NCBI GenBank assembly: GCA_013076295.1
Contig: RQOL01000616.1
Span: 992,001-1,056,000, forward strand
DNA: 64,000 nt
From: Sanderia malayensis
Taxonomy: Eukaryota > Cnidaria > Scyphozoa > Semaeostomeae > Pelagiidae
Direction of reading: 5' to 3'
This document shows positions 1 through 64,000 of the stretch, piece after piece; position 1 is the stretch's first letter; each line of letters opens with the position of its first letter. The notes under the pieces are model-generated. The model had not been told where the DNA came from and searched no databases. It was given only the letters and a program-made list of their open reading frames with translations. The position numbers and the translations under genes were made by a program.

Positions 1-3000
1 GGTAGTGTGCAAGGTTTGATTTCGCCATTCGTAGCCTGTTGTTCTCTTCTCTGACATTTGTGGGCATGAAGTAGTAACACAAGTTGTTGCTGAATCAGTC
101 TCTTCTTCTCAGGGTCAGCAGTTGGGGGCTGCATTCCAGGACCATGTGACTGCATTCAAAGAAAACATATTGATCATTAGACGATGTTTTAACTAACATA
201 TGCAGTACGCTTGATAAACGGTGGTGTAGCCTAGCGGTTAAAGCCCTGGGTTTGATCCTTTAGGGACCGTGCCTTGACTGGTTCAAATCCACGTATGGTC
301 AGAGCCACGAACTACAAACTACAAGCCAAGTCAGCTGCCCATCCCTTTGAGGTTGGTAAATGAGTACGCAGAATTTCTGGGGTAAGGGTTTATACCAACT
401 GTACCCACATTGATAACACCTATCATAGTTGAAGTGGCTATCCAGTACAAATATTCGCACCTACTTACTTACTTAAATATCAATACAGTCAAGCTTCCAT
501 ATAGCGGACACGCATGGGACCGATTATCGGGACAATTTGCCCACTGCATAGAGGTGTTCGTTACAAGAGATCCCACTGTATAATACGACCGCTCTTACAA
601 CTTTTAATTTTTAAATGCGTAATCAAACCAGCTCAATAATAAAAATATTTCCAGCATCTCTCAAACAGCTTAATAATACAGTCAACTCTGTCTAATTCGA
701 ACACCCTGGGGAAGCGTGAAAATGTTCGAATTACAAAAAGTTCGAATTATAGAGGTTTGCTTTATAAGAATCGGTTCATTAGTGATCCTTGAAGGGACAG
801 AGAAGTTCGTTCGAATTAGATAGATTTCGAATTACACGAGTTCGAACTATGCAGATTTGACTGTAAAAATATTTCCCAGCAGTTCTCAGAAATAGCCTCT
901 TACGCCAATGCATGAGACAATGATATGAGCATTATCATTTAACAAGCAATGAATTTAACGCAAGCAAGTCACTCACCATGGTCATTCCTCCGTCAGCTTG
1001 CTGGGCATTCATTATTCCTCTACCCTGCGCATTGACATGGATTTGCGACTGCATACTTTGGTTTGTCATTGTATTTGTAGGACCCTGGGACTGGGTGTAA
1101 CCAAGAGGACCATTCATATGTTGACTGAGACACACAGCAGGGCTCATCCCATCAAATGGCATCGGCTGCCTAAGCCCAGCAGTCTGGTTCTGTTAAAATC
1201 AAACAAAATACTCTCAATCCCCCAATTGTTTAAAACATCTTTCTGCACACCCTTGTTGTGCTTAATGTTTACGTCAGGCTTCAGGCCTGGATAACCTGAA
1301 GTTGTGATAACTCAAACAAACATCAACTTCTCTGGTGTGTTCAAAAAGACTATTTCTGTCAAAAATTCGCAATTCCCAACCATAATTAATCACTTTAGTC
1401 ATTTTGTATAACAATTAGTCAAATTTCTTATGAACTGGAGAAGTAGAATCAACAGTTGAACATTAATGCACTTGGCTCGCAAGAATAACAAATAGTTGCC
1501 TGAGTTAATGGAGCTTCCTATCACGATTCATGCATCTCACCTTTATCAACCTTGCAGTGGGTAATTCTACTAACTATAAAAGCTCTAGTAAGCCCAACTT
1601 TCATGTTCTAGAGGGAGACGTATCAGAGAGGAAAGCTTAATAAAATTCTCAACTAAACTTTAGAGAAATGTTCGTGTAAAATGGCTGCAAAATAGCTTCT
1701 ATGAGCGTTCACAGTATAATAAATCATAATTTCATCATGGTTCACAATTTCAAAAACAAGAAAAGCTTAATAGAGAAAAAATCTTAACTCAAAATCTCAT
1801 TTCAAGTTAAAACCTGTTTCTATTAAGAGGTCTGAACTCAAAGGATTATTATTCAGTAGGCTCATTAAAGAGGTGCCTTAATAGATAAGGGGGCCTTAAT
1901 AGAAAGGGGGCTTAATAGAGAAGGGGCCTTAATAGAAAGAGGGCTTAAAAGAAAGGGGGCATAAAAGAGAGGGGGCGTAATAGAACTTTTACAGTATGAA
2001 AGAAATTCAATTAAATTGTTTCTCTTCACAAAATCTTGGATGCATGTTAGTATTGCATGTTAGTAGTTCAACTACAGCACTTGAACTACAAAGTAAAATA
2101 AAAACATTGAAAAATAGCCATACCTGCTGCAATGCGACAGGATTGTTATTGATACCAAACTTTGACATGACATTCTGCGCATTGACGGATTCATTCATAC
2201 CACCCATTGTGCCGTGTCCCTGCTGATTGGTCATCTGTCTACCGGCATCGCCTTGGAAATTTTGCATTTTCAAAGCCTGACCATTTAAGTTGTTGTGCAC
2301 ATTGAAGAGCTGGCCGCTTGAACTTTGCATCCTAACACCGCCGATGCCAAGAATCTGCATGTTACTTGGGTTGGCAAATCGAACATTCTGAGACTGCATA
2401 GTCATATTCTGCATGGGAATCTGCATCTTGTTGATGACAGATGAAGTTGCAATGTTATTAGAAGCAGTATTGTTCCTGTTCATCATTGTGCTTTGCACGG
2501 GATAACCGAACGCAGATAGCATTCCTGCATTTGTAGGCAATTGTTCTGATCTCGTTAAATTATTTTCTGCGTTCATAGCCGATGAAGCTGAAGAAGGATT
2601 TGTAGAAATCTGTTGCATCATGGGATTACTAGCCAGTGACATGCTTGGTGTTTTGTTGCCAACCCCACTGGCAGAATTTGGTGGACTTTTTACAGTTTTT
2701 GAAATGTCCCTTCCAATACCCCCTCCACTGGCAATAGTATTATCCGGGCCAATACCATTCTTGGCAATACTTTCACATGAAGTTGATATATTTTCATCTG
2801 TGTGAGATGCTCCAATGCAATTCGCATCAGGGACATTATCAAGGTCACCATTTGATAACACTCCACCCGCACTGGAATCCTCATCAAAAGAAAAGTTATC
2901 CAATATCGAAAGATCAACTGGCTTGTTAAAGAATCCTAAAACAAATTGAGAAGAAACTATTCAATATCTTGTCATTTCAAATTTTAAATTGTCTCCTTAT

Positions 3001-4384
3001 ATTGAGACAACTGAACAAATATTTATTGCTTAACATGAACACTTTCATGCATTATATTTTCACAATAATGCACTAAAATGTTAAGGAACTACAAAGATTA
3101 ATTCCACACCCTTGGAAATTACAAAGGTTATGGAATTGATTTTGCTTTGTTGCACTATTAGTTCCAGCTCAGAAAACTACATCTCAAAACATAAGTGACT
3201 ATTCCAAGCATTGCTAGGTTGCTAAACACTCTTAAACTCTCAATTAATTGAATAAGTCAAATGTATAGCTATCTTCTTTATTAATGGTGCACAATTATAT
3301 ATCTTAAGCTTGACATTCAAGTTGTTGAAATGATATGACAATGTCCCTGCCATATTTTTAAAAAGGAAGATTACTGAATCAAAAACAGTGCATTGCTTTA
3401 CTGGAAGAGAATAAATTAAACACAAATCCGTTTGATATTCCAGGACATTAAGATCAAAGTAGTACTGATTATATTCCAAGAAATTATCTATGGTTCATGA
3501 GAATTATCTAGAGAGGCAACGATTCATATGTGATAAACATAAAAGATATATGAAGTTGAGCAAAAGATTTGGTACCATTGAAGAGAAAATAAAAATAAAC
3601 AAAACAAATGATACAAGATGAGGTGTGAAATTAACTTTTGGTGTTGTCAAGTTGGAAAACATAACATTTACAACTAAAGTGCTAATCATTTTAACTTCTT
3701 GCAAAAAATTCAGGAAAAAAACTTGGAAATGGTGATAATTTAGAATGGCCATAATATAGTGTACAAATGCATGCAGGGTAGTTGATTGCCACACTGGAAA
3801 AACACACTGGAAGATAATATCATTCAAATCATTTAAGCATAAATTTTGATAGTTTCCATTTCAGACAGAGCAATTAAAAGAGTGAGCACAAAATATTATT
3901 ACTGTAGCATTGCCAACAAGTTTTGAAGCTGGGGCATTAATTTTACAAAATATTCGCAGGCACATTTGAGCTGTCATTTTGAAAAATGTAATTGTTCAGG
4001 TTTTTTAGGTGCTTCAAAAACAAAATTTGGGACCAGCACCAAGATATCGATATCAGCATCAAAAGTCACCCACGGACTTAGTTCCTGGTCTGATCTTAAA
4101 ACAAATTACTGCAGTAAAACATTTTAGGCCGGTGAAGTACCTATTTCATAACAACATTCTAATCAAAACTGTGTTTCTCTTCAATGAAGCTCACATTTGT
4201 GAGGCAACATCTTGAAGTGTATGATGACAATTAGATAAAGACCCGTTTAATAAAAATAGTCAAAATCTTAAAAATAAATACCTGCAGATTCTGATATTGG
4301 TGTTTCGAGCGGCGAAGAGTCGTCTCCTTTTAGTCTTTTGTTAGGCGGTGCGCCATGATCGTCCTTCAAATCCGACTCGGCCAT
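1..4384 (-). CDS. CREBBP/EP300 homologue: CBP/p300 histone acetyltransferase, N-terminal part (partial at window edge)
   Basis: Transcriptional co-activator and lysine acetyltransferase that acts in the nucleus. Four exons are visible: 4282-4384, 2124-2935, 977-1189 and 1-149 (runs off the window). The start [19 protein letters not shown] matches the basic N-terminus of the family. Exon 2 opens with an acidic stretch like the family's N-terminal segment ([19 protein letters not shown]), followed by a Q/N/M/S-rich disordered region. Exon 4 begins TAZ1: [20 protein letters not shown], then HKCQRREQ, with the first zinc-binding His and Cys visible. The rest of TAZ1 and the KIX, bromo, HAT, ZZ, TAZ2 and NCBD domains lie outside the window. 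Splice phases join cleanly. The family identity is essentially certain; CBP versus p300 cannot be assigned, since most invertebrates have a single copy. Confidence 0.95.
222..480 (+). repeat. tRNA-derived SINE-like element
   Basis: A polymerase III A-box-like stretch (tagcctagcggttaaag) is followed about 40 bp later by a B-box (ggttcaaatcc). A non-tRNA body follows, ending in a short CTTA-type tail near 470. It does not fold as a functional tRNA. It sits in an intron of the CBP/p300 gene. Confidence 0.5.
486..578. mobile_element. Degraded short TA-flanked element
   Basis: A short stretch is flanked by TA and begins CAGTCAAG and ends CCCACTG, so that TACAGT and ACTGTA face each other. The inverted ends are weak beyond six bases, so this is a tentative MITE relic in a CBP/p300 intron. 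Confidence 0.3.
679..863. mobile_element. MITE, TA-flanked, TIR CAGTCAACTCTGTCTAATTC
   Basis: A 185-bp element is flanked by TA on both sides. The left end CAGTCAACTCTGTCTAATTCG pairs with a right end that reads CAGTCAAATCTGCATAGTTCG on the other strand. The interior repeats TTCGAATTA-like words. It is non-coding and probably a Tc1/mariner-type non-autonomous element in a CBP/p300 intron. Confidence 0.75.
1860..1985. repeat. Tandem array of about 17-bp G-rich units
   Basis: About seven degenerate units of the form ggggccttaatagaaag occur in direct orientation inside the intron between CBP/p300 exons 2 and 3. Similar GGGGCTTAATCAAG units occur at 18037-18115, so the motif recurs in the genome. 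Confidence 0.7.
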
Positions 4385-6542
4385 TTAGGACAACTCACTT
4401 CGCAATCAAACAAGAGACTTTTCAAGTCAAACGTGACACCAACGAATCCATATAAATTAATAGTTAAAACATTATCGATAATCAGTAGCAGGATATATTA
4501 CCGATGGAAGCAAAATAATGCGAAAAATGGTATTATGCACCACTTCCATAAACTATTCTTTCGCTACAACGCCTGATAAGTTTGTTGCAAAAACACATAG
4601 TCGAACGAAGATGGCTGCCAATACACATTCATCAAACACTTTATATTGACACTACCGTTCAGATTTATTCGCTACCAAACATTGAAAATAGGCTCTCAAA
4701 TCCACGAAATGTATATGATTCCATTCATGCACTCTTACAAAACATCCGAGATTTCGTGTAAAATAATTGCATTCTTTCACAAACTCTTTTTCGACGTCAA
4801 TTCGTGAAAGGCCCATGAATTTCTGAACAAGCGAAACATAAATCATCGCTGGGGGTAAATATGAACATCTTGCATAATTAACATACTTAATCGGGCCGAG
4901 GCTCCAAATATGCTCATGCAGAGGTTCAGTGCAGGTAAAAGTACTTTCTATTTTCACAAATATTAAGTTGCAAAAAAGTGCCAAAAAGCTCCAAATTTCC
5001 AAACCTTGTAAGGGCGACGCAACTAAACAGATTATTCCCTTAGATAGGGATTTACAAAGATTCTGTCTGATAGAGTGAAGAAATTGCAACTATCTGTTAG
5101 AACTTTTTGCGGCAAGCCTAAGTCGAGTTCTAGCTGTGTCCTTACACTGCGGACAAATGCCAGTTCATATTGACTGAGCCAAGCAGTAAATTCTTGGTGA
5201 CTACTGTTCTGTTGTCACAATAGGCATACACTACTAGATCCACCCATTTATCCAATCATCCTTGTTCGAAGATATAAGCGCAGCATGTATATCTTCAAAG
5301 GTGCGATTCTAGCGCTCTGCTACTCCGTCACAAGAGATGTTCATCCCCTGCCAGCCCTGGTAGGGGTACCATGTTATAAATTATATCATAATAGCAAAAG
5401 CTTATTGGTTTCAATTGATCTCAGAAAAATCAGGGCGGTGTTCGGGGTATCCTTTTCTTGAGCACGATTCGGACAATGTCAACAAATTCCGTTACGTGAA
5501 CACTTCATATTAGGCCAGTAGAACCGATCATGGCTACGTTCCATGGTCCATTTTACACCCTGTGGCCGGAGCTTTGACTACGGTGACCTTGCAACGAAAC
5601 TCGATGAAATAACGAAGGTGTAGTCGGGAATACGGCAGATACGATGCAATATTCGACTAAGCCGTTATAGACATCAAGAAAATATCAAGCATACCAATCT
5701 CGAAAGTGGGGTCAGAGTCAACTCAAAGAATGGGGTCAGAGGACAGCTCAAAGAATGGGGTTAAAGGACAGTGTTCTTTGTACTATCTGTGTGCTGCCCT
5801 TTTTGCGACTAGCCAAATTCATTTCCATTATTTCACTTCATTTAACGGAGTCTGCTGGAGAGAATTGGCTCAAGGAAGAGTTTTGGCGCGACTAAGTACA
5901 TGTGGAGCACAAATCCTGGGCAAAGTATTTAATTGAGTAAGTTCGGCACCAGTGCCTAAACCTGGTGCATCGGTCGGTAAGACGAACTGCCTGTGACAGC
6001 ATGCAAGCACAGGGCTTCTGCATAGAAGTTGATTAAGGCCAGTTAAATTGTGAGCAAAACGGCCTGCTATTCGCACTTCTGTACACAGAAAATATGACAT
6101 GTAAATCAAAAACTTGCAACTTCAAAAATTTATCTAAATGCTTAGTTCTGAGTTTATGAAACAGAGAAGTAGGTTTATAATATTAACACTGTTATGGGGA
6201 AAAAACTGGGTTAAAAAAAGCAGCTGAAGGGTCATAAGCTCAAATGCATAACTCATAGCTTACTTACTCTCGTGAAGCTTAAGTGACGTCGTCATGGGCC
6301 GGTTAAACTGTTACAAGTAAACAAACGGTTAATCACAAGATAAAACAAAGAACCAAAGATTACATGAAGTATAAGGCTTGGATATAATACATTGTCGTTG
6401 CATTGTCCAATCAAGGAACGTTCCTATGAGTACAGTGGATTACGATCAATGATAGTGGAAAAGCCTCAAATCATAAAATAAAATAGTCAATAGCTCAATA
6501 GCATAATTCGTTAAGTTGATGGTAACATTCTTTGCCATTGCT
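4385..6542. other. Intergenic region between the CBP/p300 start and the Ig gene end
   Basis: This holds the presumed CBP/p300 promoter (first few hundred bases) and a decayed retroelement relic at about 5080-5620. The open frame at 4652-5089 lies next to that relic and matches nothing I recognise. From 5650 to 6540 I see no gene and no clear repeat. Confidence 0.5.
5080..5620 (-). pseudogene. Decayed Ty3/Gypsy-type integrase fragment
   Basis: Minus-strand translation gives short stretches in different frames that resemble the zinc-binding segment of Gypsy integrases (a DRFYWPNM-like motif near 5530) and, further on, the segment after the catalytic core (a YELAFVRSVRTQLELDLGLP-like motif near 5130). 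Stops and frameshifts separate them, so nothing functional can be encoded. No LTRs were seen. The identification rests on short motifs only. Confidence 0.45.
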
Positions 6543-9500
6543 TTATTCGTCGTTCGCGCCCTTTAACAATCCATTGGCGTATTGAAGAAATACCTTCTTA
6601 TTAACTCGACACAGTCTTCTTAAGCCACTTGGTCTGAATAACAAGCAGGGGTCTCTACGTTCTGAAACACAAACAAGTACGATTTAGTGTTTAAAGTTTG
6701 CATTTTAACCGATAGCTACATTGAAATAATGTGATATGGGCTATTTTTTCGCCGGCCGTAAATGACGTAACTTCCCGTTGCACTGCGTCAAAAAAGTCAT
6801 TGTATTTTGGAGTTGAGCGTTAAGGCGTTAGATTTTCTCGAAACTTTCTCGAAAAGCGGCGTTAATTTTCTAACGCTTATTTTTGCTAGCATTTTTATGA
6901 GGTACTTGTATTTCGTACACGAAAATAAAGTCATTTTGGCAAAATAGAAACTTTTCTCAATAAAAAATGGCAGAGAAATTTGACTTTTAACAGCCAATGC
7001 TGTTTACCTATGTAAAAAGATCATGTTTCTTTGAGTTGTAAATATAGACTAGACACTGTAACCGGTTGGAACATCGTCCCATTCTGTTTTAAAATATGTC
7101 CTTAAATATATCGACTTTCATTGGTGAAGCTTGGCAATTCCTAAGTGGACATAAATGGAGTATAAATAGGGGTAACTTGAAAATTGTTGACTGTGAGAGC
7201 TCCTAAAATACTCAAACATGACGTCATTATGTAGATGACGTCAAAAATTCAGAAAATCATATCCTGGTAATCCAAATATCAAAGGTGCGAGAGCTACAAG
7301 TTAATATCGTACGCAATTTAGACTTACCGGGTGTGACAAAGAACAAAATTTTCTTGTCCTTAACTCCACTTGCTTTGCAGACATAAACCCCCATATCAGC
7401 AGTAGAAACTGAATGGATGATAATTTTTTGTTTACCCAAACTTCCATATCTTCCTCTTCCCTTGAGTATTTTAAATAACGTCCCACTTTTATCTTCAACA
7501 TAGAAGTCTACGCTATCATCTGGCCTTGACAGGCTGCAGTCAATAATAGCATCGGTCTTACTGTCAGCCACAAGGAGATTGACATTTGCGTTACTTGTCC
7601 ATGTTAATGGCATGTTTCCTTAAAAAAAACACTTTGAACTTCAGTTGTTTGCTTGGGGATACCAATTCATCAGTTATCAAAACTTGTGTATGAAAATATG
7701 ATGTTGAAAGCTAAAAAAATTCGAATTTGACACTTACCTTTAACAGCAACTTTTGCTTCGATATACGCCATGAAACTTTGCTCAAGTCTTGTTGTTGCTG
7801 CACACCTATATTTTCCAGAATTGGAAATGGTTGCCTTTTTCTTGGATAAGGTGCTGGAGACAGAATTCACTTTATCATCGAAGATGCTCTTAACCATAAA
7901 GCCATTTTGGCCATTTTGAATTTGTTTTCCATTCTTGTACCAACGAATCACAGTTAAGTGACCGGGCGCTGTACATCGCAAACTGAATGCTTGGCCCACT
8001 AGAGGTTTTGAAAGACCAGGGAATATCTCTGGACGTGGACTTAGATCTTTTGCTGAAAAAGTCAGTTTTAATAAATCATTTATATGAGGGCATCTTAAAA
8101 ATTAATAAACAAAATCGACAATGAATTAAATGTAAATAAACGCATTCTCTATCAGACAACCGAGGTGCCGATGTTTTAGTCCACGCAGGGAGGTGTGAAT
8201 TATGTACAGGTTGCCTTTGCCAGGAAGTGACAATTTTGGGGGGAAAGTTTTGCAAAAAATGACAAAAATGTTTGCTTCGTCCATTGTTTCGTCCATTGTT
8301 TTAAGGTATCTGCTAATGCAGTCTGGTCAATGGAGGTTCCTCTGTGTAATTAAATTTTTTAGATCACCCCCATTGTATACAACGCAAATTGCTAGAGATT
8401 AGCAAAACGGCTGTAAAAATGGAGGGTGTACATAATTGAGACCTCCTCGGCTATACTTAGGAATCCAGGAATTGTGATGGTAGGTAACAAAAAATACGAC
8501 AATTAAGTTATTTACCAGTCGCAATAACATGAATGACCACTGCTTTTTCATAAACTGTCCCGTATAGTTTACCATGACAAAAATACCTCGACGAATTCGC
8601 ATATGATGAAATCATCAAAGTGAACGCATTTCCTTTTCTGATGATTATCCTGCCGTCTACTGCAACCTTTACTTTACTTCTTTGCGTCTGCTTGAACAAG
8701 TCAACTTTAACATTGTTGTTGTTTACACTGCAGTCGATTGTAATGGGTCGGCCAATTATTGCCAGCTTGGCATTATACGAGGACTTTAACTCTGTGAAAT
8801 GCACTGGTTCCGATGAGCCTATAAGACAAAATAAACATAAAATACATCATAATTTCTACTCAAATTTCGACGATTATCGTACAATAGAGCAATAGGAACT
8901 GCAGCAATATTTTAATATTGTTGCATTTTCTGATTTCAGTATGAGATTTTGTGAAGAGGGGTAGTGTGATAATCTAAAAAGTCTTCGGTGTGACTGGGTC
9001 GGGACTCGAACCCACCACCTTCCACGTTCGAGGCGGACGCTCTCTTACTATTGGCGAAGCTTACGTTTTGAAACATGGACGAAAGTCAACAAACTCAGTC
9101 AGTAACATCATTTTATTTTTCTTTGAAATTGTGGTTTATTGAAACGGCTTCCGGGCATTTGGGTTTTGGCTTGAATTTTTAGATCATTTGCCAAATTGTC
9201 CCTGCCCTGCCCAGAATATCTTGAAATCTTGAGCCAACTGTTATTAATTTAACTACAATTGTATGTGTCTTCTGTTCTGGGTGTTTTTGGTATTGTTTCT
9301 AAGATATTTGTCCAGGAAGTCACTTATGGCCTAAGTGAAGTTTTGTAAAGCCGCCTGACGAAATTTGAGCTGTATAATTCCGAAGCGATAACATGGAATA
9401 CTTTTACAGCTTTGGGCTCAAATTGTAGCCTATTCCTATATCTAGTAGGTATTTTATGTTCAGTTTAAAAAAATGTCGAATAATATGATCTGGTGGAGGA

Positions 9501-9986
9501 GGTCATCGTTTACGGTATGTCGGGTTGGTTGCGTGCGTGCGTATGTAGACACCACAACAAACGGCCTCTAATTTCTTGAAGATTAACTGGAAATATAACT
9601 TTGGTTTTTAATTTATGTATATTGTAGCTTATTAATACATGTAACAGGTATCTGTATCTCGTGTTTGGTTTAGTTGTATTCACTAATAAATGTTTTAATT
9701 ATTTATTGAAAATAGAATTTGGCGAATATAAATCTTGCCCTGGCGACATAAATTCACAATTCCTGAAGATTACATGCAACATTCAAGTTGTACTATTCAA
9801 TGTCAGATGCCTTTGCCTGGATTGAACATAAAATTTTAGAGAATATGAATCTTGTCCCGGGGACGTTGTAATACGAATGCAAAAATAAGTTTTAAAGTTA
9901 CCTTGGATTTGGACAATTCCAGACCAACAGAACACCACGAAACAGAAAGCTTTTAAAGGTAGCATGCTACTGGCGAATATCCACAC
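6543..9986 (-). CDS. Secreted protein with three Ig-like domains
   Basis: A 370-residue model with five exons (9902-9986, 8516-8818, 7738-8052, 7328-7618, 6543-6661) and consistent phases. Exon 1 encodes a signal peptide; the hydrophobic core is LPLKAFCFVVFCWSGIV. Exons 2-4 each encode one Ig-like domain. The second is the most canonical, with LRCTA, IRWYKNGK and SGKYRCAAT supplying both cysteines and the core tryptophan. The third ends ADMGVYVCKASG. The short last exon is basic (RRLCRVNKK) and no membrane segment follows, so the product is probably secreted, although another 3' exon cannot be excluded. One Ig domain per exon with phase-1 borders is typical of shuffled extracellular Ig genes. 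The ligand or role is unknown; immune-type, adhesion and growth-factor-binding functions are all possible. Confidence 0.75.
8975..9065 (-). repeat. tRNA-like B-box sequence, SINE or tRNA pseudogene
   Basis: On the minus strand a good B-box (gggttcgagtccc) follows a tRNA-like segment with agagcgtccgcc. The D-arm and acceptor stem do not pair well and no intact A-box is seen. It lies in the first intron of the Ig gene. A SINE head or tRNA relic is more likely than a working tRNA. Confidence 0.4.
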
Positions 9987-10561
9987 GGTATTCCTCGTGA
10001 ATTCAAGTTTGTGCTAATTTCGCCAACAAGCAAACGTATTTATTCACTTCGTGGTTCTTTTTGATTATTCGATAGTTACTTTTGTTTTGCTTCCGCTGGA
10101 ATCTGGGTGCGTGCCATATGACATCACAGAGATATTACTCACTTTCACACACTTTTCGCACTATTCACTGCCGACCACTTCATCCTCAAGTGTTTGAAAG
10201 AATCAAAATAATCTCAGTTATGTCACGGAGCGAACAAAAGGGTTGGAAAATTGGCAATTTAATTGGGAAATTTGACGATTCTGGCAAAGTTTTTCGTCTG
10301 GTGGTAACCAAAACTTTAGATTTAAAACAATGCTCTAATTTCCCGCAACTTTTTGGCGATTGTTAAACAATTTCTTCAAAAATACCGCAAACAAAGGCAA
10401 GACCGCAATTCTGATAGCACATGCCAAAGTGCGCACGCAATGAGTTTGACGTCACTGATGGAAAATCCTGTGACAATTTTCATGCGCTGATGGGGAAATA
10501 TCATTTGAATGATTTCAGAATCATCACCAAAACGTCTATCCGGGGGTATGTTTGCATGATA

Positions 10562-11670
10562 CAGTTGACATCCGCTTACTCGAACTCTGAAGGGAAATCG
10601 AAATTTGTTCGAGTAAGCGAATGTTCGACTTAGCGGATGGCCGTATTTTTTAGCTAAATTAGTTATATTCGAGTCAGGAAAGTAAAATAAACCCACAAAT
10701 AGCAACTCTATTTACATTCTAAGCAAATTACGTATAAAAACGCGTTAATTGGGCAAAAAATACGAGTCCAGTGCGTGGTTCATACGTGAAAGGTTCATAC
10801 GTGAAAGGTTTTCGTGTGTATAAAGGACAGATGGACGTTTATAGGCGTTTATAGATGTTCTACAGGAACAATTAATTACTAACAACTAATAACATATTAT
10901 TTTAATGAAAAGTCAATAGAATTTGTGAATTATTTTGTGAAAAAAGAATTCGAGTTAGCAGACACTTTTCGGTCCAAGGGAAACGAAAATTCGTTCGAGC
11001 AAGCGAATGTTTCTGCTTCCACAGCTTTTTTACTTTTAATGCTTCTGTCCACCAGCACCAAACTAGACGGGCTGGCCGTGGTGACTTAAATTTGCCTCAA
11101 AAGAACAGTATTCAATATGACTTGAAATCCAACAAATACTTGGGTTGTTGGGTTGTAAACCATGGAATGACTCAACCTTGGTAATTAGAAATTCTCCTAC
11201 AAAATTTTCCTTCAAACCCAAATTAAAGAACCACTTGCTAAATTATCAATGTTAACGTTTTTCTTTCTTTTTCTCTTTTTTCCCAAGTAAATCCTAACAA
11301 GAAATCTATGCACGATATATTGAGATTTTAATTACAGGGGGGGGGGCTCCCTTCTCGTTAGTACACCTACTTAGAGAGCTCCTCCTTTAAGTCATTCTTA
11401 TACGTACAAATTTGTTTATCTCTGTGTATTTTCGTTTTTGTTCATTGTTATTAAAGTAAATTCAGTTCTGTTTAGTGTAATTTTGTTTAGTTATTGTATG
11501 TATGTATGAGAATGTAAAGAATGAACTGAAAAAATGTTCGAGTAAGGGGTTCGAGTTGGCGAACAGTGAGTTCTATACGTAACGCTATAGCAAAACCAAG
11601 GGAAATGAAAATTTGTTCGAGCAAGCGAATGTTCGAGCTAGCGGGTATTCGAGTAAGCGGATGTCAACTG
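10562..11670. mobile_element. Non-autonomous DNA element, about 1.1 kb, TIR CAGTTGACATCCGCTTACTCGAA
   Basis: The left end begins CAGTTGACATCCGCTTACTC after a TA. The right end reads the same on the other strand (GAGTAAGCGGATGTCAACTG), followed by CATA where a TA would be expected. Subterminal copies of GTTCGAG(C/T)AAGCGAATGTTCGA occur near both ends and in the middle (10600-10640, about 10990, 11530-11660). There is no coding capacity. It fills most of the gap between the Ig gene and the MDC1-like gene. Confidence 0.75.
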
Positions 11671-11967
11671 CATACTCAAGTCGTGATTAATCTTCTATTT
11701 TATAAAATATGGATTTAAAAATACTTGTCCTCAAAAATTCGATTTTACCAGAACGTATTTGCGCAGCTATATAGCTGCTTTGCAGAAATTAGCGAAATAA
11801 AATAATAGAACCAAAAGAATCTAATTACATAAAAATCGAAGAGTAATTTCTAAAATTGTTTGTGGTTTTGTTGCGTTTCACTGGTGACTCAACAAAAATG
11901 AAGATCTGATCTGGAGTCAAAGAAAATCATCATGTCCGTAAAGAAAAGACCAATTTGGAAACAATAC

Positions 11968-12113
11968 CTCAGGTGTATTAGATTTCCTGGTGCATTATAA
12001 TTCGCGCATCTCACATTCGCGCACCATTCTTATTTTCGCGCACAGTGCTTGATTTCGCGCAGTCACAAGTGCGCGAAAAACAATACCCCGCGAATTCATA
12101 TACACCTGGGGTG
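11968..12113. mobile_element. Small inverted-repeat element overlapping the MDC1-like stop codon
   Basis: The left end CCTCAGGTGTAT faces a right end ATACACCTGGGG. The interior repeats TTCGCGCA in both orientations. The right arm overlaps the last five codons and the stop of the MDC1-like gene. Confidence 0.55.
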
Positions 12114-15100
12114 AATATGAATGAAAATGCGAAAAAGATACTCATCGAGGTTCAGATTTTGTCTCAAAATACCAGAAAGAATCAGTTCGGCTGAATATAT
12201 CCGCTGACCAGCGGCAGAAAGTTTTGCAGTATCATCTTGGTCATCAACGCAAGATATCACAAGAGTTTTGTTATTTTTACGTTTCGGTAGTTGTACGAGG
12301 ACCTTAGGAAATAAAAAATAAACGGTTCATACATCAAAATACACGATAACCAGGGCCGGTTCCATAGGGGGGTGTGACCCCCCCCCAAAGAATTGAGTTT
12401 GGCGATTTACTCGGTAAAGTTCGACTTTTGGTCGGTAAAATTATGTTACGAAAGTTTACATATATGGTTTTGTGGTAGTATTTTTTTTTTTAAATTACTC
12501 GGTACATAAGAGCTTACACCCCCCGAAGAAAATTTCCTGGAACCGGCCCTGACGATATAGATCCCTGTTGCAAAACTAAATATTTCTCTGAGGATTATCC
12601 AATTTCCATAAAACAGGCCCTGGCATCAATTGCCAGTCTGTATCAAAACTATAAACCAAATATGAGCTTACTTTTCCACCAGCGCATTGTACAATATCTG
12701 TTGGAATAGAATAAATGATATCAATTCAGAAACTCGCAATATCGCAATTACATATCATTTGTTGTAATGTTTTAGAGATCCAAAGACTAAAACTTCTCCT
12801 AAACTTGAACCAAGCCAGTTGTAGTAAATTTTCTTCGATTTTAAACAGCTAAAACATCCTTTAAATGATAGAGAATTTGGGGGTAACCTGGTGTTCAGAG
12901 GGTTGGGAGTGACCTGGTGTCCAGAGGGATTGGGGGTAACCTGGTGTCCAGGGGGATTGGGAGCGACCTGGTGTCAAAAGAGATTGGGGGTAACCTGGTA
13001 TTCAGAGGGATCGGGAGTGACCAGGTGTCCAGATGGATTCGGGGTAACCTGGTGTCCAGAGGGTTGGGGGTAACCTGGCGTCCGAAGGGATTGGGCTTTC
13101 TTAAACTTGAAGTGATTTGATTACAGAAGCCTTTAACGGTCAAGCTTCAAGCTGGTCCACATGGAACTGGCTCGTGCTACAGTAGCTAGTAGCATGGCAA
13201 CAGTAAACAGCTGGGCGGTGACGGTTCATTCGCACGCCAAGTTGAGAAAAATTCTGGCAAAAGCCATTGAAGCTTCCACTAACTGCACCCACAAATTAAA
13301 AACGAATAATTATCAACTGGAAATAAAATAATTCACAACGCCTCGATTGCGATAACAATCTTTTATTAAACACAAATGCTACGACACTATATTTGCGAGG
13401 TCACTATTTGTCTCCTGATAATTTGGTACTACCTTTCATTTGCTGTGGACTTGGTTTGACGTTCTTGGAAACAAAGATATTCCATCCTTTGAGAAGTTGA
13501 CTCGTTCGAGCTGTTTCCAAAGACCTGGTAATGGAAAATAAAGTACAATGAAAACAGTTGTGGAATAAATCATCAAAAAATATGATAAAAATGGAATGGG
13601 ATACTAACAAAAATTATCACCTTTGCAGGTCAAATTGAAATTGGTTTTCGGATTCTTCATCTTTGACAACAAAATCCAAACAACCTAATGAAATAAACAA
13701 AATATCATATCCCATACCATATATGAAATACCATATCCTTAACACTGACTAATTCCACGTAATGGGTAACTGGAAGTGACAACCCTGCTTCATTGAAGGA
13801 AAAAATGCGATACAGTAAACACCCGCGTATAAGAACCTACGAATTTTGCATCCAGCATATTGTTCAAATACAATAGCCTATTGTCCTTTCTATTGTTTTG
13901 AGTAGAAATATCAGCCTGGAAGGTTCTTAATTCACTGGTTCTTATATGCGGGTGTTTACTGTAGCAGACATTTTAATGCATATAAGGGGTTGTTGAATAG
14001 CCACTTCAATTCCCAATAGATTTCGCAGAGATTTTTGATACCGAACTCTAAGTTGTTTAAAATATGGTGTGCATAAATAGATAAAATAAGCTTACAGACA
14101 ACTTTTTTCATTCGTCGACATTCTTCCAACCATTTGGGATAAACAATGTGTATTCCACGCGATAAGCAGCAAAGAAACTTCACGGTTCTCCTCACCTGTA
14201 ACGAAAAAAAAGCATGACAATGTTAAACAGCTATGCTACAAACAATAGTCGAAATTTTATCTAAACAAAATGAAACTCTTACTTTATCGGTTACCAAATG
14301 CGTTGCTTCGGTAACCGACTCTGTGAGCTGCATGCCAAGTTTTTTAGCGCACTAAAATAAAATAACAAAAATTAGATTCAAGCTTAAATCTGATTAAAAC
14401 TTTATTCGAAGCTGCACTGTTTTCAGAAGAGATCCCTTCAGAAATATAGACATTTTTCAGGCTGGGTGTAATGCCTCTGAAGGGAACCAATAAACAAGGG
14501 CACATTGTCTTGCGAAACCTTTCAAAATAACTGATGCTTAGAAGGCCTACCAAAACAGAGTGCCACGTCATCGCTGTTCCGTCGTATATAAAAAAGTACC
14601 TAATGAATATATAAACAATTTGTTAAAAAACCTGCTCCAGCTTTTTGTTATTTAAACCAGTGAACATGATTTTTGGTACAACGTTTGTGTTTTCTACATT
14701 CTCAATGGAGCCTCTCGACAACCTTGGTCGCTTCGATTCTGAGTTACTTGACAATTTAATATTTCTTTTCCTTCTCCTTTTCGATATTTGATTAACTTCG
14801 TCTCCGATTGCTTCACTGTTGACTGAGGTAACATCCTCTTCGTGATGTGAATCGTCTGTTTCTATGCTTTTCAAACTACTTTTCCGTCTTTGCTGCCGTC
14901 TCCTGCTTTCCCTTCTTCTGCTTGAACCAGCTTCAACAACTTCAACAGCTTCAGCAACCTCAACAGCTTCAACAACTTCAACAGCTTCAACAGCTTCAAC
15001 AGCTTCAACAGCTTCAACAACTCCAACACTTTCCAATGTAGATTCGTGTGTTTCTGGGGAAGAGAATGTAAGTATTAATCAAATAAAGTTTGATTTAATC

Positions 15101-18100
15101 GCAAAAAAAACGACACAGCGAAACCAATACTTTTATTTATCCCAGTACATGCTCCTGAGAAAATGCTTATGCTCAAATATCTCTCATGAACAAAACATTT
15201 TGCAGGTAACGAACCTGTGTATGCTTGAGTAGTAATGTCAAAATCAGCCGCATTAGATAGCCGCATTGCTTCGTTACCCAGTGTCGTAACTTCGTGCACC
15301 GTAGCAGCATTAGACGGTGACAAATCTTGATAATCCTCGGTAGCAATCACAAAGTGCTTTACTTCTGTTAAATCTTCTCCGTCTGCCCCCTCACCTTCAG
15401 CAGACTCACCCTCTATGATTCCATATGCTTGTGTCGCTAAAAGATTGAGAATCTTGTATAAATAACATTTCATTATTGCTTTGAAAGTATGTGAAACATT
15501 TTCCTGAAATTCCATCGTACTTAAATTGCAAACTTGCCTTCCGTGCATTGATCAACTACTGAAAACGAGTTAGTATTAACATCATCAGATATCTTGGAAT
15601 TTTTCATTGCTTGATGATCTGTAGACTCTACAAATCGCACTGTAGCATCTTGAGACGATCTCAAATCCTGATAGTCCTCGGTAGCAATTACAGAGTGCTG
15701 TATTTCTGGTAGTTTTTCTACTTCTTTTGCAGGTATTCCTACTTCATCAGATATGTTAGCATTTTTCATTGCTTGATAATCCACAGGCTCTACAAATCGC
15801 ACTGTAGCATCTTGAGACGATCCCAAATCCTGATAATTCTGCGTAGCAATCACAGAGTGCTGTATATCTGGTAGTTTAGCGATCACAGAGTGCTGTACTT
15901 CTGGTAGTTTGTCTACTTCTTTTGCAGGTATTCCTACTTCATTAAGAGCTGTTGCAGAAGGTGACATGCCTTCCATGAATTGTTCATCTCCTGAAAAAGT
16001 GTTAGTGTTAGCATTTCTCATTGCTTGATAATCCACAGGCTCTACAAATCGCACTGTAGCATCTTGAGACGATCCCAAATCCTGATAATTCTGGGTAGCA
16101 ATCACAGAGTGCTGTATATCTGGTAGTTTAGCGATCACAGAGTGCTGTATTTCTGGTAGTTTAGCGATCATAGAGTGCTGTACTTCTGGTAGTTCGCCTA
16201 CTTCTTTTGCAGGTATTCCTACTTCATCAGATATGTTAGCATTTCTCATTGCTTGATAATCCACAGGCTCTACAAATCGCACTGTAGCATCTTGAGACGA
16301 TCCCAAATCCTGATAATTCTGGGTAGCAATCACAGAGTGCTGTATATCTGGTAGTTTAGCGATCACAGAGTGCTGTATTTCTGGTAGTTTAGCGATCATA
16401 GAGTGCTGTACTTCTGGTAGTTCGCCTACTTCTTTTGCAGGTATTCCTACTTCATCAGATATGTTAGCATTTCTCATTGCTTGATAATCCACAGGCTCTA
16501 CAAATCGCACTGTGGCATCTTGAGGCGATCCCAAATCTTGATAATCCTGGGTAGCAATGATAGAGTGCTGTATATCTGGTAATTTTTCTACTTCTTTTGC
16601 AGGTATTCCTACTTCATTAAGAACTGTTGCAGAAGTTGACATGCCTTCCCTGAATATTTCATCTTCGGATAGTACCTTATTATTGATTTTACCAGATGTG
16701 CTGATATCTTCAATGTCTGTCTCCTCCTCATCAGCAGACGCACCTTCTGTGACTCCATATGCTTGCGTTGGAAAAATCATATAATCTTGTGATTCTGGCG
16801 TTTCGTGCACCATGTCAATAGAATCTTCGCTTTCGGATTCTTGTATTAATAAGAGTTCGTTGTTGCTGTCTATTTCACTTGCTTGCTTCATATCCATTTC
16901 GTTCTTGATTTTAAGAGGATGATGCACTTGTTTCTTTTTAACTGGAAAGGAAATCTTTGCAATAATCAACTCGTCATTTGAGAGTTTGTTGATTATAAGG
17001 AATATTTTCATGGGTTAATCTGCAAAAGATATATGACTGAAGATGGCAAGCCTTTTACAAACTCTACAGAGAATGACATCGTTTCTGAATAAGTGCTATG
17101 AATGTATTTCAAACATTCTCTTGAAATTCCAGCGTACTTAAATTGTAGACTTTAGAGCTTTCAGCAAAAATGGCACCTTGGGTAGCATCGCAACAGCCTA
17201 TTTCTGTGTTTACCCAGCATATTTTATAACAAATACAATGAATGCAGAAAAATACCCTGTGGTGTTTGGTACACAATAGATGGAGAACTGGGCACCAGAT
17301 TTGTCTCTTCATCATCTGAATCCACATTATCAGCGAATAAAGATTGAGACGCTTCAAGCCCATATGCAGTCTCATTCACCTGAAAAGAATGAAACATAAA
17401 ATATTCAGCAAGAACTTTTCCTCTAAAGTCTCTCATTCCAAGCACAAATCTTTTTCCTGCAGCACTATACTACACTATACTATAATCTACCATGATCTAC
17501 TATGAAGAGTTGATGCTAATAACAATAATAATAAAAATCAATTCAATTCATAACACAGAATGCATTATAAAAAACAATACCTTTGAATCTGTATCGAAAA
17601 TATATTCACACTCAACATCTGCAAACGTCAAGAAGCATTGATCTGTTAACTCGTACATCACATTTGGTCGAAGTATCAACTAATATAGACAAAGTAAAAT
17701 GAATAATCTTGAAACTATTGGTTCAATACTAACATATTACATCAACAAAAATATAACAATACAGTGTAAAAATATTATCACTAACCTTTCCTCTTCTTGT
17801 CTTATTTTTAGACCCATAATCCATTATGAAATGTTGTCCAGCTAACACTTCAATGCAGGCATGCTTTTTTGATATGGGCTGAAATTTAAAGACAAATTAT
17901 TGGCAATAGGGGTTACAAATTCAATTTTTTTTTATTTTAAAAACAAGGCATTTGGGAACTAACAAGAAATAAATATAAAGTTATGATATTGATCATTAAA
18001 GGAAGCCCTCTATTGAAATTTCTTCTCCCGAGGGTGCGGAGGGGCTTAATCAAGAAGGAGCTTAATCAAGAGGGGAGCTTAATTAAGGGGGAGTTTAATC

Positions 18101-20147
18101 AAGGGGGAGATTGTTCAAAGCATCACAATACATGTACAAAACTCTTCACACTGGGGATAAAATGGTAAATACACAAACCTTGTGTGCAACATGTATGTCT
18201 GCATTTTCATGCCTCCCAATTATATTTTTACCTTGGTAAAATGAAACCATGAACATGAAAAATAAGGGTTAATTCTGAAGTGGAATTACTGGCACATGAG
18301 ATAAAATATTGTTTACCAGATCCTGCATGCCTTAAAAAGAGGGAACGATTCCACGACTATGTGGCGAAGTAAATCTGATGACACACGAGCATGCCCCTTC
18401 CCCCCTAGAAGCAGCCCAAACATTTTTCAGCCAGAATCTCCAGGTTTTGATCTTTACCCCATCTTTACCCAGGTTGGCAGGTCTGGCATTGAGAAACTCA
18501 TTAGTCATTACTGGGGATTTTGAAACTTCTTTCTAAAATTAGCCTTATCTTCTAATTGAAAAAAGTCTTACCTTCAAATATTGGAAAGGAGTGTTGACAG
18601 GGTAAATCAAGTTTTCTGATTATCAAATCAGCAACCTATAAAATTAAATGATTATTCTTGTTTTACAACACCAACCAACTTTTGGTAAAGATCTTTCCAC
18701 ATCCACAATCGCCCTTGTTTGAGTGTCAATCTCTAGGTAACCTTTTACGTTCAATGCTATTATGTGTTTGTTAGTAGGGAAGGGATTCTAGAAAAAAATT
18801 CTAATTTTTTAATCAAGTTTTTTATAATTAGTTTATCTTCAGTTTTTTGTAAATTCTTAAAAATTCCAATTTATTTTTAGTGATATTTAAATGTTACTTG
18901 TTTTCCAAATTCTGATTTAATTGTAAATACACTGGGGTTCCAAAAGTATTGCAACGCCTGATAAAAAATGGCGTCTAAAAGTGGCCCGAGGCCTAAACAA
19001 GAAAATTTACATAACAATATAAAACTACAAAACGGGTTTCAATAGCGAATTTCTTTAGCAGAAATATACTCAGAATTTCATAAATTTTAAAGTGACAACA
19101 TAATTTAAGCTATGTCATATTGTTTTATAATAATATTTAAAGAAAACTGCAAAGAGGTCCCTTAAAAAATGTTCACGAAAATTTATCGAAGTGGAGAAAT
19201 TAAAACGCCAATAATTATAATTTCTTTCACTCAAAGCCACGCAAATTCTCTCTCATTTAAAAGAGAATGTTTTAAAATTTTGAAAAATGTAAAGATTTGT
19301 CATGTAACTGTCTTGACCTTTGTAATTTTCAGTTTCAGTCTTTGTTTATCATTTTAGGAATTTGATTTGACAAAACCTATTTTTCCGTAATTTTTTTCCA
19401 GAATAAAAAAAGGAAGGTTAAGCGCAATAACAAAAAATCCGACATGGATATTCCTATAATTTGTTTCAAATACTATAATTTGATGTAATTTTCAAGGGCT
19501 TCATACTTTCTGAAGTTAACAAAAATTTTATTTTTTAAAACCCACTCTGAAATTTGAAAAACAAAACATGCGCTTTCCAAGTGGTAAACAAAGACTGAAA
19601 CTGAAAATTATAAAGGTCAAGACAGTTACATGACAAATCTTTACATTTTTCAAAGTTTTAAAGCATTCTCTTTTAAATGAGAGAGAATTTGCGTGGCTTT
19701 AAGTGAAAGAAATTATAATTATTGACGTTTTAATTATTCTACTTCGATAAATTTTCGCAAACATTTTTTAAGGGACCTCTTCGCAGTTTTCTTTTAATAT
19801 TATTGCAAAACAATAAGATATAATTTAAATTATGTTTTTATTTGAAAATTTATGAAATTCTGAGTATATTTCTGCTAAAGAAATTCGCTATTGAAACCCG
19901 TTTGGTATTTATATATTTTTATGTAAATTTCCTTGCTCAGGCCTAGGGCCACTTCTAGACGCCATTTTTTATCAGGCGTTGCAATACTTTTGGAAGCCCA
20001 GTGTATTTGTTTTGAAAATGAAATAAAAACTTTTTGAATGGAGAGAGAACCTTCTAAAAAGTTTACCTTTTGATTTCCAGTTTGATCTAGCCCAAAACTG
20101 TCTTCGTCAAAGGTATTTTCGATTTGTTGTGTAGCATCTACCTCCAT
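12096..20147 (-). CDS. MDC1 homologue: MDC1-like DNA-damage checkpoint mediator (FHA, TQxY repeats, tandem BRCT)
   Basis: Nuclear scaffold that, in vertebrates, binds phosphorylated H2AX through its BRCT pair and recruits ATM, NBS1 and RNF8. This model has 15 exons and 1039 residues: 20067-20147, 18572-18635, 18179-18231, 17786-17878, 17581-17679, 17256-17379, 15538-16941, 15215-15436, 14632-15053, 14283-14351, 14096-14195, 13621-13684, 13433-13524, 12672-12697, 12096-12302. The FHA domain is at about residues 30-130 (GKNIIGR, then SKKHACIEVL, then MDYGSKNKT). The middle carries long repeats with IATQNYQDL-type and TQAYG motifs. The C-terminus has BRCT 1 (PKIMFTGL, GIHIVYPKWLEECRRMKK) and BRCT 2 (LLKGWNIFVSKN, QCAGGK, TLVISCVDD, IYSAELILSGILRQ). 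One intron uses a GC donor and exon 14 is only 26 bp. The domain order and BRCT spacing match MDC1; other FHA-BRCT proteins such as NBS1 fit less well. Confidence 0.87.
12351..12551. mobile_element. MITE, TIR CAGGGCCGGTTCC
   Basis: A 201-bp element whose ends are inverted copies of CAGGGCCGGTTCC. It has internal C- and G-homopolymer stretches and lies in the last intron of the MDC1-like gene. The element at 35430-35779 has related ends. Confidence 0.8.
12880..13095. repeat. Minisatellite, about 27-bp units
   Basis: About eight direct copies of ggggtaacctggtgtccagaggg-type units lie in an MDC1-like intron. Every strand and frame is partly open because of the repeat, so the open frames here are artefacts. 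Confidence 0.9.
13813..13961. mobile_element. MITE, TA-flanked, TIR CAGTAAACACCCGCGTATAA
   Basis: A 149-bp element with TA on both sides and nearly perfect inverted ends (CAGTAAACACCCGC(G/A)TATAAGAACC). It lies in an MDC1-like intron. A second copy of the family is at 43489-43639 inside the KDZ transposon. Confidence 0.88.
14928..15040 (-). repeat. In-frame 9-bp tandem repeat in the MDC1-like gene
   Basis: Repeats of cttcaacag-type units encode alternating VEA/VEV triplets (EAVEAVEVVEAVE pattern) at the start of exon 9. This is a low-complexity acidic-hydrophobic tract, likely length-variable. Confidence 0.9.
15600..16640 (-). repeat. Coding repeats of the MDC1-like large exon
   Basis: Several nearly identical units of about 70 residues each contain VGIPAKEV, LPDIQHSVIA, TQNYQDLGSSQDATVRF and VEPVDYQAM. 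The DNA copies are almost identical, which points to recent unequal exchange. Each unit carries a TQxY (or TExY) motif plus an SQ or SP site. Confidence 0.9.
18930..20003. mobile_element. Long-arm foldback element (Tc1/mariner-type ends), 1074 bp
   Basis: Flanked by TA on both sides, it begins CACTGGGGTTCCAAAAGTATTGC and ends with the inverse. The two arms match for about 425 bp, with a central spacer near 19360-19565. The ends resemble mariner-type TIRs. It lies in the first intron of the MDC1-like gene. No transposase is encoded. Confidence 0.88.
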
Positions 20148-21602
20148 TATCAGACTCTCACGATTACATTCAATCAGATGCAATGTAACTCACGATGACC
20201 ACGAGATAATTTTACCGCCATTTTGTTCAACATTTCCAGCAACAACAACAACAACGGGTGTCGGCTGGACTGGACTCACTACCTTGCGTCCCTGTAACTC
20301 CTTTCGGATGGTCTTTTAGGGGGAGTTGGGGTTTAATAAAGCCCCCTTCAAAAAAATGTCCGGGTTCGTAGCTTTTTTGTGATTTTACAAGTGTCCCTAA
20401 GACGTCTCTTTTACACACATCTATAAAATCCAAAGAATGTAGCATTGATTCCAACACAGAAAATAATGTTGGGAACACCATTGTCTATATCTGCATTTCT
20501 GTCTTATAAGACCAATCCTGTTCCATTTTACAATACCGTGCTTCCAACCGCCTCGTTCGGTTAACAAATCGCACCAGTTGCATCAATCAGTAACACTCAC
20601 CAAAATAACGTGGACAACATATTACCACAAGCTTACACTAAGATCTAGTTAACTTTACTTTCTTAAAAGAGGATTTAAAAAATTGCTTTTCAGTTAACAA
20701 ATGGTTTAGAAATCAAATCATAATCTATAAGGGGTAAACGATGCTTCATCAGGCATTATTCTGTTGATGATAAAATAAATAATGCGAGGAACAAACATAT
20801 TAGAGAGGACAATAAAATGTATGCGACAAATGTGTGCGACAATAAAAAGAGAAGCGGTTTTATTACACTAAAAATACAACCCGTGTGGAAAAGCAACCTT
20901 CGCATATTTATATAAAAGATAGAATGTTAAACTCTTCAAGTCACGTCAAGTATTGCACGGTTGTTCTTGTACCAAAAAGGGGGTTGGGAGCAAGAAGGGG
21001 TGACAATGGGGGCCTTGGGCCAGCCGCACCACCACAAAAGCACTACTCGAAAATGAATTCACCTTTCGTGACTAAATCTGATTAAGAACTTTCGAAAATT
21101 AGAACAACAATATTATAAAAGTAAAAAAGCTAATATTATCACACATGCCGATACACTTATTCTTTTTAATAAGCAACCGCTCAATAAGCAACTAGGGCTG
21201 GATTAACCCTAACATAAAGCAGCTCGAGGTCTTAATTGAATTACTGTTAGCAACTAAGAATTCAAACATCATTTATTTTAACATGCCAAAACTGGGTAGG
21301 AATGTTCACTGCGCTGTTGAAGTTCTTGACTAGCATGTTTACACTTATTGTCTCTTAAGTCTTGTGCTGTAGGCGTTACAGTTTTAAGCAACTTTTAAGC
21401 AACTTTGAGGGCTAAAATATCCAAAATTTTAAGCAACTTTCAGGGCTGGACCAAAGTCTAGATGCTTATTAAAAAAAATAAGTGTACCAGATGTCAGTTA
21501 TCAAATCGGCAAATCCGAGGCACATCTGAATCCAAATCTAAATTTAAATCTAAATCGAAATTTATCTAAATAACCATGAATGCTGACCACGATTAAATTA
21601 AG
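20148..21602. other. Intergenic region between the MDC1-like start and the TDO stop
   Basis: This holds the presumed MDC1-like promoter, a short (CAA)n run near 20240 and the element at 21154-21484. The open frames here show no recognisable protein. Confidence 0.6.
21154..21484. mobile_element. MITE, TA-flanked, TIR CACTTATTCTTTTTAATAAG
   Basis: A 331-bp element with TA on each side. The ends are inverted copies of CACTTATT(C/T)TTTTTAATAAGCA. The interior repeats AAGCAACTTT words. It resembles the TAAGCAATT-containing family at 32400-32771. Confidence 0.82.
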
Positions 21603-29443
<7,841 letters not shown>

Positions 29444-31024
29444 TTTGCAACAGGAAAGCTAGATGACAGAGAAGTTATTGATACAAGAAAACGTTTCGTT
29501 CCTAGCCAAAAATCAGCTTCAAAACTTCACTGACAAATCATGACAACAATGTGCCGTGGTCTCATTATCTCATTCAATTGCAAAAATATTCTGTCACGTG
29601 AATGATACACCCCCAGCATTAACCAATCAATGGATGCGTTCATTGAGTACTTCCAGTATATTGGCTCATAAGTTATGAGCCAATAAGTTATGTCATGTAA
29701 TGTAATGTTATGAGTCATAACATTACATTACATGACACTCAAGTACTATCGTTGTAAATTTTTGGCAATTTACGATTCATTTACACGCCGTTTTTAGCTT
29801 CGCAGTCCAATATCAAAAAAATGTTAACAAAAAAAAGATTGTGTAAACCCGCCTTTATAAACCTATGATCACATTTCATCCAGCTATCAAATATTTTGTG
29901 CGAAAATCGAATAATTTCCCTTCCTTATGGGGGCTTATTCGAGGATGCGGGCGTAATTGAGGACTTTCAGCAAATCAATGATTGTGTGTTTTCTTTTACT
30001 GAACAACAAATAAGCCAATGATAAGCATATAAAACTACTGGAAGCTTTAAAAAAATTTCAAAAGAAGAACAAAATAGTTTTTGTTCAATTAAAAAGAGTC
30101 TTTCAATTTTCTGTATTCGAATTAATTTTAGAATATCTTTATATTTTGGAAGCTGTGTATTTCCTGAGTCGAATCTGATACTGAATGCATGCTAGTATCC
30201 AAGGATGTATTGAACCAGATTCAAAGGATGAATATGATACGATGCTTGGCATCTAATGATTGGTCACGACCTGAGACTCATCCAAGAATGGAAGTGCAAG
30301 TTTGCATTAACCCACACATTCTGCCATTTCCAGATATTGGCCACTAACCACCCTCCTAGCCCGGCTTGTTCGTGCCATAGCATAATCATGCTACTGCATT
30401 AATTTTGCTGTAACTTTAAAAATTTCCTTTACAGTAATGCAAATTGGCTTTGTAAAATGTTCATATAGATGTAGAGGTGTGTGAGACTGACATAAGCATA
30501 ATAATTGCTATCCATCCATCAAACACTTTCCAAAGCTAAGATCAATATACAATCTATCCTTTAAAAATTTCAATTAGTTGTCCATAAGTTGAAGAGTTTG
30601 ATATCATGTTTCTTTGTTCAATGTCAGCATAAACAATAAAGGGAATTTTGATTAATTGGAGTAAATATTACTATTTTCATGAACTAACAACAAGTCTCAT
30701 TTATGTATAATTATAAAAATGATTTAATAAGTAAGAAGATGGTCACATCTGTGACAAAAATTGTGCTATGAAATCAAGCTGTACTGTGCTATGATATTAC
30801 CTACCAACCATACCACACTTGTCTAATTACAAGCAACAAATGTAGCTACACCTTACAAAAATTGCATAAGATGTAGAGGATGGAATGAGAACAAATGTCA
30901 GTAGTCCAGAGAAAATTTGATTTGAAATGTTATAATCTGCTCCCATAATTTTCATTGAGTGGCAAGGTCAGAAGAAGATGGCAACAGACAAAGATGGATC
31001 CCAGCTATCTCAGCTGTTGCTTGT
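29444..31024. other. Intergenic region upstream of TDO and downstream of LLPH
   Basis: Apart from the two hairpins at 29661-29737 this stretch holds no gene I can support. Its first few hundred bases are the presumed TDO promoter; the remainder is AT-rich unique-looking DNA. Confidence 0.5.
29661..29737. repeat. Two adjacent near-perfect palindromes upstream of TDO
   Basis: First hairpin: TTGGCTCATAA, one base, then its exact complement (29661-29683). Second hairpin: 23-bp perfect arms around a single G (29691-29737; the arm starts TGTCATGTAATG). They lie about 220-295 bp upstream of the TDO start codon and could be cruciforms, binding sites or relics of a foldback element. Confidence 0.9.
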
Positions 31025-31366
31025 TTACCACTTGAATATCTTCTTCTTTTTACTTTTCTGTTTATTTTGAATTTTTCTTACTTTCCTTTGTGATAATAAA
31101 TGAAGGGGTACTTTCGCATTCTTTTTCGATGTCTTTACCTCGGATATATCTTCTCCTTGAATGTCCATTTTCTCTTCAGTCGCACTAGGATCATCAGGCA
31201 AGCATTTTACCACGTGCTCGTCATTCGTGTCTTGTTTTGGGAGGACGTCTTGATTTGACATTGTTGAAAGAATTTCTTTGAGCTTCTTATCTAACTTGGG
31301 TTTCATCTTGAGTCTTTTCGCTGCTCGAAACTTCCTCTTTCTTTTCGATCGAAGGCTCTTAGCCAT
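31025..31366 (-). CDS. LLPH homologue: LLP homologue (LAPS18-like) nucleolar protein
   Basis: A single-exon gene encoding 113 residues, close to the length of human LLPH. It begins MAKSLRSKRKRKFRAAKRLK, the signature N-terminus of the family, and ends in a lysine-rich tail (KVRKIQNKQKSKKKK). It is very basic, with an acidic central stretch (ATEEKMDIQGEDISEV). The family is nucleolar, with links to ribosome biogenesis. The start codon lies 369 bp from the target-site repeat of the KDZ transposon, so the promoter region directly abuts the insertion. Confidence 0.9.
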   Translation of the reverse strand: MAKSLRSKRKRKFRAAKRLKMKPKLDKKLKEILSTMSNQDVLPKQDTNDEHVVKCLPDDPSATEEKMDIQGEDISEVKTSKKNAKVPLHLLSQRKVRKIQNKQKSKKKKIFKW

Positions 31367-31735
31367 TATTGTCGGGTCGGCTTTGATGATAAGGAACTTT
31401 AGGCAATTTTAATGAAGATGTTGTCTTGTCGCAACACGTGTGAGAAAATCCTTTTCGTCAACTGGGTTCTTCCAAAAATGTCATGTTATTGAGTTGAATA
31501 GTTTCAGTCCATATCACGTGACTCGGTTTGCGTACGATCTCCCTCGAAGAAACGCCCCCCTTTCTCCCCCCAAACCATAAAAATCCAAAAAGCACCCTGG
31601 GTGTCTTTTTAAGGAAATACGGAAATACGGGTACAAAATAAACGTACCTCCCCCGGTTGTTAATTATTGAAAATTTTTGCAACACTGGGAACAATTTCCA
31701 TATTTTACAACTTCTTTTGTCATCAGGTCAACATT

Positions 31736-31780
31736 GAGGTATTTTTTTGGCCAAAATATGGTAGCTCCACAGCTGTGGAA
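31736..31780 (+). repeat. Left terminal inverted repeat of the KDZ transposon
   Basis: It contains GAGGTAT, CCAAAATATGGT and the 14-bp palindrome TCCACAGCTGTGGA (31766-31779). It is matched in inverted orientation by the right end and, in part, by every unit of the internal array. It is preceded by the target repeat CAACATT. Confidence 0.85.
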
Positions 31781-31878
31781 GAAGTATTATAATGAACAAC
31801 AACAGCAACAGTTCTTTAAATAATGCTGATGGCTGCATTATTTTCTCTTGCGTGTGTTGCTCTCGATTCAACCTCACC

Positions 31879-34800
31879 ATGGACAAGCGTGATCCTCTGC
31901 TTTCAGATATTTGCAAGAAGATTGATAAGCGGAGACTTCTTGAAAATGAACATCGGGCGAAACGAAAGGCATGGGCTGGCAAGCTTGCTGAGGCAAGTTC
32001 CTCCGAAGAATTTAACGAGACTTCCCTTAAATTTGTAAGCGATTTGAGGCCTCGAAGTAGACAAGAAAATAGGCCTTCAATTTCATCTTCTTCGGCAACC
32101 AAAACCAACAAAAACATAAGTCTTAAATACAAACCACTCGATCATGCTGATGTCGTTTATGTTAGCATGGTAGAGGAAGAGGACCTAGCCTCTGGTTATG
32201 GTAGCCCTGATAAAAGTTCTCCCCTATCCCCATTACTAGAAGATTTTGACATGGATGCCGATGATGACAATAATTTTCCACTCTCCATTTCCAATAACGT
32301 GAAGATGAACTTGGAAAACACCGATAAAGTAAGTTATTTATTAGTCACAGATGTGATAATCTTGGTCTTACAATCGTAATGATGCATAGAATAAGGATAC
32401 ACGCATTTTGTTTTATAAGCAAAACTGCTTTATAAGCAAGGCAGCACTCTGCAAGGCAAAAAGTTAAGCAATTTCAGTACTGGATTGAAGACTGCTAAGC
32501 AATTTGAAAAATTGTATTTTCAGTACTTAGCAGGAAATGTGAACTGACACCATCTTATTAACAGGAATAGCCTGTGCAAGCGTTATCTGCCCTCAATACT
32601 TGTTGACTTTTAATACTTATACCTATATTTACCTTTTTCTAATCTATTTTCAAAGAACACGAACAAAAAGTTAAGCAATTGCTAAGCAATTTTGAGTGCT
32701 CAAATTTGCCTTCCAGCTAAGCAATTTTTAGTACTGAGCCCGAGTTGAAATTGCTTATAAAAGAATGGGTGTATCATCTCTTAGTGTCCTTTGTCATTAC
32801 TTATTATCACTATTATTATTATCACACTTCATTTCATATTTATTATATTTAACTGGAAAAATTTCTTGAAGCATTGTCTTCATTCGTCTAATGCTTGCTT
32901 CTTAGTTTAGGTAATGGTATTAACATATACCATAATGTGTACATAACATTGATTAATTAATGCAAATCTTCTACAGTATAACAACTGTGAAATGTGAAAT
33001 TGTTATTTGCTATATTTTTGGTTTACAATGAAAATTTCACATAAGATAAGATTATTTTTCTTTTTTTATGTCTTGTCTGCTTTATCATATGAGTGCAATA
33101 TAATTGTGTGCAACTGGCCTAAATGTTCGCTAAATTTATTTCTAAAAATAAGAACAAATTATTATCTTGATAATATGCTTGAATTGTTCCCTCTGTGAGT
33201 TTGAAAGAACAAACATGTATTGGTGGTTTGCTAAATTCATGTCAAGCCATAATGGCCATTTAGACCCAACCTCAATTTATTAATTTTAGGGATATTTCAA
33301 ACTAGATCCAGTCATAAATTATGTTTATGAACTTGCACAGAGAGGTGGAATATCACCAGTGAACCAAGATTATACGTGTTTTTGCTTGCTGGACTTTGAT
33401 GAAAAACAAGGAAGCTTGAAGGTATGTGGTTCTGTCATTAAATCTTATTGGTTTTACTGTAGCCATTTTCTTCATTGAAAATGTGACCTTGCTACAAGTA
33501 CTTTGTTTTGCAGTGTTTCTGATTTTTTTGCTATTCTGAACTATTATATAAGACTATTCCATTAGAATATAAAATTTGAATAGAAAATCGTATGAAAATA
33601 TTATCATAAAAGAAATTATTTTCTTAGAATAAAATAAAACCTCTACAAAAATAAAATGTTAGATGCTTGTGTTCACACAGAATTATGGTCAGAGCATTCC
33701 AGTGCTGTCAAACTTGTTGCATGTATGCTTTTTACCACCTGGTACCTGGAATAATAGCACACTGTAATAATAAGAAAAAATTTGAGTAATTGAATTTCTC
33801 AATGCACTGAATAATGTATTTTCATTGGATATTTTTTATTTGTGCACAGGAAAGGTCCTACGTATTTGTTATGCGAAAGTCAATACAATTTGAGGACCAA
33901 TGGAACTGGCTGTACGCTTGCACTTGCACAAGAGGGGATGTAAAGTATCTCGCAACATTATCTCAAAGCATTCCATTGTCACGGTTCGGTATGAAAAAAA
34001 AAATAATTTAGGAAACTTTTCTCGTTTACTGTTAGATAATAAAACATTGAAACATTGAAGCATTTGGTGAAACCAATATTAGCTTAGCTGTGGGTACTAT
34101 ATTAAGCTAGCAACGCGATCCAAGCAAGATAATAGAAGAGTGATCATTGGCATAATTTAATCTGGTGTTATCTTGGTTGATGACTGACCTTATGCCGTGT
34201 ATATTTGCAGACTTTGGGAATGGATACAGAAATGATTGTTTTCACATCAAATCGGCATTGCAATTAATGCTTAAATTCGATGCACGGAATAATATTGACC
34301 CCGAATCACACTTCAAAGAAAAAGGTATGTTTTGCTGCCATTCTCGATATATTTTTCTTCATTTTTCACTTTCAAAGCCCTCCTGAATGTGTTCTGCAAC
34401 CCTTGCTTGTCTGTAGTGTGTTTGTTTCGATTGTTCTTTTCAGTTGAAAAGACAGTTCAATTGTACTTGCTTTGCTTATTGTGTTGCAAAGATAATTTCG
34501 TATAATTTTGTTCATTGTAAGACGCAATCAAGCATGAACAAAGCTCCCATTGATTGTTATCGCAAGCGTAAAATAGTATTTTCTATATTGTCTGGTTTCA
34601 GGGGGAGAATCTCCCGATTGCTGTCCTATTTTCGGTTTGTTTGGGTCAGATAATGTAGTTGCGGTATTTGACCAAGATAGAGATGAATATGGAGCAGTAA
34701 CTGTTGTAAAGAATCGTTTGTCCTGTCTATCCTGTGTAAATTCTACGTGTTGTGCCCATATAGTTATCATGAGATCCTTTGAAGGATCTGTGCGTTTGCC

Positions 34801-37800
34801 TCCTACTGCCGTTAAAATGTTAAAAGAAACTGGAGCTGACGCTGCATTAAATGAAGAATTTGATGTCGATTCATCATTAGATGATATCAATGGCTGCTTA
34901 TCTTGGAGGACAATTCCATTTGAGAACACGCATTTGGCCGAGAAAGAGTTGACTATAATAAACCTATCTCGTTCTGGCAGGGTCATAAACTTAGTCCCTA
35001 CGATTATTAGTGATCAACAGCATTGTGGCTTGTGCAGCAGTCTTTGGTCTCGAGAAAATAGCGTGGAACGTGGTTGGGTATATTGTAAAGACGCAAAAGT
35101 ATTTATGGATGCTGGAATTTGTTTCGCCCAAGGTACAGTAAAAACATTGTATCCGATTGTTGACATTTGTATTCAGTCATTTTAATTCGTTATGTGTCGT
35201 TATTATTTATTACATATATCTTATAATTGTTCCTCTTTGCAGTGTATTATATCAAATGTAGCAACAAGGAATGCGAATACAAGTACCAATACGATGGTTT
35301 GGAAGACGGGCTCTTAAATATGGGACAGTACCTCGTTAGCCATAAGCTATTGAGAAGATTTATGCTCAGCTTTCTACGTGGAAGGTAAGCACCAAAATAA
35401 ATTAGGAAAACAATAGCAAATAGGACAAACAGGCCCGTACCTATACAAAGGGTGTAAGGTGTTACACCCGCCCAAGCAAAAGTTCTGTCGGAAAATCACG
35501 AAAGTTTCTATGCCTCTCAGCAATATTTTAAGTTGGTTGTATTTGGGGAATCCACGAAGAAAATTAGGTGCTGTGGCATAAACGGAAGCTCATTTTGGTC
35601 AATTTATGTTTTCCAAAATGTGCCGACAAATATAACACAAAATAGTTAACTAAACTTTAAAAATTCATGAAAACATCTCTTATAAATGGGTATTATTTGT
35701 GGGAACCACTCCCATTTTGTCGCCATAAATGTAAGCACGGTCCTACACACCCCCATAAAAATTTTCTAGGAACGGCCCCAAGGATAAATTATCAAGATGT
35801 AAGAAATTATGCCAAATCATTCTTTTTCAGGATGCCTATTTACATTTTCCATTCCATTTATGTGCAAGAAAAGCGTGACGATGGTCTTTCTGAATTGGTT
35901 GGAAATTTCGTGTATAATAAGTTTAAAGATTCGTGGTATTCTTATTTGAGACTAACCGACATTGACGTAAATAAGAATTTCGAGTGTAGCAAATGTTTGA
36001 ATTCACCGGCCATTTTGCTCATGGATGCGACGTCCTTGTCGTTTAGAAGAGAATTAACCCATTGGCGCTCATTTCTGCAAACAGTTAAAAAGGACTCTCC
36101 AGAAAACATACCAAGATATAGGTAACTATACACAAATGGCTGAGCTAGTCAATTAGCTAAGCTGTTAAACCGTTGACATTGAACTAAAATTGTTAAACAT
36201 TAAATTTCAGCAAATTCAAGGACAGAATTATGATAAAATCGAAGCCCTGCAGAACTCTTCTTCTGCGTTACTGTAACAGTTCTCGACGCAAGAAGAACAG
36301 GCTCAGCAGAGATGAATACGATGAGCTGCTTGATTTACTACAGATGGAGTCAGTAGATATTGCTACATTGGTGAAAGAGATCAACGATTCTTCTGTAATG
36401 GAGGACCACCAATACACGAAACCCAACAAAAAAACACCGACGCTCTCGGCAGCCTTTACTTGCCCACAAGTTTGGGTTCCTTTTATTGAAGCATTGGGCA
36501 CTTCAACCCCTGTATGTGGAGTGATACACCAAGACGCAGATCTCTTGCATTCTTTAGAAGAGCTTATTGTTTCCGATTCAGTGACAAGTGCACAACTAAA
36601 GACGTTCAAGAACTCAATGCCCATTCTCCACGATGTGATTGTATCACATGCCGATTTTCGATGTCCAAAGTCACTGATTCCTGTGCTGAAGCTCATGGTC
36701 GAAAGGTCAAAAAACCCTTTCAAGAATACACTTTCAGCAAGTGGTTCAGGGTTATTGTTGACTAAAGATAGAGAATCGCGATACTCACACTGGCCAAAGC
36801 TCTCCCAAGTTCGAGAGCGTGGTGTGTACGAAATGGATGTGAAAAGTGCCTCGCGATCTTCTCATAGCTGCAATAAAAAAAGCACCGGACACCCAACGCT
36901 GTTGCCAGGAATATTCACAATGTTTTGTGAACACGGTGAGCATTTACTTAAATGTTTTATGGCTCTTTAAAACACTACAAGCACTATTCTTAACATCAAT
37001 GAGTTGAATTTTTTATAGAAATTTGCTATGGATTTGAAATCATGTTGACCGAAGAATCGCCAGATGTTCCCTTCAGCGTCATTTTCACACGATTTGAAAA
37101 AGGTTAGTATTGGTTGACTTGTGTAAAATTATTCTAATTGGTTCAAACTCTTCGTAATATTATCAAACCCAGGGATTAGCACACCTGCCTGAAAGTGAAG
37201 GGGAGGGGAGATAAACGAGGGAAGGGGAATTTCTAAAACCACGCCCTCAGAGCGTCAGAAAACGCCATTTTTGCTCGATTATGGCTTTTCCGTGCACATT
37301 CATGTACTGTTGAGTTCAGAAACAAGACAGGAAACCATCAAAGAAACTGGGCCACTATGTCGCGGTGTTATACAGTGATGTAAACATATTAGTGAAAAGC
37401 AAGTTCACCAAGTTAATGACCATGTTTACGTAAAGATAAAGTTAGCTACCACGTATGACACTTGTGCTTGCGAATTGTTTCTTTAATGCCTTTGGACTAT
37501 TTGAATAAGAGAAATTAAAAACTTTACATGCAACATCTAAAAAAATGATTAAGCCCGTTTTTGAAAAAAGTGAGAAGAAATGAATGTCCTTTAGCTCCTC
37601 TAACCTAATGGCTGCGGGGTCCTGGATCAAATCTGATATTGTCTTTTCGTTCCAGCCCCTGAAATCATTGTCTATGATAATGCATGTAGTTTGCATGAGT
37701 ACTGCTTGAACAGACAACCAAGTTTTTTCAAAGACACCAAATTTCTAATCGATCGACTACATTGGAAAAATCATACAGGTAAGCAGTCATCATATTAATC

Positions 37801-38100
37801 ATTCAATTTGTCTGAAATGGGTTCTACGTATGCACATGACATTCCAATTTTTCCAGCAAGCCCAACTACTCCATGAATCGCTACCTTCTTCCTTCAGGAT
37901 GCTCCGAAGGATACAATCTGGACAGATATCTCTCGCTACGGCATATCAATAGCCAAATAAATGAGCAAATGAATTCCTGCCTCAAACGAATAAAGCCAAC
38001 TCTCTCCTATATGACGCACGAAAATTTCATGCAGCATTGTTCATTGTTTTTATGGTACCGAAATTTGCTAACCAAGGAGAGACGCCAAAAAGCAAAGTAA
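31879..38100 (+). CDS. KDZ transposase (HMGXB3-like)
   Basis: Transposase of the Kyakuja-Dileera-Zisupton superfamily; vertebrate HMGXB3 belongs to the same wider family. Eleven exons give 977 residues: 31879-32328, 33290-33421, 33850-33988, 34211-34324, 34602-35132, 35243-35384, 35831-36121, 36211-36935, 37019-37102, 37656-37778, 37898-38100. The N-terminal part is charged and serine-rich. Exons 5-6 carry a SWIM-like cluster (CLSCVNSTCCAH) and a cysteine cluster (CGLCSSLW ... KCSNKECEYKY). The catalytic half has the three expected acidic sites: LLMDATSLSF, IVYDNACSLHEY and NSQINEQMNS, with LHWKNHTGCSEGYN between the last two. An upstream in-frame ATG at 31792 would add 29 residues; I preferred MDKRDPLL. 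All phases match and no stop interrupts the model, so it could be active. Confidence 0.9.
32400..32771. mobile_element. MITE, TA-flanked, TIR CACGCATTTTG...TTATAAGCAA, in transposase intron 1
   Basis: A 372-bp element with TA on each side, ends CAC(G/C)CATT..TTTTATAAGCAA inverted, and many AAGCAATTT words. A truncated copy in opposite orientation is at 61741-61979. Confidence 0.83.
35430..35779. mobile_element. MITE-like element, TIR CAGGCCCGTACCTA, in transposase intron 6
   Basis: The left end CAGGCCCGTACCTA and the right end TAGGAACGGCCCC are imperfect inverted copies. Internal TACACCC/GGGTGTA words occur near both ends. It resembles the element at 12351-12551. It lies between transposase exons 6 and 7. 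Confidence 0.65.
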
Positions 38101-38160
38101 CCATTCACGTGAGTAAATTATGCAATTTCTAAAACTTAGTTACATGTTTCTATGCTTCAT

Positions 38161-40266
38161 GAGACCAGTTTCGTATTATGCTGAAAGCATAGTTGAACTC
38201 CTGTGGAAAGACACCATATTTTGGTTCCTTCCACAGGATCGGGATTTCTACTGAAGTTGTGTATTTGTGTGAAACAAACTGTTCTGAATACGAATTTTTG
38301 ATGTTTCCATCTAATGTTGTGTTGATGAGACCAGTTTCGTATTATGCTGAAAGCATAGTTGAGCTCCTGTGGAAAGACACCATATTTTGGTTCCTTCCAC
38401 AGGATCGGGATTTCTACTGAAGTTGTGTATTTGTGTGAAACAAACTGTTCTGAATACGAATTTTTGATGTTTCCATCTAATGTTGTGTTGATGAGACCAG
38501 TTTCGTATTATGCTGAAAGCATAGTTGAACTCCTGTGGAAAGACACCATATTTTGGTTCCTTCCACAGGATCGGGATTTCTACTGAAGTTGTGTATTTGT
38601 GTGAAACAAACTGTTCTGAATACGAATTTTTGATGTTTCCATCTAATGTTGTGTTGATGAGACCAGTTTCGTATTATGCTGAAAGCATAGTTGAACTCCT
38701 GTGGAAAGACACCATATTTTGGTTCCTTCCACAGGATCGGGATTTCTACTGAAGTTGTGTATTTGTGTGAAACAAACTGTTCTGAATACGAATTTTTGAT
38801 GTTTCCATCTAATGTTGTGTTGATGAGACCAGTTTCGTATTATGCTGAAAGCATAGTTGAACTCCTGTGGAAAGACACCATATTTTGGTTCCTTCCACAG
38901 GATCGGGATTTCTACTGAAGTTGTGTATTTGTGTGAAACAAACTGTTCTGAATACGAATTTTTGATGTTTCCATCTAATGTTGTGTTGATGAGACCAGTT
39001 TCGTATTATGCTGAAAGCATAGTTGACTCCTGTGGAAAGACACCATATTTTGGTTCCTTCCACAGGATCGGGATTTCTACTGAAGTTGTGTATTTGTGTG
39101 AAAGAAACTGTTCTGAATACGAATTTTTGATGTTTCCATCTAATGTTGTGTTGATGAGACCAGTTTCGTATTATGCTGAAAGCATAGTTGAACTCCTGTG
39201 GAAAGACACCATATTTTGGTTCCTTCCACAGGATCGGGATTTCTACTGAAGTTGTGTATTTGTGTGAAACAAACTGTTCTGAATACGAATTTTTGATGTT
39301 TCCATCTAATGTTGTGTTGATGAGACCAGTTTCGTATTATGCTGAAAGCATAGTTGAACTCCTGTGGAAAGACACCATATTTTGGTTCCTTCCACAGGAT
39401 CGGGATTTCTACTGAAGTTGTGTATTTGTGTGAAACAAACTGTTCTGAATACGAATTTTTGATGTTTCCATCTAATGTTGTGTTGATGAGACCAGTTTCG
39501 TATTATGCTGAAAGCATAGTTGACTCCTGTGGAAAGACACCATATTTTGGTTCCTTCCACAGGATCGGGATTTCTACTGAAGTTGTGTATTTGTGTGAAA
39601 CAAACTGTTCTGAATACGAATTTTTGATGTTTCCATCTAATGTTGTGTTGATGAGACCAGTTTCGTATTATGCTGAAAGCATAGTTGAACTCCTGTGGAA
39701 AGACACCATATTTTGGTTCCTTCCACAGGATCGGGATTTCTACTGAAGTTGTGTATTTGTGTGAAAAAACTGTTCTGAATACGAATTTTTGATGTTTCCA
39801 TCTAATGTTGTGTTGATGAGACCAGTTTCGTATTATGCTGAAAGCATAGTTGAACTCCTGTGGAAAGACACCATATTTTGGTTCCTTCCACAGGATCGGG
39901 ATTTCTACTGAAGTTGTGTATTTGTGTGAAAGAAACTGTTCTGAATACGAATTTTTGATGTTTCCATCTAATGTTGTGTTGATGAGACCAGTTTCGTATT
40001 ATGCTGAAAGCATAGTTGAACTCCTGTGGAAAGACACCATATTTTGGTTCCTTCCACAGGATCGGGATTTCTACTGAAGTTGTGTATTTGTGTGAAACAA
40101 ACTGTTCTGAATACGAATTTTTGATGTTTCCATCTAATGTTGTGTTGATGAGACCAGTTTCGTATTATGCTGAAAGCATAGTTGAACTCCTGTGGAAAGA
40201 CACCATATTTTGGTTCCTTCCACAGGATCGGGATTTCTACTGAAGTTGTGTATTTGTGTGAAAGAA
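38161..40266. repeat. 166-bp tandem array, 13 copies, inside the KDZ transposon
   Basis: Twelve full units and one partial unit of 165-166 bp are almost identical; variation is limited to single-base deletions and a few substitutions. Each unit has a hairpin with 9-bp arms CCTGTGGAA / TTCCACAGG around 20 bases. On the minus strand it reads CCAAAATATGGT, five bases, TCCACAG, the same composite motif as at the transposon ends. The unit length is not a multiple of three, so the 75-residue open frames repeated in every unit are not a protein repeat. It sits between the converging 3' ends of the two transposon genes. Confidence 0.97.
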
Positions 40267-40399
40267 AGTGTCCCGAATGAGTAGTGAAAAATGTACTTAC
40301 CAATTTTACTTTCTCAAATCGTAGATGTGTCTGAGTATCGATGTTCGGATGTTTCGTCCTACTTCATGGCTGTTTGTCTCTTCTATGTGTATTGTACTG

Positions 40400-43300
40400 T
40401 CAATGATTTGGAACTCCTGTACAATCGTTTAATAATTTAGTAAATTTGTCTACTGCAATAATAAATACCTGAAATATAATTATGATGATTGCTTACCATT
40501 TTCATTACACATGAAATGTAATAGAGCATAAATGTTCCACAGTCCATGGAAGCAACTTGCTTTGGTATCTACAAATTTTATGTCAAACGCTTGAATACCC
40601 TTACTAACGGTGCTAACCTACTCTGGTTTAGCAACGAAATTTCCAATAAACCAAGAGCATAAAAATCATCAGCACAGCGATAATTATAAAAGTAGAATAC
40701 CTTATTGGAAATAAAGTTGAACTTTGTCACTGGCTTCGCTTGTTTTCTTTGCTCGGCATTGATAAAGGGAATTAACATTTTCAATTGGCTTTCGCAACTC
40801 GTTTCTCCCATTGAATCTAATACTGACATCCTAAGAATACCATGAAATAAAAATTATTTGTACACGAATAAAGTCAAATACAGCAGTGTCCAGTTGAAGA
40901 AATGTTCCCAACATACATATGTCATTGTTAACGTTTTGACAACACCCTTTTCAGATTCACCTTTATGACAAATAATAATTTTATGGACTTTCTTGTTCTT
41001 TTTTTTATATTATCCAAGTCACATATAAAAACACTATAATAGTAGGCCATGGAATACTGTGGAATATAGGGTACACTAATTGTGTACCAAGATACGTACC
41101 AGTGTTCTGACAGTGAAAAGATGATTATTACCCAATGCCAAGAGTCACTATAAGCAAGTATAGGTAAAATGTAGTTATTCATTTAGAGAATCAAGTCACC
41201 AATATCACATCATGAGTTTTGTGATATTACAAAATCAGATCGAAATAATACAATACTTGTAACTTCCTTAATTACCTCAAGACACAAGGAAAGATAACAA
41301 TATCGTGACTCAAAATGTTATCTCTTGGAAAGATGGGTTTCCAACAAGAGTCACTTGCAAAAATTTGGCAAACATCTTCAGTGTTTGCAACGAATACATT
41401 TGATTTTGGAACAATGATGTTTTGCAGTACTCTAAAAAATATTGTTTGCGAGTTACATTTCATAAAGCAAGCAAAGATAATAATCTTATCGAAGATACAC
41501 GACATACGCTGATCTTCTCACCTAATATAGAAGTTTACCAGCGAAGAGGAGAATCCAAATGAATGCAAGCAAAATATATCAAACAGTGAAATTATCACCA
41601 CAGATTCGCATGATTTTGGTTTCGATACTGCCTCGGGCCATTCCAAGATGCTGTGAATAAAAATAGTGTGAGCAAACTGGACATTTGGTTGGTAGTCAGA
41701 ACAAGAATGATTTTTTGCCTAAAATGAGAATACAGTCTACTCTCGATAAGTGGAACCCCGGACAAGTGTAACTTTCGTTTAGTGGAGCCAATTTCTCCGG
41801 CCCCTTGGATTTGCATTAACAAACCTATAATTTGGATAAGTGGAACATTCAATAAGTGGAACCATTTTTTCGGTCCCGTGCAGGTTCCACTTATCGAGAG
41901 TAGACTGTAATAACTTTATTGCTAGGAGTTACAAGTGAAACAGCAAAGAACTGACACATACCTTGCAGCATCATCGAAATGATGAGCCAAAAGATTCATG
42001 TTACCCCTTTGAAGCTCGTTGCAAATTTCCTTCTCTAGGCAGCAAACAAATTCTTTTTTGTGCACCGCTATGCCACTACATACAGCATGATAATGGAGAT
42101 AGCACTTTCTACATTGCACCCATTCTTCCTTCTCACCACTCACTGCAATGCAACCAAGCAGCTTCCTCCCAGCACAGAACTTGGTAGCAATTTTTTGTTC
42201 CTGAAGATTTTCAGGAAAATTCCTTGGAGCTGCAAAAAATTATTCGCAAATCGCAAAGATATAACTTATGAATGGTGTTCTGAATGAAGAAGATGGTCAA
42301 TATTTAACTTGCAAAAGTACTTACAGATTTTCCAGACAAGTGGAACATAATGATTTGGTTCTTTCAAATCTTTAGAAGCTCCAACAAACATTACATTTAA
42401 TGGCCTCTCAACGAGTTGTTGAAGGCAAATACATGGTGACATTAGACCATGGTAAAAGTCACTATACGAACAGTGAAGATTGACATTACGATGAAGACTT
42501 GTTCCAAGAAGCCGTACCTGTAGCAATCCTGCAAAAATGTTTGTGTTAGCGGTAATACCTACACCTCGCTGAGACGCGAACACTTTTGAAAATCCCCGAA
42601 GGTGTCTGTTTTAGAGATAGTTGACTATATTGTGTTACAACATAATTATGTTAAAGCACAATTACCTGCAAACGATCTTTGGAATGTAAGTTCCATGATT
42701 TCGCTGCGTATGGCAAATCTTAATATCGATGTTGCTGTAGTGGCTGAAGAGCTAGAAGGACGACGTGCATAGGTTTCGGCTGTCGAAAACACATACAGCA
42801 TTTGCAGTGCACTGTCTCTAGTTATGTACAAATCTCTATACTGGGAACAAATAAATCCTGATCAGTAATTTTAAGGAAACACAAGCCACCCCTCTATTTG
42901 TTTTAACACTAAAGTAAATTGTTTTTTGGCGACTAACCACACAACATACTGAATAGATTAGTTACCTCATTTACAAAATGTTCAGCATGATCAATGCCAT
43001 CCACAGCAGCAACAAGACGTAGAATTGGAGCAACAGCTTCCGTGCCAAAAAGAAGTTTTCCGATCGAATTAAACAAGCAGTCACCGTTACCAGTGGCTGT
43101 AAGAACTTGCATGCCATCTGGAACAATATCCAAGTTGTTATATCTGACATAAATATAAACAATTATGAAAAATTCCTACAGCCTTAATACTAAAGTGTTG
43201 CATAAATACACAACAAAAGACACAAGCAAAGCGGCATAAACTTACAATTCATCAATAACAGATACTGATGATGGCATTGTGCGCATTGTAAATTCGTCTT

Positions 43301-45997
43301 GATGTCCTGAGAGGAAAATCTTGCATCTCTCAACAAAATTTTTATCTATTTTAGATACCTTCTTCAAAAATGACTCCCATCTGGTATCCGCAATAGCACG
43401 CAGATGCTTTTTGGACATAATTGCCTGAAGAAAAAGAAAAGTCATCCATTGTAAGATCTTTTCTTCGATTAGTAGTTGTAATGTAATGCAGTAAACAACC
43501 GCATATAAGAACCAATGGATTAAGGAGCTTTCAGGCTGAAAATTTTGCTCAAAACTTTAAAATAAAGAACAAGCTACTGTATATTTGAAAAACACGATGG
43601 ATGCACAATTCATAGGTTCTAATCCCCGGGTGTTTACTGTACTACACAAAGTTAATCAAATGTTCACGCCACATATTATCCACATTTTATTCTCACCAAC
43701 TGTCTCAACTGTTCACGAGGTAAAATGTTCGGAGAAGCTACCTCTGTTTTCTTTTTTAAATCTGTGGCACGCTCAACAGATCTAGGTGGCTAAATTTCAA
43801 GAATCAAACATACGCAAATGAGGTTAACACTTCAAAAAAGAATAAATATGTAATATGAATAAATGCAAGGGAAACGTAGGATGAAACACTTAGAACAAAC
43901 CACTTTGATCGAAGCAAGTTCTTGCTTTTTGTCCGTCTCTTCAGGTATTAGTTGATTCGGTTCCTAAAGTAAATTATTACCCAATCAAACGCCTGGGTAT
44001 TTACAGATTAATTTTGTATATTAAAAAATGATACTAAAAACTCATTTTGGGACATTTTGACGTGATCATTGAAATTCTTAGAAATCATTGACAATCTTAT
44101 AGAATTTAAAGACCAGTACCAAAAGCTTTGAATATTGACTTCTATTATATAGATTATTGTTATTGTCATCTATGACATTACCTCACTGTCTTCATCGTCA
44201 ATCGCAACCGCATCTTTAATTAACAACGTTTTGGCAACGACTTCATTTGTATCTATGTGCTAAATCAATAATAAGATGATTTGAATATGTTTCATAAATT
44301 GCAAATTGGTAATTCGTCTTTATATCCACATTTCCTGATGAAAAACAGAATCAGCAATATCGATTTAATTGATAACCATACGATCCATGAAAGTACCTAC
44401 ATGTGAGTTTTCCAATGTTTCATTTTTCCAATCAGAAACTCTGAAACATATACATTCTACTCTTAGATATAATTTGAAGGAAAGTGCTTTAAGGAAACGA
44501 AATGAACTGGTGCTTGCACACATTTTGACTGTCTAATAAATACTCACATTTCATGAATTAAGTGGTTTCTCAATGCCTCTCCAACAATTACTAATTCTTC
44601 TTTTGAAAGGCTCGGTTTATCTGCAGACAGCATGTACAATGAGTTATTAACATTTGCATTGACACTTCCATTCTCATTCTGTTATCTTTTACATATTATT
44701 GACAGGCTAAAGTTTAAGAAAGTAATTAGTAGAAGTGTGGTTTGCATCAATCTTTACAAACTAACCTTCAGTTGCATCTCTTTCTCGGATGTTTGGAGAT
44801 GTAAATGGTACAGGTTTTGGCCACCAATCTGGCTTATACAGCTCTTCATTTATCTTTCCCCAAAATCTGTTTATTCGACGTCCTCCAGTTGTGTAGTTCA
44901 CAATGAACATTCTTAAGTCATCCTTAAGAATCCAAGATACACCCTTTTCTATTGAGATATATAGTAAATTCTTAAATATAAATTGTATGACAAGGACAGA
45001 AGTACGTAAACACATGCAAATTCACACAGTATATGCATATTAGGACATGTTCATATCCATACCAATTAATGTATTTAGAACACCCTCGTCAGCATTTGAT
45101 GCCCTTTTCCTTTTTGTTGACAGATTGTTCTCAGAGGTAATTGGTTTTCCAGTTAACGAGTTTTCAATTATTCTTTTTACTTCCTCTGATGCTCCAAAGG
45201 CCTTTTCTAGATCAGAATCTCCTGTTTTTGTTATAAATTGTTTTCATTGCATTACAATATGCACAGCATGTAGTTCTTTCAAAAAACTGTTACACTAATA
45301 TAAAAACAGATAAGAGCATTCCATAGGGAAGCTCTAAAGAAACTTTTACCTACCCACAAAGTGAATTTCATTCTTTTTTTTAAAGATCAGCAAAGCTGGA
45401 AATGACTCTAAATTTCTTTTCAACTTCAATACCTTTGTAGAAAAAAAATTCCTAACAGTGCTACCTTGAATACACTCATTTACTTGAATATACGAAGTAC
45501 ACAGTCACTTCTTGAGCTATGCAGGCTATTTAAGGATGCAGAACAATGCAATAAACAACAAAAAATATACTTCTTTGGCAAAAATTTATAAATATACTTT
45601 AATGCAAAAATAAATCTTATGAAAAACATGACAAATCACATCACGCACACTAGAAATGAAGATGACACTTAAACAATCACACCAAATGTTAGTATTTTGA
45701 TGCCTTACCATACTAAAACTGAATGAAAACCAACCAAATAAAAGCGATCATCGCCTGCTAAAGATGTACATTTTTCTACTACCATGCTAAATATATTGCA
45801 TTACTACTTACACGCTTTTTTAAGCTATCAATTTTCCTATTATACATTTGGTAGTGTGTTCGTTTTCTTTTCTTCGCCCCCCTTTTCTTGACCTTGTCGT
45901 CTGGAACTGCATTCTTTTCCTCGCATGCAACTTCTTTATCCAACAAAGAAGATTCTGTGTCATTGTCAGAAGATGAAGAAGACGCTGCCATGGACAT
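40400..45997 (-). CDS. Transposon-borne OTU protease, PHD-like finger and Ulp1-like protease fusion
   Basis: A 790-residue model with 20 exons: 45814-45997, 45063-45221, 44766-44948, 44548-44620, 44401-44440, 44182-44259, 43901-43963, 43742-43789, 43246-43424, 42966-43143, 42666-42840, 42325-42528, 41962-42229, 41599-41650, 41508-41521, 41276-41431, 41100-41147, 40701-40830, 40497-40568, 40400-40468. The N-terminus is acidic, then basic (KKRGAKKRKR, a likely nuclear signal). Exons 10-12 hold the OTU-type domain: TGNGDCLFNSIGK has the catalytic Asp-Cys context and NHYVPLVWK the His. Exon 13 has a PHD-like finger (WVQCRKCYLHYHAVCSGI). Exons 17-19 hold the Ulp1/C48 domain: DSWHWVIIIF (His), VLDSMGE (Asp), PKQVASMDCGTFM (Gln and Cys). 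The exon 1-2 junction and the last exon are the least certain parts. Inference: it removes ubiquitin- or SUMO-type modifications from the transposase or host factors. Confidence 0.83.
41733..41907. mobile_element. MITE, TA-flanked, TIR CAGTCTACTCTCGATAAGTG
   Basis: A 175-bp element with TA on each side. The ends CAGTCTACTCTCGATAAGTGGAACC are nearly perfect inverted copies. It lies between exons 13 and 14 of the OTU/PHD/Ulp1 gene. Confidence 0.93.
43489..43639. mobile_element. MITE, TIR CAGTAAACAACCGCATATAA
   Basis: A 151-bp copy of the family at 13813-13961. The right flank is TA and the left flank has mutated to TG. It lies between exons 8 and 9 of the OTU/PHD/Ulp1 gene. Confidence 0.85.
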
Positions 45998-46116
45998 CTT
46001 TTCGATTTGAACCTAACTGCAAGTACAAGTTAGGCCGACAACAACACGTGCAGTGCATTCCCCAAAAAACAAACAACAACAACATTTGAATTGCTGACTC
46101 AGTGATACGTCATATC

Positions 46117-46162
46117 TGTTCCACAGCTGTGGAACACCAAAAGTTGGCGGTGGATATACCTG
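46117..46162 (-). repeat. Right terminal inverted repeat of the KDZ transposon
   Basis: It contains a 20-bp perfect palindrome TGTTCCACAGCTGTGGAACA (46117-46136), then ACCAAAAGTTGG and ATACCTG outward, and ends at the target repeat CAACATT. The palindrome is better preserved here than at the left end. Confidence 0.86.
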
Positions 46163-46407
46163 CAACATTACCCAAAGTTGAACTGAGCTGAATTCTTATT
46201 TCTTTGTTCTCTGTTCTTGTTGTCAAAGCAAAGCAACCAAAACCTTAAATCTTGAAACAAAAACATTCAAGGATTCAACAAACTCAATGGTCTTTTCTTG
46301 CGATCAAAGATCAGATTTTACAAATGCAGTGGCAGACGTAGAGCAGAAATTAAAACTGAAATTGGACTAAGACTAAGCCTAGGCTTCTTTGTGCTGAACA
46401 GAATAGA

Positions 46408-49184
46408 ATGGTAGACTTTCAAGAGATCTCGAAGCTGGATGAAGAAATAGAAAAATTGAAATCTCAAATTGGTCAGGAAGAGGAAGATGCGTAAGTTAAA
46501 CATTGTTTATTATAAACTTATTTTGATTGAAATTCATAGAAGGCCAAAGCTTCCTGGTTTATCTCACATGGCTGCAACATTTTCCTTACTATTTGTATAT
46601 CAAAACGTTTTCTTTTCTTTGTTTTTTCTACCAATAATAACTTAACAAAATAACTGAGATATGAGAACAATGTATCTTTTCTTTAAAGGGAAATGCTGGA
46701 ACAGTCCGTAGTAGATTTGAAATCAACAGTCAAAGATCTTGCAGCAGAATTAGACAATATAGAAGACCACGAATCAGGTAAACTTAAAGTTGGGAGGGGG
46801 CTAGTAGCATGTGTGGAATGGAATCCCATGTAAAATATTCTGAGAAAATATGACTACTCTCTGTGCATTATCTTGGGATACATAATTATGACTGCCTTCA
46901 ATTTTTTATTCACACAGTTCAATACAATTATAGGATGTATATTTTATGGTAGTAAGCTATTAAAACATTTTATTTATCAGATGTTCAATGGAAAGAGAGA
47001 TGTGATGAGCAGCTTGAGATGAATTCCTATTTAGAGAAACAAATATCAATTTTGAATGAAAAATTAAAAGAGCTGAAAGAAGAGCTTTCTAGTTCAGGTT
47101 ATTACCTTAGAATACGCTATATATATATATAATATATATAGTATATTATCATATATTACTATAATACATAAATATACATGAGCTTGAATAATAAAATATT
47201 TAAATGTTTCTTTTCTAGAATCTAAGAATGATCCATTGTTTGAGATAAATGATTACAATGAGGTGGGTAACAAAAAGAATTTAAGGTTTATCATCTTTAT
47301 TAGGCTACATTGCATTGAACTGTGATGTCAGCTGAAGGAATGGGTTTTCCTGATTTAATTTTTTCACCATCCCTTTTGCTGCCACTAAGTATGGAAGTCA
47401 TGAATAAAAATAATGCCCAGCTGAGCTGTGGCGATTTTCCATATATACTTTTCTATAGCTTAATTGGGTTTTCTTCATTTTGTGTGGTTATCTTTAAGGT
47501 GGAACTTAGAAGACTCATCAAGCAATTTGAAAGGGAAAGACGTGAACTTTCCGGCACGTTGAAGGATTTGGAATGGCAGCTCGATACTGAATCCAAGGTA
47601 AATTTGATTTAATGTAGCCCATCTCAAGAATCTTTTTATGTGTTCTGATTGAATGTGTCTTCACGCGATTAATTGCTCTCCTCCTCACCATGCGTGGGTG
47701 AGTGCCTGCTTGTCTATACAGTGGAACCCATTAATATGACCACCATCAGGTTACATAAAACTGGCCGTATTGATGGGAAACTGTATTGACTGGGTATTTT
47801 CATGAGACCATGTATCATATGTATGGCTGTTCTTCCAGCCAGAAAAGTGACTATAATATCAAGGTGGCTGTATTAATGAGGTGGTCATATTAGCAAGGTC
47901 ATAAGGCAACGCTCCACTGTGTATGTATCTGCATGCACAAGAAGTGTATGCTGTGATTGAGTAATTCTCTGTGGTTTTTGTTTTCCATAGCATTATCCAT
48001 TTGCTTTTCTATCAATTTGATCAAACCAGTCTTGTACTTGGCTGTTCTTGTATAGAGGAAATTAAACTCATTTTTTAACTTAAACCTGAAACTGTTTCTG
48101 CAGGCCTGCTTCAGGATCAATGCAGACATCACAGAATACAAAACAGAACTTGCACAGGTAAAGACTCTACTCACATTTTACAGCTTTTACAGTTATTTTT
48201 GAGCCTGAGCGAGAGTTTTATCATGACTCAATCTGGGGTAAAGAAAGAAACAGGTTTAACTTTTTGTTTAAAGGAACAAGCAGATAAGCAGACCAACAAC
48301 TCTTGTGCCAGTATCCTAGTATTCTTTGATAGTAATTCATGATTTTCTAATTTTTCTTCTTTTTTTGATAGAATTTAGGAAAAGCTGCAATGCTGCCATT
48401 GGGTGAGACAAGAAAGGACAATGTGCAGGTAGATTTGACATTTACGTTCTTTAGCTTGTTAAACTAAGTCTTGGATTGGAACCTCCATAGAGCAAATAAT
48501 GAAGTAACTCACAACTTGTAAGTTTTTTATAAGCTGTGTGGCCCTCGTATGTTGCAAACATGTCATACATTTCTGATTATACCTCACTATCTTGAATGTA
48601 ATTGTGATTTGGCTTTCTATTCCAGAAAAAACTTTACAGAAATATTAAATATGACAATTTTAAGGAATCCAGACACGCACCAAACGACAGGTTTGCAAGA
48701 CCAAATTTCTTATTTTCTTAATTTCAATGAGTTCTTGTCACAACATTTATTATGTAAGAAACATTTGCAACGAACCCAGCTTACCAGAAATTACCGACTT
48801 GTTACAAATTATTGATTACTTCCCTCAACAACATTTATTTCCCCATATTGACCTTAGTAAACCATATTTTAGTTCATATTCTGCAAATATATTTTGCCAC
48901 TTGCGTATATGATTATTATGTTTGTTGACAACAATGTTTGGTCTACCTGATTTGTGTTGATTTCCTTTTGCAGATATTATGGAATTCCTGACAATCAGAG
49001 AATCATAGATCCGAGAAAGGGACCAGTCAAGAAGACCGCTGTGGCTGGCCATCTTCCCAAAATAAACAGTCGAAGTGGAAAAAGTAGCGTTAAAAGTAGC
49101 CCTGGGCCTCAGAAATCAGAGTCCAGTAAATCACCCCGCGCCTACAGTAGTGCAAAAGAGGACAGAAACAAGTATAGTGTATAG
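46408..49184 (+). CDS. CCDC169 homologue: CCDC169-like coiled-coil protein
   Basis: Nine exons, 272 residues: 46408-46490, 46689-46777, 46981-47097, 47219-47262, 47499-47597, 48104-48157, 48372-48428, 48626-48690, 48974-49184. The protein is mostly heptad-type coiled coil (LDEEIEKLKSQI, WKERCDEQLEMNSYLEKQI, ELRRLIKQFERERRELSGTL). The conserved C-terminal motif RKGPVKKTAVAGHLPKI matches the KRGPVKK..RPNHLPEL segment of vertebrate CCDC169. The tail is basic and serine-rich. The molecular function of the family is unknown to me. Its start lies only 239 bp from the right target-site repeat of the KDZ transposon, and its 3' end converges on the matrix gene at 49814. Confidence 0.85.
47719..47919. 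mobile_element. MITE, TIR CAGTGGAACCCATTAATATG
   Basis: The left end CAGTGGAACCCATTAATATGACCACC follows a TA. The right end is the inverse of a degenerate copy (GAGGTGGTCATATTAG ... TCCACTG), followed by TG. It lies in a CCDC169-like intron. Confidence 0.8.
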
Positions 49185-49813
49185 TTGTATAGTGTATACA
49201 CTATACAGTGTACAGTGTATAGTGTATAAATCCGAAGTGGACGGACAAACTCACTCACATTACTCCGCAGCTCATTCCATGTTCTTTGCAAGCGTCTTGT
49301 TTGAGATGGGCTCTTGTGTGGAAATATTTCTCTACTGTTTCAAGAATAATTTGCCCCATTGCTCAATTTACTCGTTTTCTAGCTCTGGTGACCTTGCAAA
49401 AGACGGAAACGGCGTTTATTTCTAAACATTAGAAGGAATGAATTGCAGAGATGACAAGTGTTAAAATTGTTTCGATTATTGGCATAAATTACAATTTTTA
49501 CAATTGGAATATATATATATATATATTATGTATTTCCCTTCATTGTATGTAGTTAAAAGTAATTGTCATAAGCTAGCATAACGGACATTTATTAATTCAG
49601 GCATATTTGTTATTTAATTAAAATAATTATATTAACATCAAATGTTTTTTTCTCTACCTACTGATAAATTTTTTTCATATTTAGTTAAAAACTATCCTGT
49701 GTTTCGAATTTTGTATGTGTCCTGCAATGTCTAAGAAATGGCCGTGTTCAAAAAGTGAAAAGTAGCAACTGGGATACGTAAATCAGGACGACTTTATCTT
49801 TCGTAGCTTTACT

Positions 49814-52800
49814 TCAAATTTTGCTCAATTTTCTATTGATTTCGCTTGCAGAAGTAGATGCTAAAACAAAGTAAAATAATAACGGAGTGAAACATAAGCC
49901 ATTAGGATAAGACAGCTCATTACATATTATTTTTTCCGTGAGATTTCTAAAATAATAACAATAAATCACTTACCTGTTGTCACAATCTTGATTATTCTTA
50001 AAACATTTTGATGCAAGAACGAAGATTCAGCCGAAAGGACGCCAACGTAGACTTCACCATCTATACTCCACGTTCTAATTTGCTTGATATTGTTTGGGCC
50101 TTTGCTTAGAACACTGTCGACCATGATGAACTTTCCTGCTCCGGCAAACTGGAATTGAATGACACAAATAGCTCGGTCGAATCTTTAACAGTACAGTATA
50201 GTTGAGAAATGGTGAATTGTTAAGATGTACAGCAATGTTATCAAACGAACCTGGAATACTTTAACTGCTTGCATGCTGCTGCCAATGATAATGTATGTAT
50301 ACTTGTCAATATTGAACGATGCTAAGAGCATAGCGCCTGGAGCCTTCAGGTCTTGGTACCAAACGAAAGCTGAACGTGACTTTTTGTAACTGAAACATTA
50401 AGTATATTATGCATCAATAGAACTGGAAACGTCGGAGAAACGGTACCGAATTTAAGTACAATTAAAAACATGGAGAAATTGCATTTTTTTACTGTGCAAA
50501 GTTTATTTAATGATGAAATATGTTAATTTCTCTGCCGAATAAAGGCTTTATTTTGGAGAAGTACCCGATTTTCAACAAGTTTCGTATTGTATAAAATTTT
50601 GAAAATAGATTAATCTGTCTCACCTGTAAATCTGCACTGGCACATTGTAATCTGTCAGAAGTGATACGCCACTGTACTGGTATTCATTCGCAATAATCAA
50701 AAGCAATTCATTCTGAATTTCGAGAAACATCACATCTTTTGCGAAAAATGTTGGCAATCTTTGCAAAATCAAATAGCTACCATTTACATTAACTTTATAA
50801 ATGACAGCTTCTCTTCCACTGTATAATCCAGAATTTAATGAAACCAGCAGAAAGTTCTTTTCATCGATCTGTTTCGCGACCAGCTTTCTGGTATTGCATC
50901 CCAGTATTGATGCAATCTGCTTTTTCTGCTTAACTAAATTGATGAGCAGTGGATTGGAGAAGACACATGTTTGATGCGAGCTTGCGTCAAAGGTGTTGGT
51001 GAATGTGACCAGAGTGTCATTGTTGAATTCTGTGATGTCAGCCTGAGTGGCATACTTGGTGTCCTGATCTTGCCTTGACACTGTTGTTAGAGCATTTTCG
51101 AAATCCATTGAATAAATTGTGCTTCTTTGCAATGTTGGTACTGTGCTGTGTGTCCTAGCTATAGCAGCATGAATTATATTGCCTCGTGCAATCATAGAAA
51201 CACTGGCACCACCTTCCGTTTGCACCTGAAGCAACAACATTTAAAACAAGTATGTATGTGCCATTTCGTTTGCTTCTGATTCCTTTTAGAGTTTTTGGCT
51301 TTTATTTCAGCCACAATTTTCAGCAATGTTTCTAAACCTATTTGCGTCTATGCTATGTTGGCTCACTGAATGTGAAGCTAATTTTAAAGAAATTGTTAAT
51401 GGACTTTCAAAAGAGGCCCCAAAACAAAGAATTTTAAGAACTAGGCCTCGAGGTAGGTTCTTTATAATCTTATCAGTGACTTACCTGTTTGAATGGATAA
51501 ACTTTTCCAGTTAAAGAATTTCTTTTATAAATTGAAGAATTCACATAAGTTCGACCATCCAATAAAAGCATGACAAGTGAATTTTTGACCACAACAGCAT
51601 CAAATGAATTAACCGAAGATGAAAGCTTCAATGTTTCTTCAATTGTATAGTAGTCCAGTTTTGGCTGAAGAGCTATGAAAAAAACCAGAACAATTTTTAA
51701 GCAGTTTTTAGGCTAGCAGCAGGCTAAAGTTTCATTAGTTCAAAACAAGCTTTACACCTATTAAAGGTATTTATACAAACTATGTGGTGGCTCTTACATT
51801 GCACAGACTTGACATAGGCATGAAGGGCCCTACTCTGCATTTTTATGGTTTGATTTAGCTTGAAAATTTCCATTTTGACAGTTCTGTTAGCATGAAAGTA
51901 TCTTTGGAGCAGATCTTCAACTCGTATACCATCTATCGTTGATATCGTTAGATTGCCTGAAAAAAGCGAGTTTTGATTAATGTTCGATTGTCAGAGTTGC
52001 ATATGGCTAAAGACTGACTGCTAATTTAATAACAACATTGGTGTGCATTTTACCAATTTAATTTGTGCAGGTTTCAAAGAATCACAGCTATCGAACCATT
52101 GTCAGTGACGTACAGATAGCTTATGTAGATAGCTTATGCAGATAGCTTATGCATATAGCTTATGCAGGAAGCCTTAAATAAAATTGACAAGGAACATGAT
52201 TATCAAAGTTATACCTTTAATTCTCAAGTTTCCGATGATCTCCTTTGTAGCATTGATGTAGTTGTCTGCATTGGAAAACATCGACGTTGCATTTAATTTA
52301 AGAATGTCCACTCCATTGATATTCCCTTTGACAATAAGATCCCCCTTTACGATGACTTCTGAAAATGTTTTTGCAGCAGTGATTTGTTGATCTCCAACTT
52401 TTAGCAACAAGTGGTGACTTGAAATGTTATAACCGTTGATGAGGCCCCTTGCGGTTACATCCGTCATTGCAGCAACGTTATTAAAATTAACGAGACCGTA
52501 TATGGTCTGTGCCTTGTGTAAATAAACTGCCTTGGATGCAAGTTCAGATACATCAATACCGTTAATGGTTACCGATGGGTTGACCGCGATATTTCCGTAT
52601 ACGGTTATGTTCTTTGTAAATATCTTTTTTCCAGAAATCGATTGATTGGAGAAAACAAGCATCAGGTCTTCAGGAATGTTGAGTCCGTTTACAGTTTTAT
52701 TCACAAAAAATCCGTTATTAAAAACCGAATCCTTCTGGAATATTTTTTCTCCTTTGATATTAAAAGAGCCATATATTTTCACCGAATTTCTATCCATTTT

Positions 52801-55800
52801 GCGTACGTCAACACCGTTTATTTTACCGGAGGTTTCAATTCTTTTAGCAAAAACGTCTCCATAAACCGTGACAACATTGAATATCTTTGTTCCCCTTATA
52901 ACCTGAGCTGTACTTTTCGTGACAACATTCTTACTAAATATCGTCAGATTGACATTGTTCAGGAGCCCGAGGATCGTACATAATTTCGTAAATTCGACCG
53001 TGTTGTTGAAAACAAACACCCCGGTTATTACCTGATCACCATGTTTGCTTAGGGCAGTAGATTTCAGTTCCGTCACGTTCACACCATCAATGAATCCATC
53101 CAATTTTAAGTTTCCGCTTAATTTGAGAACACCAATAAATGATTTTCTTGCATGGATAATTTGCCGTCCATGTAAATACACTGCATCATTTGCAAGTTTT
53201 GTCAGGTTGACATTGTCAACAAGACCGTCAACAAACAGGCCTTGTCGGAGATTGACATGGTTTGCAAATGTTTTTTCGCCAAGAGTGACATTTCCAATTA
53301 ATGGTACCGTTTCTTTGGATAAGTCAATACCGTTTACTTTTCCTTGAATGTCTGCATTCCCATTGATATTGACTTGACCGAAATGATAAACACCATAGAC
53401 CGTCTGGTCACCGAATAAATAAAGTGCTTCGGTCTTCAACTTGGTAAGGTTTACGCCGTTCAAAAGTCTACCAATGTGTACATCTTTAGTAACAGTGACA
53501 TCGTTGGTAAAAGTAACATCTCCTCTTATAACTTGGTAGTCCCCATTCAACTTTACAGCTTCATTTGAAAGCTTCGTCAAATTCACACCATCCAGCAATC
53601 CATCAACATTGAAAGTGGTACCCACTGTGATTGGTTTGGCAAAAACCTACGAGGTATAAAAAACAATTGTCAGGTTAACTTTTTGATGAATTTTCTCGAA
53701 ACTCTATTCATAAATGCTGCATGTATGCTATGATGCTAGGCGGTAGTTTATTATGTCCATTGTGGCAAAATGTTTGAGAAAAAGAGATTGTTTGTTACCT
53801 TTTTGCCTGTTACCGTTTGATTGCCCCTTAGTCTCAAAGAGTTCAGACTGAGATGAGTCAGGTTAATTCCATTAATATTTCCATTGGCTTGCAAGTTGCC
53901 AGCAACATCGAATCCCTTTGTGAATGTAACATGCCCAGAAATAATTTGAGAGCCATACTGCTTCAAGACGGTCTTGTCAAACTCAGTGATGTTGATACCA
54001 TCAACGAGCCCATCAACAAGCATTGCGTGTACGGTAAGGTTACGTACTCCCAAAGGACCTTGAAAGACTTTCTCACCGGTTATTATCTCGTTGCCTTCAC
54101 GCTTGACCAAGCCTGTCGCGATATCAATGCCATTAATTTTACCGCCTACATTGACGTCCTTTTTGAAATGAATGCCATCACTGAAGGAGTTTACTCCATT
54201 CACTACTTGGTCACCATGTAGCATCAGTGCCTTGTCGTACATGTCGCTGACATTGATGCCATTCAAACGTCCAAAGACCATCACAGATTCGGAGGCATGA
54301 ACTGCATTTCTGAATATTTTCCTTCCTTTGATTCTTTGTGGACCATTCCTTGTTACCATTTCGTCACGGATGGTAATATTGTTTACAAAGCCATGTACTG
54401 TTATATTCTTAGATGCAGTCAAATGTTTGACGAAAATTTTGGTGCCAGTTATAGCTGTTGGCTTGTTTCGTTTCACTGCTTTTTCTGATAAATTTTTTAG
54501 TAGCTCTTCAAACAAGCACGAACCATTGCAATCCAGAGTAACATTGACAGCCGAAACTGATTCAAATACGAAGTCACCAGCTATCACTTGTGGCACATGC
54601 TTATACACTGCCGTTCTGGCCAATTCTGATAGATCAACACCATCAACGGTTTTTCCAGCCAGCATTGAAACATTGCCTCTTACGGTCAGAATATCTGTAA
54701 AACGTTTTTTGCCTTTGATGATTTGATTTCCCCTTACCGTCATTAGATCGCCTAAAATAATAAAATAATAAAATCTTCATAGGTTGGTGCGCGTAAGCCA
54801 GAAGTAGCAAAATTTATAAAAATAACAAGGGTTGTTGAGGGTGGTTGGCGTGGATTCTCAAGGTTCACATTTGTCCTACGTTTGTAAAGTACAAGGAATG
54901 GTAGTGTATAGCACACTGCACTGTTACTGTTAATTGACCATGTATTGTGTTTCACAACTGCATATGGTACATTGAATTTTTAGGTCAGTGACGAAATAAT
55001 TTCGAAACGAGAGTCCTAATAAGACTAGAGTCGTTGAGAATGAATTAAATAGTTAATGAGCGGGGTCCTCTTATTAGATTCTGTAGTTAATAAAAAGACA
55101 CAATAAAGAAGTTAAATTTCGCCTTAAAAATCAAAGTGCAACCATAACTAACCTGATATGTTGACACTGTTCACCAGGCCTTTCACATCGACGTTCTTGT
55201 GAAATGTGACGTCACGAGTAAAGTGTTTGTCCCCGTAGATTTTTTGACTCTTCGAAAGGAGGATGACATCAGAAGATACGTTGATGCCATTGATCAGCTT
55301 ATTTACTTGCAGTGGGCTTTTAAATACAACATCATTGTTCAAGACTACAGAGCTTGATATATTCTGATTTCGACTTCTGCTGAGCACAACCTTTTCAAGT
55401 TCTGACACGTCGACATTATCAATTGTTCTATGTTCACTCATTGTCAGATTGCCTTTGATGTTTATTGAACGATCGAACTGCTTGAAACCTCCGACGAATT
55501 GATCAGTATCAAGAAGAACTGCGGAGCCATACAAACTTGTAATGTTAACGCCATTGACCGTAACGAAATCTGCATCTCCTTCAATGTTTACGTTTTCAGT
55601 AAATTTATAAAACCCAATGATGGTTTGGTTATCAAGTAGCGTCATTAAATGTTTTCTGGACACTGGAATCCCATCAAGGTGACCTTTCACGACCATGTTA
55701 CCTTCATTAGTGGTTCTGGAGCGAAATGTCAAATTACCTCGAAAGCTTTTCTTCCCTGAGATTACTTGATCTGTTTTCAAAGTGACCATATCAGCCGTTT

Positions 55801-58800
55801 TAACTTTATCAAGAGTTCCACGTAACGTTAAGTTGGCTCTCATGTGAACTTCACTGGCAAATGTTTTTCTTCCAAAAACTGTTTGATTCCTATCGATGTA
55901 TATTGCCTTGGCTGCGATTTTACTCAAATCTTTGCCATTGATAGTCCCAGAAACACTTGCGCTGGAAGCTTTCACATTGCCCAAATGCATAGGACTTTGA
56001 AATGTAAATGGAACGTCAATTGTTTGCCTTTTGGACTTGCTCAAAGTCTGCAGCGACAAGTGCTGGAGAGAACGAATCAAAGATTGTTGTTTTTGGACTT
56101 TACTCTTCAACGCGTTTTGTCGCTTCAATATATCTTCATCGCGAGGGGACAACTTAACTGTTCCCAATGAACTTTGCTGGGTTGTCATGTCTCCACGTAC
56201 CAGAACATCTGTGAAATTTTTCAAGCCTAGGGACAGAAAAATGATACAAGTAGGATAATGCCAAGAAATTGAAAAATTAACCCAACACTTTGTACCGGGT
56301 GAAAAGTTGGATTACAAAATACGAATCAGTTTTTATCTGTGGATGTCGTCATGATTTTTGGCAAATGAACATTATAGTGACATGTAATTTTTTTGTGAAT
56401 TAAATCGAGTAACCCTTGCGAATAATCATGAAATGTTATTAATTAAAACGTTAGAAGATGAAAATTCTTTAATTTGTCGAGAATTACCTGTGATTGAACT
56501 ATTATCGTTGAGAAATACAATTTTACTGCGCTTCATATGGAAAGTATCATTTACTTTCGACACTCGTTCATTCAAGAGCAGCAACGTTTTGTTTATTTCT
56601 CCCACCTTTACCAAAGTGTCATTCAATAACTTATATCTTGGATATGACTTAGTGAAGTCAACTCTGAACAACTGGCCATTGTTGATTCCAGAAAATACAG
56701 TTTTGGCATTGCGAATCAGTACCATGGTCCTGTTCTTTACTCTCAGGCTGTGCGTTACTGGCGAATCGTAATCCATATTTGACGGTTTCAAGGGCTGTTG
56801 TGATTGCTTGAATCTCCAACCATCATATTCGAATAATGTGACGTTTTTGCTGTTGGTTGTACTCAGCGCCAGAAGGAACTCTCCACTCTGTCCTAAAAAT
56901 GATTCAATAAAGTTCCATGAAAAAATGAATACAGCAAAAATCCCATGTTTAAGAACCTACTTTTTTCAGAGTTTGGCAAATCAGCAAATCAGGCCCTTGT
57001 ACAATGAGATACAAATAGCAAAAGATCTTGTATGTTCTGCGCTATAAATATTTATTAACTTATGCATGCTATGCTGCCAAAAATCCAACAACATTAAATG
57101 ATCATTGATACAAAACGGTAGCTATATCAAATAAATTTTTCCATAAAAAAATATTAATATGGAAATACTGCTGTAAAGGTTTTTAGCGAGACAATATTGA
57201 AATTGAATAGTTAAGCCCCAAATATTAAAGCCTTTTAGAGCTTGTCTAGGCAACCAGAACCAGGTTTCTATATTTTGGGGTATTAAGAAAGCAAATTTCT
57301 GCCAGAAGGTTCTGAAGTTTCAAGAGTATCTCAAACATCTTTATCTCATTGGACAAATTTAGAATGCTACAGTGATTAAGTATGCAGTCTAAGTATATGC
57401 GCACAATCTAGCTCTTTTTGGTTCAAAATGGCAAGATAAAAAGTTGGCTTAATAACTTACCTTTGATGGCAGTCCACTTATTTGCTCCGTGTGCTTTTAT
57501 ACACTGGAAGGGCACAAATAGATTCCAGTTCCATTTGTAAATCACTGAATCCACTAAGTAATTCTTCCGTCCATTCCTATCAATCTTGAAATTATTAGCA
57601 ACAGCAAGGAAATATTCCGTGGCCAATCCTTCGCCAATGGAAAAGAACTCCCAGTCAACAGCTGCATCCGTTCTTAGTCTTTGAAAACTGACGAACCGCT
57701 TCAGATTTGAGGAATAAATGAAAATCTCCGAGTCCAAGTGATGCGAGCCTTCATCGTTGACAAAGTTTGCGACAACCACAAAATGCTTGTGGTGCAGTGC
57801 AAATGCGTCTATGTCCGTAGCACCATATGTAACCAATGAGTCGCTGGGTATCACTTGAAAGCTAACTGCCTTCCAAACATAAAATCTTGGAGCATTCTTG
57901 TACATGGTTTCTGAAAAAACAACAAATGCAAAATTAAGATGCAAACAAGAAACAACAACAAATGCAAACTACGAACTATGTCTTTTGTTTCCACAAAAAA
58001 TATAACTCATTTTTTTCAGGTTGAGGATTCCGAAGAAGTAATGAAGTGCCTTCAAGCAATAAAAAGCTCGTCCCAGTACAAAATTTCAAATATAGCTGTA
58101 TACATGCTTACTGTCACAGGTGTATTCAACTGTTAGATACTTTGTGAACACGGGACAAGGGTCCACAATTCCATCGGTAGGGGCTTTTAGAGTGCAACGT
58201 GTTTTATTATTGCACATCATTGCTACTTTCTCTAATATAAGAGGCGCTGAACAGGGTTGAATATTGAAAAACCATCCATGGTTGCAAATTGACCAGCTTT
58301 TGCGACCATAGAATGCAGACCGAATTGTGATACTTGAACCAGATGAGCATGATATCACTTGAGACCGGCCATCACAAACAGTTTTTGTAATGCTGGATCC
58401 AGGTGCTGAAAATAATCAAAAAAGAGTAAATATTACGTGTGTGGATGTAAAGTATACATTTTTTTACTTTTTTGATGTACCATTGGAAAGCTTAGTGTTT
58501 GGGTTACTAAATTTCAGAGTAGAACTGAGTTGATACAGGGAGTAACATTTGTACTCCTCCATCTATCAATTCAGCTGATACAAGAAGTGCAAATGTTATC
58601 AATCACACAACGCACCTGGGCGGCTATAAAAGGGTGGGCAGTAATCAGAGGAAACGCCGTATTTCCTCTAATAAGCTACCAGGCGCTTATTGAATATTTT
58701 GCAAAATTGGCTGGGTGCTTATTAGATGGGGCCGCTTAAAAGAGGGGCGCTTATTTCACACTTTTTATTTTAGGGTGGGCGCTTATTGGATGGGGCGGTT

Positions 58801-60403
58801 ACAAGAGGGTGTGCGTTAATTAGGGGAAATACGATAAGGTATTACGAACATAACAGCTATTTCATATAATAAAAAATATCAAAAAAGTTAGATATAGGAA
58901 GATGTATAGTTTAGAAGAAGCGGAATTAGAGGACATTTTTTACCTTTGCTTTGGTGCTGTATGAAAGCTACATGAGGCTGCCCAAATACTTTGAATGTAA
59001 CAACTTTGTTAGCTGATGGTAGAGGCAACGTTATTTGCTTCTGGAAATTAAAATTCTTTTCCATGTCGCTGTAACTGAGCACTCTTGTGACGTAGTTGAC
59101 ACCGTAAGGTTGTTTCATACTTTCTGCTAGTACGACATAGTGATCAACAATGTGTGTGAATACATCAAACGATTTTGCATTGAAGACGGTAAGCGCCTGT
59201 CCGTACTTGGTAAACAAATGCAGGTCTTCATCCCATATGTACAACTGTAAGGTAACTGGGGATAGTATGCCAATGAAAGTGTTCCCATTCATGCTGAATT
59301 GCTTTACTTGTAAAGTGTTGCTTGGTAACATCATTTTGGAGATTTCGGTGAATCCTTTGAGAATAAACTTTCCTGTACGGAAAAAAATGCCATTTGACAT
59401 TAAGTTAATTTATAGGCAGGATTTTTCAATAAAATGAGTCGACTTTCTGGAGTACGAAGGAAACATGAGCTAACAGTTGATAAACAAGTACAGCTTGTGT
59501 TGTGATGTGGCAAACTGCAATTTTCAAATTATCAACAGTAGTTGCGTTTGGACATTTAACTAGACATTTACAAAGAATTTAAGGTAGAAACGCCTCAAAA
59601 TGTTATTGCCAATATTTCAAAAACATAAAAAATTCATAAATTCATCTTATCAACTTATTTATAAGCTCTGAAGTTTTGCTCAAGCTACATGTAAGACATT
59701 GATTTATTTGAGTTATTTCTTACCTGTAGTGCAAGGCATCACAATGCAATATTTTGTTTCCGTGGCTGGTCCAAGGCCTGAACAATTTTGTCCACCATTT
59801 GACGGGGCAGGAAAGGTACATGTTCTGTATCTTTGCTTCTGACCACCTCCACAGCTTGAACTGCAAGGTCCAAAGCTGCTCCACTGAGAGTATCCTCCAT
59901 CTACTGCCAGTGTTGAACCTTGTGAAAAAAGTCAAATAACGGTTATAAAAGATATCTGAACGATTTTTCACTTTTGCTCAATGGATATGCATATGATCAA
60001 GTATATATGGCAATCTAACATGCTCTCTCGCAGTAAAAAGAATATACTTGATTAATGTCTTTCGTTTACAAGTATTTAAGTGTTTAAATAAGCAATGTCA
60101 TTTAAGAGTGTTAAGTTCCTCAAGCAACGAAAAGAGAAAATTACCATTATTTGCACGTCGAATTCTTGATTTTTTCTTTTCAGCTTTTTGAACAATGTTT
60201 GAAGTTTCATTTTCGTCCCCATGAAGTTCAAGTTCGCCAAAGAATGTTGACATGTAAATTGAAACTTTTTGCTCAACCAGGTCATCAATTTCTTTTTTTA
60301 TTCTGCTTGGAACCTTCTCTGCAAAGCCTGAATCAATATGTGCTCTTCCAAGTGGTGCCGCGGCCATTATCAGGAAAACCACCAAGATTATTCGTGACGC
60401 CAT
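49814..60403 (-). CDS. Large secreted TSP1 / EAR-repeat / SUEL-lectin matrix protein with a solenoid-like repeat array
   Basis: Fifteen exons, 2266 residues, phases consistent: 60145-60403, 59724-59918, 58944-59372, 58112-58405, 57461-57910, 56488-56892, 55153-56226, 53799-54751, 52215-53646, 51798-51956, 51485-51672, 50624-51225, 50251-50389, 49974-50148, 49814-49860. In order: a signal peptide (RIILVVFLIMAAAPLG); a possible furin site (SRIRRA); a thrombospondin type-1 repeat (YSQWSSFGPCSSSCGGGQ); EAR-type propeller repeats; a SUEL/rhamnose-binding lectin domain (VISCSSGSSITIRSAFYGR ... MCNNKTRC); more EAR repeats; about 25 repeats of roughly 45 residues (pattern GNV..GLVDGVNLTKL...AVYL.G.Q.I.G.K.F), rich in N-glycosylation sites; then further EAR-like repeats (YTYIIIGSSMQAVKVFQ). 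No membrane segment is visible. EAR repeats are shared with TSPEAR and LGI proteins. Likely an extracellular matrix or cell-surface adhesion protein; ligand unknown. Confidence 0.87.
58658..58833. mobile_element. Short inverted-repeat element, ends CGTATTTCC
   Basis: The ends CGTATTTCCTCTAATAAGC and GCGTTAATTAGGGGAAATACG are inverted copies. The interior repeats GGGCGCTTATT words. It lies in the intron between exons 3 and 4 of the matrix gene. Confidence 0.75.
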
Positions 60404-62761
60404 TTTGGATATCTTTCACTACCGAAGCGGTTAAGAATGCGAGATTGGAATCCTGAAGCTATATTTGCTAAAAAGCTGACACGGAAAACAGAGTATTCCT
60501 CGCGAAAAACTGTCACCTTACAGTACAAACTGCGAAGAGTTTGTAAACACACAACAGTTGCAGCCGAAAGTGTAGGAGAATTTCTCCCTTGCGGAAGACT
60601 TGCCAGAAAGAGAAAATGATAGATGCTAGGCGAAATTCAAATGGACCCTATAAAGCGACTTACTCCCGAAGGATTCGCTACTTTAGCACAAACATTGTCT
60701 TGGTGGAATTTTATTGAACAACTTTGACCCATGCAGAAGAAGTGTCGCAAGAGGGTTCTTAACTATGGCGGATTTGCACAATATTATGCTGATCATTCTT
60801 CAAGTACTTCTCATTAACAATGAAAGTCTATTTGTCTATGACTTCCAGAAACGTGCTTACAAATTACAATCGGAAATTAATTTGATAGTTGTCATTTTAG
60901 GAATGCAACAACAATAACGGGCGTGGTGTTGTAGTGTTGTGACTACCACAGCAGAATGAAGGCCGGGTTTGATTTGATTTGGTCCACATTACCACCTTGT
61001 GTTAGACGCAGTAACGACCAATGCATGTATCAATGCGTTGTATTTCAATGAGTCAATTAATTAAACAGGTCTTTAATTTATCTTAAATTCTACACACTAT
61101 TCAAAAGCCTGCTGCAACAAAAAGCCACATTCCTTTTTTTTGCAAATAATAAAATTTCAATTTTTAATTATCATTTTCGTGCTTATTTTGAATTTTTTGA
61201 TAACAACAATATTAAATTCGACTTTGCAATGGAGCACTGGCTAAAACATGTTTTGACGTTATAACAATGACACAGGAAGACTTTTTCAATGACATGGAAA
61301 AGCATATCGTGAAAAGAACAATTACACAGACTTCTATATCCTTTTAATTAAATTGCTTGATATTTCATATTTTATATCTTAACATATTTGGTCAGTATCA
61401 TAACAATGAAGAACATTTTACGTGTGGCCATGGTCACAGAATGCATTTGGTTGTTGTAGGAACTGGGACTGGGAGTGGATATTGATTTGATGGAGATAAA
61501 AATCACAATTAAATGTCCTGTGAACAGCTGATAAATTTTTTATTGAAAACAAGACAACAAAGAAGAAAACAACTATAGAACTCCTTTTGCATTCAAATCA
61601 CCAATAGGTTTTCGTGTTTTCTTTCATAATATTCTCAAGCCAAGTTATTTTGTTTTGCAAAAGAACGTGGCTTCTTCATTCAGATGTGCACAAGTCACAA
61701 AATATGCCCGAGCAATGGAATTGCTTTATTTACTGAAGGCAAATTTGAGTACTCAAAATTGCTTAGCAATTGCTTAACTTTTTGTTCGTGTTTTTTGAAA
61801 ATAGATTAGAAAAAGGTTATTCCTGTTAAAAAGACGGTGTCAGGTCAGTTCACATTTCCTGTTAAGTACCGAAAATACAATTTTTCAAATTGCTTACCAG
61901 TCTTCAATCCAGTACTAAAATTGCTTAACTTTTTGCCTTGCCGAGTACTGCCTTGCTTATAAAGCAGTTGCTTATAAAAAAAAGTGGCATCACATCTACT
62001 TCATTGATATTGATGATTATTTCATTTTATTGCGGAACTCGAAAACGGACGCAAATTCGAAGACTTTACAGTTTCCTCTCGTGAAGTTTGCACTGTGGGT
62101 GTCAGGTCATAGGCTAAATGCTACAAAAATGACGTAATTAAACAGAAATATGAAACAGAATCCAAAAAGCTTTGATTGGAATATAAAATCATAACGTCAT
62201 TTTGTACCAAACTAGCCTGTTATGATTTTAGACAGACCAGTTTGCAAGCAGGCTTGCCCCAAGTGGGTTGACGAGACGAGAGAGACAACTTCAAGCCCAT
62301 GATTCATTGCGGTTATCACACACACATAAATTATGCGGTACTTATTATGATTATGACGGTCGACAAAGTTGATGATGAAGCGGACAGGAAAAGGCAGGAA
62401 CATTAACAACACACACGCAAAACAATAAGCAAGGAAATCACGCGAAACGCTTATCTTCCGAGCCGAGGAGGGAAAGCATCGTACAGTTTGTTGAATTGTA
62501 AATTATCCCACCGAGGAACTGGTAATAGCAAAAACTATGCTTACGCCCAGTAGCATTTGACAGCAGATATTGTGTACATCACAAAACAGGTGGAGACGAT
62601 CAAAGACGGTGCTGTTTGGCCTATTTGGATTATAACTGTTGCCCAACTAACGATTGTTTTGTCGATTGTTTTGTCGACAGATAAAGCGAGTTTTACTGCA
62701 AATGTCGTAATCATTGGAGTTTTTGAACGAATTGTGTTTGCAAATAGAGGCAAGTCTCTTC
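60404..62761. other. Intergenic region upstream of the matrix gene
   Basis: This holds the presumed promoter of the matrix gene and the truncated repeat at 61741-61979. The open frames here are short, overlap repeats and match nothing recognisable. Confidence 0.5.
61741..61979. repeat. Truncated second copy of the AAGCAATT-rich MITE
   Basis: The reverse complement matches much of 32412-32718, including the AAAAAGTTAAGCAATT words and the TTATAAGCAA segment. The TA-CAC end is missing, so the copy is broken. Confidence 0.75.
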
Positions 62762-62884
62762 ATGTCGGACTCACAGACAGAAAGACGACCCACCATCAAC
62801 ATGCCAGTTCAACAAATAATCGTTTCACCGATTACTGGCCTACTTGAAACGCACACCATTACCATATCTAAGGATGTCGAAAAT
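62762..62884 (+). CDS. Possible first exon of an unidentified gene (partial)
   Basis: A 41-codon open stretch from an ATG (MSDSQTERRPTINMPVQQII) ends at a good donor (AAT|GTAGGT). No recognisable domain is present and the rest of the gene would lie to the right of the window. The call rests only on the open frame, the donor and a serine/threonine-rich composition, and may be wrong. Confidence 0.3.
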
Positions 62885-64000
62885 GTAGGTATAAATTTTT
62901 TTGTTCTGGCCATTTCAGTTCGTGTGTTTATTTTTTACCCGCCCTTCAATTTAAGCTTTGTACAGAATATGAAAACTTGAAAGTACAAATAAAACAACGA
63001 CCTTTTTCCTTCGTGTCCATTATTGCAGGATATTATTTGTATTTTTAGCAAATAAATTATTGATGAGCATGAACCAACAGAAAAGCATTTGCCTGGTTAT
63101 CTTTCATTTAATGAGAAATAAATTGAAGAATTATCCCTTAAATGCAAATTTTTCTACTTTATCAACTTTGAAGATAATTTTAATTATAATATCTGCAACC
63201 AAGATAATAAACCAGTCTGCAAAGCATGGCAGCTGCACGCGCGAGGTGATTTATGGAAGCTAATAGCGCACCCCGAAAATTAGGTCTTGCACGCGCGCAC
63301 GCGCAAGGTCAAATCAGGAATTTTGCGAATGTTCTGCTTGCAATTTTCATTACACTTGAAATCCAACAGACAGAGTAATGGAAAAAACAAGTAATGAACT
63401 GAACTGGACATAAACACTAATAACGATGAAAACAAGAGATAAATGTCTGTGATTGAATAACTTTACTGAATTTTGTCTTTTTCACACAATATGAAATGGT
63501 TTGTTGGGGCAGCAAGCCTGTCAAGAACTTTGCTACCATGCGTGTACTTATTTAAGTAACGTCCTCTATTGTCAAGAAAGATAGGAACCTGATGTTTTGA
63601 TGTTTTCGTTATCAGATGACATGGTCTTTAACTCTAAAGAGTATTTATAGACTATAAATTAAAAGTTCCTCAACCAAAATATTCAAGTATCGCTCTTTGC
63701 TTTTTTGAAACTATAGTGAACAACGATAAAACTTGAAAAACATGTATTTCCAAGTCTAATTAAAAGATTTACGGCGTACCATTCAGACTCAAAAAGTGAA
63801 TGTTACTTACAGTAACATACAAAACTGCGCCCTGAACGCGGAAAAATCCGGCGTGCACGCCGTGCACGCCGGAAATTTTGCGCTGCACGCGCGAGATCTC
63901 GTCGAGTTCTGCCATCCTCTGCAGACTGGATAATAAACATTAAACAAATTAGAATTAAATGAATTATCTACCTATAAAATATTTTCATTAAAAAATAAAG
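62885..64000. other. Right-hand end, no supported gene
   Basis: If the exon at 62762 is real, this is its first intron. It contains two GC-rich patches (about 63225-63310 and 63830-63905) with GCACGCGCG words in otherwise AT-rich DNA. No other gene is visible. Confidence 0.4.
63848..63872. repeat. GC-rich near-perfect palindrome
   Basis: CCGGCGTGCACG faces CGTGCACGCCGG around one central base, in a local GC-rich island. It is followed by CTGCACGCGCGAG, which recurs at about 63233. Confidence 0.85.

Follow-up and report, generated by a model that had tools for sequence, protein, structure and literature searches.

The window (the entire 64,000-nucleotide stretch of Sanderia malayensis DNA that was analysed) harbours a 14.4-kb KDZ element (window positions 31736–46162) with the terminal motifs GAGGTAT...ATACCTG and two large genes, between which a tandem array is located (Table 1). 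Gene 1 codes for a KDZ transposase and gene 2 for a predicted OTU-like/PHD-like/Ulp1 protein. As a previous sequence-only reading of this DNA had proposed, both genes can be spliced without an internal stop, and they converge, each starting near its own end of the element. Gene 1 comprises 11 exons with 1006 codons and gene 2 20 exons with 867 codons, and all introns are of the GT-AG type. The start codons used are located 56 bp from the left end (gene 1, position 31792) and 165 bp from the right end (gene 2, position 45997); public relatives of gene 1 begin 30 codons downstream, at MDK. Rfam and tRNA scans across the window yielded no matches.

Table 1 Features of the KDZ element and its immediate flanks (positions refer to the window)
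Feature	Position	Strand	Details and evidence
Target site duplication CAACATT (7 bp), left copy	31729..31735		Seen in the sequence; compared with other copies
Left terminal inverted repeat, imperfect, ~45 bp	31736..31780	+	GAGGTAT, 8 bases, CCAAAATATGGT, TCCACAGCTGTGGAA; start base common to 8/8 genome matches including the window copy
Gene 1, KDZ transposase, 11 exons, 1006 aa	31792..38100	+	Exons 31792-32328, 33290-33421, 33850-33988, 34211-34324, 34602-35132, 35243-35384, 35831-36121, 36211-36935, 37019-37102, 37656-37778, 37898-38100
Insertion nested within gene 1 intron 1, with ends GATACAC...GTGTATC	32396..32775		Absent in 6 other copies spanning this point
Exons over the CxC4 cysteine cluster, gene 1 residues 438-549	34991..35882	+	PF18717 above cut-off
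Asp597, predicted first catalytic residue	36024..36026	+	Also in 3 F2 loci and 1 further family locus
Exons over the PF18758 KDZ match, gene 1 residues 861-989	36905..38046	+	Asp906 (37676-37678), His934 (37760-37762), Glu962 (37963-37965); Pfam match and residue mapping
Tandem array of a 166-bp unit (12.8 copies), located between the converging genes	38159..40278		13 composite sites CTGTGGAA-ACCATATTTTGG-TTCCACAG; sites repeat left-end motifs
Gene 2, predicted OTU-like/PHD-like/Ulp1 protein, 20 exons, 867 aa	40306..45997	-	Exons 45997-45812, 45432-45354, 45221-45063, 44948-44766, 44620-44548, 44440-44401, 44259-44182, 43963-43901, 43789-43697, 43424-43246, 43143-42966, 42840-42666, 42528-42325, 42229-41962, 41650-41522, 41431-41276, 41147-41100, 40830-40701, 40568-40497, 40416-40306
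Exons with Ulp1/C48 protease domain	40503..41328	-	Predicted His752, Asp769, Gln811, Cys817; PF02902 35.5 bits vs cut-off 20.7; SENP1 structure E 5e-5
PHD-like finger, gene 2 residues ~590-627	42039..42152	-	Below cut-off: PF23004 (E 0.0052) and PF00628 (E 0.055); KDM5B chain 2ma5 E 0.02
Exons with OTU-like region	42225..43124	-	Predicted catalytic Cys400 (43079-43077) and His555 (42352-42350); motifs NGDCLFNS and NHYVPL conserved
Exons weakly like the NRF1 DNA-binding domain, gene 2 residues ~141-203	44619..45066	-	PF10491 E 0.027-0.054, below cut-off; NRF1 chain 8k3d E 0.17 and 0.7
Right terminal inverted repeat, read inwards	46118..46162	-	CAGGTAT, 8 bases, CCAACTTTTGGT, TTCCACAGCTGTGGAA; sequence and other copies
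Target site duplication CAACATT (7 bp), right copy	46163..46169		Directly outside ATACCTG

The KDZ domain (PF18758) was detected with two C-terminal pieces of the gene 1 protein (29.7 bits with 522 aa and 32.5 bits with 152 aa vs a cut-off of 26.6); it was not listed at E ≤ 1 for the whole protein, nor at E ≤ 10 for four truncated relatives. The CxC4 cysteine cluster (PF18717) was found with the whole protein at 31.6 bits vs a cut-off of 26.9. Gene 1 retains the predicted catalytic acids D597, D906 and E962, and the D/D/E residues together with HW are conserved in three loci of a second family (F2), in agreement with the three acidic sites attributed earlier to a KDZ transposase. Among solved structures, gene 1 had no match at E ≤ 5. 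HMGXB3 is a vertebrate relative of KDZ transposases; the protein searches lent this previously noted relation no support, as no protein among the matches listed was named as vertebrate. These searches returned 12, 6 and 2 proteins among the matches listed, all from one gene-naming scheme apart from P0007, and among them no placement of gene 1 relative to HMGXB3 or fungal KDZ proteins was obtained.

The gene 2 protein carries the Ulp1/C48 peptidase family PF02902 with predicted His, Asp, Gln and Cys residues. It is termed OTU-like because the active-site motifs are present but PF02338 (OTU) was not above cut-off, being not listed for the gene 2 protein and below cut-off in its relatives P0007 and P0009 (E 0.017 and 0.042). 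The main domain scans were performed with a 798-aa draft from which 33 residues close to the N-terminus and the C-terminal 36 were missing; the N-terminal piece including the 33 residues was scanned separately. Public protein P0001 is 99 % identical to gene 2 over aligned columns and 90 % by local alignment, the latter value arising because its annotation omits some exons; the structure model of P0001, as distinct from the 867-aa gene 2 model, is poor (pLDDT 36.9). Presumably, the N-terminal region of gene 2 resembles that of Vertnin (VRTN). Its domains predict a protein that strips off SUMO or ubiquitin tags. Pairing of the two genes was also encountered in EukProt, where four of six transposase matches (among those listed) have a gene-2 match of neighbouring gene number.

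The two ends of the element align as (G/C)AGGTAT, 8 bases, CCAAAATATGGT or CCAACTTTTGGT, 2–3 bases and TCCACAGCTGTGGAA, and are directly flanked by the 7-bp repeat CAACATT, both as proposed earlier. Comparison across the 184-Mb genome, in which all match counts for the ends are lower bounds, revealed at least eight matches to the left 565 bases (window copy included), all eight beginning at the identical GAGGTAT base and representing six distinct flanks (C767 and C704 share one flank, as do C812 and C303:5.34M). The right 563 bases have at least nine matches (window copy included), of which four stop exactly at ATACCTG, four stop 2 bases short with one common flank, and one is a 52-bp internal fragment; the four shorter ends were read as one duplicated derivative. 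Thus, copies ending elsewhere, which would have spoken against the earlier boundaries, were not encountered: the left ends agree throughout and the right ends, apart from the internal fragment, fall within 2 bases of one another. The palindrome TTCCACAGCTGTGGAA occurs at 21 sites in the 184 Mb, all of which are element ends: eight had been known before, and of the 13 checked later 12 have [GC]AGGTA and one GAGTTAT.

Family F2 possesses ends of the same type as the window element and a transposase of ~46 % identity. A 7-bp target duplication was present in all six end pairs assembled over F2 and the window family (F1), one of these pairs joining ends from different contigs and the C686 pair of F2 lying ~54 kb apart on one contig. 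The search for empty sites suggested by the sequence-only reading was partly successful. While no empty allele of the window, C415 or C405 copies was found in the genome assembly (the site predicted for the window copy reads ...GGTCAACATTACCC...), one F2 insertion lies in a repeat of which empty copies persist, providing a paralogous empty site with a single GTGAATC and 60 bases identical across the junction. Overall, the other copies and F2 agree with the proposed full-length element of definable ends, target repeat and partner gene.

Six loci entered the codon comparison, from which C812, C513, C859 and two C303 remnants were left out as fragments; in C767 and C704, a nested insertion required masking of gene 1 exon 5, and only pairs sharing 100 codons or more were retained. 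Between the window copy and five other copies or part-copies, dN/dS amounted to 0.16–0.26 for gene 1 and 0.22–0.30 for gene 2 (upper bootstrap bounds for both genes 0.25–0.74), the five comparisons not being independent because the C767, C704 and C440 copies may represent repeated views of a single insertion. Of 28 pairs in all, the 18 between other copies gave dN/dS of 0.32–1.06. Both genes are under purifying selection. Aligned to the exons of the window copy, gene 1 is broken in five of five other copies, so that any present activity would depend on the window copy. With its intact frames and this selection, the window element is most likely a recently active and probably autonomous KDZ transposon.

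The 166-bp array was not mentioned in the sequence-only reading. In the window copy, its units are 99 % alike, which suggests a young element, and all 13 retain an exact 12-mer of the left end. F2 contains at least two corresponding units at the same position (about two units, at the edge of three F2 loci); a tandem-repeat finder run on one F2 locus did not list this array. When the array unit was compared with the left end of its own family, 0 of 2000 shuffles reached the score in either family (a previous run gave 1 of 1000 for both), as opposed to 20 and 897 of 2000 with the left end of the other family. Likeness to the right ends is weak (69 and 399 of 2000 shuffles for the own family, 639 and 62 of 2000 for the other), the F2 unit fitting the F1 right end better than that of F2. 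The best match of each family's unit is accordingly its own left end, inner motif included. A dispersed satellite was set aside as source of the array: the 47 matches of the F1 unit among those listed locate at five loci, all of them copies of F1. The units form strong hairpins in both families (z −4.6 and −4.7), which might act at the RNA level. The array adjoins the 3' end of either gene, a location hardly suggestive of a promoter. With their shared motifs, the array sites would probably be bound by proteins of the element itself.

By traits described in the excerpts consulted of the cited articles, the element displays the hallmarks of the KDZ superfamily (PF18758, cysteine cluster PF18717, three acidic residues, 7- or 8-bp duplication). 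It shares with the fungal Kyakuja transposons the KDZ transposase, the 7-bp target duplication and, with some of them, a second gene for a chromatin-related enzyme (Kojima 2025, PMC12730594). However, the two Kyakuja families described have CA..TG termini and no terminal inverted repeats, whereas the window element has GA..TG termini and imperfect repeats of ~45 bp, and the partner gene is TET/JBP in the former and encodes an Ulp1/OTU-like/PHD-like protein in the latter (PMC12730594). In that article, the word "tandem" occurs in the reference list only. Zisupton and Dileera likewise contain the KDZ domain, and Zisupton a multi-exon transposase and terminal inverted repeats, but 8-bp duplications are described for both (PMC12730594), in contrast to the matching 7-bp flanks in all six end pairs here; for Zisupton of the nematode Pristionchus, the excerpt reports terminal inverted repeats and no duplications (PMC9297572). 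Ginger1 transposons of Hydra and others carry OTU or Ulp1, one listed family Ulp1 with PHD, yet fused to a transposase of the Gypsy-integrase type (PMC2836005), whereas here a separate, converging gene lies beside a KDZ transposase and no integrase family was among the Pfam matches listed for either gene. In Galileo, a transposase-binding motif likewise recurs several times in the same element (PMC3688188), there in long terminal inverted repeats, but here as predicted sites in a mid-element array between two genes. Vertnin is an inactive OTU-like protein reported to lack the catalytic site (PMC10318531), in contrast to the predicted Cys and His kept in the OTU-like region of gene 2.

Taken together, the locus probably represents a complete DNA transposon of the KDZ type, with two genes and with 7-bp duplications at its borders, which likely moves by its own transposase, helped by a second protein predicted to take SUMO/ubiquitin tags off chromatin. 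Intact frames, low dN/dS and the presence of gene 2 in a public gene set would also fit domesticated host genes lying inside old transposon ends, a very improbable explanation that was set aside in view of the dispersal of several copies with the same ends over unrelated sites, the perfect 7-bp duplications, the similar ends of F2 and the youth suggested by the nearly uniform array units. Within the transposon reading, the second protein could alternatively act in the cut-and-join step, its N-terminal region being an accessory binder of ends and array and its protease parts processing or stabilising the transposase or recruiting repair. Selection on gene 2 similar to that on gene 1, the pairing of both genes in several families, the weak NRF1-like DNA-binding match and the repair role that the excerpt on Ginger transposons proposes for their OTU and Ulp1 (PMC2836005) favour such a function, but the NRF1-like match is below cut-off and a protease combined with a histone-reading finger exceeds the needs of end binding; this function appears somewhat unlikely.

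As a tentative proposal, held to be less than evenly probable, animal KDZ transposons carry an anti-silencing machine of their own: a chromatin-reading SUMO/ubiquitin eraser encoded by the second gene and held by a mid-element array of end-marking sites, which diverged together with the left end between families, in parallel to the fungal TET/JBP erasers of DNA methylation. In the favoured transposon reading, both at the ends and at the 13 sites of the array, the transposase or the gene-2 protein would bind the half-site TTCCACAG together with an inner motif specific to the family, whereby the array would gather the element's proteins onto the element itself. The gene-2 protein might be held there by its N-terminal region, with the PHD-like finger reading histones, and could cut SUMO with its Ulp1 part and ubiquitin with its OTU-like part. 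Such cleavage would relieve silencing or else help repair of the donor and target sites. The DDE transposase would cut both ends and join them to a target staggered by 7 bp. Gene 2 would then correspond, in an animal, to the TET/JBP erasers carried by some fungal KDZ elements. Alternatively, rather than bind proteins, the array could act as a common 3' RNA element, whose hairpins CCTGTGGAA...TTCCACAGG terminate or process the transcripts arriving from both genes, its likeness to the ends being a relic of an old end duplication. The strong hairpins in both families, the location at both 3' ends and the weak match to the right ends are in accord with this unlikely role; a relic of a single duplication would drift, however, whereas each family's unit fits its own left end best, inner motif included, and a 12-mer of the left end is exact throughout the window array.

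Complete KDZ anatomy has been described for fungi and, by citation in the excerpt consulted, for fish (PMC12730594). Defined here for an animal KDZ element are both ends, the target repeat, the empty site of a sister family, two selected genes and an internal array common to F2; new is the 166-bp array between the genes, repeating end motifs. Titles and abstract starts of the papers listed from the openly available literature disclosed no report of a KDZ element with an Ulp1/OTU-like partner gene; a Repbase entry for the window family may possibly exist. The array offers a direct binding test, with ~13 sites in the window element and family-specific inner motifs. According to the part of the article consulted, SUMO promotes silent chromatin in organisms as different as yeast, plants and animals (PMC8131101). 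If gene 2 is an eraser, two distant KDZ lineages would each have acquired enzymes undoing silencing marks: TET/JBP on the fungal side, SUMO/ubiquitin proteases in the lineage of the window element.

Copies of the element family in the window (F1) share fixed termini throughout the genome, which was searched as 184.0 Mb in 918 contigs (window: contig C569, 992001-1056000). The left 565 bp yielded at least eight matches including the window copy, all eight starting at the identical base and lying in six distinct flanks, which agrees with the termini proposed by the sequence-only reading. At least nine matches, again including the window copy, were obtained with the right 563 bp: four possess the exact end, four stop two bases short with one flank common to all four, and one is an internal fragment. 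The direct repeat CAACATT, previously noticed outside the element ends, was borne out, since 7-bp duplications border all six assembled end pairs of F1 and a second, related family (F2). A further full-length F1 copy, with CAATCAG at either side, is located on contig C415. The flank GCAAGGG recurs at the left ends found on contigs C767 and C704 and at a right end on C440, which we infer to represent a single insertion split by the assembly. Broken F1 ends with identical outer flanks were observed at loci L006 and L008 (C812, C303:5.34M) and again at L012-L015 (C812, C513, C68, C303:4.72M), as if another process had copied a remnant plus its surroundings.

The F2 protein P0016 shares 46 % identity with the transposase (gene 1), and F2 proteins match the genome with up to 99 % identity at several places. 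The left end of F2 is GAGGTATTTTTTGCAACGAATTTCGGTTTTCCACAGCTGTGGAA (C655 and C405), the right end CAGGTATTTCATATACTGGAAAACGATGTTCCACAGCTGTGGAA; its three end pairs are flanked by GTGAATC (C655), GCGTTGC (C405) and CTTCAGT (C686), with the ends on C686 about 54 kb apart, tentatively read as nested insertions. On C655, F2 inserted within a repeat, other copies of which, among the matches listed, read through the junction. The one copy fetched contains a single GTGAATC within 60 identical bases spanning the junction and is a paralogous empty site for this insertion. The palindrome TTCCACAGCTGTGGAA occurs at 21 genome sites, and its backward control at none in the same genome. All 13 sites fetched are element ends (12 with [GC]AGGTA, one with GAGTTAT); of the other eight, six had been identified earlier as F1 right ends and two as F2 left ends. 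On a single contig (C405:738870-780392), two F2 right ends that share one flank lie 25 kb apart, through a tandem duplication or through consecutive placement of two haplotypes. Further transposase relatives of about 37-44 % identity, several with stops, were detected on C591, C684, C866, C628, C62, C269, C448 and C578 and point to additional families of such elements in the genome.

Both genes had been described as readable without stop, and this held: gene 1 comprises 11 GT-AG-joined exons encoding 1006 amino acids, gene 2 comprises 20 such exons encoding 867, neither with a stop. The assignment of gene 1 as a KDZ transposase was supported by Pfam: the whole protein exceeds the CxC4 cut-off, and two C-terminal pieces exceed that of KDZ, a family absent from the whole-protein listing. 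Its three proposed acidic sites are D597, D906 and E962 in the motifs MDATS, YDNAC and NEQ.NS, all of which are kept in three F2 loci and two in one further family locus; no match to PDB was found at E<=5. Gene 2 contains a SENP1-like Ulp1 domain above cut-off and an OTU-like region (NGDCLFNS and NHYVPL) whose Cys and His are each conserved across 90 % or more of the aligned sequences. The Pfam OTU model was not reached by gene 2 and was weakly matched in its relatives P0007 and P0009; a PHD-like finger and an NRF1-like N-terminal region are below cut-off. P0007 (source name Seg932.2/GoldUCD), which we take to be an Aurelia protein, has an Ulp1 match plus OTU and PHD matches below cut-off. The EukProt counterpart P0001 is 99 % identical to gene 2 over aligned columns and 90 % by local alignment, the lower figure arising because its annotation omits exons; its predicted structure is a poor model.

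Features of the window
Feature	Position	Strand	Properties
F1 element	31736-46162		14,427 bp; CAACATT at either side
Insertion in gene 1 intron 1	32396-32775		About 372-380 bp, ends GATACAC...GTGTATC; missing in 6/6 other fetched copies spanning that point; resembles a short non-autonomous transposon
Internal array	38159-40278		12.8 units of 166 bp, 99 % alike
Inverted repeat in gene 2 intron	41731-41909		27 bp, perfect, TACAGTCTACTCTCGATAAGTGGAACC, spacer 125 bp; may be another short inserted element
Open frame	15521-17014	-	497 codons; repeated units, e.g. VGIPAKEVGELPEVQHS
Tandem repeat within this frame	16006-16585		228-bp unit
Three long open frames	52174-56311	-	Repeats like INGVDVSKL...GNQ.I.G.K.F; resemble segments of a single long repetitive protein

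In EukProt, four out of six transposase matches have a gene-2 match (among those listed) at an adjacent gene number (3981/3982, 3057/3058, 8569/8570, 10518/10517), read as genomic neighbours. Comparison of the window copy with five others (of which those on C767, C704 and C440 may be one insertion) gave dN/dS of 0.16-0.26 in gene 1 and 0.22-0.30 in gene 2, with dS 0.09-0.15; among the other copies dN/dS was 0.32-1.06 (18 pairs). Selection thus appears to have maintained both genes during the spread of the family. When the other copies are aligned to the exons of the window copy, all five show a broken gene 1, and an in-frame stop interrupts gene 2 in four of the five in which part of it was found; among the window copy and six compared regions, both genes are open in the window copy only.

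All 13 array units contain CTGTGGAA, ACCATATTTTGG and TTCCACAG in fixed order, a composite site absent outside the element within the 64-kb window, where the left-end 12-mer occurs, besides the array, solely at the left end. The at least 47 genome matches of the unit fall, as far as listed, at five loci, all F1 copies; copies other than that of the window possess 12.8, 9.1, 6.1 and 5.8 units. Units are 99-100 % alike within the window copy but reach 90-96 % similarity to units elsewhere in the family, which suggests recent amplification or homogenisation in the window copy. In F2, about two 175-bp units carrying CTGTGGAA, ACCGAAAAACG and TTTCCACAG directly follow gene 1 at three loci, at the edge of the fetched stretches; for locus L020 they are missing from the tandem-repeat finder's output. 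The match of each unit to its own left end was reached by 0/2000 shuffled sequences in either family (1/1000 for each in a separate run), that to the other family's left end by 20 and 897/2000. Judged by sequence, the array motif is common to both families and has diverged in step with the left end, for which the best explanation is a single predicted protein that binds array and left end alike. Other readings may also apply, in view of the weak match to the right ends (own family 69 and 399/2000 shuffles, other family 639 and 62/2000) and of the hairpins into which F1 and F2 units fold.

The element is a KDZ element that inserted precisely, with duplications of 7 bp, and has fixed ends, an array and two genes under selection. 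By duplication length and TIRs rather than lineage placement, it resembles Kyakuja, as far as described, in 7-bp target repeats and differs in possessing TIRs, while for Zisupton and Dileera 8-bp duplications are reported (PMC12730594), versus 7 bp in F1 and F2. Ginger1 is described with protease domains of like kinds in a different transposase class (PMC2836005). The KDZ transposase would cut the element DNA, whose ends and array would be bound by protein, and gene 2 would remove SUMO or ubiquitin, thereby possibly counteracting silencing or aiding repair. In animals, SUMO reportedly favours silent chromatin (PMC8131101), and TET/JBP enzymes, presumed erasers of silencing marks, are described in fungal KDZ elements (PMC12730594). 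Given this fungal parallel and its domain content, gene 2 may represent a silencing eraser.
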